Assembly (NCBI GenBank): GCA_037176885.1
Contig: JAWWNJ010000089.1
Location: forward strand, 930,001-994,000
Source: Favolaschia claudopus
Taxonomy: Eukaryota; Basidiomycota; Agaricomycetes; Agaricales; Mycenaceae
Reading direction: 5' to 3'
Length of the DNA stretch: 64,000 nt
Shown here: in pieces, positions 1-64,000 of the stretch
How the letters are laid out: every line of letters starts with the position of its first letter
How positions within the stretch are numbered: position 1 is the first letter of the stretch
Notes under the pieces: model-generated
Seen by the model: only the letters and a program-made list of their open reading frames with translations
Database searches by the model: none
Told to the model about the DNA's origin: nothing
Position numbers and translations under genes: made by a program

Positions 1-167
1 AGGAGCAGCGTCGGTTTGATAGAGCGCGCGTTACCGGCGGGGAGTACAAGGATGGCCGCATATCACAAAGTTAACCTTCCAGTATGATTATCGACACTGT
101 GAACGAGATATTAATGTGACGTTGAAAAGCTAAGGGAACGGAGCGGCATGAATGCTTACCACTGAAA

Positions 168-1496
168 CTAGAGAAGGTTCTCGCTGTGGCCAATATGGAT
201 CTTCAGCCCTTCCTCCACCAGCTGCCGCAGCCCCGCTCTCACTTCCTCATTCGGCAGATCACCAGCATGGTCACTATTCATACGCTGCGGGAAATCAATC
301 TCGAAGCGCTCAAGCGGGGTGGGGCACGATGTGAAGCGGAATCTAAGCATACCGAGGACCATGTCGTAGTCGAACCTCACCGGAGAGGTTGTGTAGATCT
401 CGAGTTCACGGAGGTTGGGAAGGAAATCGGACACGGTGCGTAGCTCGTCGAGGATAAGGAGGAATGGATCGCCATCCGGCTCGTCGTCGGGACGCCCATG
501 AAGGTGGAGGGTGACGAGCGAGGGGAGGAGACGGAGGTGTTGGACCATTGAATGAAATTCAAGTGGGACGGCTGTGTTGAAAGATTCGAGGGGCATAGAC
601 GAGCGGTGAAGAAAGGCTGTCATTTCCTCCATGCTGATCTCGTCGAGGGAGGAGAGAGTCAATGCCTTGAGTGCGGGGAGGGTGAGATGTCGTAAAATGG
701 CAGCGCTGCTTCCATGTCCGCCAAACAGGAACATGGACTGTGCATCTCCGAGCTTGAGAGTCTCGAGAGATGGGAGTGTCAGCGGATCCGACGCAGCGAA
801 GTCATCGTCTTGCTCCTCGTACTCCATGTTGAACATCACACAACTCGAAAGGTTCGGGGCATCGCGCATTATGCCTAGCCACTCGCGCATGTCACCGCAG
901 TAGGGATCCTCCTGCGAGGCCGTGATTGACAACTTCTTGAGTGCAGGGAGCGACTGCCCTCCTCGTCTCCAGAGAACATACGGGAACCGCGCGTCGAGCG
1001 AAACATTTGGCGACAGGCTCAACTTTAAGTCGGACAATTTTGCGCTGTACCGTGCCAGCAAATTCTGGACGCTTTCGTCCAGTTTCAGGGAGCCGTGGAG
1101 TGAGATAGACAAAGGAAGTGTCCGTGCGCGCTCGAGCCATAGGTTGCAAAGCTTGGCGTAGTTGGATCCACGAGGCAAGGAATCCATGTGGATTTTAACC
1201 CAGAGTTGTGGTGTAGCGAGCGCAATGTCGCGCCAAAGCCTGCATACACCAAGAAAGACCATTGGAGGTGATTTAGGTATCGGTTTGGGCGGATAGTTGT
1301 CGGAGTCGACGGAAAGCAGGATATTGGATTGGAGTTCGAGCGGTAGACGCGCCAGAGGGTCGAGAAAAAAATTGAGTTTTCGCAGAGCTTCGCTGCGTTT
1401 GGCCAACAAGTCGTGAAGAATCGCTTGTTGAGCGTCGATGGCGGAGGAGAGCTCGCCGATAACTTCACGCAGCTCTGGGACGGAGTTCGGCCACAT
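168..1496 (-). CDS. F-box-like leucine-rich protein (442 aa)
   Basis: This single-exon gene encodes a predicted substrate-receptor-type F-box protein. Residues 8-42 form a short amphipathic helix (ELREVIGELSSAIDAQQAIL). An F-box-like core follows, with LDPLARLPLELQ at 45-56 and WRDIALATPQLW near 95. The rest is leucine-rich with irregular repeats (LTLPSLETLKLGD, LTLPALKALTLSS). It ends with the family signature LKIHIGHSENLL. I chose the methionine before WPNSVPELRE because all paralogues in this window start at the equivalent place; an upstream in-frame ATG adds eight residues. By family knowledge it may recruit targets to an SCF ubiquitin ligase; the targets are unknown. Paralogues lie at 4250, 12046, 13731/18446 and 18993/20486. 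Confidence 0.85.
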   Translation of the reverse strand: MWPNSVPELREVIGELSSAIDAQQAILHDLLAKRSEALRKLNFFLDPLARLPLELQSNILLSVDSDNYPPKPIPKSPPMVFLGVCRLWRDIALATPQLWVKIHMDSLPRGSNYAKLCNLWLERARTLPLSISLHGSLKLDESVQNLLARYSAKLSDLKLSLSPNVSLDARFPYVLWRRGGQSLPALKKLSITASQEDPYCGDMREWLGIMRDAPNLSSCVMFNMEYEEQDDDFAASDPLTLPSLETLKLGDAQSMFLFGGHGSSAAILRHLTLPALKALTLSSLDEISMEEMTAFLHRSSMPLESFNTAVPLEFHSMVQHLRLLPSLVTLHLHGRPDDEPDGDPFLLILDELRTVSDFLPNLRELEIYTTSPVRFDYDMVLGMLRFRFTSCPTPLERFEIDFPQRMNSDHAGDLPNEEVRAGLRQLVEEGLKIHIGHSENLL

Positions 1497-4249
1497 CGCG
1501 GTGGTGGTAGCTGCAAGCAAAGTGGCTTGGTCGCCGACGGTGATGGCGGCTAGCTCGCTTACATATAATGAACTCTTGACCCAATCTCAGATTCAACTCT
1601 GATTCTGAGTTCTAGTTGTCGATGGCTGCTCGAGGAGGATGGTCAGAGATATATATTTGAGGTACGCTGGAACAAAAACCTTGCTTTTTGCTCGTCTGAG
1701 ACGTCTCAGCCGGAAGGTTTTCGCCCTAGGTCGCCTTCAAGCCCAAGGACAACGTTAACGAGCCATTTCTATTGCGTTCAGCCCAAGGCAGTCTTTTCAC
1801 TAGGCATCTCACGTCTCAAGTTCGATGTTTACAGTTTAGTGACGCGACGTAGTCCGCAAGGCTAGTCAAGAGGACCATTTGCTGAAGCCTACTGGCTCGA
1901 ATAGTATCGCCGGTGCTGGCCATGAATTCCGTGAAGTATAGGATAGTATAGGATCATCTCGTCAAGCTCGGGCATGAAAGCATCCGTGGCTACAAGTCAC
2001 GGAAGGAAGGAGGACGTTGGTGGTGGTAAAAGAATCTGCTAAATACGTAACAGCTCGCCGAAGCAAGCTCGATCCAGTCCGCACGCACGAAGTAGATTTT
2101 ATAGCCCCAGTTTTATGATATATCACCGCTTACAGGTCTTTGTCCTTTATTACACAATTTTCCGGTATGAAAGAAGGAGAGTCCGCGAGCTCGTTCGAAA
2201 ATAATTGAAATAAGAAAACCCCTCGACACGACCCCCACCACCGCAGCACCTGCCTCGCCGCGACCACCATCTCCACCACCTCCTCGCTCATCTCCCGCAC
2301 CGAGCCCAATCCCAGTCCCAACCGCCAACACCCAAGAAAGGAGATAAACGGCAAGCCAGCGTTGACGAAGTGCCGAGAGGAGCCTGCCCCGAGAAGTAAC
2401 CAACAAAGGAGGGACTCGAGGGCGGGGGGCAAGCGCCTTCTACATGAATGCAAGTCAGAATCTGCAAAAAACAAATTAGAGAGAGCTCACTTGAGCCGGG
2501 AGCGGGAATGTAAGGATCTCGAGGATCCTCCAAATACGACCAGCGCGGCTGCGGGAAGGCGTCAGAGTCTAAGGGGATGAGGAGAAGCGAAGCGACTGAC
2601 CGAAAAAGCAAAGAAAGAACGAGGGTCTCGAGGACCGACTCGTGAAAGAAATACGACCAGCGTTAAGGTGTTGGTGGTGAGGACTGATGCCGGGCTCGAG
2701 TCGGGTGATGAGCGAGGGGGCGGTGGAGATGTAGCCGCGCGAGGTCGCTAGTGCCTAGAAGTGGGGCGTGAGCGAAAGAAGAGGCGGAGCGAAGAGCGGG
2801 CTTACTGCTAGACGAGGGTCGATTTGAGGGGCCAGAGACGGAGAAGAGGGAACAAAATAAGGAAGCGAAATCGATGTGTTTTTGGGTTTCATATTGGGGC
2901 TTGTATTCTGGACGCAATGTTAGTGAAAGGCAAACAGATGAAGGACCAGACTCACTTTCAATTCATGTCCTTCTTCAGGTACTTCGGCCAGAACGGTTTT
3001 TTGTAAGCTTTTATCTAAGGACTGCCGAGTCAGAGAGCGCAGTATACGAACGTGCTGACTCACAGTGATTTTAACATTTGTTTTGATTTTGTGTGGGTGG
3101 TTGCGGCGGGTGGGGTTGCCTGGTGCCGATTAGACTTTCAAGAGCGTCTTTTGCGATTGGTGCGTCTTCGGGTTTTCTGAATAGGCAACAGGGTTAGCGA
3201 GCGAAGGCAAAAGCAGGAAGTCACGTACTTGTTATTATACAGTTTTTGTTTTTTTTTTGTTTTTCGACCTCCAGCAGCTGCCCGGCCGGTGCAGTGCCTT
3301 TGGGGCAATAGATGTTGTGATTCTAGATAGAATTAAGGTCAGCGAGGGTCCGAGCGCCTACAGGGATGGGGACAGGGTAACTCACAATAGGAGTAGTAGT
3401 GTCTCGTCATTATGTGTAGTAGTAATGGAGAGTAGAAAAAACAGATTGAGAGAGATAGAGAGAAGTGAAGCGAAGCGAAGAGGTAGAGAGAGAGAGAAAA
3501 AAAAAGAGAAGAGAAGGAATAAACGGTGCGCACTGAGGTCCATAGCCTGGGGGTGCTGTTTGATTTATACCTTTCTGAAGGGAGGCGGAAGCTGGATGTT
3601 TGAGACTCTACAGCGGATGTCAAATTGAATTCGCCGCTTTCGAGGAGGCGCAAGTCGCGGGGAAAGGCAGAGAAAACGGAAATGACGGGCTTTCTGTCGA
3701 GATTGCAAGCTGCAAGCCTTCCGATTTCAGTTGTGTTCGAGATCGTGAAAGGTAGGGTATTCTACGCCAGAATCGATAGGCAGCAGCTGGATTCGAGGTG
3801 GGTTATCGGAGTTTTCGATCGCACGGATGTAAGTCTGAGATTTGCTTCCCAAATTTCTTCCTTTTCTGGGAGCACCGATCTCTGAACTTCGCCACATGGT
3901 ATCGAGCACGGCGATGCCGGAGGCTAGGTAGAGCGTGCAGAAACGTTTGCTGGACGCGTGGCGGCGATGGTGTAGCTGGCACTAAGTACAAGTACGGGCA
4001 GAGCATGAGAGAACTAAGATTTTCGGGTAATTTCAAGAGCTAGAGGGCAGCGTTGACAGCGCGGTGATAATTGAACGAATATACGCTGTAGAAGCCGTGA
4101 GGAGTAAAGCTAGGTGGAGGTACGAAACAGGAAGAAAAAATTGCCTATTTCGGCCTTGCCTTCCGACCGGCCTCGACCCCGGAAAAGATAAGTATATAGT
4201 TGTGTATGTCGAGCATGTTGGCATGAATGCGGCGTGCGGAAAAATGAAG
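1497..4249. other. Intergenic region without a recognisable gene
   Basis: Only short overlapping open stretches occur on both strands, and none has a domain or a convincing start or splice pattern. The sequence GAAATACGACCAGCG near 2647 partly repeats AAATACGACCAGCG near 2533. The region contains a poly-T run near 3246 and a purine-rich tract at about 3425-3520. Confidence 0.5.
3425..3520. repeat. Purine-rich (GA/AGAG) low-complexity tract
   Basis: The plus strand is almost entirely A and G, with runs of GAGAGA and AAAAAAAA. It reads as a microsatellite. No coding potential can be supported. Confidence 0.7.
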
Positions 4250-5554
4250 TTAGAGCATGTTTTTCCCTGGAGCCCCGATGTGAATCTTCAGCCCGTCCCT
4301 CACCAACTGCTGCAGCCCAACTCTCACTTCTTCATTCGGCATGTCCACATATTCAGTGAAGTTGAGCTCGAAACGCTCGAGTCGAGTGGGGCACAAAGTG
4401 AAGCGGCACTTGAGCATGCTGAGCAACCCGCTGTAGTGAATATTCATCGCAGCGTTTATGCGGAATACAATCGTGTGGAGATGGGGCAGGACCTCGGAGG
4501 AGGAAGCTAGGAGATCGACAAAGGGAAGGATACGTACCCCGTCGATTGCCGCCAGTTCGAGAGTGACAAGCTGGGGGATGAGGGGGAGAAAACGTGAGAC
4601 GACGGGCTCCAGCCACGGTTCCCGGTGTGGAAGGATCATTTCGAGTGATTCAAGGGGAGGTGAGGAGCGGGAAAGGAACGCCAAAAATGCCTCGTGGGCA
4701 ATGTCTAATTCGGATACGGTCAGAACCTTGAGAGCGGGTAGGGTGAGATACTGCAAAATGGCAAGAGAATTGCTGCCCATGTTGCGCCGCAAGTCCAGGG
4801 CACCACGCTCGCCAAGATGCATACATTCTAGGGATGCGTGCATCAACGGTTGAGGAGGCGGTACATTAGGATTGTCGAACGTATTGACCATCTCACAATG
4901 AGATAATCCGGGAGCGGCGCGCAGGATATCGAGCCAATCGCCGATGTACCCAATGAAAGTATAATAGCCTGCGGGCTCTATCGACAATGTCTTCAATGAA
5001 GGCAGCGACCTTTCGGGCATTTTCCAGAGGATGTCTGGGTTTGAGCCTTTGATCAGTGATACATCGATCATTAATGTCAAGTCCTTCAATTGAGGACTAT
5101 ACTGCGCCAGCAAGTCCTGTAGATTTTGGTCTAGTGTAAGAAGACCGCGCAGCGTGACAGACAGAGGAAGGCCGCGTGCGCGCTCAAGCCACATTGAGCA
5201 AAGCCTAAGGCGATTAGGTCCGCAAGGCAAGGAGTTGGTGATCTGGATTTTAGTCCACAGCATCGGAGTGGCAAGGGCAATATCGCGCCACAGACGACAA
5301 ACGCGAAGGAGGAGTATCGGAGGCACATTTGAATCCGGTTTTCGTGGTAACGATTGGGAGTCCACGAAAACGAAGATGCAGGATTGGAGCTCAAGCGGTA
5401 ATCGCGCAATAGGATCGAGAAAAAGGTTGAGTCTGTGCTGGACTTCGAGGCGCTTCGCTTTCAAGTCATGGAGTATCGCTCTTTGAGCATTTATAGCCAA
5501 CGAAAGTTCCTCTATATCGTCCTGCAGCTTTGAGATGGCGGGGTTTCGCGACAT
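4250..5554 (-). CDS. F-box-like leucine-rich protein (434 aa)
   Basis: This is a paralogue of the 168-1496 gene, single-exon, with the same layout. It has an N-terminal helix (MSRNPAISKLQDDIEEL), an F-box-like core (LDPIARLPLELQ, then WRDIALATPMLW), leucine-rich repeats (YLTLPALKVLTVSEL) and the C-terminal signature NEEVRVGLQQLVRDGLKIHIG. An open frame extends 19 codons upstream, but the MSRNPAIS start matches the other family members, including the fragment at 35455 (MARNPAIS). A palindrome, TTCGGCCGAA, lies 58 bp upstream of this start. The C-terminal third is close to the 12046 gene, which suggests a recent duplication or gene conversion between them. Confidence 0.85.
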   Translation of the reverse strand: MSRNPAISKLQDDIEELSLAINAQRAILHDLKAKRLEVQHRLNLFLDPIARLPLELQSCIFVFVDSQSLPRKPDSNVPPILLLRVCRLWRDIALATPMLWTKIQITNSLPCGPNRLRLCSMWLERARGLPLSVTLRGLLTLDQNLQDLLAQYSPQLKDLTLMIDVSLIKGSNPDILWKMPERSLPSLKTLSIEPAGYYTFIGYIGDWLDILRAAPGLSHCEMVNTFDNPNVPPPQPLMHASLECMHLGERGALDLRRNMGSNSLAILQYLTLPALKVLTVSELDIAHEAFLAFLSRSSPPLESLEMILPHREPWLEPVVSRFLPLIPQLVTLELAAIDGVRILPFVDLLASSSEVLPHLHTIVFRINAAMNIHYSGLLSMLKCRFTLCPTRLERFELNFTEYVDMPNEEVRVGLQQLVRDGLKIHIGAPGKNML

Positions 5555-5611
5555 GAGGATGATGGTGGCCACAAACCAAGGATTCTGGCCGTGCGGGTAG
5601 GGTTGGGTCAA

Positions 5612-5621
5612 TTCGGCCGAA
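5612..5621 (-). promoter_or_regulatory. TTCGGCCGAA palindrome upstream of F-box gene
   Basis: The perfect 10-bp palindrome TTCGGCCGAA is 58 bp upstream of the 4250-5554 start codon. The same or nearly the same word lies 40-63 bp upstream of three other F-box family starts here (12046, 18704, 35455). Inverted CGG/CCG half sites are typical targets of fungal Zn2Cys6 regulators; that link is inference. Confidence 0.5.
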
Positions 5622-6420
5622 ACAACCCGCCCATAATCTTTCTCTAACGTCGACCATGTCTACAGCTCTCTCGCAGTTCGATAGCATTTCAAGAGACTCT
5701 TGGCAGCGATAGGGTTCTTGTAAAAACTCGTAAGATGGCTCTACCCTCTTTTGAAGGCCCCGCGTGATAATTTCAAGTCAAAAACTCGCATGACTTCTAC
5801 CGCACTGTGACACGGCAATGCCTTGCATCGACCACAATCAGGGTGGAACAATTCGAAGCTGGTATATGGCGTTCCTCACCCGACGGGCCCCAGCGAACGA
5901 CTTTGGATGTAGCTGCGATTGAAGCTTCGCGACAAACAAGCGACAGTACTCTGTGCCTGGTAAGTCTGCACTTTTGCCGTTCGCGATTCTGGCAGCGGTA
6001 ATTGACTCCTCGTTAGGTAGGGGTGAACGGGGCGCGCTCAAATTCGATACCACAATCGCCGCGCACGATTTGGAACTGAAATAACTGGCAACGTGCCCCA
6101 AACGATGGTTGGGAACGCCCTATGATTCTTACAGACAGGGAATGTGGAGGCGTTGAAAGCTATGGTTAGCTGCATTTGAAGGAAAACAACGGACCACCCT
6201 TTCGTCACGGTGACCGTCATCGAATCTCGATGACTTCTCCTTCTCATCTTTCCCTCGCTGCAGCTTTACTCCTCGCCTCTCCTCGCTAGCAGTGCTTCAA
6301 GCTTGTAGTCGATTCTTCACGCCAGTTCACGCCTCAATTTTTTTTTGCTGAGCGCCTAGAGGACTGGGCCGCAATCAAAGATCGTTATCAGACACCTCAA
6401 TTGCTTTCGCTTGCAACACC
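5622..6420. other. Intergenic region, divergent promoters
   Basis: This is the 5' flank of the minus-strand F-box gene and of the plus-strand gene starting at 6421. The last 120 bp before 6421 are T- and C-rich, as is usual for fungal transcription start regions. No supported gene was seen. Confidence 0.5.
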
Positions 6421-7450
6421 ATGTCTCGACTTCCCACCGAGCTCGAAAGGCTGGTTTTCGAATGTGCCGCCGTGAATCGCTCACGAATACCGACTCTTCT
6501 ACTTGTCGCTCATCGTGTTCGCATCTGGTGCGTTATCCTTCATGAATTTCCAACTTGACTCGAACGCGCACATTTCAGGCTCGAACCTATACTCTACCAC
6601 CTGCTGCTCCTCAACGGCGTCAGAAGCATTGAATCCGTCTTAACAGTAATCCTTTCAAAGCCCCCCTCCTTTCTCGAATCCGCCGTCCGCCACCTCCTCC
6701 TATATTCGAGTCCATTTTCCTTGAAACCCGACACTCTCTCCCAATTCCTGCACCGCTGCCCAGGAATCACCTCCCTCTCCCTCATCGGCGACATCACCGG
6801 CCCCCACCTCCTCCCCGCCCTCGCCCAAATGCGCTCTCTCAGGCGCCTCAGCATCGAGATGAAGCTCCTCTTCCCCGACTCTCAAGTCGATCTCGACCAC
6901 CCGCTCTTCGCGTCCATAACGCACCTCGACCTGTTTGAGGAGGTATACCTCGACGAGGAAGACGAGCCGAACGATCTCTTATGGCTTCTACGCCCTCAAG
7001 CGCCAGCGAAAATGGCAAACCTCGAATATTTGGGGTTCAATACCCAATTGCATGCGTCATTTCTATGTGCGGTTCACGACCGGTACGAGCAGTTGCGGGT
7101 GCTCGTCCTCGGGTTCACGGCGACGGACGAGGAGAGCGCGGTGGGGTTTCTGGAAGAGGTGACGGAGCAGACAGCGGCTATGTTTGAGGAGGATGGAGAG
7201 AAAGGGATGGGGGTGGGGATGGAGCGGTTGGTTGTGGCGACATATGATAATCCTTATCAGGATTGGGAGAGGGGGGTGCGAGGCGGGGAGGATGTTTGGA
7301 CGAGGGCGGAGGAGTTCGTGAGAAGGAAGAGGGGTGGGGAGGTTGCTGGTATGTGCCGCTTTTCAAGTTGGTGGTGTTGTCCCTATTGTTTTCTGACGAG
7401 CCGGTACAGCGGGAGACTATTACATGCCTATCAAGAAGCGCCAATCTTGA
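6421..7450 (+). CDS. F-box/LRR-like protein (305 aa, three exons)
   Basis: Exons are 6421-6527, 6579-7348 and 7410-7450, giving 918 coding bases. Introns of 51 and 61 bp have GT..AG ends (GTGCGT..TTTCAG, GTATGT..GTACAG). The protein opens with MSRLPTELERLVFECAA, an F-box-like start. It continues with leucine-rich segments (FLHRCPGITSLSLIGDITG) and ends in GDYYMPIKKRQS. It belongs to a second F-box-like family, shorter than the 440-aa paralogues. A degraded homologue, interrupted by the 10.7-kb LTR element, lies on the minus strand at 22300-23033 plus 33760-33960; its conserved intron positions and its YYMPVQKR end support this splice model. The function is unknown beyond likely protein binding. 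Confidence 0.75.
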
Positions 7451-8005
7451 AGATGTTTTTCCACTATGCAGTGAATGCATTCGGGGCTACCTCCTTGGCT
7501 TTCTTAACTCAGATTTCTATCTCGAGTGATATCGCACGTTTCTTTGTGGCTCGGCAGTCGGCTTTTGCCAGCTTTGAACTCTCCGAAAGATTCACAGAAC
7601 AATTCCGGGTCAATAACTCTGTATCGCTATGCTCCCAATGGCAAGTTAGCGGGACAGCACATCAGCAGACCGTTCTCTCCACCAGCATTGGCTGGAGAAT
7701 TGCTCAGAGCGATCTGCCGAGAAGTTGTTCTTATGATAAGAACCCACGGGCGTCTGTGTCTTTTTCTGTTGCCATTATCCTGGAATTCCTCTGCGCTTCA
7801 ATTATCGTGTCCTCTGCTCAAGGGCGAAGGCTCGGCCAACACATTTGGATCTGGCTTCGGTCGAATTACCTCCAAGTTGCCTACTCAGCGATCTCTGTGT
7901 ATATTAACGGGCGTCTATCGGCTAAAACATTCCCATGCCTATTTCTGCCGCTGACAATCTATTAAATCGGCGTTGGTCCTTTCTCGTTGTCTTTTGACCA
8001 GGACG
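7451..8005 (+). other. Intergenic region without a supported gene
   Basis: This stretch separates the 6421 gene from the membrane-protein gene on the same strand. Open frames run through it, but none starts independently or has a recognisable domain. It probably contains the terminator of the first gene and the promoter of the second. Confidence 0.4.
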
Positions 8006-9792
8006 ATGGACCGGTCGTCGTCTCAGAGCTCTCGTAGCCACTATATCCCTCTCGTGAAGATCGTTCTTGCATGGCTCGTCGCCCTCGCCCTCGCTGTTGG
8101 CCATCATGCGTACTACTCGTCGCTCAATGATCATCCGGTGGCTTCAGGGAAAACAGCGTCGTTGCTCGTGCATTCCCAGGCCGGGGCATCCGCCATCGGT
8201 ATCGCTTTTGCGACTGTTGTCGTCGCAATGCTGGGTTTGTCGTCCGGCACGGCATTTCTCCAATGTGCGTGGAAGGTGGCGCGCATGCGGGCGTTCACCG
8301 TGTCGGGTCTGGACGCGATGTGGTCGTCACCGACGAGCCTCTTGTCATTTTTCTCGCTTGACTTTTGGCGGGAGGCCCGCGGCATCGTCTTCATCGCAGT
8401 GCTCGCGCATGCTTTCCAGCTCGTCGTCACATTTGCGCCCGGTACATTGACTGTGGAGATTGATGTGTCCACTGTATCGAACTCGTGTGCTGTCCCCGCG
8501 TTTGATTTTGGATCATCGGCGTTGTTGTATGATGGTGGGTCATGACTTGTGTGCCTTCATCGACTTGGGAATGACACCGCGCAGTGTTACAATCAGCCTC
8601 GATTCCTTATAATGCACCCACCGTGTTGGCCCAACGCCTCGTTTCTACCACGCTTTTGAGTGGCCAGCCTCTCCCTCCGACCTCGCCCTGCGGGCAAAAC
8701 TGCTCTTACACCGTACTGGCAAGTGCGCCGGGCTTTTCGTGCTCGGTTGGTACACGGGATTTTGCCATCTTGAATTGGACGGACGCGATTAATGGGTTAT
8801 CCCAATTCTCACCTCCTCCTTATTTCGCGGCCATCACCGACATCATGCCCGCCAATAAGAATAATGGAGTGTTTCCCTGGGACACGGACACCGAAACACA
8901 GTTCATGTGGGACTTCGAGGCACAGTACACCAATTATACGAGATGGAACCCCGCTGACGACGGTCAAAATCTAACATGTGTTGTGTACAACTCGACATAC
9001 AGTGTCCACTACACCTTCTCTGGTACTAGCTCGTCCGTTGTGATCGACAAAGTAGTTCCACAACAGGCTGCAACTCAATTCTCTTCACCTCCGAACGACC
9101 CCGGTACTGGTATCGTCGCTAGCTCAAACCCAGCAATTCACACAGCATGGTACAACGCCATAGCGAACTACTTTGCCATCGTTCGGAGCCTCTACATTTT
9201 TACGATCGGTAGCGTTGTGCCCATACCTTCAAACTCCGCAGGCACATGGAATTATTCGACAACGACACTTGAGCTCGGCCAGTCGCAGTTCATTCAACCT
9301 GCGACCACCTCGCTCGCTGCGGGAAATCTTACATGGCACCCCATCGAACAGATCGCGCAGATGTTCGAGTCCACCCTGCAAAACATCACGCTATCCATCC
9401 TCACCGGTACACTCGACAACACGCAAAAGACGATGACAATTTGCACGTACACCAACACCAACCCGCACTTTGCGTATCATAAGGGGCGGCTCTGGCTCAT
9501 CTACGGGCTCGGCCTCGGTTTGTCGCTCTTGTGCGACCTCTTCGGCATCATCGCGCTCTTCCAGAATAGGATGATTGGCGGGACGGGTAACAATTTCAGC
9601 GACTTTTTGGCGGCGACGCGGAACCCTGAGCTTAATGAGCTGAATCTAAAGGAGCCGGGGCGGATTTTGCTGAAATATGGGCCGGTGACGAGTGAGGGTG
9701 GTCGGTATGCGTTTGCTCAGCAGGATCATTTCATCGATGACGGGGCTAGCGATGGAGGGAAGGAGAGTTCACATTTGTCTCCGTCGGGTTAA
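8006..9792 (+). CDS. Multi-pass membrane protein with large extracytoplasmic domain (578 aa)
   Basis: Exons are 8006-8534 and 8585-9792; the 50-bp intron begins GTGGGT and ends GCGCAG. I see four hydrophobic segments: about residues 14-32 (VKIVLAWLVALALAVG), 62-82, 118-140 (IVFIAVLAHAFQLVV) and 478-503 (LWLIYGLGLGLSLL). The 330 residues between the third and fourth contain several N-glycosylation sequons and a CGQNCS pair, so this part probably faces outside. The short tail is hydrophilic. Such three-plus-one topologies are common in uncharacterised fungal proteins. I do not recognise a catalytic motif and assign no function. The chosen ATG is followed by a Ser-rich lead (DRSSSQSSRSH); an alternative non-ATG extension upstream is not supported. 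Confidence 0.75.
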
Positions 9793-12045
9793 TAGTGTTT
9801 TCTGTTGCCTTTTTCGAGTAGGCCAGCTTTCGGTGTACATGTATGTAGGATATGTACAGTAGCTCTGAATGACTCAAAGTCAAATGCATCCGAGTCTTGA
9901 CACGCAAAACAATCTAAAATGCTCTGGTCATACTCACTGGTTGCATGATAACTTCTTATATTACTACTTCGATAGGCTTCATAACTGTTTTCACTTGGCT
10001 CAATTGTGGCTTGAATTTTTGGGTAGCTTTAAAACTATTGTGAGGACTCGGAGGCAGTCTGAGATGACCCTATTAGGCAGGTCACCTTCTTGTTCCGTAC
10101 CATCACCCCGACCATGAACTCCTCCCGGAGTCGACTATCTGGGATTCAAATATGTTCACCATGGCTGACGCTTTAACCTTCAAGCAACAAGTTTCCCTTG
10201 ACCTCTGTGAAAGATGCCGAAGTCTACATCCATACCGCACCTATTCTTTGTGAATCATTCTTGAACGTCTACTACTGGCTTGTTTGTGCTCATGTTGGAT
10301 GGCTGGCAGCGGACAAAGTCGTGACAGCGAATTGTCTGGATACCCATCGACTGAAGCCTCTCGGAGCCTCTAACCCATATCGTCGCTCGAAAACAGGTGC
10401 GTTGTGGTGGTCTATGGGCTTATGGGAGCTGACGGATTTTTTCATCAAGCTTGAACTTCATCGTTCCTCCTATTTTTGACAGGAATTATCCGCCTATTGC
10501 GTTTACTGCACATCATTACCACAAGCCGCCATACTCGTCTTCCGACTCTCATCATCGGCTGGACGTGCTTGGTCTCAGGGATTTGGCTGATTGCAAGCCA
10601 TCTCTGTATGCATACCCGTCTGTGGAGGTGTACCTCCGGAGCACATCCTGCCCTGTAACCACTGCTGGCTTCCTGGCTCCCATCACCTTCATATGTCTTT
10701 TCGACGATCTTACCCTACTCGGAGTCATCGCGTCGTAGATTCTGCTCGATGTGACGTGAATGCGCATCCTACTATCGCTGCATGCATGGGTAGGATGCAT
10801 GGACCGGCTTCTTCTGGGAGAGAATCTCGCCGCTATCGAGCGTCAGACGGAGGAATATGTGGCTTGGTACTCTGACTCGAAATCCATATACGTGTTCCCT
10901 GTACCATCGCCCTCTCCGTTTCCGTGGCTGAGATTGCTATTTTGGGTCATGGATTCTGACGTGAACATGCTTGTTTGCGTACCCAAGATATCTCCAGAAG
11001 CCATCGAGCACAAATGGAGGACGTCAATCTGAAGAACGAGAATGAGCGCATCAAAGACTCGTGGCGTGGTGTTAAAGGTCATCATCTTATCCATTTTCGT
11101 CCCCAGCCTATTGGTTGACTCGTTCCGCAGCTTTGCTACAGTAATCGCTAGCCTGACGGCAAGACCCCTGTATGGATATATCTATCCGTCGACTTGCGTT
11201 CCATGCGCATCTTCGATGGTGAGCAAGCAACCCAGCATTCTCGCCGAACCCTCGTCAACAATATCTGTCTTCCATGACCCCAATACCAGGGAAACTCCTC
11301 GCAAATCTCCAATACGGAATTGAGATCATAGAAACATATCACGATGACCTGAAGACAATCATGACTTTATTCATTCAATGACCTCGCTCGGATGCTCGGG
11401 CCTCTTGATTCCCTTCCCGAGTGCGAGAGTGAAATTCGGCTGTGAGACGCAGATCCGCGACCTCCGAGCCTGTAGCTGGATTCGATATCGATGGGGCGCG
11501 GGTCTTTGGTGGAGAGGAGAAGGAGACTTGATTGGGCGACGTTGGATTGGTCGTTTCGGAACAGTTGTCGAGTGTGTCGAGTGCTGCTCTGCCGAGGGTA
11601 CGGTGCTGTTGCGATAGAGGACAAAAGAGTGTTTTGGGCGAGTGAGGTCAAAGGAAATGGGAATGGGAAGGAATCGGGGCCCAGGGTGTGTGATCTGAAT
11701 GGCGCTTGACCTAACTCAGGTATGCTATACTTCGTGATATACCTCACGGTGAAGGGGCGTATGAAGTTGTGCTTGCAAAGCTCTCGCGTATTCTGGAGCC
11801 TCAGGAGGTTCTCTAATTTATTTCGCTTGTCTGCATCTGCTCACATCGCCGACGCCCCCTCTTGTTTGTGCTTTCCTACAGTACTCATAGTACTACATAT
11901 ATACAGTACCCTGTAAATAGCGTATACTGCATAAGTATACCGCATTCGTTGCAACGGATTCAGAATTTTTTTTGACTGCGAGCCGCGCCGGCTTTCTTCG
12001 GCCGACACGAATCGCTTTCTTCCTTCTCTCATCCTCGCTTCAGCC
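9793..12045 (+). other. Long intergenic region, possible decayed gene remnants
   Basis: Short plus-strand open stretches occur at about 10198-10479, 10451-10738, 10760-11032 and 11042-11323, in different frames. Some contain hydrophobic runs (LPTLIIGWTCLVSGIW near 10540) and possible splice sites. They could be the remains of a membrane-protein gene, but no continuous model can be built. I see nothing recognisable in the remainder. Confidence 0.3.
11997..12006 (+). promoter_or_regulatory. TTCGGCCGAC near-palindrome upstream of F-box gene
   Basis: TTCGGCCGAC lies 40 bp upstream of the 12046 start and differs by one base from the palindrome found before the 4250-5554, 18704 and 35455 starts. 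A T-rich run (TTTTTTTT) lies a further 20-30 bp upstream. Confidence 0.45.
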
Positions 12046-13404
12046 ATGCCGCAAAATCGCGCGATCCCAGAGTTACAGAAAGACTTGGATGATATCTCGT
12101 CGGCCATAGATGCTCAACAAGCCATTCTTCACGCCTTGTTCATCAAACGGAGCGAAACCCGACGCAGACTAAATTTCTTACTCGACCCTATGGCCCGTTT
12201 GCCCCTCGAAATTCAATCCCATATCTTTCTATGCGTTGACTCATACCGGAACCCGCCAAATTCAAATCCTAAACCGAATCACCAATCACCTCCGATGCTT
12301 TTTCTTGCTGTCTGCCAGCTTTGGCGCGGCATTGCGCTCTCCATACCAAATCTGTGGGCCAGTCTTTGGATAGACTTGGTGGCTCGCCGACCCAGTCACT
12401 TTGAGCTGTGTGAGCTGTGGTTGAAAAGCGCGCGCAGCCTTCCTCTGTCTATCACGTTGCACGGCTCACTCCAACTGGACCAAATCGTCGAGGACTTCCT
12501 GGCACAATATAGTCATCAATTCCAGTCCTTGACGCTTAGGGTGTTGCGGAACAACGTGATGCGCCCATGGTTCACCTGGAAAATCTCCGAAGGGTCTCTG
12601 TCCTCGTTAAAGACATTGTCCATAGAGCCCGTTCACTTCCACGCTTTCTATGGGAACATAGGCGAATGGCTCGGTATCCTACGCACCGCCCCAGGGTTAT
12701 CTTATTGTAAAATGGTTAACACGTTCAACCAGGAGGAACAAGAGGCCAATATACTGCCTTCCCAACCGCTGATGCTTGCATCCCTGGAATGTATGCATCT
12801 TGGTGAGCGCGGTGCGCTGAACTTGCAGGGCGACATGGGTAGCAACTCTCTTGCCATTCTGCAATATCTCACTCTACCTGCTCTCAAGATTCTGACCTTA
12901 TCCGAACCGGACATTGCCGACGAGGCATTTCTGTCGTTCTTTTCCAGCTCCTCACCTCCCCTCGAGTCACTCGAGATGACTCTCCCACACCAGGCACCGT
13001 GGCCTGATACTATCGTCTCCCGCTTTCTTCGCCTCGTTCCCATGCTCACGATGCTCGATCTGTCGGCAGCTCTTAGATACCATGAACTGGACCTTTTCCT
13101 TCCCTTTGTCGATATCCTAGGCTCCTCCTCCGAGGTCCTACCCCATCTCCGCGCGATTGTATTCCACACAGACACCGCAGTGACCATTCACTACAGCAGT
13201 GTGCTTAGTATGCTTAGATTCCGCTTCACTTTGTGCCCCACTCGACTCGAGCTTTTCGAGCTCAGATTTGGTGAATTCGTGTACCCGGACTACACGCACA
13301 ACCTGCAGAATGATTTGCCGAATGAAGAAGTGAGAGTTGGGCTGCAACAGTTGGTGAGGGATGGGCTGAAGATTCATATCGGTCGGACCGAGAATCTTCT
13401 TTGA
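12046..13404 (+). CDS. F-box-like leucine-rich protein (452 aa)
   Basis: This single-exon F-box paralogue has an N-terminal helix (PELQKDLDDISSAIDAQQAI), an F-box-like core (LDPMARLPLEIQSHIF, then WRGIALSIPNLW), leucine-rich repeats (LTLPALKILTLSEPDIAD) and the signature NEEVRVGLQQLVRDGLKIHIG near the end. The start matches the family: MPQNRAIPEL against MSRNPAISKL and MWPNSVPEL. The region from about residue 230 onward is very close to the 4250-5554 paralogue, whereas the N-terminal half is more divergent, a pattern that fits partial gene conversion. It is the only intact plus-strand copy of the family. Confidence 0.85.
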   Translation: MPQNRAIPELQKDLDDISSAIDAQQAILHALFIKRSETRRRLNFLLDPMARLPLEIQSHIFLCVDSYRNPPNSNPKPNHQSPPMLFLAVCQLWRGIALSIPNLWASLWIDLVARRPSHFELCELWLKSARSLPLSITLHGSLQLDQIVEDFLAQYSHQFQSLTLRVLRNNVMRPWFTWKISEGSLSSLKTLSIEPVHFHAFYGNIGEWLGILRTAPGLSYCKMVNTFNQEEQEANILPSQPLMLASLECMHLGERGALNLQGDMGSNSLAILQYLTLPALKILTLSEPDIADEAFLSFFSSSSPPLESLEMTLPHQAPWPDTIVSRFLRLVPMLTMLDLSAALRYHELDLFLPFVDILGSSSEVLPHLRAIVFHTDTAVTIHYSSVLSMLRFRFTLCPTRLELFELRFGEFVYPDYTHNLQNDLPNEEVRVGLQQLVRDGLKIHIGRTENLL

Positions 13405-13730
13405 TCAGGTAGGTATCGCAGACCATCCTGTCGCTTATGCATTTCACATCTTGCTTACAGCTTCGTCTACTCAAGAAACTCGAGGGGGCGAACTGGATAT
13501 GGAACCGTCAATGGTGGAACCCACACGATGAGGCCAGACTGCTCCTACTTCCGTGGGTGTCGACTACAGCGGAAGCCAGGTCGCGCGATACCGATGACTT
13601 CCATCGTTTCCGCTCGAGTCTGTGAAGCTCAGGCTGCGGACATCACGTTCATTCTCCACATGATGACAATCGTCATTTCTTTCGAAGAGGTGCAACACAC
13701 AGTGTCGATTTAATTACTATACTATGCTCC
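13405..13730. other. Convergent intergenic region
   Basis: This is the 3' flank shared by the plus-strand F-box gene and the minus-strand split F-box gene. Nothing further was recognised. Confidence 0.4.
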
Positions 13731-14930
13731 TCAATTTTTGTTTGTTGCTTCGGCCGTCTCTTTCGTACCCCGACTTTGAGTATAGCACATACACCTATCT
13801 TTTCTGACTCGGAATTTTGAGTACTCCGTCTGCCTCGTAGCTACGCATAGGAGATAAAAATTCAGCGGGTACGTAGTATTGACAGCACAAGACCCAGCTT
13901 GCAAATAGGGTCTACCGTAGACCCGCAAAGTATTCGATACAAAGCTGCAGTCCATCGTGGTCACGGCAAATGCTTGTAGAGCGAGAATGGTGTCTTTATT
14001 CGGTTTAGAAACTGCGTGGTATATTCGGAAAGATTTCAATGGTCTAGCGCTAAGAATGGCCATGATCGCATTTCTATCCCACTTCGAAGACATTGGTTGG
14101 ATGGTGAGATAGCGAAGGTTGGGAAGGAGATTCGGATATGCGACAAGGGTTTTGATTATGGAAAAGCAAGTCCCGTCCAGCGTGAGCGACGTCAAGGTAG
14201 GAACATGTCGGAAGCAGTCAGAGATGCTTTGCTCTGATACATATGTCGGAAAAGGAATGAATAAAGTATCCAGTGGAGGAGAGGATCGAGTAAGAAAGGC
14301 TATAAATTCCTGCATCTTTATGTCGAATTCTGTCACGTAGAGACCCTTAAGGGCAGGGAGAGTGAGATGCAGCAGAACTACCGCACTGCTCTCAGCTTGA
14401 CAACTCTCAGCGTCCCATGGCCAAGGGCATCCCAATCGCAATTGCTGTAGAGAGGAATGGTCCATTGATGGCCAGTCATTGTTCTCGAAGAACATATTGC
14501 GCAAGTCGCACTGCAAAAGGGCAGGTGCGGCACGCAAAAGCTGAACGCAGTCGAGAGCATCCGATGACCTTCTTTCCTCGCGATGAATCGTGAGGGTTTC
14601 CAAGCAAGTAAACTGGATGTTCGCGTTAATCGGGATTTGAGGAAGCCAGTAGTGCCGTTCATCGTCATCTACTACCGTGTCGATGACTTGAAAAGACAGA
14701 TGGCGAAGTTGCTTGGAAAACTCGTCCAACAAGTCGGGGACAACACGGTCGACAAGGTCAAAGATGTCGCCATGGAGGGCGAGAGTGAGTGGATGACGAC
14801 CCGCACGCTTCATCCAATGTCTACATAGTTCCACGAAGTGGTTGCTGCGCGGTACAGACTCGATGCGAAGCCCTGCCCATAATCTAGGTGTCGCCAAAGC
14901 AATATCGCGCCACATGCGAGAAACCGCCAT

Positions 14931-14938
14931 GAACACCA
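14931..14938. repeat. 8-bp target-site duplication (left copy)
   Basis: GAACACCA is identical to 18438-18445 and directly abuts the transposon end CACCTAAGG. Confidence 0.85.
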
Positions 14939-15080
14939 CACCTAAGGCACCTACGTTCTGCTTAGGTAATGCCCCTCGGAGAAGGGTTTTCTCGTACACT
15001 AGAACCCCTCTCAAAGGTCTGGCCTCCGGCGAGGCCGTTACCTAAATCATGATCTGATTGACAGGTTCCCAAACGGGAAA
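14939..15080. repeat. Left terminal inverted repeat of DNA transposon
   Basis: It aligns as inverse complement with 18296-18437, sharing the outer CACCTAAGGCACCTACG, the middle GAACCCCTCTCAAAG and the inner TTCCCAAACGGGAAA. Scattered mismatches show the copies have drifted, or that near-identity is not required. Confidence 0.8.
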
Positions 15081-17267
15081 GCATCCCGTGTCTCCTGCCA
15101 ACCTCCATCGGCCTCCGTTTGGCCTCCGTCCCGACCTTTGACTCCGATGAGCCCTCCCTTGGCCCTCCCGCGCTTCTTCCCACCTCCTAGACATGCCCGG
15201 CTTCGCTCTACCCTAACAGCCTTCATCTGCTCGAAGCTGTACCCCTTGCCCTTCGGATTTTCACCACCTTCCCCAACAGTTCCGGCGGCTTCGCCCGTCA
15301 TTTACTAGCATTCTTAGCATACTTATGCCCCGAATATGTATGATCAGCTCTCTGGGCGACTCTAGTACATTATCTGTCTATGCTGGCACACTACTACTTC
15401 CCAGAATGACTCAATTCTATGAGCGATCAAATCAACATATGCTCTGCACTGACCTCCGCAACCTCATTCCGCCTCCCCTGCGCCTCTTGGTGCTCTATTG
15501 GTTTCCCCTATGTTGTGAGCACACACTCCCTGCCGACTGAGGTAAGTTTGAGTGAGATGGATGTGATTTTTGGATTCGGCGGAGGCTTCACAGTGGCCTC
15601 CGCAAAGGCCTCCGCGACCTCTTTCTGCCTTCCCCGCGCCTCCGGGTGCTTGATTGACCTTCCTGATGCTATCCATGCACACTTTCTTCTGACTGAGGCA
15701 ATTGTGGATGAAATTCGTGTGATTTCGGAATCGACGGAGGCTCCGTGATGGCCTCCGCGAACTTTTTTTGCCTTCCAAAACCTCCACATTTCTAGGCAAT
15801 TGTTGTTCAATGTCAGTACTATCTTTTTGAGCCATGTCCTGCAAATACCTACGCTTTTTCTTGCCGCCAGTGGTAACTTTTGGTCCTGATATTGATTTGG
15901 CCTTCGTCTGACTCATTCAACCTCTGTTCAACATTCTATAGATAAGCTTTTCAACCCTCCTTTAAGCCCTCGCGGCTTATGTAGGACACTTCAATACCTC
16001 CGCCTAATCCCTCGAAGCCTTCGTCAAACCCTTCGCGGCCTCCGCCCCACCATTTGCTGTTTCATTTTGGCGCGAGAATTGGAACTGACAAATTCAATAC
16101 AGTCATAGATGTACCGCCTGGTTATATTGACTAGGGGCGTGATGAAGGCTTCAATAATATCAAGCCATTCACCTAGGGCTGCTACCTATTTGCGGCTTCT
16201 AAAACAAGGTCAATGAACATATTTGAACCGTGAATATGCTCCCAGCCACTATCTCATGTCTACCTTGAATTTGGATCAAACAGATAGCGTCAATGGGTGA
16301 GACAGAAAATGGTGGAGGCTGAGACGGAGGCCCTCGCGGAGCCTATGTTGCTCGCAAGGAGTCTAGGAACTTCCCATCAAACATCACCGCCGCAGCAGTT
16401 CCGAGTCCTGATCATCGAAATTGAACCGTGTGAACTCCAAGGCAACTGCCGGTCCTTCTTCTCCTCGGATTACCTCACTAATTCAGCCAATCGGAGGCAT
16501 TATAACGGTCAGCTCCTCGAAATGTTTTTTCTCCGACACCATACCTCCCCCAAATCATCTCGTTTTTACCGGAAACAACTCTGATACGATGCCCCATGAC
16601 CCGTGATTTTAAACCAAATTTTCAGATGGCTGTAAAAATCCGGTGCAGCAAATCACCCAAAAGCTAGGTAAGTTCACATTAGCTTCCTCGACCACACAAT
16701 GGGTTGTATTTGAATTTTCTGCTATAAACCACGCCCTTGATCAAACAAGCATTCTTTGTTCAAGTACTTCAAACTCATTAATTCCCTGGCCTATATCCAA
16801 CAATTTGAAGCCTCCTCTAGCCGGAATAATTCATAATGTTTAAGTAGTGAATTCATGTTCCTGGACTTACCAGCTTGAAAGAACGACCACCAGCGCGTAA
16901 TTGAGAGCCATATAACCTTCCTGGTTATCCTGGTAAGACAAAACTCTGAAACAGGCAGGAATAATGATAGACCCAAGATGTATGCACATCGGTGAGTAAA
17001 TACATTGGGTTTTGAAGCCTGAAATCATTGCATACCATAGGAATTGGCACATTAGTTGTCAATTTGCTTGCAAATGACTGAACCTTTTGAAATTTACAAG
17101 TACAACAGTCCGTATTTCAATAACTTTGGTATATGGTATAGTGACCCAGGTAACTAGTGGTATGCTTCATTAAATAGCATAGATAGTAACATGCTCAAGC
17201 AAATAGTCCACCAGACATCGCAACAAGAGGTCTGGGTAAACTTCACGACGGCTTGAATGGACGTCCT

Positions 17268-17370
17268 GAAGGCTTTAACGGAGGCTCCGGAGGCTTCGAT
17301 GGAGGCTCCGCAGGTTTCAACGGAGGCTTCGATGGAGGCTCCGAAGGCTTCGACGGAGGCTCCGAAGGCC
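17268..17370. repeat. 21-bp GC-rich minisatellite inside the transposon
   Basis: About five degenerate units centred on GGAGGCTTCGATGGAGGC occur in tandem. The plus strand would encode Gly/Asp/Ser-rich repeats and the minus strand Pro/Ser/Lys-rich repeats, both open. It is probably a non-coding subterminal repeat, since the same GGAGGC word recurs near both ends of the element. Confidence 0.6.
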
Positions 17371-18295
17371 CATCAATAATCACAGAGAATCTAGTAAATG
17401 CAGATAGAACTGTAGTTAGCAAAGGAGGCAAGAACAAGACTCACGATATCCCCCTGCATTGCCCCGATAGACAGTCTAGTATGAACAGACCGAAGAAAAG
17501 TACTTCTAAGTGGTGCAAAAGCTTTGGCAGATAGTTCACCGAGAGAGCAGAAGACCAGCAAAGCCTTGAACAAATTGTAGTCGTTGGTAGCAATAAAGTG
17601 AACATACATTTTCGTAGCAAAGCAGGGCACGAAAGAACACACGGAGGCTCCGCAAAATCATATGTCGATTGTAGACTCCCTCATGAAGTGATAGTAGCAG
17701 AAGCCCCAAGGAAGATAGCATCAAATGGCGGAGACCAGATTTGAATGGGACCGGAGGTCACTGGTGAACTGTAAGACAGAAGCATAATGCAGTGGTGACA
17801 CTGACACTACCTGCTCGAGGCATTGAAGAGGCTGAAAAGGGTGGACAGTAGACAGTAGATGCAGTTGAAGGACATCCGAGGGTCTGCGGGCTGTACAGAG
17901 ATCGTGAACAGGTTCTGGGAAGTGGATGAGAGCACGGAGGCCATGGCGGAGGCTCCGTCAATTGCCGAATCAATTTGATTCCACCGCGTGAGAACCGGGA
18001 GTACCGCAGGCACGACAGTTTGAAGAGAAATAGGAGTAAAGGTAGCTAATGCAGCATGTCCAAGGGTGTATTCGGCGCGCTGTAGTAAGTAGAAAGGCAA
18101 GGAGCCACTAGTTGGATTGGAATTTCAGGGCCTCCTTGTGGACGATCTGAGGCAGAGCGGAGACTGGCACAGCATATCAAAAGCGCAGAAGATGTTCTAA
18201 CAGCCACTGGGGAGTCGCGCAGAGGTCGGCAAGCGCGTCAGGACAGGCTAAGGTCGAGACGAAGGCGGGCGGAGGCTGGAGGAAGACATACGTCA

Positions 18296-18437
18296 TTTCC
18301 CGTTTGGGAAGACGCCGATCAAATCGCGATTTAGGTAAAGCCTTGGCCGGAGACCCGCTCTTTGAGAGGGGTTCTACTGTACGATTTAACCCTTCTCCGA
18401 GGGGCTTTACATAAGCAAAACGTAGGTGCCTTAGGTG
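18296..18437. repeat. Right terminal inverted repeat of DNA transposon
   Basis: This is the partner of 14939-15080, with identical outermost bases and equal length. Confidence 0.8.
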
Positions 18438-18445
18438 GAACACCA
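18438..18445. repeat. 8-bp target-site duplication (right copy)
   Basis: GAACACCA is identical to 14931-14938. Confidence 0.85.
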
Positions 18446-18743
18446 TCGGAGGTGCGTTTGGATTCGGTTTTGTGGTACTACCAGTAGTGTTACCAGGAGA
18501 CGAGTCGGAGATGCAGCGCATGAATATGTCGGATTGTAATTCCAGTGGCAAACGCGCCATGGGGTCCACCAAGAAATTCAGATCTCGGTAGGCGTCGCTG
18601 CGTCTGTGCCTCAAGTCCTGAAGAATCTGTTCCTGCGCTTCGATTGCAGAGGAGAGCGCCTCAATGTGCTCCCGCAGCTCAGGGATAGAAGAGTATTGCG
18701 CCATGGTGAATAGGGGATGGTGGTTTAGGACAACGAATGTTGC

Positions 18744-18753
18744 TTCGGCCGAA
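18744..18753 (-). promoter_or_regulatory. TTCGGCCGAA palindrome upstream of split F-box gene
   Basis: This perfect 10-bp palindrome lies 40 bp upstream of the 18704 start codon and is the same word as at 5612-5621 and 35383-35392. Confidence 0.5.
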
Positions 18754-19087
18754 ACAAAGAACCGTCAAAGAAAACAATTGAAACAAAACAGACGAAAAAT
18801 TCAGCGGCGACCACTAGCTTTATATTCGAGAAGGATGTACCTTTGTATACATACGGTACACCGAGCGAGCAGAAAATATTGATGAATCGTGGCTAAGGCG
18901 AGCTAAGGCGTCCGACAATTCGTGACTCCGATGATGTGACCTTCCGAAATTGTTGTCTACCACCATCGTTGTCTTTCTACCGCGACTTCGCCATGCTGTG
19001 GCACCCTGCCATCTCAAAACTACGAGAAGACATCGACGAGCTTTCGTCGGCTATAGATGCACAAACTGCGATTCTTCAAGACTTGAT

Positions 19088-19100
19088 GACTAGGCGTATT
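19088..19100. repeat. 13-bp target-site duplication (left copy)
   Basis: GACTAGGCGTATT is identical to 20473-20485; the poly-T run starts immediately after it. Confidence 0.85.
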
Positions 19101-20472
19101 TTTTTTTTTGTAATCCATGTTATTTGCCCCTGACTGCTTACAGTATGTTAGGCATACTTCTACACTGCTACGAGATGATTGTGAATGTCCTGTAGATACG
19201 AGTACTTCCATCATGTCCACAAAGCCGACGTTAGGCTATAGCAGACGGGCGCGCCGTTGCGGAGCACCTATTAAAGGATGATTTGTTGTGACCTGGAGGA
19301 AGGATGAAAAGGTCAGAGCAAAGTAAGATATGGAGCTAGGCGCCCCGTGAGAGCGGGTGGGCACTGGTGTGTACAGTAGGCAAAAGATGAGATGAGAGCA
19401 TAGAATCATGGGGATTGGGCAGGTGAAGGACTGCGAAGTTTTGGTCGGTAGTGAGAGACTCGACAAGCTGCGCCGAACATGTAACCACCATGCTGAACAA
19501 GACGCTCGGCATCTGCCTGGGAAGAGAGGGACAGACGTAGGGCCAGTGTCTTGTGGGATTTTGTATCCGTTGGCCGTGACAAGATGGAAAATTCCCGTAA
19601 TCTGCCCTGCGAGGAGGCTGAGGTAACCCAGCTGCTGACGCGGTCATGCGTGATGTATTCATTCAGGTCTGTGCGAGGGAATGGGACGCCATGGAAAACC
19701 ACTGAGTGCCATTTCTCGTCCGTGTCGAACATCGGGGGCGGGCGGTCATCAGATAAACCCAGAAGTGGGCAGATGGCTGCCCATATGGTCTCAAAATGGC
19801 TGGCAAGAACTTCAGGAGTGCATGTATCGAGATCCGGGTGAAGAGAGATGTTGTCGCCCTTGGTCCACGCAATTCCCGCCAAGAGACGGTTGGGTGAAAC
19901 TGAGGAAAGAGCAGCACTGGCTGCTTCGTACAAAGCTGCTGGGCTGCGTTTTACGGGCCGCGGGAGGTGTGCGGGTTCCCTGTCAAAGCGGATGACGACA
20001 CAAGAAGGTCGCTCCCGAGCCTGAGGACGAGTAACGTGAAGAGGGGGAGGGGGGTCGTGCGGCAGCTGCGGCTGCGGAGCGGCTGTGTCGTTGTTTGGTT
20101 CTGTTGTCGATGGGTCTGTGACAGTCGCATACGTGGCGAGCGGGGGCAAAAGAGACTCCCCAGCTGGGGGCGCAGGGGTTGTTTCTCTGCGCGGAGGGGT
20201 GATCTGGGATGATATTTTCCTGGTGATGAGGTGAAACACCGCGACGGAGTGTGGGGAATATGGAGGTGCGCTATTGGTCTCAGTTTCCGTGGTTTGTATC
20301 AGCGTCAAAGTGGCTAGAACAGAGTCCAGCAGAGATTCGAGGTGTTTGTGGTGTGTCAGGAGGTGGCTTTGTGCATCAATAGGTGAGTTGGAGGCGTCAA
20401 AGAGTGCAGGTGAGGCGGGGGCATGCTCCCGCGCCCGTTGATGGTGGTGGTCAGGTCGTGAGAACATCCTTC
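19101..20472 (-). mobile_element. LINE-type retroelement carrying only ORF1
   Basis: The insert is flanked by a 13-bp direct duplication and carries a poly-T run (19101-19109) at its left edge, which is the 3' poly(A) tail on the minus strand. Variable-length duplications with a tail are the hallmark of target-primed reverse transcription. On the minus strand the element starts five bases before the ATG of its only long frame (19406-20467) and has about 300 bp of 3' sequence. There is no endonuclease or reverse-transcriptase frame, so it is either internally deleted or a non-autonomous unit mobilised in trans. Confidence 0.82.
19406..20467 (-). CDS. LINE ORF1-like protein (353 aa)
   Basis: The protein has a Pro/Thr-rich N-terminal third (SQITPPRRETTPAPP). 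A globular part follows (FDREPAHLPRPVKRSPAAL, then KWHSVVFHGVPFPRTDLNEY). It ends in CRVSHYRPKLRSPSP. The segment layout (VVFHGVP followed by a variable stretch and a HYRPK ending) resembles the nucleic-acid-binding ORF1 of fungal Tad/L1-like elements, in which CCHC knuckles often follow; none is present here. I infer an RNA chaperone role from the family. The ATG lies almost at the element's 5' end, so the start could be truncated, yet no earlier ATG is available. Confidence 0.65.
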   Translation of the reverse strand: MFSRPDHHHQRAREHAPASPALFDASNSPIDAQSHLLTHHKHLESLLDSVLATLTLIQTTETETNSAPPYSPHSVAVFHLITRKISSQITPPRRETTPAPPAGESLLPPLATYATVTDPSTTEPNNDTAAPQPQLPHDPPPPLHVTRPQARERPSCVVIRFDREPAHLPRPVKRSPAALYEAASAALSSVSPNRLLAGIAWTKGDNISLHPDLDTCTPEVLASHFETIWAAICPLLGLSDDRPPPMFDTDEKWHSVVFHGVPFPRTDLNEYITHDRVSSWVTSASSQGRLREFSILSRPTDTKSHKTLALRLSLSSQADAERLVQHGGYMFGAACRVSHYRPKLRSPSPAQSP

Positions 20473-20485
20473 GACTAGGCGTATT
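20473..20485. repeat. 13-bp target-site duplication (right copy)
   Basis: GACTAGGCGTATT is identical to 19088-19100. Confidence 0.85.
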
Positions 20486-21715
20486 GACGCGCGAAAAAGA
20501 CTCAATTTTTTACTGGATCCTATGGCTCGTCTACCGCTCGAAATTCAGTCCCACATCTTTCTTGAAGCTTGCGTTGACCAGCCGGATAATGCGCCCAAAT
20601 CACCTCCGATACTTTTTCTGAGCGTTTGCGGGCTTTGGCGCGACATTGCCCTCTCGACGCCGAAACTCTGGGCCAAAATTCAGATAGATTCCACACCTCG
20701 CAGATCCAACTACCTTGAGCTTTGCAAACTGTGGCTTGAACGAGCACGCAGTCTTCCTTTAACTCTCACGCTGCATGGCTCTCTGAGACTGGAGGAAAGC
20801 CTTCGGGAGCTGTTGGCAGTCTATAGTCCTCGATTGGAAGGCTTGACACTATGTGCGTCGTTCAAGGACTTCGAGGAGCCCCCGTACATGATCTGGCGAA
20901 GGGAAGAAGGCTCGTTGTCTTCACTCAAGAGATTGTCAATAGTGCCGACACACACAGATCCGTACTACGGCAATATGCACGAGTGGCTGGACTTATTCCG
21001 CGATGCGCCAGTGCTTTCACATTGTACGATGACCAACATCTTCATGGATCACGACAGCGAAGAACTCGATAGGTACCCTCTCACACTCGCGTTCCTCGAG
21101 TCTCTGCAGCTCGGCGAACCCCACACCGCCGACACCACGGACTTGGCACGAGTAAGCCAGAAACGCAGTTCTGTAATGATCCTGCAGCATCTGACCTTGC
21201 CTGCGCTCAAAGTGCTGACCTTATCCGAATTCGACATCTCTGACGACGAATTCCTCGCCTTCCTCTCGCGATCCTCTCCACCGCTGGAGTCATTCGAGAT
21301 GACCCTTCCGCATCTGGACCAGTGGCTCCACCCTGTCATCTCCCGCTGTTTCCGCCTCATCGCCACGCTCACTACCCTCGACCTATTCGTTCTTCCTGGA
21401 TACGACGGAGAGATCGAGCTCTTCCTGCCCTTTGTCGAGGTCCTTTCCTCACCTGAGGTTTTACCCAATCTTCGTGAAGTCACTTTCCACACGGCGTGTC
21501 CGGTGACGATTGACTACGACAATCTCTCAAGTATGTTGTCGCGCCGCTTCAGGTCGGGTGCCACGCCGCTCGAGCGCTTCGAGCTCAGGTTTGCGGAGCA
21601 GCAGGGGAGGGATTACGCCGAGGATCTGCCCAGTGAGGAAGCGAGAGCTACGATGCGCGGGCTGGTGAAGGAAGGGCTGAAGATCTATATTGGACACAGT
21701 GAGAATCTCCTTTGA

Positions 21716-22299
21716 GATCTGGAATGGTACACCGTTATATTGTCCCCCTGGTGTTTTGTCTTTAATTCCCTGTTTTTGTCATCAGGATGCAGCATGCAGC
21801 CGGGCGTGGGCAGGACATCTTAGATTCGGCGCTCAGGCACCACATATTGACCCAATATTGACCTACTACTAATATACCGCTCTACAGTCCCGTCTCTCAA
21901 ACTTGAAAATTTATCCTTCGAATTTGATGTCCGCAGGCACTATCCGAAGCACGATAGCGTAGGCTGAAGGCGAAAAGAACGGGGACTCGAATCCAAGTCG
22001 CTCATGAGTCAGTCGAAACGCATGCTCTTTCAATCGATCAAGGGGCGAGAACTTGCATGCAGCGCCAGGTAGTGTGTTAAGGCGAAATCTCAACTCAACC
22101 TCCGTGAGAGGGTTGTGCTTGGTTTCGAAGATGGCCCATAGACCAGTCGAGCTATCCGTGCTTCTGATTGTGGCGTAGATCAAGGTGAAGCCTTGACGAT
22201 CGGAAGAATGAATGTTTTTTTTTCTAAACAAAGTGACGGGGGCCAGATATCGAGGTGAAAAAGATGATAGAAAATACATTCATTACAGCGGGAAAAAAA
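21716..22299 (-). other. Intergenic region with one unexplained minus-strand frame
   Basis: A minus-strand open stretch at 21911-22279 encodes about 120 residues (including GLWAIFETKHNPLTEVELRF) with even amino-acid use but no recognised domain. It lies just downstream of the decayed gene at 22300 and could be its former 3' exon or a separate remnant. Confidence 0.3.
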
Positions 22300-23033
22300 C
22301 CTTTGAGATGAGCGCTTCTGTACAGGCATATAATAATCCCCCCTACAAAAGCTCGTCGGCATGCAATAAGGACAACACCAGGACAAGATAACACATACCA
22401 TCAGGCTCCCCACCTCTCTTCCTCCTCACAAACTTCTCCGCCCCCGCCCAAACATCCTCCCCGCCTCGCGCCTCCCTCTCCCACTCCTGGTAAGAGTCCC
22501 CATACGCCACGACCAACCGCTCCAACCCCCTCCGTCACCTCCTCCAAGAACCCCACAACGCGCTCCTCGTCCGTCACTGGGAGCCCCGCGACCAGCACCC
22601 GCAACTGCCGATATCATTCGAGAATCGCACTTGAAAGCGACGGACGCAATGGAATCCTGGGTAGGCCAGGTTGGCATCTTCGCTGGCGCTTGAGGGTGTG
22701 GGAGCTATAGAAGGTCTTGACGCTCATCTTCCTCTTCAATGTAAACCTTCTCAAACAGGTCGAGGTGCTTCATGAACGCGAAGAACGGGTGGTCGAGATC
22801 GACTTGAGAGTCGAGGCATCTCGATACTAAGGCGCTTCAGAGAGTGCGTTTGGGCGAGGGCGGGGAGGAGGTGCGGGCCCGTGATGTCGCCAATCAGGCG
22901 ATTCCGGGGCAGCGGTGCAAGAATTTGTAATGAGTGTCGAGCTTCAAGGGAAATGGGCTTGAATATAGGAGGAAGCGGTGGACCGAGGACTCGAGGGATG
23001 AGGGGGCCTTGTAGAGCATCGTGATTAGAACGG

Positions 23034-24361
23034 TGAAACGCTGACTATAGGGCAACTATGGAAAACACCCAAGAAATGAAAGGAATTAAATCCCTAATCA
23101 AATCTTAAATATAATCCTAACCACTATGAGATCGACGTGCGAGGTTCGGGGTTCCAGTCCAGTATAGACTGTGGCAATCCAACTATTCTAACACTCAAAA
23201 TATACTAACTAAAGCTTTCGCGATTGCTGACTTTGTACAGAGAATGTCTATACGAGTCCTATGTTGACACAGGAAGTGTGGGTTTCAACAAGGGTTTGAG
23301 ATGTAACTCTTCTCAAGAGGTTTAGGTGTTTAAGTTGCTTGTTAAGCCAATATATTCCACGCGTAAGATGTCCGATAACTGTTTCACGCGTCCCGTAGGT
23401 CAAAAGTTCTTATAATTCCACGCGTAAGTTCCCAAAATTTCCAATATTCCACGCGTACAATTCAAGAGATGATCCAACAGACAATATATATTGACGAAAC
23501 AAACCAAAGAAACAAATAAGCTTCTGGAGTTTATCTCGAATGGAGTCCAACGTCTAGTTGTTCACGAAGCCGACACTGGCTTGACGCTCACAGCTAGAGG
23601 AGGGAATCCACTAGAGTACCAGTACAGGAAACGATGCCTTTTATACCTTTCACTAATAAATAATAAGAGACCGAACAGTTGACAAACGGGTATAATGTGA
23701 GAGAAACTAGGGCCCGCTATGCCCTCGCCCTATCCTTGGTGGCCAGAACAGGAAATAGATCAAAGGTTCATTCAATCCAAGTCCTTACCCCGATCATTAT
23801 GTTATGACAGTGGGCCGCAGCGGCCCAATCAATATTGCCCAACTTGGCAGTAATACCCTTGGTATCATTGTCCCTCTTCGGACCTTGCTCCGTGATCGTA
23901 ATACGGCGGCAGCCAACTCGGCATGACGTGTAGTTCCTTTGTAGGAATATTCTACTTCCGCAAACCCTCGCAATTGGTTTGTAGTATTATTCGTGAAAGC
24001 CTCTTGCCTCCAGGAAACACTCCTTCTGGCCTTTCGGCAGGTTCTTATAAGTCCCAAGTTATATCCCACTCATTCTGCCTTTGGTCGGAACACAGGGCGA
24101 CTCCCAATCCTATTCCGGATGGTTAGAGACCTATCGTGATAGGTCTGTTCTGGAATATTATAACTTCCACGCTATACCAGCGCAGTCGTAGACAGTGCCA
24201 GACCTCCCACTTAGTGTATAATCCTTTAACTGGCCGCTCAGGCAAACGCCAGTCCTCATACGAGCGTATTCCCGTGGTATTTAATGTATTACTCTTTTAA
24301 TACAATAGCACTTGAACTGAAAATGAATAAATTCAGCCCTGGCCCAATACCGGGTCTATCA
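23034..24361 (-). repeat. Long terminal repeat (3' LTR of minus-sense element)
   Basis: It is 1328 bp long with TG..CA ends. It contains several copies of the ATTCCACGCG word (about 23353-23458), an ACCTATCGTGATAGGT palindrome near 24130, and one TTTCGCGATTGCT motif at 23216 followed by a TTGTACAG acceptor-like sequence. Confidence 0.9.
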
Positions 24362-24396
24362 TCTCCCCTTTTCATAAATTGAGTGTCCCCACTCAA
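24362..24396 (-). promoter_or_regulatory. Polypurine tract with adjoining hairpin
   Basis: On the minus strand TTTATGAAAAGGGGAGA ends at the LTR border and would prime plus-strand synthesis. Next to it, TTGAGTG (24379-24385) and CACTCAA (24390-24396) form a 7-bp stem with a TCCC loop. The same arrangement with a different, still-paired stem recurs at 29797-29833. Confidence 0.75.
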
Positions 24397-24758
24397 CACT
24401 TGGTCCTTATTTTGCGCCCTCTTTGCGCTATCAAAAGTGTTTCCCACAGTCATTCGGCTAACTCGGCTATCGCGACCGGTGTGGTCCCGCGAGATTTGCT
24501 TCCGTTGATAGACAGCGGGATCCTCGCTTAGATCCCGAAAACACTTATAAGTGTTCATTATTGCCTATACTGACGCCTACAACCGCCAATTGTTGTGTTC
24601 TGAGTGTGCGGAGTTTGCGCGAGCAAAGTGGGTCCGTGCGCATCAATAAATCCACGTGATTTATGTTTGTTTTGCCGCAGCTTTTCTCCCACTTTCTCTG
24701 CTCTTCCCACCACAACCACCTATCGCGAATACTCAAACTACAGCTCTAGCACACTGTC

Positions 24759-27700
24759 ATGGGTACGTGGCTGGCTTATATTTGTAGTTTAGAGTCTCAC
24801 AGGTTGCCTTGGGCTGTTTTACAGCTCAAGTCACTCAGAACGCTGCCCTCACCATTGAGAACGCATTCAACACCTTTCGCGTCAGCCCGCACACCCTATT
24901 CCTGGACTCCATGTCGGTGATCCAGTACCAGGCTGCAGCTGCTGAGGGACGTCACATCGTCCCTTACAAGCTTAAGCCCGAGGACTTCAGCTATCCAGCT
25001 GGACTTCGCCCGTTCTTCCCGCTCCATGCCTCGGAACTCGTTCACGACTACCCGCTCAACGGCGCGGATGTCCATTGTCTTCAACTATTCATCCATCCAG
25101 TTACTATCTGGCTACTCCCCTACGTCCGCGACGTCTATCGCTCTCACCAGACGAACCCCGACTGGCTAGCCTGGCTCCTTCAACATTTCGAACCAATTGC
25201 TGTGAGCATTCGCGAATGCTCATTTTCAGCGCTTTTTGCTGACTTCAACTTTTCAGCGACTCATCTCCCGTTACTACGAAGCTTTTGACATCACAGAGAT
25301 CTTCGACCGGCTGCTCGTCGCCATCCACAACATTGGGAGGATGTTCGAGAAGGCATACCCCGGACGATGGAAGCAGCCTTATCGCATCCTTCCCATGTCC
25401 TTTGAGGGTCGGGACATTAGCAGGGTACGTTGTCCCTTATTCGTGACAGATCTCATATTGATAAAACTTCTTGGTTTTTCAGATTCTGCACCTCTCTTTG
25501 CAGTTCACCCTGCCCGGGATCATTGAGTTCGAGGACCACTTCCCTTGCACAGAGCTCGGGCCGACGTTCTACGAAGAATCCTGTCTCCGCGATATCAACA
25601 ACGAATACTTCGACCGTTTCATTCGTTACTGCGCCCTCGTCGCCTACCAAGGGGCTGAGGTCGAGGGCAAGTTCGACGAAGCTAGTGTCGCCAAAATCAA
25701 GCCTCTAATGGACCAAAGCGTCTTCCCTTTGGTGAGTTTCCATCCTCTTTCTGACCTTTCGTGATAGCTAATGCTTCTCAATGTTTAGGCCAAATTGGAT
25801 CAGGTCATCGGCAACATCGACAACCGCTCTTTTATCGACGCCATCCTCAACTCTGCTTGGACAGTCTGGTCCCTCATTCCTGAGAAGGATCGCAACCCTG
25901 GCTGGGAAGCCGCACTGCCCGAGGCTCGTATCTGGGGCTATTCTCTCCCACAGAGATACCGTCTTCCTAGTGGCAAGAGGACTCGTCCGCCAAAATTCAG
26001 TCTCTGGCGCGACTGCTCGCATCGCGACTATGTCGCCGACGCCTGGTTCAAGGTCAACAACCTTCCTCTCCCCAGCGGCTCATTAGCGCGACCTCTCACG
26101 CCTCCGTCTTCTGAGTCGTCTCGCTCGTCCACTCCCGAGGCAAAACCCCCAGCGCTCTCTCGCTCGTCTAGTTTTGGCAGTGCTGGCCCCGCACTCGGTG
26201 GCCCTTCGCCCTCTAGCGTTGCCAAGTTCTTCAATTTTGGCGACGGATCCAGCAGCCCGGACCCTATCGCGATTGATACTGCGACTGCTCCCACTGTAAG
26301 TCCTAAGTTTCTTTACTCAGTACTTTGCGCTGATTGTCCCTACTTAGGACGCTCCTGCTCCTCAGACTCCCAGGGCTGGTTCATCCGCCCCCGTAGTCAG
26401 ACTTCCAACTCCGCGTTCGGGCGCGTCGTCTGGTAGTGCCTTCGCCGCTGGATTTGCAGCAGGCGCTGCTTCGTGTGGTCCTGACGATGGGCCTTCTGCA
26501 ACTGGTGGCGAGGAGGGTCCAGACATTGGTATGGGCAACGACGATCCTTTCGTGACTGATGCCTCCGCCCCTGCGGGCGCATCTCAGGTACTCTTTACCT
26601 GTTCTTCTCTTTCATTATTGGTTACTTATGCTTTTGTAGGACGATGCGACGCTTCAGACCCCTCAGGCTGGCTCGACCGCGGCTATCGCGACAGATGCCC
26701 CACCTGCGTCTGGTCTTCGCCGAAGCCCGCGTGGCGCGTCCAAAGTAAGACTCTTGTCTTAACATCAGTTTCCTAATTGCTAATGGTCTCCCTTTAGACC
26801 AACGATGAGCACGAGGAGGCGACGGCTGGCACTACTGCCGACGAGTCGGACACTGCGTCCAATTCTCGTTCTTCCAAGCGCAAACGTGCTGAGGAAGAGT
26901 CGTTCAAGCCTGCTAGAGATGATGACCAGGATAGCGGTCTCTCCGACGGCGAATCTGAGGTCTCTCCGCCTCATAAACGTTCGAAGAAGGGCAATCGCGA
27001 TAGCGAGGAACCGTCGCCCTTGAAGGGTAAAAGCAAGAGCAAGGGCAAGAAGAAGGCTGACGAGTCTTCCCCTGGCCCTGCTGAGGTTCGCACCACTCGC
27101 GGCGCTTCTCAGGCTCACAAAGAGGACCCCTACGAGGCGGAAGGCTTTGAGCCGACCACGTTCGATATCCGCGCAGCGAAGGAAGGTCTTGGGATCCTTC
27201 CCAAGAGCTTCCAAGCTTCTCTCCTCAAGGGTACAAGCGTTTTGGTAAGTTATTCGCTCTTCCCCTCTGTTCTTTCAACGATTCTGAGCATTCGTGATAG
27301 CGCCTCCTGGGCTGCGGAAATTGTATGCTCCGCAATCGCAAGTGCCGTCGCGAGAATGGCCATGCTCGTTGCGATGCCTGCGTCAAGAGCGGCATGTCTC
27401 GGTGCTCAGATAGCTTCTCTATCCCTGAGTACCTTCAAGTCATCAATTACTTGGAGCCGCTTACGGTCTTCTCAGACAAAAGTACGTCTCCTTGATTCCT
27501 TATTTAATTCCAGCGTCTCTAACTTCGTTATTTCCTTAGGCTGGAACTCCGCCTTCAACGAGCTTCGCGACGCTCACTATTCCCAGATCCTCTGTGATCG
27601 GCAAGTGACACTCGCTAATGCCCGTCTTCTCCGCGCGCGCGCCAACTTGCGTGCTCTCATGAATGGTTCCGAGGTGGCTTTCAAGGGCAAAGTCATCCCT

Positions 27701-28054
27701 GGAATCGATTCCGTTGCGGAGGAGGAGGTAGAGTTTTACACCAAACTCTTCAAGACCGCTCGTAAAGATTCCGAGCGCGAGTTCTACATGCCTGACGGCA
27801 CTCGTGCGGACGACTACTATTACGAGTACGATTCGCAGTACGAAGGCTCGCAGAGGTCCGCAATGGACGAAGAGGAAGGAGAGGAGGTGCGTGTGATAGC
27901 GGTGGAGGAGGCTGAGGCTCCCAGAGAGCCATCTCCCATGCAGGAGGATGCCCCTGTCGTTCACGCACCCTCTATCTCCCTCGACGACGCTATTGCCGCA
28001 GACGACGCTGGTCGCAACGAGTTTGTCGAAGGTTCCTCTCGAGGAGGAACTTGA
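24759..28054 (+). CDS. Gene A of LTR element: 930-aa protein with Zn2Cys6-like cluster
   Basis: There are ten exons. The nine introns are 24763-24824, 25202-25256, 25425-25482, 25732-25788, 26296-26347, 26588-26639, 26745-26797, 27245-27300 and 27482-27539, all GT..AG and 52-62 bp; the coding sum is 2793. The first 330 residues look globular, with no family I recognise. A Ser/Pro-rich region follows (SSESSRSSTPEAKPP), then an acidic and basic stretch with a nuclear-signal-like LKGKSKSKGKKK at 625-636. Residues 704-734 hold cysteines spaced CX2CX6CX8CX2CX7C, which fits the Zn2Cys6 DNA-binding signature. The tail is acidic. By family knowledge the cluster binds zinc and DNA; a C-terminal position is atypical for Gal4-type factors. 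The gene runs antisense to the retroelement. Confidence 0.72.
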
Positions 28055-28565
28055 TCTTTGTAAGTCCTCTCTTACTTATTCCATATCTTAACTGACTCTT
28101 TCAGTTAGATGTTATATTATACGCTACCAAGATGGACTTTTCGCTATTGCTCCGAACTGGACGAACGCGCGCTCCCAATTGCTTTGAACATTCGTATATC
28201 TCGAAATCTCCGTACATATCTTTCGATATTCCGTGCTTTTGCTTGATTTCTTTTAGATATTGTCTTAGCTATGATTTCGGGACTTTCGATACATGGGCCT
28301 GATTTGTATATTTGCTATACTGCCCTTAAATTGTATCAACGCTGCCTCAAAATGAGGCTTTTCTCCATTCGCGAATGCTTGAATCCTAAGTCACCAGTCC
28401 TTACTGATGCCTCGTGCGCATTTATCGATTAAGGAAATTTTGTCGCGATTGCCTCGCTGTACGGACACCGTTCCGTTTTTCCCCAATAGTAAATAATCCA
28501 ACTCTTTGGACCTATTTAAGCGCAATCATGAAAGCGTTTTCGTTGGCTCCTCAACTTTATTCTCC
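28055..28565. other. Spacer between genes A and B
   Basis: This AT-richer sequence contains two copies of the element's dispersed motif (ATTCGCGAATGCT near 28370, GTCGCGATTGCC near 28443). It probably holds the terminator of gene A and the promoter of gene B. No gene was seen. Confidence 0.5.
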
Positions 28566-29369
28566 ATGTCGACACGTCCCTTCGTTAGCCGCCATGGTCT
28601 CCCCGTTGTTCCTGTCCTTAAGGGAACTGCCTCTATGCACGAATTCCCTATCCTCACTCCGGACTCCGCCAGACGTCTTGGCAAGCACACGAGTGCAAAT
28701 GAGTTACTCTCATCGGTACGGGTATTTTCTATCACGAAAGCTAGCCACTGCTAATACTTTCGATCTTAGAACCCTGCGGTTGATTCCAATACCAATCCCA
28801 TACTGCAGACTACCTGCGTGCAGTCTGGGACTTTCTATAAGTGGTCTCAACCTTGCACGGATTGCATGGTCGCTGGTACTGGTGCTACCTGCACTTTTAC
28901 CCAACGTCTCAAGTTCGTGGAGGTCTTGGAGGCACGACGTGTCTTTGCCCAGGAGGTGATCTTTACCACCAACTCCAATCCTGGTGCGTTTGCCTACTTT
29001 CTGACCTATCGCGATTGCTTACTTTCTTTCCCAGCCGAGGCTTATCGCGAGTGGGAAGTCCAGTTCTTCGCTGACTGTCAAGTGGCTTTCCACCTCTTTA
29101 ACAAGAGCATCGCTCCTTTCGACAAACAGCGCTTCTCCATGCTGTCCCAAGTCGAGGCCATTCACGACTTTACTCGTCTTAGCTACTTGCACATGCTCTT
29201 TGGCGTCTACGATTATCCTACTGATGTGAAGACACTTGTCATTCAGCGTATGCAGGGTATGCAGGAGGCTTTCGAGCTATCGGCTGTGGAGGACTGTATG
29301 GTCCAGGAGATAGTGCGACTAAGCTTGTACAGTAATTGTAGAGCTGGTAGTCCCTCTAGCTCTCAGTAG
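28566..29369 (+). CDS. Gene B of LTR element: 232-aa Cys-motif protein
   Basis: Exons are 28566-28715, 28770-28983 and 29035-29369; introns of 54 and 51 bp each contain one copy of the element's motif (ATCACGAAAGCT, ATCGCGATTGCT). The protein starts MSTRPFVSRHGLP. It has a cysteine group, TTCVQSGTFYKWSQPC followed by TDC and GATC. The second half of this group resembles the RCDACVKSGMSRC part of gene A. The remainder (EAYREWEVQFFADCQVA, then RMQGMQEAFELSAVED) is helical in character. The cysteine arrangement suggests metal binding but is not a complete Zn2Cys6 cluster. I do not recognise the family. A TTG-started extension upstream was not used. Confidence 0.65.
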
Positions 29370-29839
29370 TATAGGATCGATTCCTTTCCACTTGTAGAGT
29401 CCCTTAGAGTAGTTCATAGCTCTTAGGAATCCATGTGTTTGTCAAGGAACGACCGAATTCCACTTCCTCAGTCAATCGCGAAAGCCATCTTTGCTTATCC
29501 CTATCGCTATCTCATCTTCGGATCGCTCGCGTCAAAAGACCAAGACAGACTGGTGCGGTCCCCTGTTCTACTTCCTATTTCGGTAATTTTCCTGTTTCGG
29601 TCGTATTACGCTTTGATTCGCGAACACATGCGGCATCCTTATTCCGCTTATCCCGATCACAGTATTTCTTATACCGATCAAAGTTTCCCTTTATATCTCT
29701 GAACTGCAGAGTCTATAGAAATCCTAAGTCCTTTTAGGATTCAACTCCGGCCGCTCATTCCGCTTATCCCGCAATCTATCACGATTGCTCCTACTCCTCC
29801 CCTTTTCATAAATTTTAACTGTCCCCAGTTAAACTCTTT
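29370..29839. other. Spacer between genes B and C
   Basis: It contains three copies of the dispersed motif (near 29475, 29615 and 29779) and, at its right end, the second polypurine-tract/hairpin unit. No gene was supported. Confidence 0.5.
29797..29833 (-). promoter_or_regulatory. Internal second polypurine tract with hairpin
   Basis: CTCCCCTTTTCATAAA at 29797-29812 is identical to 24363-24378 at the LTR border. It is followed by TTTAACTG / CAGTTAAA (29814-29821 and 29826-29833), an 8-bp stem with the same TCCC loop but different stem bases. It lies 7 bp before the gene C start codon, so it is also in that gene's 5' leader. Confidence 0.65.
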
Positions 29840-31416
29840 ATGACGGAGTCCATCCACTCGCCTAGCTATAAAGAGCTAGCCTTCTACACTCCTTATAGCA
29901 GTATCTTTTCTCAGTATCCCTTTCTCAAGAACATGGCTCGCTCTGGTCTCACTAAAGGTCAACACGACGTAATCGTCGGTGTCGCAGACAGTGTTTCTGC
30001 GACCAAGTACCCCGACCGTGCTAAGCAGCGCACATTCCTCGACCAACAGACTGTTACTTTGGTGCGTTTTCATATTTTAACACTTTTCGCGAATGCTCAT
30101 AGCGTTGTCAGGACTCGTTCTCTGGCCTTCTCGGCGAGATTGCGAAGGACAAGACTCTCTACGATGCTTTCTACAGCGTCAAAAACAGCTACCACCAGAC
30201 TGCTGTCGGCTCCAACGGCGTCATTGGAGGTCGCTATCCTCTTATTCTCGAGTTGTGTGCTAAGATCAAGGCCGAGCGCGAGCTTCAACGAGGAAACACC
30301 GTAGCTTCTCAGCAAGCACACCGTACCGAACTCGAAGAGGCTCGTGCTCAGGCTGACGATCAAGAGAGCAAGAATTCGCGAAAGCCCCGCGCTCCTCGCG
30401 CTAAGGTAATTCTCCTTATTCCTGCTCGTCTCGATTGCTCATTTACTCTGCCAGAAGGACAATAAAACCAAGAAGTCCAAGGCCACTATCGAAGATGGAG
30501 ATGAATCTCCCTTCGACGACTCTGAGCTTCCTGGTTTTGTGGACGACGCCATGATTGTGGACGACTCCGTGCGTTTATCATTCATTATTGCTGTCATTAA
30601 TTCTGACTTTGCAAATTTAGAACGACGCAAGTGCCTCTGGTCACCGGGCGACTCAGTCTCTTGACGAGCGCAACCCTGCGGTGAGTATTGACCTGTCACG
30701 ATAGCTTCCTTCTCGCCACTTCCTCTTATTGCTGCCTCAGACTTCGCAGTCTGGGAGTACGCGTCCTTCTTCGGTACGCCTCTCGTTTCTTCGCATCAAG
30801 GGGATTGACCGAAACTCTGCCTCCTATATCAAGGCTATGGCCATTCTTGCCCGTACTGATCCAAGTTCAGCTTCAGCCATCGTCGTTGAAGACTTCCCCG
30901 TCCCACCACCACGGAAACGTGCACGTCCCTCACAGCCACTCGCGCATGAGGACTCAGTCGAGCAGTACGATGGTGCGTTTAGCTTTCGCGATTGCTTCTA
31001 AGCCAGCTTCTGACTTTCTTTCGAAGCAACCGACTTATCAGTTAACAACCCAACAGTCCGCCAAACTGTTGCCGAAGCGCGGGACGCCGTCAAAAGCTCC
31101 ACAGCCGATTCGATGGGCGCATTACGACTCCAAGAAGCAGAACTTCGCTCGCGAGTCGGCTTCGAGAATGCCCAACTCCGGTATCACCTTGATCACCGCG
31201 AGTACTTGCTCACCGATCTTCGACGCGTCCTCGATGCCCAACATAAGCGGGAACAGGTACTACCCACCGGTAATGCCTAACTACCCTCTTTCGTGAGCAG
31301 CTTCCCTTTTTCACGAAAGGGTGCTAACCCTTCCTTAACAGAACTGGACGCGAGTTGCAGAACTCCCTCAACTGCGGAGGTCCACCTTCCACTCTCTGCC
31401 CTTATTGTTCTGTTAA
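29840..31416 (+). CDS. Gene C of LTR element: 408-aa acidic/coiled-coil protein
   Basis: There are seven exons. Introns are 30062-30111, 30406-30454, 30569-30620, 30681-30740, 30973-31026 and 31257-31341, all GT..AG; the coding sum is 1227. The N-terminal 170 residues look globular (GLTKGQHDVIVGVADSV, then DSFSGLLGEIAKDKTLYDAF) and end in a helical Arg/Glu/Gln-rich stretch. A basic patch (SRKPRAPRAK) is followed by an acidic segment (EDGDESPFDDSELPGF). Another basic motif (PPPRKRARP) precedes a C-terminal coiled coil (ALRLQEAELRSRVGFENAQL). Two basic patches suggest nuclear entry; the role is unknown. Five of its six introns contain the dispersed TCGCGAWWGCT-like motif. The gene is antisense to the retroelement. 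Confidence 0.68.
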
Positions 31417-32431
31417 TTACCACTCTCCTCGTCATTGCTTTTAGAGTCTACACTTCCGCTCATTAACCGTATACCCCGACCAACTCTTTTTCAGTCGTTA
31501 CAGCCTATCGCGAATGCCAACTAGTATTCTCCTTAGAATATTTCGCTACACTCCTTTCAATGTGACTCTGTGTTTTTGCCTTTGACTCGCGTGGAACTCC
31601 TCTTTTGTTCCGTTCTGAGTCTAAGCCCAGAGCTTCTTCGCTCTCTTCATCATCCGAGTCCGATTCGTGCTCACCACTATCGGTGCCTTTCGCGATTGCT
31701 CCAGGCCTCTCGAGACGAACTTCTTCAATCTGCAGATCCATTCCAACGAACGGATCTTCTTTTGAGTCTTTTTCAATTGGGCCTTCTAACATCTCTCTCG
31801 ATAATTCAATCGAGTCGGAAAATTTTTGATGGCCCAACTCGACTCTTTTGTTTTGGTGCTGCTCGAGCAGTACAACTCCGAATTGAGCTGTCCAGTCTTA
31901 CAGCTTTTGACCCGCCCTTCTCACATAGAAGGTACGGTTTTGTGTGTTTGTACAGCAGAGGGAGAGTCTGGAGGATTGGTGTGTTCCTCTTCGACTTCTT
32001 CCTCGATGGTAGAATGTGTGCTTTTGTTCGACAGAGTATTCGTGATAGCTATTTGCTTTTTCTTTGTACGCGGTAACCCGGTTCCTTGGCTTTGGCTCGA
32101 GATTGTGATTTCCCTGCCTCAGTAAGAGTACGCTCTAGGTCTGTTGGTATGGGTAACCGACTAGACCAGCGTGATTTAGGTTTTTCGCGAAAGATGTGGA
32201 AGCAAGTTCGCCGTCCGCAGATATTTCTGACGAGTCTGGTTGTACCGAAATGTTGACCTAAGTCAACGGCACTTTTAACGAATAATTCGTTCTTCTCGGA
32301 GGTAAGTCCAAGGTATAATCCTGTATAGGAAGGTAGAGATATTTCTATACGCAACAAGTCCAAACTTGGCTTGAGATTTCTACTTTGAAGTATAGAAATA
32401 GATGGATGAACCCCTCGCGGTGGGCTCCAGA
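31417..32431 (-). other. Leader region of the LTR element
   Basis: In the element's own (minus) sense this is the region after the primer-binding site. It has two open stretches, 32049-32430 (no ATG inside the element; DLGQHFGTTRLVRNICGRR) and 31505-31837 (MGHQKFSDSIELSREMLEG, acidic). Neither resembles gag or pol convincingly. Four more copies of the dispersed motif lie here (near 31506, 31688, 32038 and 32184). A remnant of a lost gag is possible but not supported. Confidence 0.35.
32412..32429 (-). promoter_or_regulatory. Primer-binding site of the LTR element
   Basis: On the minus strand TGGAGCCCACCGCGAGGG starts two bases after the LTR end. TGG at this position pairs with a tRNA CCA end; the adjoining bases resemble an acceptor and T-arm 3' half. 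The donor tRNA was not identified. Confidence 0.65.
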
Positions 32432-33759
32432 TGAAACGCTGACTATAGGGCAACTATGGAAAACACCCAAGAAATGAAAGGAATTAAATCCCTAATCAAA
32501 TCTTAAATATAATCCTAACCACTATGAGATCGACGTGCGAGGTTCGGGGTTCCAGTCCAGTATAGACTGTGGCAATCCAACTATTCTAACACTCAAAATA
32601 TACTAACTAAAGCTTTCGCGATTGCTGACTTTGTACAGAGAATGTCTATACGAGTCCTATGTTGACACAGGAAGTGTGGGTTTCAACAAGGGTTTGAGAT
32701 GTAACTCTTCTCAAGAGGTTTAGGTGTTTAAGTTGCTTGTTAAGCCAATATATTCCACGCGTAAGATGTCCGATAACTGTTTCACGCGTCCCGTAGGTCA
32801 AAAGTTCTTATAATTCCACGCGTAAGTTCCCAAAATTTCCAATATTCCACGCGTACAATTCAAGAGATGATCCAACAGACAATATATATTGACGAAACAA
32901 ACCAAAGAAACAAATAAGCTTCTGGAGTTTATCTCGAATGGAGTCCAACGTCTAGTTGTTCACGAAGCCGACACTGGCTTGACGCTCACAGCTAGAGGAG
33001 GGAATCCACTAGAGTACCAGTACAGGAAACGATGCCTTTTATACCTTTCACTAATAAATAATAAGAGACCGAACAGTTGACAAACGGGTATAATGTGAGA
33101 GAAACTAGGGCCCGCTATGCCCTCGCCCTATCCTTGGTGGCCAGAACAGGAAATAGATCAAAGGTTCATTCAATCCAAGTCCTTACCCCGATCATTATGT
33201 TATGACAGTGGGCCGCAGCGGCCCAATCAATATTGCCCAACTTGGCAGTAATACCCTTGGTATCATTGTCCCTCTTCGGACCTTGCTCCGTGACCGTAAT
33301 ACGGCGGCAGCCAACTCGGCATGACGTGTAGTTCCTTTGTAGGAATATTCTACTTCCGCAAACCCTCGCAATTGGTTTGTAGTATTATTCGTGAAAGCCT
33401 CTTGCCTCCAGGAAACACTCCTTCTGGCCTTTCGGCAGGTTCTTATAAGTCCCAAGTTATATCCCACTCATTCTGCCTTTGGTCGGAACACAGGGCGACT
33501 CCCAATCCTATTCCGGATGGTTAGAGACCTATCGTGATAGGTCTGTTCTGGAATATTATAACTTCCACGCTATACCAGCGCAGTCGTAGACAGTGCCAGA
33601 CCTCCCACTTAGTGTATAATCCTTTAACTGGCCGCTCAGGCAAACGCCAGTCCTCATACGAGCGTATTCCCGTGGTATTTAATGTATTACTCTTTTAATA
33701 CAATAGCACTTGAACTGAAAATGAATAAATTCAGCCCTGGCCCAATACCGGGTCTATCA
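32432..33759 (-). repeat. Long terminal repeat (5' LTR of minus-sense element)
   Basis: It has the same length and apparently the same sequence as 23034-24361, except T to C at 33294. Confidence 0.9.
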
Positions 33760-33960
33760 ACGGAGTTGATATTCTTGACACCGTCGAAGAGGAGGACATC
33801 GTAGAGGATTGGTTCGAGCCTGGATACGCTTGATGAGTGGCATTGAGTGCATGAGCTGAGAGAGAAGCACCAGACGCGAACACGATGAGCGACAAGCATA
33901 ATTGAGTGATTCACAGCGGCGTTTTCGAATACGAGCCTTTTTTGAGCTCGGTGGTGGAAA

Positions 33961-34472
33961 GCAATTGAGCGGTCTGAGACAATGGTCTGGACTACGGAGA
34001 TTTGGCTTGGCGGAATGTGGAAAGTGCAAGCTTCAGGTCGAATAGCAGGACTACGGTGAGGGTATAAGGGAGCTAATAGCTGTCTTCCTTACCTACTGCG
34101 CTTCGAGTGCACTTTGTTGCTCCACCCGTCCGACCACATCCGCTTTCGATGCGTTAATATACACGACCCCAGATATTATTTAGCTGTGCTGCGCCGTTTC
34201 GCTTCTGGTTCGTTGGCGAGAATGGTGCGGCGACACCGCGCGAGCAAGTCGATACATCCAAGCTACTTCGCCGAGTAAGTTGCGAGTGAGCTGACTTTTC
34301 AGACTTTCAGATATCCCTTCTGAATATGTTTTGGGGGGTGTCAAGCAACTTGAAGGACTCTTCAGACTCTACCGTTGCCACCGGTCGTGCACCACTGGCA
34401 GACCTCGGTTGTATAGTTGTCAGATGGTGGTCGAGTTCATCTGGAAACGCATTTTCACAGAATAGAGACTCG
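33961..34472. other. Intergenic region without a supported gene
   Basis: This is the former promoter side of the decayed F-box/LRR-like gene. It ends where CAGAC-rich repeats begin. No gene was recognised. Confidence 0.4.
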
Positions 34473-35340
34473 ATGTCTGCAGTAGACCCTCCCAGACAAG
34501 CAGACGGTTGTAGACAAGGCACAGACCGAGACGCAAGCGGCAGACCACTGTAGACAATGGGTTAAGCGACAGACACTGGTCTCCGCATGGCGCACTTGCC
34601 GTCACCGCCTGATGCAACGTCGGCAAGCTATATCCGGTCGCATCCGTTTCTGCCGGTGCCTCCCTCTCGCGAAATTTTCTCTAAGTCCCTTGCCGACCGT
34701 ATGGCTTGGCTGGCAATATAAAAAGGTGTCGCACCTGCTGCCATTCCCTACGCACTCTTTCACTACTCTTTCCATCTCCCATTTTCACAGCTGCTCTTGG
34801 TTGTTTCATCAGGTATATTTCCCGCCATCCAAGTTATCCTCGCTGCCTCGCTGACACTTCTTCCCTTCAGCCCCTGCAGAATCTCATCGGATTCATCGTC
34901 GACTGCGCTGCTCATTAATCATTGCGCGCACCCGCCGCTTCCCATTATCTTACAATTGCATCTTTCTCTCATATACAATATCTACTGTACACATGCATGT
35001 CCCGTATATAGTGCTCTCAAATTATAATTCTTTTTCCACCATTACTTTTGTCGCGCCTGATTGAATTCGAAGGAAATTCATGCAACGAACCAACAACGAA
35101 TCCATGAAAGCATGAGAGACCGGTTTTGATTGACCGGATGTAAATTTACGAGATCATCCTCCATCAGTCTATGCTGGTCTATGTGTCTATCGGCTAATTT
35201 GCCTCTGTCGGCTAATCTGTGTCTATCGTTCTACGGGTGTCTGCCATAGAAACGGCGTGTCTGCCTCACTCTAGCACAGACAGGGGCCTTTCTGTGGGTC
35301 TGTGGTGTCTGTAGTGTCTGCCACAGACCACTGCAGACAT
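34473..35340. mobile_element. Candidate non-autonomous element with CAGAC-rich inverted ends
   Basis: ATGTCTGCAGT at 34473 is mirrored by ACTGCAGACAT ending at 35340. Beside each end is a field of short CAGAC/TAGAC words (left, to about 34560) or GTCTG/GTCTA words (right, from about 35165). Subterminal arrays of this kind are typical of hAT or CACTA-like transposons. I see no target duplication and no transposase. The interior contains a TATA-like AATATAAAAAGG near 34717 followed by a pyrimidine-rich stretch, which looks like a promoter, but no coding frame follows. Confidence 0.4.
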
Positions 35341-35382
35341 CTGTCGTTTTCCAGATGTTGTCGAAGCAAAGGCACGGGCTGT

Positions 35383-35392
35383 TTCGGCCGAA
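35383..35392 (+). promoter_or_regulatory. TTCGGCCGAA palindrome upstream of F-box fragment
   Basis: This is the same perfect palindrome as at 5612 and 18744, 63 bp upstream of the ATG at 35455. Confidence 0.5.
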
Positions 35393-35454
35393 ACGCGGCA
35401 TCGTCAACGCGGCCGTCAGAATTCTTGGTTTTCTACCACTATCCTCCTTCGCCC

Positions 35455-35482
35455 ATGGCGCGGAACCCCGCTATCTCACACA
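35455..35482 (+). pseudogene. 5' fragment of an F-box-like gene
   Basis: The codons for MARNPAIS match the starts of the F-box paralogues (MSRNPAIS in 4250-5554), and the upstream palindrome is conserved. Homology stops after the serine codon, where the 73-bp satellite begins. I see no continuation of this gene on the other side of the satellite. Confidence 0.65.
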
Positions 35483-35483
35483 C

Positions 35484-36000
35484 CGGAAAAAACAAAATTT
35501 TAATATAGTCAAAAACGCCCCTCAAATGGGCTCAATTTAGTATAACATTTGTAACGAGAGTAAAGGAAAACATTTATATTGTACCAAAAGACACCCGAAA
35601 TTGTAAGGATTTGGTATACATAATAGAGCAAAGGCAATGGAGGCCATTTAAGTGACGCCAAAAGCTGCGTGAAAAGGGAAGGATTTGGAGGCAGTTTTAG
35701 ACAGCCTCAAAGGAGCCCATTGAGCCATTGCCAAAAGGCGTCCCAAATTGGCGAAATTTGGGGTCGCTTTTAGGCAAAGCACAAAGGAGCCCTTTTAGCG
35801 CGTCTGAAAGCAACCCCAAATGCTTGGCATTTGGAACGCCTTTCAGACACTCTAAAAGGCCAGCATTTAGGAAACGCCAAAAGGCGTCCCAAATGGACAC
35901 CATTTGGCGACCGTTTTAGGTAAGCCCAAAAGTGGCCCATTTTATTTTTCTAAATGTTTGTCTAAATGGAGCCCTTTTAGGCATACCCCAGGGTACACCC
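35484..36000. repeat. Satellite of about seven 73-bp self-complementary units
   Basis: CCAAAAG-like unit starts fall at about 35510, 35584, 35658, 35731, 35804 and 35877, i.e. every 73-74 bp. The three best-preserved units each have a central inverted repeat: CCCAAATT/AAATTTGGG (centre 35752), CCAAATGC/GCATTTGG (centre 35825) and CCAAATGG/CCATTTGG (centre 35898). The middle unit extends to a nested hairpin with CCTTTTAG/CTAAAAGG and GTCTGAAAG/CTTTCAGAC arms. No protein-coding frame is supported. Confidence 0.75.
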
Positions 36001-36039
36001 TGAGGTGCACCTCCGGGTAGTACCCGCGGGTGCACCTCA
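36001..36039. repeat. Perfect nested hairpin at the satellite edge
   Basis: TGAGGTGCACC (36001-36011) pairs with GGTGCACCTCA (36029-36039), and inside it GGGTA (36015-36019) pairs with TACCC (36021-36025). It immediately follows the 73-bp satellite. Confidence 0.65.
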
Positions 36040-36896
36040 TACTCTCAGCAGGTCGTATAGAGAAACTGTATTTATTTATTCCAGTAATCTACGTTGGTGT
36101 ACGCTTAACAGTACCGCTGTTGCCATCGGGTTTCTCTACGAGGGAGGGGAGGAGTCTATTGTACCCTCCCATGGCTGGGCGGCTGGAGATATGTACGGAC
36201 GCCTTCGAGTAAAGGAGGGCCATGAGATTAGCGTCTGGGGAGTCGGCAAAAGAGCGCATGCGTACCAGGTTTGTACTCAATCGACGTTGTTACGTCGCCT
36301 CTATAGACGCCGCTCAACCTCTCGACCTCCGACCCTAGCATCACTACAGCTCAGCGCACCGGAGACGCAATCCTCCACTGACGTTGCCGAACTACTCGGA
36401 CTTCGTCTTCCTAGCTGCAGGTCACCGGAGTATTTCTTGGGTATCTGATCCGCCGAAATTCGAGACGGGGAGGGGCTGCGTACTCGATGCCAAGTCGTTG
36501 AGCCCCATTCGAGAGGGGAGGTTCGCGGAGGCGCTGGATGAAGGCAAGGAGCTAGTGGCCCTCGACGAAGAGGCAGCGCTCGAGCTACGAACGCTCGAGG
36601 AGGAGCTGACGCGCATTGAAGATGAAGGCATCGAGCTGCTAGAGCGCGAAGATGAGATTGCACTCGAACTGCGGACGCTGGATGCCGACACAGAGCTACT
36701 AACACGGGAGGAGGAAGCAACGCTTGAGCTGCGTACGCTAGAAGAGCTCGAGCGCGAGATCGACGCGGAAGACGAAGCTACGGAACTTGCCCGAGATGAC
36801 GACGGGGCGCTTAAGCTGCGAGTACTGGACGAGCTGGCACGCGATGAGGAAATGATGCTTGAGCTTCGTGCGCTGGATGATGGGACCGAGCTGCTT

Positions 36897-36901
36897 GCGC
36901 G
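36897..36901. repeat. 5-bp target-site duplication of the gypsy element (left)
   Basis: GCGCG is repeated at 49524-49528. A 5-bp duplication is typical of Ty3/gypsy integrases. Confidence 0.8.
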
Positions 36902-37385
36902 TGCGAGGAGTCGCTCGCTAACGGGACTTCAAGCACTCAAAGGGACGCGACGAGCTTTGTGGTAAGACCCAGAAACGGTCGAATATATTGACTTACAATC
37001 TACAGACGAATGCTCGTGCTATAGATGTAAAAGGATAACCCTCTTTGAATGCTCAAGAGAGGGGGAGCTGATTACAGCTGATAACGAGCTTCAAAGTAAT
37101 AGTCAGTAAACTAGCTGAGAGATAGAACTTATCTCTCTATGATATTCCTTTTAACCTAACTCCCGTACCTCTCCCAAGCTCGGAGTTACTCAACGAAGCT
37201 TGAAGAGGTTAAGTGGGTGATGGTTTGGTGATAAGAAAGATAGATTCACGTGATATGTGACTACTTGTTACATTGTAACGATATGTCACTACTTTGCTAA
37301 TTTTACAAGTACGAGCGGTAAGAAGATATTCATAGTAAGTCAAAATTTAAAGTCCCTGGGGTTATAAAGCTTCAGATACCTTACA
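36902..37385 (-). repeat. 3' LTR of gypsy element
   Basis: This 484-bp repeat has TG..CA ends and is apparently identical to 49040-49523. Confidence 0.92.
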
Positions 37386-37403
37386 GAGCCCCCCTATCTT
37401 CTG
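37386..37403 (-). promoter_or_regulatory. Polypurine tract of gypsy element
   Basis: On the minus strand AGAAGATAGGGGGGCTC ends directly at the 3' LTR start TGTAAGG, the expected position for plus-strand priming. Confidence 0.7.
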
Positions 37404-37411
37404 TTGCGCGA

Positions 37412-40315
37412 TTAGTTCAAAATTTCGGGCAGAACGATCTCGGATATGTCTTGATCACGCCAATCCACCGGGAAGTATTCATTGAATAGTCGATTACCCG
37501 CCTCCCAATCAGAAGGCTGAGGGACTTGGGCGCGAATAGCATCCTCTCGCAGTCGAGCGGCGTTGACCTCGCCGTTTCGGAAGAAAGTATGCCAATTGCC
37601 ACGGGTCCTCCAAACAATCTTGGGGTTTGAAGTACGGAATAGACCCTTCTTGACAGACTCCAAGACGCCGTAGGCTTGGGCGGACAAGTACCCGTTCATC
37701 ACCCAGGTAGCGTCTTCAAAGACTTCCGCGGGCGGCCACAAGGTACGATCAGAGTCTTGATCCGTTCCGGGAATATGGCCCAAGAGCATTCCGATCTCAC
37801 TCTGACTGACGCTATCCAAAGTATAGAATTCACTTGTGCCCGCGTCGAAGAGACGGGTTTCTCCTTTGTCGAAGTGAGTGACTTGCAAACTTGGGCCTTC
37901 AGCGAACCCTTGTACCAATTCAGGGTAATATAGGCTTGCTACGAATCGGTAAACCCCCCCCATCCTGATGAACGCTACTGATTCAGGGCGTCTTAACAGG
38001 GTGTGGATCCGTACGAGGTAGTCGGTGTACGTCGCCACTTCCCCGTTCCTATTGTGTACGAGCGGTTCATCGACATATCCTGGACGATAGAGAGCCGACA
38101 AAGTGGTTCGTAGGAGCGCGGAGATGGGAAGGTCGTTAATCTTACGCACGTCTGCGCGTTTCAAGCATATTTCGAACGGAATGGCATGACGGATGGCCAA
38201 AGCGAGTAAGTCTTTGAATTCTTCGATGTGGCGATTCCGCGCAGCTAGTATTTTCATTCGCCAGTATGATCTCTCGTCGGGAAAGGATATACGAGAGTTG
38301 GTAAGCCATCCATCGTCCCAAGCTAACTGAATCGGCGGATACACAGGATCAGTCTCCAGGATTTTCGTTGCCCACGCGAGGATTTCCGCCATAGCTCGTT
38401 CCTCCGCTGATCTGTGTGACCAGGATGACGACGAGGACGGTAGTGCAGGGTAAGCGGTTCCCCTGTCCCCTATGAGCTCCGGTAAATTCCCGCGAGACGC
38501 TGAAAGAGGCAGGATTTCGTGGCTTCCCAGCCTAGTAGGCGATAACCCGTGGCGACGGTATTCAGCCGCTCTATCCGACAATTCATCGTCTGGCGTTACG
38601 GGACTGGTTGTACCCGATAATCCTTCGGCAACACGATGAACCCATTCGTTGGTATATATCCTTCCCGCTCTTTCCAACGAGCTGTCCACGGCTTCCAACT
38701 CGCTCGTAGAAACGAGGGTATCCATTCCCATTCTGTGAAGCAGCGAGCTCCTCTGATAATGAGGTACGCTCTCAATCGTTCCAGTAGATCCGACTGATCC
38801 TTCGGATTTGTGTCTTTTAGCAGGAGGTTCTTCTAAGAGAGGCGCCTCGCGGTGAACCGTAGAAGGAGCGCTCATCGATGAGCGGAATGTCTCGAGTCCG
38901 CTGTAAGAGCTGAAGACTTGTCCTGGACGAGGTGCGTATACTATCCTTGTCTTTTCTCGAACTAATATAGTGCTCTCATAGTATACCGATTTCTCGCGAA
39001 CAGGATCCTCTTCGTAATTTTCAGCGAACGCGGACAGAGGATTGACGTGCATCGTGGGTTGACGGCGAGAGAAGGGAGGTTCATCTGTCGAGATGGGGTC
39101 CTGCCGGTAGTAAGTGTAGACCCCTCCACCTCCTACGTTATGTCGTCTCTCGAAACATTTGAATCGTTCCGACGCGACGCGTATTTCGATGGCATCAAGC
39201 AAAATCCTCAAAGCAAATCCTCCGAAGTCCAGCATACCGTGCTGTTCTTTAGGCCCAGTCCTGAAAGTCGTCGTTGGTTTAGCGTCCGCGACCTTCCCGG
39301 CTCTAACGATTTGAAAGAACCAATCAGACCCCTCCCATCGCTCCTTCCATTTTCCGCTGCTAGGGAGGTCCGTGAACTCGTGGACGCCGTCCGGGTCCCT
39401 TAAGATTAATTCTTCAGCTTCAGCCCACAATGTTGGCGAGATTCGAAAGTAACGATCCTTCCCGCTCATGTCGTCCGTCCAAGTGAAGTAGACAGGGACT
39501 TCATGGGTAATGAAATGCAGCAAGTTGGTTTCGTGAAAGTCGCGGGGAAGATGGTAGATCACTCCCACTTTCTGGCGCTCCCCGAGACGAAGGCTTTTAA
39601 TGAATTCAAGATCTCCGGGAGCCAGCTTGTACTGCGTAAAGTCGGCGACGGAAGAGAACCAAGTAAGAAATCCTATGCATGAGACGACGTATTTTTTAGC
39701 TTCATCGATAGCCTCCAACGCTTCCTCGTCTGAATTCTTAGGTTGAAGCAGGACAGCCAAAGCGGGCTCGGGCGGAATGGGTCCGACGAGTTCTGGTTTA
39801 CCGCGCATGCAGTACCAAGGGCTATTAGTCGCCACAAATTTAGCGATCTGATAGAGCTTGTTGGCAGTCCATACAGCCCGGTCAGCCCAAGAACGCTGGA
39901 TCCAACATCCAGAGAAGGCGCGTAGAGTTCTCATATCATCTGATGCTTCGCTATTTCCTCCAGGGATGTCGATATACTCATCAATGATATGAACACGATC
40001 GTTGGACCATGCGAAAGCGACAGGATCCTTCAACCCATTGAAAGGAGGAGAGGAAGGAAGCGCGGCAGGGGAGCACCAACTCAACCAGTGTTCGCTCCTG
40101 CGGTTCCAAACCGGCATCTTACGGAAATCAAATAACTTCTTCACATCCGAGTGGGTGTCAGGATGCAGGAGCCTCGGCGGGTCGCTCATGTACTCGGCGA
40201 CGTAGGGCGGCAGCACTGAAGGATCGGAGAGAAAAGACCCAAAAACGACTCCATTAACGGCGGTCCATTGCGGTATCACATACGAGCCATTCCGAGACCT
40301 AGGGAAATCTTCCAT
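37412..40315 (-). CDS. ORF3 of gypsy element, homologue of a resident host gene (967 aa)
   Basis: This is an uninterrupted frame between pol and the 3' LTR, in the same orientation. It shares ordered landmarks with the host-type protein at 53399-56655: VPVYFTWTDD against IPLYFSWGPL in the middle; GGVYRFVASLYYPELVQ against GGVIGRIAREEVCDE near the C terminus; and a later TLWPPAEVFEDATW against SWWPKPNAWQKGN. It has no signal peptide, transmembrane segment or furin-like site, so an envelope role is not supported. The family is known to me only as large uncharacterised Agaricomycete proteins. It begins MEDFPRSRNGSYVIPQW. It may be a transduced cellular gene copy, or the cellular family may derive from such elements. 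Confidence 0.7.
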   Translation of the reverse strand: MEDFPRSRNGSYVIPQWTAVNGVVFGSFLSDPSVLPPYVAEYMSDPPRLLHPDTHSDVKKLFDFRKMPVWNRRSEHWLSWCSPAALPSSPPFNGLKDPVAFAWSNDRVHIIDEYIDIPGGNSEASDDMRTLRAFSGCWIQRSWADRAVWTANKLYQIAKFVATNSPWYCMRGKPELVGPIPPEPALAVLLQPKNSDEEALEAIDEAKKYVVSCIGFLTWFSSVADFTQYKLAPGDLEFIKSLRLGERQKVGVIYHLPRDFHETNLLHFITHEVPVYFTWTDDMSGKDRYFRISPTLWAEAEELILRDPDGVHEFTDLPSSGKWKERWEGSDWFFQIVRAGKVADAKPTTTFRTGPKEQHGMLDFGGFALRILLDAIEIRVASERFKCFERRHNVGGGGVYTYYRQDPISTDEPPFSRRQPTMHVNPLSAFAENYEEDPVREKSVYYESTILVREKTRIVYAPRPGQVFSSYSGLETFRSSMSAPSTVHREAPLLEEPPAKRHKSEGSVGSTGTIESVPHYQRSSLLHRMGMDTLVSTSELEAVDSSLERAGRIYTNEWVHRVAEGLSGTTSPVTPDDELSDRAAEYRRHGLSPTRLGSHEILPLSASRGNLPELIGDRGTAYPALPSSSSSWSHRSAEERAMAEILAWATKILETDPVYPPIQLAWDDGWLTNSRISFPDERSYWRMKILAARNRHIEEFKDLLALAIRHAIPFEICLKRADVRKINDLPISALLRTTLSALYRPGYVDEPLVHNRNGEVATYTDYLVRIHTLLRRPESVAFIRMGGVYRFVASLYYPELVQGFAEGPSLQVTHFDKGETRLFDAGTSEFYTLDSVSQSEIGMLLGHIPGTDQDSDRTLWPPAEVFEDATWVMNGYLSAQAYGVLESVKKGLFRTSNPKIVWRTRGNWHTFFRNGEVNAARLREDAIRAQVPQPSDWEAGNRLFNEYFPVDWRDQDISEIVLPEILN

Positions 40316-40769
40316 ATTGCTCTGGAGTTATCGAGATAACGGATCGAATGCTCGAGTCCGCTAGCGCTCGCCAAGAAAACCACCCGATCGAATTCTCGAG
40401 TCGGTTGATAGTCTAGGGACAGAGAATAGGAGATAGAGTAGAGGCGCAGATAGGAAAGTAAAGAAAGAGAATAGTAGGTCTTGAGATAGAGAGACGGAGA
40501 GAGGGAAATGATAGAATCCAGTCGGAAGTCGTCCCATTCTTGTTTAAATGAGGGGCGACAGTGAACACGAGGGAGCCCCGGGCTCAGTTGAAGGAGCACA
40601 CCAGTGTGCGGGTGAGAGAGTAGACAGCGGAAGCATTGAATTCGACCAACACAAGAGAGTCGCCATCACCCAGGAATCCGGCCACGAGTAATAGCGTAGG
40701 AAAGGAAGAGAAAGGTGAGAAGAGTGGTATGAGCCCGGCCCGCGCTGCCCAGTACAGCCACTTCTGTCA

Positions 40770-43700
40770 TCAACGTAATTTCTTCGCCTCCTTCTCATAC
40801 GCCCTGATCATTTCAGGAGCGTTTTTGAGATCCTTTCTCGTCTGCCAAGAGTCATGCTGAGGACCATACCCCTTCCATCTCACTAACCACATGGGCTGCT
40901 TCCTCGACTTGTCGAACCGCTTGCCGACGACTTTCTCTACCTCGTACTCCTCCGTGACGAATCGGTCCGCTCTAGTATCCAGCATAATAGGACGGTCGCC
41001 CCATTTATCTGAACTCTCCTTGTAAGGCTTCAAGTGGTCGAGATTGAAGATGGGATAACCAGGATAACGGTCGTCTAGCCTCAAGCGATAGGTGCGTGGA
41101 TTGATACGTTGCAGGACTTCGAAAGGTCCTATCCATCTCTGTACTAACTTCGCTCCAGCTCCTGCTGCGTCAACCCATTCCAAGGAATGAGGATTGACTA
41201 AGACTCTGGAGCCAACCTTGAAATCAGGCACCTCCCTACGCCCTCGGTTGTGGTAACGCGCTTGTTCATGCTGTGCACGAGCAATCGCCAAGCGAGCGTT
41301 CTCCCTTGATACCCTTAGTCGTTCCAGGTACGTACTCGTTCCTTTGACCAAACCATAGTCTGCTGTTGATCCTTTTTCACCAGGGAGGAGGAAGTCCAAA
41401 GGGGTCTTTGGCTCGAAACCATATAGCAGATTGAATGGTGTAGTTCCTATTGACGAATGGAAATTACCGTTGTAGGCGAACTCCAAGAGCTTGAGCCACA
41501 TAGCCCAGTCTGATCGATCCTTCGACACGAAAGCTCTCAACATTGTCTCGAGTTGTTTATTCAGATTTTCAGTCTGGCCGTCATGTTGTGGATGGTGGGA
41601 AGACGACAACGACATCTTCGTTCCCAAAGCCTTCGTTACCGCCGTCCAAAAATCTGACGTCCAACGCGGGTCACGATCAGCTATAATGCTATCGGGTAAT
41701 CCAAATCGTGAAACAATGTGCTCGACGAACAACTCCGCAAAGCCTTGAGCGGTGAGGCCTGAAGTGGTAGGAATAAATGATGCATGCTTCGACAATCGGT
41801 CTACCACCACCAAGATAGAATTAAACTCTCCCGACCAGGGAAGGTTTACTATTAAATCTAAGGATATAGATTCATATGGTCGGGATGGAATTGGGTTCGG
41901 AGTAAGGAATCCATATTTAGTGAAATTTCGTTGCTTGATTTTCTGACATATATCGCAGGTAGAAATGAAGTCTTCAATATCTACTTTCATCCGCTTCCAG
42001 TAGAATTTCGAACTCAACTTCATCCACAACCTTTCCGGGCTGGTATGAGGAGATTCGACCGGAGAGTAGTGAGCTTCCCTCATGACCTCTTTCTTCTTCG
42101 ACTCCGGTACGCATAAACGAGGGTGATAATCCGCGTCTCTAAAGAACAGAAGCCCTTGGTCTGATTTAAAGAATCTCTGACCCGGACGCCATAGTCCTTT
42201 GGCTACACTCTCCTGTTGCAATATGGATTTAAACTCTCTGTCCTCGTGGTACGCTGCTACCCAAGTTTGTCTGTATTCGTCACTCATACCGATATGTATA
42301 TTAGGCGGCGGGTTGAGAGCCCCCCAATACTGAGCTGACGGCTCAAGCGTGTCCAATTCCTCGTCTGACTCATCCTCGTTCAAAGTCGGCCGAGTTTCCT
42401 TCAAAGTCTCCGTTACTCCTTCTACCGGGTTCGATATTGTTTCTTTTTTCTCTAGTATACCCCCCCCAATCTCGAAGGTCGGTTTCACGGAGTCTTCCGA
42501 GATGTCCAAAAGCTGATTCTCCGGTACTAGCCTTGCTTCCTCTTCGTAGTCTGTACACGGAGCGGCTTGCCTTTTCCTTTTAGACTGTTCCTCATCTTCT
42601 GCTTTCAATTTTTGGCGCTGTGCTCTCGTAGTCGCAAACGCGCTCTGCTGCCCTTGTAAGCCATCCTCCACGGTCCAAGCTACGAAAGTAGCTTTCTGTG
42701 CTGGTTCCCTTGCTAACCAATCTTCTTGACCGTCCTTTAGGTCGTTCGACATTTCGATTGGGTTTGAATCTTCACCAGCAGGCGAAGTATGATCCGGTGG
42801 CGCTCGCGGTAGCCGAGAAAGAGGGTCGACATTCGAATGGGTACGACCAGGGCGATGGATTATCTCTAATCCTGGAGCATAAGCAGAGAATATTGCTCCC
42901 CACGCCGCTAGTCGACGGTTAGCGTTTTCGTAAGTCCTTGCCCATTGTAATGCCGAATGATCTGTTATTAACAAGATATTCTCCCCTTCAATGAAAGGCT
43001 GGAATTTTATAAGACTATCCTTTGCTGCAAGAGCTTCTCTCTCAGTTGTCGAGTAACGCAGTTCTGCTCCTTTGAAAGATCTGGACCAGTAAGCAATTAC
43101 TCTTTCGACATGGACTATGGTCTCATCCAACGTCTCGCCCCAGGTATCTGTGAAGTCGGTGTCACTATTCTTGGAGGCTACTTTCGTTACAAGGCGCGGG
43201 GGGGCGTTTCCAGCTTCGTAAGCTTCTTTTAGCTTGTCGTAAGCTCTCGTGCCTTTCAAATCCTTCACGCGAATTGGCTGAATTTGTTGTAACGCAGCTC
43301 CAGCGGCTTCATCCGAAGCGTCAGAGTATAGACGGTAAGGTAGTCCCTCTATTGGATGTCCCAACAAAGGAGCTGATTGCAGAGCCATCTTCGCAGCCTG
43401 GAAAGCATATTCCTCTTCTTCTCCCCAGTGCCACTTCGTCTCTTTGCGTAAGAGCTTGAACAGCGGAGCACAAATGCTCGCGTAGAACGGAATGAAGGAA
43501 GAGAAGTATACGACCATCCCTAGAAAGCCCTGCAATTGCGCTAATTTCCTAGGTCTTTCCAGCTCTATAATAGCTTGCACTTTTTCCTTGTGCGTCGATA
43601 AGCCCAACCTCGAAACTTTGTGACCCAGCAAGAGTATCGATGAGTAGAATAGATGGCACTTGGAGGGTGAGAGAGTCACTCCTGCGCTCTCTATCGCTCC

Positions 43701-45917
43701 CAGTACTTTATCCAGATGCTCAATATGCTCCTCATAGCTTTTTGAATACACCACTATGTCGTCAATGTATACCAGGCAGAAGAGCCACAGATAAGGTGCG
43801 AGAATTCCTTGCATTATTCTTTGAAATATAGGAGGTCCATTCCTTAGACCGAAAGGCATCCTCTTAAATTGCGCCAGCCCCCTATGCGTTCTGAAGGCTG
43901 TCTTCTCCACATCCTCTGCAGCTATTTCTAATTGATTAAAACCAGCCAGGGCGTCCAGCGATGATAAAACTTGAGCGCCAGATAAGGAAGATAGAATCTC
44001 CGATTGACGGGGTATAGGGAACTCATCCGCAATCGTTACGGCGTTCAGCTTCCTGTAATCAACGCAGAAACGGGGTTTCCCGTTTCGATAGGCTATAACT
44101 ACAGGTGCGCTCCATGGACTTATAGAAGGCTCAATAACTCCTTGCTCAAACCATTTTTTGAGCTGAGTATCAATCACCTCCCTTTTCTGAGGCGAACTTC
44201 CGTACATCGGGACTGCTATAGGTTCCACGTTTTCTTTGACCCGAATCTTAGCTTGTGCGTCCAGATGTCCTAACCGCCCATCAAAACCGAAAGCTTTAAC
44301 TCTCCTTTTCAGCATTTCCCAAGCCTTCGTTTTCAGATGATCGGGGAGCGATCCTACGTCCAATAATTCTTCCATCTTCTCTGAAGGATACAATGTGTCG
44401 TCAGGAACCGCTGCCAGCTTAGGTCCGTAATTCTCCTCCTGATCTTGTCCTTTATCCGATTCATCTGGAGCTAGAGATTCCTTGCCTAACTGGCCCTCCT
44501 GACTACGTACGTGTACTCCTCTCAGTCGATTTTCCTCTTCTGGAGACACCCCGGTTCCGAAATCAGTACGTATTATTGGCTCTTTACTTCCTTCCTGTTT
44601 AGGTGGTTCAGATTTAGGCTCCAATTGCGCCTGTATCAGAGTGGAGACCAAGTTCGCATGCCGTTGAAGTAGACCCAAATCCTCCTCGTTTTGCGGGGAA
44701 TCAAAGTAAGTCTGAGGATCCATCAGATGTCCTAGTATTTCTCCTTTTCTTATCATGCGAGGGCGATTGCTGATGTTACTGACAGATAGTACCGGTTTGC
44801 GCGAAGAGATCAAGGTGTTCGGAATGGCGAAGAAAGAATCCTCAGCGTTAGCTAGGAGGTTACGTTCCACTACCCATTCTTTATCTTCACTGAAGTCTCC
44901 ATCCAGAGCGACTATCTTGCATTCCTGAGCGCGTATACGATAGTCTTCTGCAGCTCGGACAATTCTCCCTTCTATGCCGTTGCGAAGACGTCGACGTCGA
45001 CGTCGCGCCTTGTCCCGTCTGTGAGCTTTTGCTACTGATTTCGATTTAACAAACGAATTCAGTCCGGCTGCTATTGTATGAGCTTCCGCTCTTCCAGGGA
45101 AAGAATCAACTCCTGACGCTCTGACAGCGTACTTGTCTACTCCGAAGAACACCTTTGTGCCCGCCTCCACGTTCCTAGTAACGTGTAGTTCGTAATTGGT
45201 CTGATAATCTTCTCCCAGAAGAATAGGTACGCTCATATTTTTCACCACGTAACATTCCACTTCCGTCTCAATGATATCCTCATCGACAGAAACCATGAAG
45301 AGCTTTAATTTCGTGAATCCTTTGATCTGAGTTCTCCTGTCGGTGAGTTGAGCCAAATTCATCTTTCGCCCCGTTTTAATGGACGGAGGATTCGTTAAGC
45401 TATCATAGAATTCTTGAGAGATCAACGAGATATCCGCTCCCGAATCCAAGCGTAGGTCTACCGGGTTCTTATCTACGTCGCCTACCCATCCTTTCACAGA
45501 TAGGACTGAGACGCCGATTGCTGAATCTCCTGGCTTCGGCCTTCGCTTTGGCAGAATTCTAATAGGTTCAGCATCTGGAGCGGGCAACGATACGTCTTCA
45601 ACTTCAATTGTCCTTGAAGCTGTATTGGTCTCTCCCGTCTGCACTTCCTTAGATACCTCAACCTCGACCGGATCCGCGTCGGGATCTTCCATCAGTAGTC
45701 CATGACGAGCTTTGGGGATCCTCGCGTACTCTTCCCAAGATTCGTCTTCCACCTCTTCTACACTTACTTTCCTTCTCGATGGAAGGTTTGAGGTAAGATT
45801 CATCTTACCTCCCGCTTTTTCCATGTCCGATGCGAATAATCCGTTGACGTCGTTATCTACCGTAAGGGTCTTACACAGAACAGCGTCACCCAATGGTGAA
45901 GCTACTTCTGTAGCCAT
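40770..45917 (-). CDS. pol: Ty3/gypsy Pol polyprotein with chromodomain (about 1715 aa)
   Basis: Domains in order are: aspartic protease (LDSGADISLIS, about residue 160); reverse transcriptase (FCVDYRKLNAVT, catalytic YIDDIVVYS near 720); RNase H (LYSDASDEAAG near 865, then ITDHSALQWAR); integrase (zinc-binding H..H..CDICQ near 1290-1325; DRDPRWTSDFW near 1415); and a C-terminal chromodomain (YEVEKVVGKR, then WLVRWKGYGPQHDSWQ, about 1656-1715). The order protease-RT-RNaseH-integrase-chromodomain identifies a chromovirus. The chromodomain is known to steer integration to marked chromatin. The ATG used (ATGGCTACAG) lies three bases beyond the gag stop, in the -1 frame. Confidence 0.95.
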   Translation of the reverse strand: MATEVASPLGDAVLCKTLTVDNDVNGLFASDMEKAGGKMNLTSNLPSRRKVSVEEVEDESWEEYARIPKARHGLLMEDPDADPVEVEVSKEVQTGETNTASRTIEVEDVSLPAPDAEPIRILPKRRPKPGDSAIGVSVLSVKGWVGDVDKNPVDLRLDSGADISLISQEFYDSLTNPPSIKTGRKMNLAQLTDRRTQIKGFTKLKLFMVSVDEDIIETEVECYVVKNMSVPILLGEDYQTNYELHVTRNVEAGTKVFFGVDKYAVRASGVDSFPGRAEAHTIAAGLNSFVKSKSVAKAHRRDKARRRRRRLRNGIEGRIVRAAEDYRIRAQECKIVALDGDFSEDKEWVVERNLLANAEDSFFAIPNTLISSRKPVLSVSNISNRPRMIRKGEILGHLMDPQTYFDSPQNEEDLGLLQRHANLVSTLIQAQLEPKSEPPKQEGSKEPIIRTDFGTGVSPEEENRLRGVHVRSQEGQLGKESLAPDESDKGQDQEENYGPKLAAVPDDTLYPSEKMEELLDVGSLPDHLKTKAWEMLKRRVKAFGFDGRLGHLDAQAKIRVKENVEPIAVPMYGSSPQKREVIDTQLKKWFEQGVIEPSISPWSAPVVIAYRNGKPRFCVDYRKLNAVTIADEFPIPRQSEILSSLSGAQVLSSLDALAGFNQLEIAAEDVEKTAFRTHRGLAQFKRMPFGLRNGPPIFQRIMQGILAPYLWLFCLVYIDDIVVYSKSYEEHIEHLDKVLGAIESAGVTLSPSKCHLFYSSILLLGHKVSRLGLSTHKEKVQAIIELERPRKLAQLQGFLGMVVYFSSFIPFYASICAPLFKLLRKETKWHWGEEEEYAFQAAKMALQSAPLLGHPIEGLPYRLYSDASDEAAGAALQQIQPIRVKDLKGTRAYDKLKEAYEAGNAPPRLVTKVASKNSDTDFTDTWGETLDETIVHVERVIAYWSRSFKGAELRYSTTEREALAAKDSLIKFQPFIEGENILLITDHSALQWARTYENANRRLAAWGAIFSAYAPGLEIIHRPGRTHSNVDPLSRLPRAPPDHTSPAGEDSNPIEMSNDLKDGQEDWLAREPAQKATFVAWTVEDGLQGQQSAFATTRAQRQKLKAEDEEQSKRKRQAAPCTDYEEEARLVPENQLLDISEDSVKPTFEIGGGILEKKETISNPVEGVTETLKETRPTLNEDESDEELDTLEPSAQYWGALNPPPNIHIGMSDEYRQTWVAAYHEDREFKSILQQESVAKGLWRPGQRFFKSDQGLLFFRDADYHPRLCVPESKKKEVMREAHYSPVESPHTSPERLWMKLSSKFYWKRMKVDIEDFISTCDICQKIKQRNFTKYGFLTPNPIPSRPYESISLDLIVNLPWSGEFNSILVVVDRLSKHASFIPTTSGLTAQGFAELFVEHIVSRFGLPDSIIADRDPRWTSDFWTAVTKALGTKMSLSSSHHPQHDGQTENLNKQLETMLRAFVSKDRSDWAMWLKLLEFAYNGNFHSSIGTTPFNLLYGFEPKTPLDFLLPGEKGSTADYGLVKGTSTYLERLRVSRENARLAIARAQHEQARYHNRGRREVPDFKVGSRVLVNPHSLEWVDAAGAGAKLVQRWIGPFEVLQRINPRTYRLRLDDRYPGYPIFNLDHLKPYKESSDKWGDRPIMLDTRADRFVTEEYEVEKVVGKRFDKSRKQPMWLVRWKGYGPQHDSWQTRKDLKNAPEMIRAYEKEAKKLR

Positions 45918-45919
45918 AT

Positions 45920-48856
45920 TCAAAAAGAAGAGTCTCGGAGGCGGTCATCCAGTAGCACAGAGTAAGCGCTGTGGTACATAACTTCCGTCTCGTCGTCCGT
46001 AGGACTGGACGCGGTCAAATTGACGCTTCTATTTTGCCTCTCCAGATACACGTTCCAATCTGGGCATTCTCTATCCCAATGGTTGGAGCTGCCGCATACC
46101 TTACATGGAGACGGAGGTAACTTTCCCATCTTTGTCGTGACATGATCATTTTTAGCAAATGGATATCCGCCCTTGGGAGGCGGACGCTGACGCCTCTTTA
46201 CTATCTGAAAAGCATCACGGAAGGTTTCAGATTCAAGACCCGAGGTACTCTCGAGCAAAACTTCTTCTTGCTCAGGACCAGCCGATTCCTCAGCCTCTCC
46301 TATGTTAACGTTTCGGCGATTCAAACGAGAAGGGGGTTGAGGTCGATATCCTAGCCGTCGGAGCATCGAGTCGATATTTCCAGGAGTTACTACTTCGGAG
46401 GGAGAGGAACGGACGGCGTCTACTAAAGATTCGTCGTGTTCGTTGATCTTGTCGAACAACTCCTCAGTAGTTCTAATGTTTTCTAGGATCAAGATCGAGC
46501 TCCATCTAATAGGAGCTTTTCTCATCACTAGCTGTACCTCCAATGGGCCGCCGTCATCCGAGTTAGCTAGCATTCGTACAGCCCTAACTCTTCGGCCGAA
46601 AAACATTTGTGGAGTTTCGTGTTCGTGGCCTTTCTGTCTGAAGGATTGGTTTTCAAACTCAATGTTCTTCTGCAGTTGCCACTTTCGACCCAGATATCGG
46701 TCCTTGATCTCCTGTAAGTAAACCAAGTAGTGTTCCCTCATCGCTGCTTGTTTAGTTGACGGCAACGTGGAGAACCACATTTGGATTGCGGATCCTTTAG
46801 TCAAGCGCGATGGCAGCCAAAATCCTAAAGCCTTTGGGAGCCAACCCATTAGCATAGCAACCTGACTTACTTCCCAGAAGTAGTCGATGGCGGTATCCCA
46901 ATGACCATCCCATTCCGGTAAGAACTCTACTTTTAACTTCGGCTCTATCGTAGGAACTAAAGTACCGTAAGGAGCTCCGGGAGCGACGTAAGGAAACCTC
47001 GTATCGAAATTGAATCCTCCACCGCCTCCTGGTCCTCCGGCATCGTCTCCTCCGCCTCCTCCTCCTCCGTTCGGATCTGGAGGACCAGGAGGTGACGGGA
47101 AAAACGGATCGCCTTCACCATTGGGTTTTGGTTGTTTGTCTCCACGAGGTGGTCGACGAGGCGGGTGTTGGCGACGATCGTCTCCCTCTGAGTCGTCGTC
47201 ATCCGATGGATCACCTCCACCCCCAGCACCTTCGAATTCTCGCTCACCAGCGGGTGGAGCAGAGTCACTCGCCTCTTTCTCTTCCTCTTCACGCCTCGAC
47301 GCGCCCTCCTCAGCAGCTTGCGCCGGCGGAGGTCTTCCTTGAGTCGGTTGTTCCCCTTCTGCTCTATCATAAGGGTACTGACCTCGGGGTGCCTGACTTA
47401 TAGATTCGTCTGGGAACCCGTAGTTTGAAGGCGCGGCCATACCCCGAAGAGGGTCAGGTAGATGCGACCCCGGAACTCCAACAGGATGAGAAGGTTTCCC
47501 TCCTCCCGTCTTGGGCATGAAGAAGTGCTCAGGATCTTTAAACCTGAGCCCAGAACTCAGAAGTCCAGAGCGAACGTTAGAGAAGTTCCAATGGGCAGAT
47601 GGTGATTCAAAATTGACTGATTTAGATTGTGAAGGAGCGGCGTCCTGTTTGGAGGGAGGTTTCGTGGAGCCAGATCGCCTAGGGACGTGCGTCGTTTCCT
47701 TCTCCTTACCTTTTCCTTTAGGTGTAGCTGGAGGAAGAACAAAGCCAGCTCCAGCTCCGAAGCTTGAAGTGCTTACGGGAACGAACTCTCTTCTTTGCCC
47801 ATCAACGGTGTAAAAGTAAGTAGAAGGTTTCTCCTCCTTTTCACGCTGAGGGAACGCGTCAAGTAGGTGTTCTGGAACCAGAAGCTTATCTCCAATACGA
47901 TCCGTTTCCGGATTATAGCCTTCAGGCCATAACTTCCGAAAGTGAGGGACATTCTGATACAAATAATCGAGACTGATTGACGCGTCAAAGGTTCTCGGTA
48001 CGTTGCTGTATATCTCCTCGAGCGTAGAGACTGGTGATAACGGAAGAGAGGCTTCCGTCTGTGGGCTGCATTCCGAATAATATTTATAGATATTCCTGAT
48101 GGCCAGCTCCAGCCTTTCCCTCAACGCTAGCCACGCGGCTTGTAGTTCACCCAAGGTATGGGATCCCCTGAGATTGGAGAGAATAAGACGACTAGGATCG
48201 ATTTTGAAGTAGGAGGTACGTTCAGGAACCAAGGAAGACGCGTTTAAGACAGTGGCCTGAAGCTCTTTAACTACGAACTCCAACTGCGATGACAATGCCG
48301 ACCGCAAACCAAATCGCTCTGAAATTCTTCCTACTTCTGGCGATCCTGATAGTATCCCTCTATCTAGTACGTCCGTCACTAGCAACTCCTGCTTATTGAT
48401 TATTTCATAGCAGCGTTGTTCTAACGAAGGTTCTCCTTTAACCGGCGTGCTGAATTGCGTTACTAACTCTTCCAGGTCTCGAGCTGCTGCCATTCGTACT
48501 TGCTCAAATTTAGGCGAAAGAGTTGATTCAGCTCCTCCCATAGCTGACGGAGGACGACTAGGCGGTCCTGTCGGTAAGGAGGTCATTTGCGGAAATCCTG
48601 AGTCGAGCTGAGTAGAAGTCGTAGGTATTTCAGCTGGCGGAACAGATGTCTCGAAGGTAGTCGCGTTGGACCCTTTTTCAGGGCTCTTCGTAGATGGAGG
48701 TTTAGCAGGAGAAGTTGGCGCGCTGTAGCCACGACGAAGTCCAGTCGGAGTGACAATAACGTTGGAGGACTTCGAGTAGGGTGACCTCCCGCTAGGAGTC
48801 CAAAATCCTGTCGCTACCTTCTCCGGAGATACCGAACGAGAAGCTGTTCGAGACAA
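45920..48856 (-). CDS. gag: Ty3/gypsy Gag protein (978 aa)
   Basis: This is a long Gag with a Ser/Pro-rich N-terminal region (SPEKVATGFWTPSGRSP), a Pro/Gly/Asp-rich centre (SPPGPPDPNGGGGG), a capsid-like helical region after about residue 650 (WDTAIDYFWEVSQVAMLMGW) and one CCHC knuckle near the end (CKVCGSSNHWDREC, CX2CX4HX4C). The Gag forms the particle and binds element RNA. It ends in TTTTTGA, with pol beginning at ATATG in the -1 frame. At 978 residues it is longer than typical Ty3 Gag, mainly through the low-complexity centre. A minus-strand extension upstream to 49074 is in another frame. Confidence 0.88.
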   Translation of the reverse strand: MSRTASRSVSPEKVATGFWTPSGRSPYSKSSNVIVTPTGLRRGYSAPTSPAKPPSTKSPEKGSNATTFETSVPPAEIPTTSTQLDSGFPQMTSLPTGPPSRPPSAMGGAESTLSPKFEQVRMAAARDLEELVTQFSTPVKGEPSLEQRCYEIINKQELLVTDVLDRGILSGSPEVGRISERFGLRSALSSQLEFVVKELQATVLNASSLVPERTSYFKIDPSRLILSNLRGSHTLGELQAAWLALRERLELAIRNIYKYYSECSPQTEASLPLSPVSTLEEIYSNVPRTFDASISLDYLYQNVPHFRKLWPEGYNPETDRIGDKLLVPEHLLDAFPQREKEEKPSTYFYTVDGQRREFVPVSTSSFGAGAGFVLPPATPKGKGKEKETTHVPRRSGSTKPPSKQDAAPSQSKSVNFESPSAHWNFSNVRSGLLSSGLRFKDPEHFFMPKTGGGKPSHPVGVPGSHLPDPLRGMAAPSNYGFPDESISQAPRGQYPYDRAEGEQPTQGRPPPAQAAEEGASRREEEEKEASDSAPPAGEREFEGAGGGGDPSDDDDSEGDDRRQHPPRRPPRGDKQPKPNGEGDPFFPSPPGPPDPNGGGGGGGDDAGGPGGGGGFNFDTRFPYVAPGAPYGTLVPTIEPKLKVEFLPEWDGHWDTAIDYFWEVSQVAMLMGWLPKALGFWLPSRLTKGSAIQMWFSTLPSTKQAAMREHYLVYLQEIKDRYLGRKWQLQKNIEFENQSFRQKGHEHETPQMFFGRRVRAVRMLANSDDGGPLEVQLVMRKAPIRWSSILILENIRTTEELFDKINEHDESLVDAVRSSPSEVVTPGNIDSMLRRLGYRPQPPSRLNRRNVNIGEAEESAGPEQEEVLLESTSGLESETFRDAFQIVKRRQRPPPKGGYPFAKNDHVTTKMGKLPPSPCKVCGSSNHWDRECPDWNVYLERQNRSVNLTASSPTDDETEVMYHSAYSVLLDDRLRDSSF

Positions 48857-49018
48857 CGAAGCCTCAGATCCCTGATCTCCCGTGCGGGAACCACCTGATT
48901 CAATAGGACGTCCCGCTCGATTGGGATTCTTTCTAGTTGCTGAAGGTACTCGAGAAGTAGTATTACGACCTCGGGATCCTGAAGGAAAGCTCGTTTGGCG
49001 CGACCCAGCCAGGCTGAA

Positions 49019-49036
49019 GACTTCCCAATGTGTCCA
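49019..49036 (-). promoter_or_regulatory. Primer-binding site of gypsy element
   Basis: On the minus strand TGGACACATTGGGAAGTC starts three bases after the 5' LTR end. TGG is the expected complement of a tRNA CCA end. Confidence 0.6.
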
Positions 49037-49039
49037 CTT

Positions 49040-49523
49040 TGCGAGGAGTCGCTCGCTAACGGGACTTCAAGCACTCAAAGGGACGCGACGAGCTTTGTGG
49101 TAAGACCCAGAAACGGTCGAATATATTGACTTACAATCTACAGACGAATGCTCGTGCTATAGATGTAAAAGGATAACCCTCTTTGAATGCTCAAGAGAGG
49201 GGGAGCTGATTACAGCTGATAACGAGCTTCAAAGTAATAGTCAGTAAACTAGCTGAGAGATAGAACTTATCTCTCTATGATATTCCTTTTAACCTAACTC
49301 CCGTACCTCTCCCAAGCTCGGAGTTACTCAACGAAGCTTGAAGAGGTTAAGTGGGTGATGGTTTGGTGATAAGAAAGATAGATTCACGTGATATGTGACT
49401 ACTTGTTACATTGTAACGATATGTCACTACTTTGCTAATTTTACAAGTACGAGCGGTAAGAAGATATTCATAGTAAGTCAAAATTTAAAGTCCCTGGGGT
49501 TATAAAGCTTCAGATACCTTACA
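49040..49523 (-). repeat. 5' LTR of gypsy element
   Basis: This 484-bp repeat is apparently identical to 36902-37385. Confidence 0.92.
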
Positions 49524-49528
49524 GCGCG
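49524..49528. repeat. 5-bp target-site duplication of the gypsy element (right)
   Basis: GCGCG is identical to 36897-36901. Confidence 0.8.
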
Positions 49529-50010
49529 AGAGGAGGACACAACGCTCGAGCTGCGAGCGCTGGATGATGGTGCAGAGCTGCTTGCACGGGAGGAAGACGC
49601 AGCGCTGGAGCTGCGCGCACTGGACGATGCAGCGCTGCTGGAACGAGAGACGGAGGCCGAAGACGACGCGGAGCTACTCAGACGCGAAGCCGACGACGAT
49701 GCGGCGCTGCTTTAACGCGAAGAGGACGCATTGCTGGAAGCTGAGCTGCGTACGCTCGACGATGAGCTAGCACGAGAGGCTGACGAGGAAGGTAGTGCGG
49801 AACTACTAGCGCGGGATGACGGGACAGCGCTTGAGCTGCGACTGCTCGACGCAGAGCTGGCACGGGAAGCTGATGCCGAAGAGGATGCTGCGCTGCTGAC
49901 CCGGGAACAAGAAGCACTTGAGCTGCGCACAACAGATGACGAGCTGGCGCGAGAGGCCGACGAAGAAGGTGCTGCAGAGCTGCTTGCCCGGGACGAAGAG
50001 GGGAGATACA

Positions 50011-50410
50011 TTATGAATGTTTTCTTTTGTTGCACGCGCATCGTGGCCAACTCAGGCGAAGCGGAGCGTATCTTGGTATTGTACACTGGCCGCAGTGGAT
50101 ATCGAGGGATGGAATTGGGATCGGTGGGGGGACAAAGTCAGCTGTGTGGGCGTGTAGGCGGAGGTAGAGGTAGAGCATCGTGTCGTCGATTGTTTGGCAA
50201 AGTCATCGAGCGTCGCTCACAGCGCACGAGAGCAAGCACATTCGATACATAAAGCAAGGGCAGCGGATCCGACACAAAAGCCAAGAGCTAGCTTCCATTC
50301 TTCTTCCGCCCGCGACCGCCAACGTTGTTGAGCAAAACGAAGACTACTCTGATTTTGAAAGGCTACACTGGGACAAGCATCAACACCGCCCACAGTTTCG
50401 ACCTTTCCCT
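50011..50410. other. Intergenic region between the coding array and the GIY-YIG gene
   Basis: The plus frame of the array runs on to about 50252 without repeats. An in-frame stretch before 50411 (DFERLHWDKHQHRPQF) could be an additional 5' exon of the next gene, but no ATG with splice support was found. Confidence 0.35.
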
Positions 50411-51038
50411 ATGGATTACCGGTCTCTGAAGCGCAGACGCACGCGGGAAGAGCAACGAGCGTTCACAAATATGTATAATTTATATTTCGATATTTCCTTC
50501 CTGATTAAGAGAATCACATTTGCAGCCGGCGTCTTCCACCTTCGGAGCAGAAACGAATCCTGATTAAGCACAAGGACGACCTCCCGTATTTGCGAGAAGG
50601 TGGCGGCTACATTTATTTGACGGCGCAACTGCCGGGCGACGTTGTACAGGGTCAACGACGGAAAGAAATCGAAACTGAGCTCATAGTGAAGTGGGGTGAA
50701 ACCTCCCGGCTGACGGGAAGACAGGAAGACTACCGCCGGTGTGAGGCCGGACGGGTGCAGATGTGGATCGAAGCCGTTCACGTCGAGAGACGTTTGCTGG
50801 TCGGTGAGTGTGTCTTCAGTGTGCCGCGAATGTGGAGTGACGATATATTGGTGCAGAACGGCTCATTCATCTCGAGTTGACGGCGAGAGGGTACATCCGT
50901 GTAATATTCGTCAACCCGTGCGGGTGTGGGCATCGGCATCGGGAATACGTGTACCTGGGCGCGGGCTCATTCGCCGACATGGAGAGTGTCATGCGGCAAT
51001 GCCTGAGGGAGGTAGGTGAACCAGACGGGCAAATGTGA
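50411..51038 (+). CDS. GIY-YIG-like (T5orf172/Mug113-type) protein (173 aa)
   Basis: Exons are 50411-50472, 50526-50803 and 50857-51038, with two 53-bp introns (GTATAA..TTGCAG, GTGAGT..GTGCAG). The exon sum is 522. The protein contains GGGYIYLTAQLPG followed after a gap by VKWGETSRLTGRQEDYRRC, the GIY..YIG-like strands and arginine region of this nuclease superfamily. ERRLLVERLIHLELTARGY and NPCGCGHRHREYV follow, as in the short Agaricomycete members of the group. A conserved catalytic glutamate could be the one in VERLIHLE; activity is unproven. An upstream coding exon may be missing from the model. It lies on the opposite strand to its downstream neighbours. Confidence 0.68.
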
Positions 51039-52636
51039 GTGATATCGCGGAAATTTCAATTGGGCGACGATTTCAAGCGTTGTGTAGCAAAAATTTACGC
51101 CCCCGCCGACGAGGGGCTGCATATGCTCGGAAATGATGCTGAGATCGAATAGATCGGAGTTTTGGCATGACTTGGTTTCAGGTCTGATGTATATAAGTGA
51201 AGCGAGTTTTGTACTGAGCCTTCGAGCACTGGTCAGATGGGGAAGAAAACTGTTGATATCGCATTTATGTTGCCACCAAACATGGTTTCTAGACACGGAT
51301 CCCCCTACATATACCTATATCTCAGTGAGCGGAGTACTATTTGAAAGTACTCGAACTCACCTCTTCTCTCAATGCCCGCCAACGACGGATCAGAGCAGCA
51401 GCCTCTTGGGCGCCTTAAAGCGCCACTGCCAATATCAGGCTGTCAATCCAGGGGAATTTTGCTTGCAGAGGGTACGAGGGTCGATTGAGCTCCCGTGGTA
51501 CCCGCACCCCCAAAAATAGGACTAGATTCAAACGAACGCGGGCATAGATTCCAAGAGCACTTAGACAGCTCCTCCTGAAGCAGCTAAGGGTCAACTTCAA
51601 CGGAAGTTGAGAACGAGCTCGTATGTCGGTGGTGGCTGTGCTGACCTTCTGGGAGCAGGGTCGAAAGAATCGTCAGCAAGGGGGGAGTTGCTGGTTCTGG
51701 CTGTTGTAGAGATATAATATATAGACTCTATTAGCGGATTGAGATAGATACTTGGCTTAGAAAAGCGAAAACAAACCTCGCTGCGAGCGAATTCAGAGAT
51801 TATTCAGCGAGTGGTCGCATCCCGGAGGAGCAGACCACCGCAGGTAGAGGAGAGCAAACTGCAGAGCCTATATAACACATTCGTGAATATGAGAATCAAG
51901 AAGGAGGAGAGGCAAGAACAAACCTCGAAAATGAGAGCAACACAGTTAAGGGTATGGGTGACACTTTGGTAGCTGAGTCAAACCCCTCTGAAAGTCCGGA
52001 GGTTCACGTAGACACTACATTGCACGAAATGAGAGCATGCGCAAGATCGGGCAGGCTGAAACAAACCTTCAGAGAATGACCCAGCGACAGAGTTTCGGTG
52101 GGATATTGTTTCATTATGAGTGAAGCGTATTGGCGAGTGGTAGTCCAGCGGATTCCGACACTATTTGGATTTGAATGAGGCCTCACGGAGGCGGATATGC
52201 CAAGAAATGCCAGGAAACCAGGCGATTTACACCAGGCGGGTCAATGAGCGGGTACCCTTCTGTGACGGAGCACAAAGGGCGGAAAAGCCGTCAGAGGCAT
52301 CGAGCGATCTACACTCGACTATATAAGTTCGTCTGGTGGGCGTAGAGGATGTCCACCGGCACACTGGCGATCTACACCAGGTGGCGGCGGTCAAGTAACA
52401 CCCTGACCCTGTCACGTCTTGTCACATGTGACTGACCCGCCGTTTTTGGTCACACAGAGAAAAATCACACAAAAAAATATACAGCAATGTGGAGAGGATA
52501 GAATTGAAAAGATTTACAAAGTTCTAGGCATACACAGAAGAATCGCTATATAGGGAATATTACACGAGATTGTGGATGCTGTGACAGAACGAAATCATCT
52601 CCTTGATGACCCGCCCAAGACCCGCCTGCTCCCACC
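51039..52636. other. Intergenic region with short dispersed repeats
   Basis: No gene is supported. ACAAACCT occurs at 51771, 51918 and 52061, about 145 bp apart, in otherwise weakly similar contexts. Near 52310 and 52364 the word GCGATCTACAC appears, followed by a block at about 52364-52460 that resembles 53184-53290 downstream of the next gene. Confidence 0.45.
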
Positions 52637-53065
52637 TCAAAACATCGACTCAATCCTGTAAGAAATGAGTATAAAGAGAATAACAAAAGAGTCATAACAG
52701 CATACCCTAGATAGTTCCATTACAGCCGCACGGTCGCCTGAGAGAATAAAACGGCTGTAGTATCCAATTATTTGACTTGGGTCAATGGCGAGGGTGAAGT
52801 CTGCCATCTTCGAGGAATAAACGGAAACGGCAAGCTGCGGGAAGAGTTGGAAAGCATCATCAACGCCAGAGGGCAGCGACTCTTGAGGTCGGATGATGAG
52901 CTGAACCTTGTCTATTTCCGAGTCGACAACCTCTATCCTCTCGATGCTGCCAAACGCAGCATTTCCGCTCGCGTCTAGGAATGAGACAAGGCTGTTACCG
53001 AGGTGCGTCGATGCCCGCGAGAGCCGCATTCCTGCATGATTGTAGTGTGCTTTCTCTTTGTGCAT
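52637..53065 (-). CDS. Small protein of unknown function (about 127-142 aa)
   Basis: The frame starts MHKEKAHYNHAGMRLSRAST and contains THLGNSLVSFLDA and KVQLIIRPQESLPSGVDDAF. It resembles a fragment of larger Agaricomycete proteins often found beside transposons, but I cannot name a family. A GTATGC..TTACAG pair near the 3' end suggests a 50-bp intron, after which the protein would end SRD; without splicing it ends RIESMF. Its 3' flank resembles that of the 53399 gene, so both may derive from one duplicated unit. Confidence 0.45.
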   Translation of the reverse strand: MHKEKAHYNHAGMRLSRASTHLGNSLVSFLDASGNAAFGSIERIEVVDSEIDKVQLIIRPQESLPSGVDDAFQLFPQLAVSVYSSKMADFTLAIDPSQIIGYYSRFILSGDRAAVMELSRVCCYDSFVILFILISYRIESMF

Positions 53066-53398
53066 TGCAATTTCGTGGTGAGAGATCTTTTACTCTGGAT
53101 CCTCGTGCGATTTTGCTCAATTGGTAGAGGGGAGTAATAGAGACGAGGAATTTGGAGGATGAGCTGAGTATTCACAAGATTCAAGACACCGAGCGATCTA
53201 CACAGGGTGGGGAAGGGCAAGCGAGGGTTGTCACGAGTGACTGACCCCAGCTATGTCACGCAAAATGTCGAGGAGAAAAATATCATTAAAGTGCTACAGA
53301 AGCGAAGTAATACAGCCCTATGTACAGTTTTTACATCGAAGGATACATTGTTTAATACGCTATAGGACAGGATTGCAGAGAACGTGATTCTTTGGATA
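53066..53398. other. Intergenic region with GCGATCTACAC/GTCAC block
   Basis: It contains GAGCGATCTACACAGGG near 53184, then GTGACTGACCCC near 53239 and GTCACGC near 53253. This order and spacing match 52364-52460. It lies in the 3' flank of the minus-strand 53399 gene. Confidence 0.5.
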
Positions 53399-56300
53399 TT
53401 ACAATAGTTCGTTGAGGACCAGAGATGAGATTCGTTCGTGAGCCTGCACGATATCCTTGAGGGTCTTGACAAAGCGAAGGTTGTGTTTCCACTCGTTGGG
53501 GCGCGCTAGCATGCCTTTCTCACCGTATCTGTTGGCGTCTCCCAGACGAAGGCGCCTCTTTTGATACCAGCCCTCGCATGCGGGCGACCACCAGCCGGGG
53601 TCCAAGTTACCTTTCTGCCATGCGTTGGGTTTTGGCCACCACGAAAGGAGCTTTGTCTGTTCTTCGCCAGCCTCTAACTTTTTGCCTAGATTGACTTGGT
53701 GAGGATGCGAAAGAGAGAAAAGAAGCACAGGCCACATACCCGTTGCCACGTAGTAAACACCACAAATAACATCTATCTCATGCTCGCTCAAGGTTTCGTA
53801 CCAGTACGCATGGTCTGATTGGCCGTCCCACAGGCATACCCCGTCGTCGTAGACGTCGTCGCTTGGACCTTGGAGGACATGTTCGTCGCAGACCTCCTCT
53901 CGTGCTATTCGCCCAATGACCCCGCCATAGAGCGGAGCTACATGGCCCCGCCGAGTATGGAGTAACTCGGAGTTGAGACGAGAAAGATATGCATGATAAT
54001 CGTGGATATTGGGTTCATAGTGCTGGGGGCGAAAACCTAGCCCCGAATCTACATTGACCCGACAATATCCAGAGATCACCTTGGCACGCTGGCGCACGAG
54101 ATTGGCTGAGTCTTTCACGGCGAGCTGGAAAGGCATCCCGCGCGACAGAAGTTCTCCAGCGACATCCTTCACTCGGGGACCCCAACCCTGTCGAAGGACT
54201 TCGAGAACATCTGCGGCTTTCTGCAGGAGTAAGACCTGGCTACCATATCCGCTGCCGTGATCAGAGAGAGTGTAGTACACGGCGGAAGTCTCTTCAGCGA
54301 CATTGGTGAGGGTCTCGCGACGTACCACGACAGCTCTGTCCTGGAAAAGAGGGCCCCGACGTTGATGAAAGTCGAAGATAGTCGAATCAATGCCGGCTAT
54401 ACTCTTCGCCTCCAGGAACTGTCCAAAGAATGTCGCCATAACACCTGCGAACTGGGCATCGATATCCTCCATCCCGACCAAGCTCGCCACAATTGAAGCC
54501 TCCGGTGTACGAGCAGGATTCGAGAGGCTCTCGCCCATCATGAACCCAAATCGCTTGAGTAGCGAGGTAGTCAAATCCTCTGCGATAGCTCGATACCTTG
54601 GAGGGTCAACTTGACCCTCTTCGTCCGCCTTTGATGGTCCAAAATGGAGATAAATCCGCTGGAGGTTTCGCTCAGACGCTGGCCCAACCTCTGCCAAAGG
54701 CAAGGGTTCTGCTTTCTGGCTCAGAGGAGCGCCGACAGCGGTTTGGAAACCGCGTTCATACTCGTCCATTTCGTCGTCATCGTCGTCTCCATACTGGTCG
54801 CCACCAACGTCGTCGTCGGCGCCACGGTCGTCTCCAAAAGCAGAGCATAGATCCCATTCATCACGAAAACTATCGTATCGGCGCTGCGAAGCGCCATATG
54901 TTTCGAATAAATCTTCGTAACTCTTGCGGCCTCCAGGACGCCGGATATAGAAAACACTGTTATCCTCCTTTTCCCAAACGAACACGCATGCACCCTTTTT
55001 CCCGGGTGCTTGTCCCCGCTGGGCATTCTGTTCGCGCTGCATGCGAGCAGTCTTGTCAGCTGGATTCTCAGTCGCCGATTTACGAGAATTCTCTCGTTCC
55101 CGCCGCTGAAAGAAATCTTCCATGCGTTCTTGGTGTCTCTGCCCGCTGTTGCGATGAACAGGAGGAAAATTGTCGAGAGACGATGGAGGAGCAGCATCTG
55201 TACTATGCGTGGAGGGCATGTTGGGGCCAGCGTGACTGGACGTTGAGGGCGTATTGGGGCCAGCGCTGGTGCGCGTCGGCAAGGATTTGGGCGAGGGCGC
55301 AGCGAGTTGGCTCGCACCAGTGTCTTTGCGCGAAACGGAGGTGGAAGGAAGGTCGGATTGGGGAAGGACCCCTGATCGTGAAGCAGATGATTTGCGTTTA
55401 GGGAGGAATGCTCTGCTGGGTACGTTGTACTCGAACGGGGTGAAAGCGATTTGCGCTTCTTTCAGATATTGGATCTGGTCTGGGTCTGGGACCAGCCCAA
55501 GGCGGCTCAGGTATTCGGGAACGGCAAAATTAACAGAGCGGTGAAGAGGACCCCACGAGAAATAGAGGGGGATCGGAGAGGTCTTGCGTAAAATGCTCGG
55601 GATAAGCCATTCCAGACCGGTGTCCGATTTTGAAAAAGCAAGAGGACGATCCGCGTCATCTAAGTCGGCTGGTTGCAGGTCTACGAGCGCACCAACTCGA
55701 GGAACTCTAAAATCAGCCGCGATTGAATCCTCAAGCAAATCCAGCCAGGAAGGCTGAAGTTTGAGCTTTTCTGCCAGGGCCTGCCGCCAAGGAACATTGA
55801 GCTGCGGTGGAGCATTCCCCTTGTTGGTCTTGACTCTCTTAGTGGGCCTAGACGCAGGGATATCTGATGCTTTCCGCTTGCTGCCCGCTCCGCTCCTCTC
55901 TTCGCCCTCGTACTTTTCGTTCTCGTCTTCCGTCTCATCGTGCATCATGTACCAAAACCCCATGGAAACAAGACCCAGAAGCGGCAAGAATTTTTGCTTG
56001 GAACGCCAAGCAGCCAGACGCGCACCCTTCTCGGTTTTATAGTGTGCACTATAATTGAATCGGTGTGAAACGAGCCACTCAAATCCCTCTTTCGGAAACG
56101 GGTTTGTGGAGAGAAAGAGCATCTCGCGTCCCACTCCGCGCAGGCAAAGCTCGAGATCCTGCCAGAGGTGTATAGCGTCTTGGTGTAGGGACCAAGTTCC
56201 GTCTTCTCGCTGGATAATTGGCAGACTGCGGAAACTGTAGCTCAGACATCCCAGTAGCGGCCCCTGCCATGGGTCGTGCTTTGGTATGAAAGCATGAAAT

Positions 56301-56655
56301 GGATATCGGGCGGAGATGTATGTGGGGGTGAGGAAATCGGGGTTTCGATCCCACGGAGTCGGACAAGGAGCAGCTTTGGCGGACGGGGTGTCTAAAATCA
56401 TTTCGCGTGTGCCCAAGAACGTAGTATAAAAATTCTTTCCGACGCGATAATGACCGGTTTGAGCAGGAAATTCTTTCTGAGGGCAGGAGTTAGCGTTGAA
56501 GCTATACAACTTAATGGTAAAGCACATACCGTGGCTGTATCATACATGTCCTGTGGCATAGAATACCAAGCATTGGAAGCAGAGGTCTATCTGAGTGTTA
56601 GGTACTAACTCCGGAGACGCAGAAAAAACTATACCTTGTGGGTAGGTGCGGACAT
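53399..56655 (-). CDS. Large uncharacterised Agaricomycete protein (1033 aa)
   Basis: Exons on the minus strand are 56635-56655, 56530-56586, 53740-56476 and 53399-53685; introns are 48, 53 and 54 bp, and the sum is 3102. The protein begins MSAPTHKTSASNAWYSM. The centre has a Lys-rich segment (RPTKRVKTNKGNAPP), the landmark IPLYFSWGPL and a Ser/Pro-rich disordered stretch, then an Asp-rich run (GDDRGADDDVGGDQYGDDDD). The C terminus holds SWWPKPNAWQKGNLDPGWWS followed by EGWYQKRRLRLGD. I do not know a function. The gypsy ORF3 at 37412-40315 shares several of these landmarks in order. The third intron is in-frame, so the unspliced frame also reads through. Three 60-bp tandem repeats lie just upstream. 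Confidence 0.72.
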
Positions 56656-56739
56656 AGCTCAGCCGAGAATAGAGCAGTAGAAGATAATAGTCGTTAGCGA
56701 TTGAGGCGTGCAGCGAATGGGTAGAATGTACAGCGCGTT

Positions 56740-56900
56740 TCGAAGGATTGACCTCGGAAAGTAACTGCGAACCAAAGGAAGGACAAAGGACAAGCGCGTA
56801 TCCGAGGATTGACCTCAGGCAGTTGCTAGCAACGGTGTGTGTGAATCAAGACGCGTTGTGTCCAAGGATTGACCTCAGACAGTGAGCGCACAAGAGAAGG
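56740..56900. repeat. Three 60-bp tandem repeats upstream of the 1033-aa gene
   Basis: AGGATTGACCTC occurs at 56744, 56805 and 56865, each preceded by a GCGCG/GCGT-type word 10-15 bp earlier. The array starts about 85 bp upstream of the start codon, so it lies in the promoter or 5' leader. Confidence 0.7.
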
Positions 56901-56929
56901 GGGACTTCAATGATTTCTGATTGAGTGAC

Positions 56930-56986
56930 AGGGTCACGGAGGGTGACCGTGACCCAAGGTCACCCGGACCGGTAGGTCACCCTCTC
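56930..56986. repeat. GTCAC-rich inverted repeats
   Basis: GGGTCACGG pairs perfectly with CCGTGACCC across AGGGTGA, and two further GGTCACC words follow. The block lies between two minus-strand genes, downstream of the 57311 gene. Confidence 0.6.
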
Positions 56987-57310
56987 CCTCTGAACTCAAC
57001 GCTCTTGTCGCCTGGTGTTTATCGCCGGGTCCGTCTGCGTATGGGCATACTAGCTGTGGTGTCCGCCTCAGAGCTCCTTCTCCTCACTTCTGCCGACCAG
57101 GATGTCTCTCAATCCATGTGAGGCCTGGTGCTTGTCGCCGGGTGGTTGCTCTGTTCAAGCCGCTGTTGCCTGGTGCCAGTCGCTGGGTTGAAGGCGCGGT
57201 TTTGGGAACCATTCTGAGGTTGTTTCTCAACGCTTCCGATAGAAAGAATCAACACAAAAACAAGGGATTTCATACTACTTGTACATTTACACGACTTGGA
57301 CGCGAAACTA

Positions 57311-59704
57311 CTAGCCCCGCGTGTCCATATCGCTCTCATCATCAGCATCATCACCCGAAGAAGCTGCCTTTTGCTTGCCCTTTCCATTGTATCCACGGTT
57401 CAATTGCGACGACAAAATTTTGAGCAGCTCCAAGGTGTCTTTGCTCATCTCCAGCGTTTGCTCGACGTCTGGATCGAAGCCCCTTTCGTCCTCCAGCCAT
57501 TGCTCGTCATATAGAGACAACGGAAGACCATGCGCCGGTTTCCTGCTTTCAGGCTGGTCTTCTAACCGAAAGCGAGGGGTACGATGATGCTTCTTCTCCT
57601 CCTCATCCGCTAGCATTTCCTCGTCGATATACTGCATGTACTGGAGAACGGGGTCCGCTCGCCACATGCACCGCCGGATGATGCGCACGGTGACCGACAC
57701 AGTCTGACCGCCAATCTTGACCGGCCTGGATGCATCATCCTCGGAAGACATTCCTTGAATATCCAAGTATTTCAGGACCTTCAAGAAAAACCTCCAAACT
57801 TTCGCAGCGTCATCGTGCCCCAGCCGAAGCTCAAGGTCAGCTTTTCGCGTGCATGTTCGCACCCTCCACCCGAGTTTCTGTGCGACGATGTTAGTCGAAA
57901 TGCCCAGCTAGACGAGCAACAGCTTACAGTGAATTTGCGGGAATTTTGCACGCCTTGAGCTTGTCTTTGGGTCAGTATTCCCATAGCTCGGAGTTCAGCC
58001 TCTGCTTTTGTCTCGAGACCGCGCGGTTGGTAGAGCTTCCACTGCTCTTGGCGCGGGCTGAGGATGTCGCGATAACGACCAATGAGCCAGGTTGTTGGGA
58101 CTTCGGGGGCACTCCAACGCTTGGGGTCATTCAATCGCGCTGTTTGCGTGCGGGCAACGAGATGCTGGATTATGTGGTGATTCCAATTACTCGAGAGATA
58201 TCTCGGTCCAAAGTAAAATCGGTCTCCATCCTTGGGCTTCAATTTGCCGGAATCAATCTCCTTGATTTCTGCCTGTGTCAGCTCTACCGGAAGATAGTTT
58301 TTAAACTCCTTGGCAGTATCAATATTTGTGTACACCCGAAACATTTTAAGTGTCAGCCTCTGTGGCGAACGGACACGTCAGGCTTTTGGATAGTCACTAA
58401 ACGACATATAACCCACCATCCAATTCTTGCGCTCGGCTTCGGTGTGTGTCTCCTTGAGACGCTCGTCAGCTTCCTCGTAGATGTCGAGCTTCTTATTATT
58501 TCCCCTTAAAAAGAGTCGCTTGATGCCACTGTCTTCGAGACCCTTCGCCAATGCTTTGGCGAAGTTAGGGTCGTTCATATCCAGTGTCACGAGGAAGGGG
58601 TTAACAGGAGGCGGTTCATTGGAAGTCGAGCCTTGGGTTGGGGCGGATGTCGTCTCCGTAGGCGCAAAAGACAAGACGGGACGCGATTCCTTCAGGTTCT
58701 CCAACGTACGCCTTATAATCCGCTCATTTCTCTCTTCCTTCGAGTAGAGCACGTTTTGCGTCAGCGGTGGCTCGTTCGGAAAGTTAACTTGAGGCTCCGA
58801 AGGCTTCAGTCCGATTGGCGGTTTAGGCGCCAGGAACGCGGCCATTCTGTTCTCGTATGCGGCCTGGGATGGGTCAGGAATGAGATGAGCGGCTTGTTTC
58901 GTGCGACAAGGTATGGAGATTCACCTTCTCCTTGGCTCTTTCCTGATCTGCTGCCGCCAGCCGTCTCTGGAATTCAGCTTCCATAGCAGCCTATGAATTG
59001 TGTGTCAGTCCCTACGCGAATACCACCTCGACAACATTCACCTTGCTCGCCTCGATCTGCCGCTTCTCCTGCTCGATCCGCTGCCTCTCCTGTTCATGCT
59101 GCTCCCGCTCCCGCTCCCGCTCCTGTCTCACCGTCGCCCACTCCAGATCCATCTGTTGCTGGAAGGCTTTCAGTCAAAGCGTCTCCTCAACAAACAATTG
59201 CTTCTCACTTTATGGTTCCTGATCTCCTCCATCTGGGAGAGAACCATGTTGAGCTGGTCTCGTATCTGTCTCTTCTCGCGCACAAGTTGCTTCGATTTCC
59301 CCTCGGCATATTTCTTGTCTTGCTGGGCCTGTGAATCGAATTGAAAGGCCCGGCATCACAAAGAGGAAAAAACAACACACTATATCAATCATACGCTGAG
59401 AGGGTGGTGCTTGCTGAGAGGGTCCCTCCTTAGAGGGTGCTGCTATCATCTGCCTCTTCGATGGAGGTTGATATTCAGGGTCTGTCGTCGTTCGGTGTCG
59501 ACCGGAGGGCTGGGAGGGGCCCGCAACAGCTGGCGACGGCAGAGGCTCAGCGGGCTGTGTATCATCCTGGTTCGGCTGTTCCATAACCATTGGGATCTCT
59601 GCCTCAGATTGGAAGCTCGTCAGCTCGTCGGCGATATCTTCTTCAACTGAGCTCATAGCCCCGTCGTCGTCGTCGTCGTCCGACAAGGTAGTGTACCCAG
59701 ACAT
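57311..59704 (-). CDS. Coiled-coil protein of unknown function (690 aa, seven exons)
   Basis: Exons on the minus strand are 59381-59704, 59209-59328, 59042-59158, 58925-58990, 58417-58863, 57928-58359 and 57311-57877; introns are 50-61 bp and all exons are in phase 0. The N terminus is acidic (SDDDDDDGAM). A long coiled coil follows (REKRQIRDQLNMVL; RQEREREREQHEQERQRI; EAEFQRRLAAADQERAK). Then comes a Pro-rich linker and a larger domain (PVELTQAEIKEIDSGKLKP; RLGHDDAAKVWRFFLKVLKY). The acidic tail ends DDESDMDTRG. The type recurs in Agaricomycetes near the 1033-aa family, but no function is known to me. It lies on the same strand as the 53399 gene, 655 bp upstream. Confidence 0.75.
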
Positions 59705-60218
59705 CTCAACGTTTCGACCAGTAAACAGACGGAGAAGGATTTGGTAGTGGTGCTTCTGTGCAAGGCGCTCTACACCCTGAGACAGATAGAATGAGGGGAG
59801 GGTAGAAGGTAGAGGGTAGGAGGGTAGGTGGTTGAGGGTAGGAGGGTAGGGGGTGAGGTCGAGGGTCGGCGTTCTTATATACGTTTATTTTCTTTGTTCC
59901 TTTGTTCCTTTGTGTACGTGTAATAAAGAGCTCTTTCACTTCCCATTTTTGACCGATTTGCGAGCGCCCATGTTATTTCTCAAGATTAGTTGGCGGTAAC
60001 GAACGCTTGGACCATCACACATAAAAAATCGAGACCCAACAGATTAATTAGAAGTCATAGGTACATTTTGTAGTGAAAACGAAACATGAAAACCAGTACA
60101 TATTACAAGGAAACAAAACGGCAATGAGAACGGTTTCTAGTAGTTGAATTTCAGCGGCTTCTTCGTGAAATACTTGTTAGCTTGGAAATCCCCGATTTTG
60201 GGGCGGATTCTGCGGTAG
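59705..60218. other. Intergenic region
   Basis: It contains a GGGTAGGAGGGTAGG-type G-rich tract (about 59795-59850) that forms the pyrimidine-rich leader of the minus-strand 57311 gene. No gene was seen. Confidence 0.5.
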
Positions 60219-60724
60219 TCAATGAGATATGAATATATTGTCAATGAGTAGACCGACGTACTGCTCGAACACAAAGTCCATCATATCGCGCTCTTCAGCC
60301 GACCTACGGGCATTGACGACGGTCGAATTGTCGACTTGGGACAGCTTCATAATGACGACGGCGGACACAAGGTCAGGAGCGTAGTGATTCGGGACAAGCG
60401 CAACACCGCGCTTGAAGAAAACCTGGAACGCGTACGTCCTGCCGTTGTGTGTAACCTCAACATGCGCGTCGTGGATATAGGGCTGCGACCGTCCATCCAA
60501 ATAGAGCGACTCTACTAGAGGAAATCGCAATCCGAGTGGATTATGGTGATCGTCGTCTGGCTTGCAGTTCACCGGGGTGGTCGTATAATGCGGATCGCGC
60601 GTGGTCGAGTAGACACGACAGTGAAGGACTGGGTGGGTAGGGGCCTGCACGTTATGTCAGACAGACGAAAAGCGACAGTGAAAGGAACTCTTACAGGGTC
60701 TACTTGTATGCGTGTCGAAGGCAT
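60219..60724 (-). CDS. Small protein of unknown function (151 aa)
   Basis: Exons are 60695-60724 and 60219-60644, with a 50-bp intron (GTAAGA..GTGCAG). It begins MPSTRIQVDPAPTHPVL. It has beta-rich segments (AHVEVTHNGRTYAFQVFFKR; APDLVSAVVIMKLSQVD) and ends EQYVGLLIDNIFISH. It looks like a compact globular domain, without a family I recognise. The first ATG in frame is used; an upstream in-frame stretch lacks an ATG. Confidence 0.6.
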
Positions 60725-61501
60725 GAAGAACGGCGGGAGGTTGAAGGGAAAAGGGGTAGCGCAGAGGTGAAGGTCGAAGGTGGAGGCAGAGATGGAAGGC
60801 GCGGCGGTCAAGACGAATCTGAAAGGACCAAAAAAGCTGAATGATTATATATGTGAGGACAAAGGAAACCCATTTGCGGATCCCCTTTGAACCCCCGTTG
60901 AATCAAAAACGAAAGTCAAAGGGTGCCAAAAGCCACGATGCAGTACCCCCGGATGGCTGGTCGCGGGTCGAGGTCGCGGGTCGGGGTCGCGGGTCGGGGT
61001 TCGTCCGCCCGCCGGTCGCGGGAACAACAGGCAGTAAATTCAGCGGCGCTGCTGGCTGAGGTATAATGTCTTGAAGCGTTCTAGGTGGAGAAAAGCAAGC
61101 GACGAGACATCTACCCTGCGATCTACGCAAGGGGGACATCGTCGAAGAAAGTGGTGGACGGAAGAGAGACGAGTTAGAGAGATCCGTGTGATCATTTATG
61201 AAGAGCGTCGTCGCCTGTGGAAAGAAAGCGTTGAGCAACCCATGCGACGTCTTCCCTGCGATCTACACAAGGGGACTTGGTCGGAGAAGATGGTGGACGG
61301 AGAAGAGAATGTATGATGGCGCATCACTGAAAAATGATGCGTCATATCAAATCAACAAAAATTATAGATTTTAAAGTCCTTTCGTTTCACTCAATTCGAT
61401 AAGCAAGGCAGGAGAAATAAAAGTGAATTACTAGCAGACTGTAGTGTAAGGTACATAGACTACTACATGGAGTACGTATACGGAGCACCAGACTTGCGAA
61501 T
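60725..61501. other. Intergenic region with GC-rich repeats
   Basis: A GGGTCGCGGGTCGAGG-type tandem tract lies at about 60960-61010. Two blocks at about 61110 and 61250 share CCCTGCGATCTAC followed by RCAAGGGG, related to the GCGATCTACAC words at 52-53 kb. Open frames here are low-complexity and not supported. Confidence 0.45.
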
Positions 61502-62361
61502 TCATCGAGTATTCGTTTTTGCGGCCCTGGTCTTGGGTGGTGCAGTCCCTTGGACGATCGCAAGCACCTTCTTGTGAGACTTGGTGACAATGCGCGCGGA
61601 TGAGTTGTGCAACGTGCTCTGCAAACACACGCTCACGGGCCACATCTTGGCACAGCGATCAAGCCAAGGGTAGTCCTTCAGCATCTGAAAACGGTGAGAT
61701 GAAAAGAAATCACGCCTGAGTGTCGCTTACGACTTTCTCAACAGTCTGAAGCGCATCGGATTCCTGAAATGCGAGGGCCAGGGAGGAATCCAAGTACGTT
61801 GAGAGGAGTTGAGCAAGCCTTGCCTGTTAATTCAATCAGTCCGGACCAGTCGCTGCTGAACGAATAGCAAAGCCATACCCTGTATTTGTCATACTCTAAC
61901 TCCTGCGCCTGTGCATCGAGGTCGGGATACGTAGAGCGGAAAACGGCCCTAACATCCGCAATCGTGGCATTCGAGGGTCTCTTGATCGAATACTCCATCT
62001 CCTCCTCCTCCGGCTCCGTTAACGGGCTGTCTGGGACAGGAGTGCATTGACGTGAAGGAACACGGGGCGGGCTGCATGCGCGAGGGCTCGGCGCACGCGG
62101 TGGCGCTGGCGGAGTGGGAGCCCGAGGAGGAGTCTTGGTGCGGGATGGTGTCGAGCGAGGGCTGGAAGGCCCGGCTTCGGCGCGCCGAGCAAAACGAGCT
62201 TTTTTGGCAGAACGAAGAGGGAAGCGATTGAAAGCGAGTGGCGGAGGGTAGCTCGGACGTGGAAATGGGGTCTGGAGAAGCGAGAGAACCACAATTGAAG
62301 GGTGACGCTGCGCCAGGCGGACGGGGCGTGCGGTCGGAACAGTGGTGAAGTGGGACGCCAT
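61502..62361 (-). CDS. Pro-rich protein of unknown function (252 aa)
   Basis: Exons are 61879-62361, 61731-61823 and 61502-61684, all in phase 0, with introns of 55 and 46 bp. It begins MASHFTTVPTARPVRL, then has a basic patch (SAKKARFARRAEAG) and a Ser/Pro-rich linker (RTKTPPRAPTPPAPP). A helical C-terminal half follows (SNATIADVRAVFRSTYPDLD; LLSTYLDSSLALAFQESD; MLKDYPWLDRCAKMW) and it ends KTRAAKTNTR. It is divergently transcribed from the 62606 gene, with 244 bp between the start codons. No family is recognised. A longer frame upstream has no ATG. Confidence 0.65.
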
Positions 62362-62605
62362 GAAAGCTGGGGGTGTATATGGGAGGAAGGAGGCGAAGAT
62401 CAAGTCGCTGAGGTTTTTGAAGTTTTGAGCCGCTTGAAAAAAAGCATTGAGTGCCCTAATTAGGATGTCCGAATTAGGAAGGTCGGCTTTGTCGAGCTTC
62501 TTTGTCTGAATCCAAGCGAGCTTTGTTCCAAAGCTGTACAAAAGACTTGTGCCTTGCGCTACCTGCTCCAGATCTCTGAACGACTGACTTCACCCTCACT
62601 CTACA
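62362..62605. promoter_or_regulatory. Bidirectional promoter region
   Basis: The 244 bp lie between the divergent start codons of the 61502-62361 and 62606-63961 genes. The sequence is pyrimidine-rich just before 62606. Shared regulation of the two genes is an inference from layout. Confidence 0.45.
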
Positions 62606-63961
62606 ATGTCATTCTCCCGTTTCGCCTACACTAAGCACCGCGGTGTGCAGCTTCACTCAGGCTTGATCCTCGTGCTCGCTGTGACGGAAGACGGCAAAAC
62701 CCTTGCGACGGGAGGTAGGCGCTTCGAAGCAAGAGGTCAGATGTACCCTGACCCGTCACAGGCTCGCAGGGTACCCGGCTCTTTGACACCAAAACCATGA
62801 AGGAGCTAAAGCGTCCTGCCGGCGCTGGCACTCGCGGCCATACCAGCTCCCTGCACTGGGCACGTCAGACCGATGAGCCGCACGACGTGTTGTACTTTGG
62901 AACTCAGAGCGGAACATGGGCTTGTTGGCGCCGAGGAGACGACGGCTTTGAGGAAACCTTCTCCAAACAAATCACGACCTCAGGCGAGATTACGGGCTTG
63001 TCTTTCGACCCCAGCAAGAACATACTCTGTATTTGCAGTCGGTCGGATATCGTCCAAGCGTGGAAGATTTTGAAGAATAGCGTTAACGGCAAATGGAGCG
63101 CATCTAGTATTTTCAGCAACGAAATAGCTGGCCTCGCTCCCCGAGCAATCACGTTCGCCGGGTTCGATAGCAGCGGTGACCGCGATATTGTGGCCTTTGG
63201 TTCGGGCCACAACGGACCAGTGTGAGTCACAACTTCGTCGCATGCTGAATCTGCTCTGAATTTCGGTAAAGCGCGACTTTGTCGGGGAGCACAGGTAAAT
63301 GGAAGGGGGATTGGATGGCGGGTGGATATATGTAAGGTGCACTGTCCATACTAGCGAAACTCTGCTGACACTGAGTTCGCAGTAGCTCTGCCGACGTTGA
63401 CTGGAAAGAGGGGGTTCTCTGCCTGAACGACCCCTACTTTGGTCCGGGACTCTTCCGTTTGGCAGACGAAGCCAAGGCCCGTTCATTTGAGGTGCCTACG
63501 GAGACCGAGGGTGAGCCCTACACGACCGATGCGTGCTTTGGTGAGAAGGGTCGGTTGATCGTCGCTGGGAGCGACCACGGGATTGTGTATGTTTTCGATG
63601 CTCGTTCCGGAGAAACCATTCAGAAGCTGGACACTAAGAAGTCGAAGTGGGTGAAAGCCGTCACGGTATGTATGGCTCTTATTGACGGTCGCCCCGAGCT
63701 AACCAAGAAATGCCACAGACGGCGGAAATTGGGGGGGTTCCTACAATTTTCGCGGCGCACACGTATAGGGACGAAGGATACCAGGATATATTCGTATGGA
63801 AGAGAGCTCAATCATCGCTTATAGGATGGTATCAAGTGGAAATCTTCCTGAAGACCCTCGTAGTCTTGGGGTGCGTTGCATTCATTTACCAGAATCTGGT
63901 ATCGGCGGGGATGATACAGAGAATCGTGTTTAAATTGCCGAGGGCGATCTATGGAAAATAA
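62606..63961 (+). CDS. WD40-type protein with C-terminal membrane anchor (384 aa, five exons)
   Basis: Exons are 62606-62714, 62762-63221, 63272-63331, 63383-63665 and 63719-63961; introns are 47-53 bp and the sum is 1155. The protein opens MSFSRFAYTKHRGVQLHSG. It contains degenerate beta-propeller blades (LVLAVTEDGKTLATGGS; EITGLSFDPSKNILCICS; DIVAFGSGHNGPVATLSGS; RLIVAGSDHGIVYVFDARSG). It ends with a hydrophobic helix (TLVVLGCVAFIYQNLVSAG) that probably anchors it. WD40-like proteins of this start are frequent, often tandem, in Agaricomycetes. The small third exon follows family expectation for the SGSTGK region; a single long intron instead of exon 3 is the alternative. Confidence 0.75.
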
Positions 63962-64000
63962 TACCGTCAATAGACGAAGTGATGTGGTAGAATCTGAACT

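Follow-up and report, generated by a model that had tools for sequence, protein, structure and literature searches.

The LTR retroelement at positions 23034–33759 of the window, by which we mean the whole 64,000-nucleotide stretch analysed, is a copy without gag-pol from a Ty3-type lineage of Favolaschia claudopus. Its three antisense genes are under purifying selection, and an excess of short dispersed motifs in the lineage is a new finding. Taken together, we favor, at a probability of roughly 0.55, a reading of these sequences in which an antisense-encoded zinc-cluster protein would bind the DNA of its own family and counter silencing.

A gag-pol-less copy of an autonomous lineage

The element is young and is framed by 4-bp ACGG target-site duplications (23030–23033 and 33760–33763) and by two 1328-bp LTRs on the minus strand with TG...CA termini, which differ by one mismatch at 23896; in element sense, the 3' LTR lies at 23034–24361 and the 5' LTR at 32432–33759. 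The primer-binding site (32412–32429, minus strand) pairs over 18 nt with the 3' end of tRNA-Arg(TCT), including the CCA, and a polypurine tract read from the sequence, AAAAGGGGAGA, adjoins the 3' LTR (24362–24372, minus strand). Since both signals lie on the minus strand, the element reads on that strand, in agreement with the original prediction from the sequence, and its combination of LTRs, primer-binding site, polypurine tract and short target duplication is that of a Ty3-type LTR retrotransposon. The predicted lack of gag-pol was likewise borne out: only two sense-strand (minus) remnants were found in the window copy, a gag 5' end at 31927–32257 and a pol 3' end at 31595–31891, which identifies this copy as a non-autonomous member.

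The original prediction had proposed a search for further copies with the same LTR and for an autonomous partner, and both were found. The region is collinear in all six class A copies examined (one is truncated at an LTR end), while class B, consisting of relatives with the same LTR, has gag-pol and antisense gene 1 and lacks genes 2 and 3. In the class B copy C24a, the domains follow the Ty3-type order of protease, reverse transcriptase, RNase H and integrase (aspartyl protease, RVT_1, RNase H, integrase zinc-binding, integrase core), with the aspartyl protease above the Pfam cut-off with one model and RVT_1 below it. The diverged family C combines sense gag-pol with all three genes in antisense. 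Because family C and class B pair the genes with gag-pol, the genes belong to an autonomous lineage, and their initial description as cargo of a non-autonomous element does not hold. Full copies lacking the three genes, which had been named as counter-evidence, exist in part, as class B is without genes 2 and 3 but has gene 1. A more distant relative of gene 1, C49 (L032), is found in rearranged, fragmentary form next to pieces of gag and shows no clear motif.

The absence of gag-pol from the window copy could suggest that the three genes were taken up from the host and ride as passengers on a single non-autonomous element. We regard this as extremely improbable, as the same genes also occur in the gag-pol families, 55 of 60 gene-1 loci grouped by hand have a listed gene 2, gene 3 or reverse transcriptase match no more than 9 kb away, and gene 3 has homologues in seven Mycena species, several per genome in some of them. 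Given the recurrence in gag-pol families, we reject random gene capture and single-element cargo.

Antisense genes with predicted introns under purifying selection

The plus-strand genes 1 (24759–28054, 10 exons), 2 (28566–29369, three exons) and 3 (29933–31466, seven exons) splice in silico to 930, 232 and 398 amino acids, with nine, two and six predicted introns, respectively; all 17 are GT-AG, 49–72 nt long and consistent in frame. Gene 1 encodes a Zn2Cys6-like cluster at residues 703–735, in its exon 9 (27301–27481, plus strand), gene 2 a partial cysteine cluster and gene 3 a hydrophobic C-terminal stretch recognized by eye. The three intron-rich genes originally predicted are confirmed at this level by the recurrence of their intron positions and by dN/dS. 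In a relative with about 90% identity, 16 of the 17 introns were re-placed at unchanged positions (the splice DP missed the first, single-codon exon of gene 1 there, as it did in every other copy), and in the diverged family five of the six gene-3 introns fall within one residue. Public gene-1 models are short, and the four compared with the present model share one exact junction, found in two of them; therefore, they lend the splicing of gene 1 little support. The C-terminal 380 residues of gene 1 matched seven proteins, every one from F. claudopus, while a protein search with residues 650–860 gave no match at E≤0.001 and domain searches with genes 2 and 3 gave none above the cut-off.

Elements of the lineage carry gag-pol on one strand; opposite it, between pol and the 3' LTR, are one or more genes with predicted introns, with zinc-cluster proteins among the antisense products. 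Introns would outlast retrotransposition because antisense genes offer the genomic RNA no usable splice sites. This account, already given in the original prediction, fits the retention of sequence-predicted introns in the copies examined of classes A and B and of family C, although from class B gene 1 one intron is gone along with the segment surrounding it. To the extent that the predicted introns are real, the lineage offers a concrete case of intron-rich genes surviving the retrotransposition cycle because they are antisense.

Purifying selection acts on all three antisense genes, as dN/dS against the copy with about 90% identity is 0.17 for gene 1, 0.28 for gene 2 and 0.06 for gene 3, and these values, together with recurrence, support the earlier view of a selected module rather than a random capture. 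When gene 1 is divided into five segments, dN/dS in the zinc-cluster exon is the lowest of the five for A versus B (0.028), which have their motif in common, and the highest of the five for A versus C (0.55), whose motifs differ, with dN/dS approximate wherever the splice DP gave poor introns, namely in class B gene 1 and family C gene 2 (one stop). The same exon is also the highest of the five between A and its relative with about 90% identity (0.26, on four synonymous and four other changes), and that relative retains the TCGCGA motif at 2.18/kb.

Zinc-cluster-like sequences and a dispersed motif

The gene 1 cysteines are spaced C-x2-C-x6-C-x8-C-x2-C-x7-C, which fits the six-cysteine spacing of Zn2Cys6 domains, C-x2-C-x6-C-x5-12-C-x2-C-x6-8-C. 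Neither zinc clusters nor dispersed motifs had featured in the original prediction. All seven subfamilies sampled (C, E, F, G, H and I, plus A/B taken together, with one locus per subfamily beyond A/B) have the six-cysteine pattern on the antisense strand; it is on the sense strand in none of the five checked (E, F, G, H and I), and in none of the six frames of 53 kb of flanks. UniRef labels six of the seven gene-1 homologues as containing a Zn(2)-C6 fungal-type domain. Gene 1 scores 18.5 bits with Pfam Zn_clus, below the 21-bit cut-off, and the family C zinc-cluster exon has no Pfam match. With the predicted exon, 24 of 26 Foldseek matches are zinc-cluster proteins, the other two being a kinetochore chain and an unrelated protein, and none reaches E≤0.001; against PDB sequences, the zinc-cluster peptide alone gave no match and a nine-row zinc-cluster profile gave weak ones.

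TCGCGA palindromes (consensus approximately GCWWTCGCGAWWGC) are dispersed through 23034–32431, with one of the 23 in the LTR, four in introns, nine in exons and nine elsewhere. A short motif replicates in five of the seven subfamilies: TCGCGA in A/B, TTCCGCGGAA in C, TTANCTA in G and CCGCGG in both H and I, most of them palindromic. Each was picked outside gag/pol and then tested inside gag/pol against 1000 synonymous-codon shuffles, where B has 18 copies (2.85 in shuffles), C 16 (1.94), H 8 (0.79) and I 9 (0.56), each at 0/1000, and TTANCTA in G has 7 (2.15; 7/1000). TCGCGA ranked third among the discovery k-mers of B, and the top contiguous 6-mer of G failed (249/1000), with the second being weak (43/1000). 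In E and F, neither ungapped nor gapped searches gave a motif that replicated or exceeded the control element, an unrelated Ty3 element in the window; within the pol of E, CGCGAC and TCGAGGA are commoner than in synonymous shuffles (0/1000 for either k-mer), and E is scored as motif-less because both came from a stretch that includes pol.

That such an excess might be a by-product of composition or of motif choice is suggested by the initial picks having been made after looking, by a flank whose top 6-mer is also high (CCTCCG, z 10), and by the discovery k-mers that failed to replicate at 0.05 (AACTCC and GATAGC in B, ACCAGC in C, TAGCTA and GGTGGA in G, three in E, three in F, and GACGAA in I). 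However, the separation of discovery from test with codon-preserving shuffles, and the near-background control Ty3, which has the same CpG ratio (1.03 versus 1.04) and no replicating motif, make this explanation highly improbable.

Genome-wide, 33 (A) and 17 (C) of the 50 listed 12-mer sites each are near listed element genes. Between A and its relative with about 90% identity, noncoding TCGCGA sites are kept in 11 of 12 cases against a background of 66% (p 0.049), and coding sites in five of nine against 60%, which is no better than background. The motifs of A/B, C and G differ from one another, and where B and C have homologous sites in gag-pol, the partner motif is in some cases one base change away.

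A candidate self-recognition system

We consider that the gene 1 protein probably reads the motif, on the evidence of a DNA-binding-like domain and of an address written into the DNA of the element itself, synonymous gag-pol positions included; sequence alone thus suggests a function. In this proposal, the zinc-cluster protein encoded in antisense would bind as a dimer to the motif on copies of its own family, in trans, and would keep their chromatin active, amounting to sequence-specific anti-silencing, while copies without gag-pol would borrow that made by class B. Several observations count against this explanation, including the high dN/dS of the zinc-cluster exon between A and its relative with about 90% identity, the background-level retention of coding TCGCGA sites in that pair, the third rank of TCGCGA in B and the failed and weak contiguous 6-mers of G, the Pfam results for gene 1 and for the family C exon, and the limited share of genome-wide 12-mer sites near element genes. 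In addition, E and F possess antisense zinc clusters and no replicating motif, and the motif is identical in H and I and overlaps between C, H and I (I carries the C motif at 1.61/kb, and C carries CCGCGG at 0.94/kb).

These last two observations, on E and F and on the motif of H and I, would suit motifs that are host-factor sites or RNA- or cDNA-level signals, such as for packaging or dimerisation, with the antisense genes acting otherwise. We judge this unlikely given that the A/B, C and G motifs differ within one host, that one base change turns some homologous B and C sites into the partner motif, that the mostly palindromic motifs are expected of dimers on double-stranded DNA, and that the unrelated Ty3 in the window stays near background. 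Less likely still is that the zinc-cluster proteins bind the motif to repress or meter the element as a form of copy-number control. The same data suit any self-binding factor, and copies with the genes and no gag-pol could serve as dampers, but many copies are young (besides the window's, four of nine LTR pairs measured are identical, and that of C47 differs by one gap only), and a selected repressor inside a freely amplifying copy is, as an argument, harder to account for. That binding by the zinc-cluster protein would lead to anti-silencing, and not to repression or some other effect, is a tentative assignment. Similarly tentative is the wider proposal that a sequence-specific system of self-recognition and anti-silencing may have arisen within the lineage. 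Spliced zinc-cluster genes would be retained in antisense, which would let their introns pass the RNA stage; a palindromic address running through the entire element, with its coding parts, would change along with the protein from one subfamily to another; and autonomous and gag-pol-less copies would have the system in common, with complementation in trans between them.

Passages in PMC7264820 and PMC11963269 describe antisense ORFs in the interval from pol to the 3' LTR of the plant LTR elements Grande, RIRE2 and Retand, a predicted DNA-binding product of Retand TRP28, some non-autonomous copies, and no established function for the antisense genes; the word "intron" is absent from the main text of both. 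The likeness lies in accessory genes antisense to gag-pol at an equivalent position, whereas here up to three genes are predicted to be spliced, the domain is another one and the motif runs throughout the element. A part of PMC8365987 describes a Boty-type element of Botrytis cinerea, a fungal Gypsy with an extra antisense gene, brtn; the likeness is this extra gene. Among the results listed by searches of an open library, from which most subscription papers are missing, there was no description of antisense zinc-cluster genes or comparable motifs for a fungal LTR element, which falls short of proving that none exists.

Pdr1 and Pdr3 are zinc-cluster proteins. They are the factors of the yeast drug-response element PDRE, TCCGCGGA, in the relevant passage of PMC5539612. 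This site is contained in the family C motif; Pdr1 and Pdr3 are host regulators, and no orthology is claimed. HBZ of HTLV-1 is spliced and a single gene. It is described in a passage of PMC11963269 as an antisense-encoded nuclear regulator of a retroelement. Domain and host differ from those here, where there are up to three genes against its one.

VANDALs are DNA transposons. Passages in PMC5735166 and PMC10398659 report that Arabidopsis VANDAL elements encode an anti-silencing protein, VANC, whose short motif is enriched within the same family, that related families use differing motifs, and that VANC21 motifs lie mostly in noncoding tandem repeats. The enriched short motif differing between related families is shared with the present lineage (A/B, C and G), whereas the sites here, unlike those described for VANC21, are dispersed and include gag-pol and exons. 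If the match of protein and motif is true, fungal retrotransposons would possess a self-recognition system comparable to plant VANC, and swaps of protein and site between subfamilies would provide a clean test of transposon escape from silencing.

Architecture and copies of the intron-bearing element

The LTR retroelement described in the original prediction proved to be real, with its LTRs, primer site, purine tract and, on both flanks, ACGG all found. The LTRs (23034-24361 and 32432-33759, 1328 bp each) differ at 1 base, start with TG and finish with CA. Read along the minus strand, the 5' LTR is followed by a tRNA-Arg(TCT) primer site of 18 nt, by gag and pol remnants and by a purine tract abutting the 3' LTR. 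Clean splicing is predicted for all three plus-strand genes, gene 1 (930 aa, 9 introns), gene 2 (232 aa, 2 introns) and gene 3 (398 aa, 6 introns). Each of the 17 introns has GT-AG borders and a length of 49-72 nt. As the same prediction held, the antisense position of the genes would account for the survival of their introns, which is what known splicing leads one to expect. The LTR (23358-23460 and the equivalent stretch of its partner) also carries several ACGCGT sites within TTCCACGCGTA-type repeats.

An LTR search of the genome gave matches at 40 of 40 scored places (from 270 candidates). Ten fetched paired loci comprise six collinear with the window element, termed class A (C28, C47, C81, C57, C26 and C24b, which is partly truncated), and four relatives of about 14 kb, termed class B (C24a, C68, C107 and C22). 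LTR pairs differ by no substitutions in C28, C47, C24a, C68 and C57, by 1 in C26 and C22 and by 4 in C81 and C107, and this near-identity indicates that insertion was recent. Visual inspection of 11 elements gave readable target duplications in all but C47 and C24b, and CG is central in all nine readable 4-bp duplications of classes A and B, while making up 6.5% of flank dinucleotides, which suggests CpG-directed integration. DNA of genes 2 and 3 matched at 40 of 40 scored places (106 candidates); 29 matches are near full length, 24 at 93-100% identity and 5 at 91%, and the remaining 11 show 68-71% identity over gene 3.

Antisense genes and their gag-pol relatives

Several comparisons bear on whether the three genes are real. 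The copy C162, which is 91% identical to the window over genes 2-3 and 90.5% across the aligned region, gives dN/dS values of 0.17, 0.28 and 0.06 for genes 1, 2 and 3, and repeating the intron placement in it recovered 16 of 17 introns at unchanged positions. Two public F. claudopus predictions, P0001 and P0002, which are gene models rather than RNA, between them reproduce five of six gene 3 junctions exactly; the sixth is in neither. Gene-3 protein matches number 27, 7 from F. claudopus and 20 from seven Mycena species, two of the latter covering just 14-25% of the query. All seven gene-1 homologues in UniRef are from F. claudopus, and six are named for a Zn(2)-C6 fungal-type domain. A gene 2/3 or reverse transcriptase (RT) match is present within 9 kb at 55 of 60 hand-grouped gene-1 loci, a count using 40 gene 2/3 matches and 31 of 146 RT matches; among the other five, C49 adjoins gag pieces. 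Between the window and locus L031, gene 2 protein is 69% identical (160/232) while gene 3 is 99% identical (394/398), suggesting that gene 2 has been exchanged or changes fast.

Class B has the LTR and leader of the window element, followed on the sense strand by gag with a zinc knuckle, protease, RT, RNase H and integrase, and then by antisense gene 1, which has a frameshift in exon 8 in C24a and open frames in every exon in C68; genes 2 and 3 are absent. The diverged family C (C143, its right LTR represented by 228 bp only) combines sense gag-pol with all three antisense genes in the window order, at identities to the window of 36% (320/896) for gene 1, about 40% (89/224, from a rough gene model) for gene 2 and 74% (292/396) for gene 3, in which five of six intron positions are kept within one residue. 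The gene content of class B and family C makes it likely that the ancestor carried gag-pol and three antisense genes, with later loss of gag-pol in class A and of genes 2 and 3 in class B. An RT search (146 of 1319 candidates scored) placed subfamilies at about 100, 93, 88, 83, 81 and 70% identity; E (88%), F (83%), G (81%), and H and I (70%) are each represented by one partial element, about 10 kb from RT onward. On the antisense strand of the subfamily G locus L034 (C89:452309-462300), four separate zinc-cluster-like stretches occur in succession.

Dispersed motifs

The window element (9398 nt with one LTR counted) contains 23 TCGCGA sites versus 3.3 in dinucleotide shuffles (maximum 8, n=200), and class B copies contain 31 and 32 versus 3.5, while the window flanks are depleted (10 observed, 19 expected). 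In family C, TCGCGA is found 9 times against 4.0 expected, and TTCCGCG/CGCGGAA 40 times against 2.0. Site profiles are extended palindromes, about GCWWTCGCGAWWGC in A/B and AGCTTCCGCGGAAGCT in C. The whole genome has 59 occurrences of CATTCGCGAATG, against 1 for a reversed control, and 68 of CTTCCGCGGAAG, against 25 for a control; 33 of 50 listed CATTCGCGAATG sites lie near listed A/B element genes and 17 of 50 listed CTTCCGCGGAAG sites near listed family C element genes. Outside known family C loci, pairs of family C sites 4.3 kb apart (C2:2058500/2062805, C6:2649089/2653362 and C85:265022/269322) perhaps mark another derivative element.

To limit post-hoc choice, the top three k-mers outside gag/pol were tested within gag/pol by synonymous-codon shuffles (n=1000). 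TCGCGA in B (discovery rank third; 18 vs 2.85), CGCGGA in C (rank first; 16 vs 1.94) and CCGCGG in H and I (rank first in both; 8 vs 0.79 and 9 vs 0.56) were each matched by 0/1000 shuffles; other k-mers on the same lists did not replicate in gag/pol. For G, the top 6-mer was not replicated (249/1000) and the one ranked second replicated weakly (43/1000); TTANCTA, from a gapped search outside pol, occurs within pol 7 times versus 2.15 (7/1000). Neither ungapped nor gapped search gave a replicating motif in E or F. The motifs partly overlap, as CCGCGG is common to H and I and reaches 0.94/kb in C, and the C motif reaches 1.61/kb in I. At some homologous gag-pol sites, a one-base difference between B and C gives each its own motif; many sites lack a counterpart. 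An unrelated Ty3-type element in the window (36902-49527; LTRs about 488 bp, 99.8% identical; open frame of 1724 aa at 40773-45944, minus strand) has a similar CpG ratio, contains the A, C and H motifs 1, 2 and 1 times in 12.1 kb, and yielded no replicating motif in the same test.

A possible reader of the motifs

Circumstantial sequence evidence points to the gene-1 protein as a candidate motif binder. Among five gene-1 segments, the zinc-cluster exon (exon 9) shows the lowest dN/dS in the A-B comparison, where the motif is shared (0.028), and the highest in the A-C comparison, where motifs differ (0.55). Contrary to this pattern, the exon is again highest between A and C162, where the motif is kept (0.26, from only 8 changes). 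If the binder is element-encoded, several zinc-cluster proteins per element are candidates. The family C motif includes the yeast PDRE, TCCGCGGA (PMC5539612).

As the sites are spread over the whole element, beyond the vicinity of a promoter, they suggest that chromatin, rather than a single promoter, is affected. We tentatively favor anti-silencing, at a probability of roughly one in three, in which a zinc-cluster protein at element-wide sites would relieve silencing of its own element family, by analogy with the VANC anti-silencing protein of plant VANDAL elements (PMC5735166, PMC10398659). The effect may alternatively be repression, or the motif may serve a host factor.
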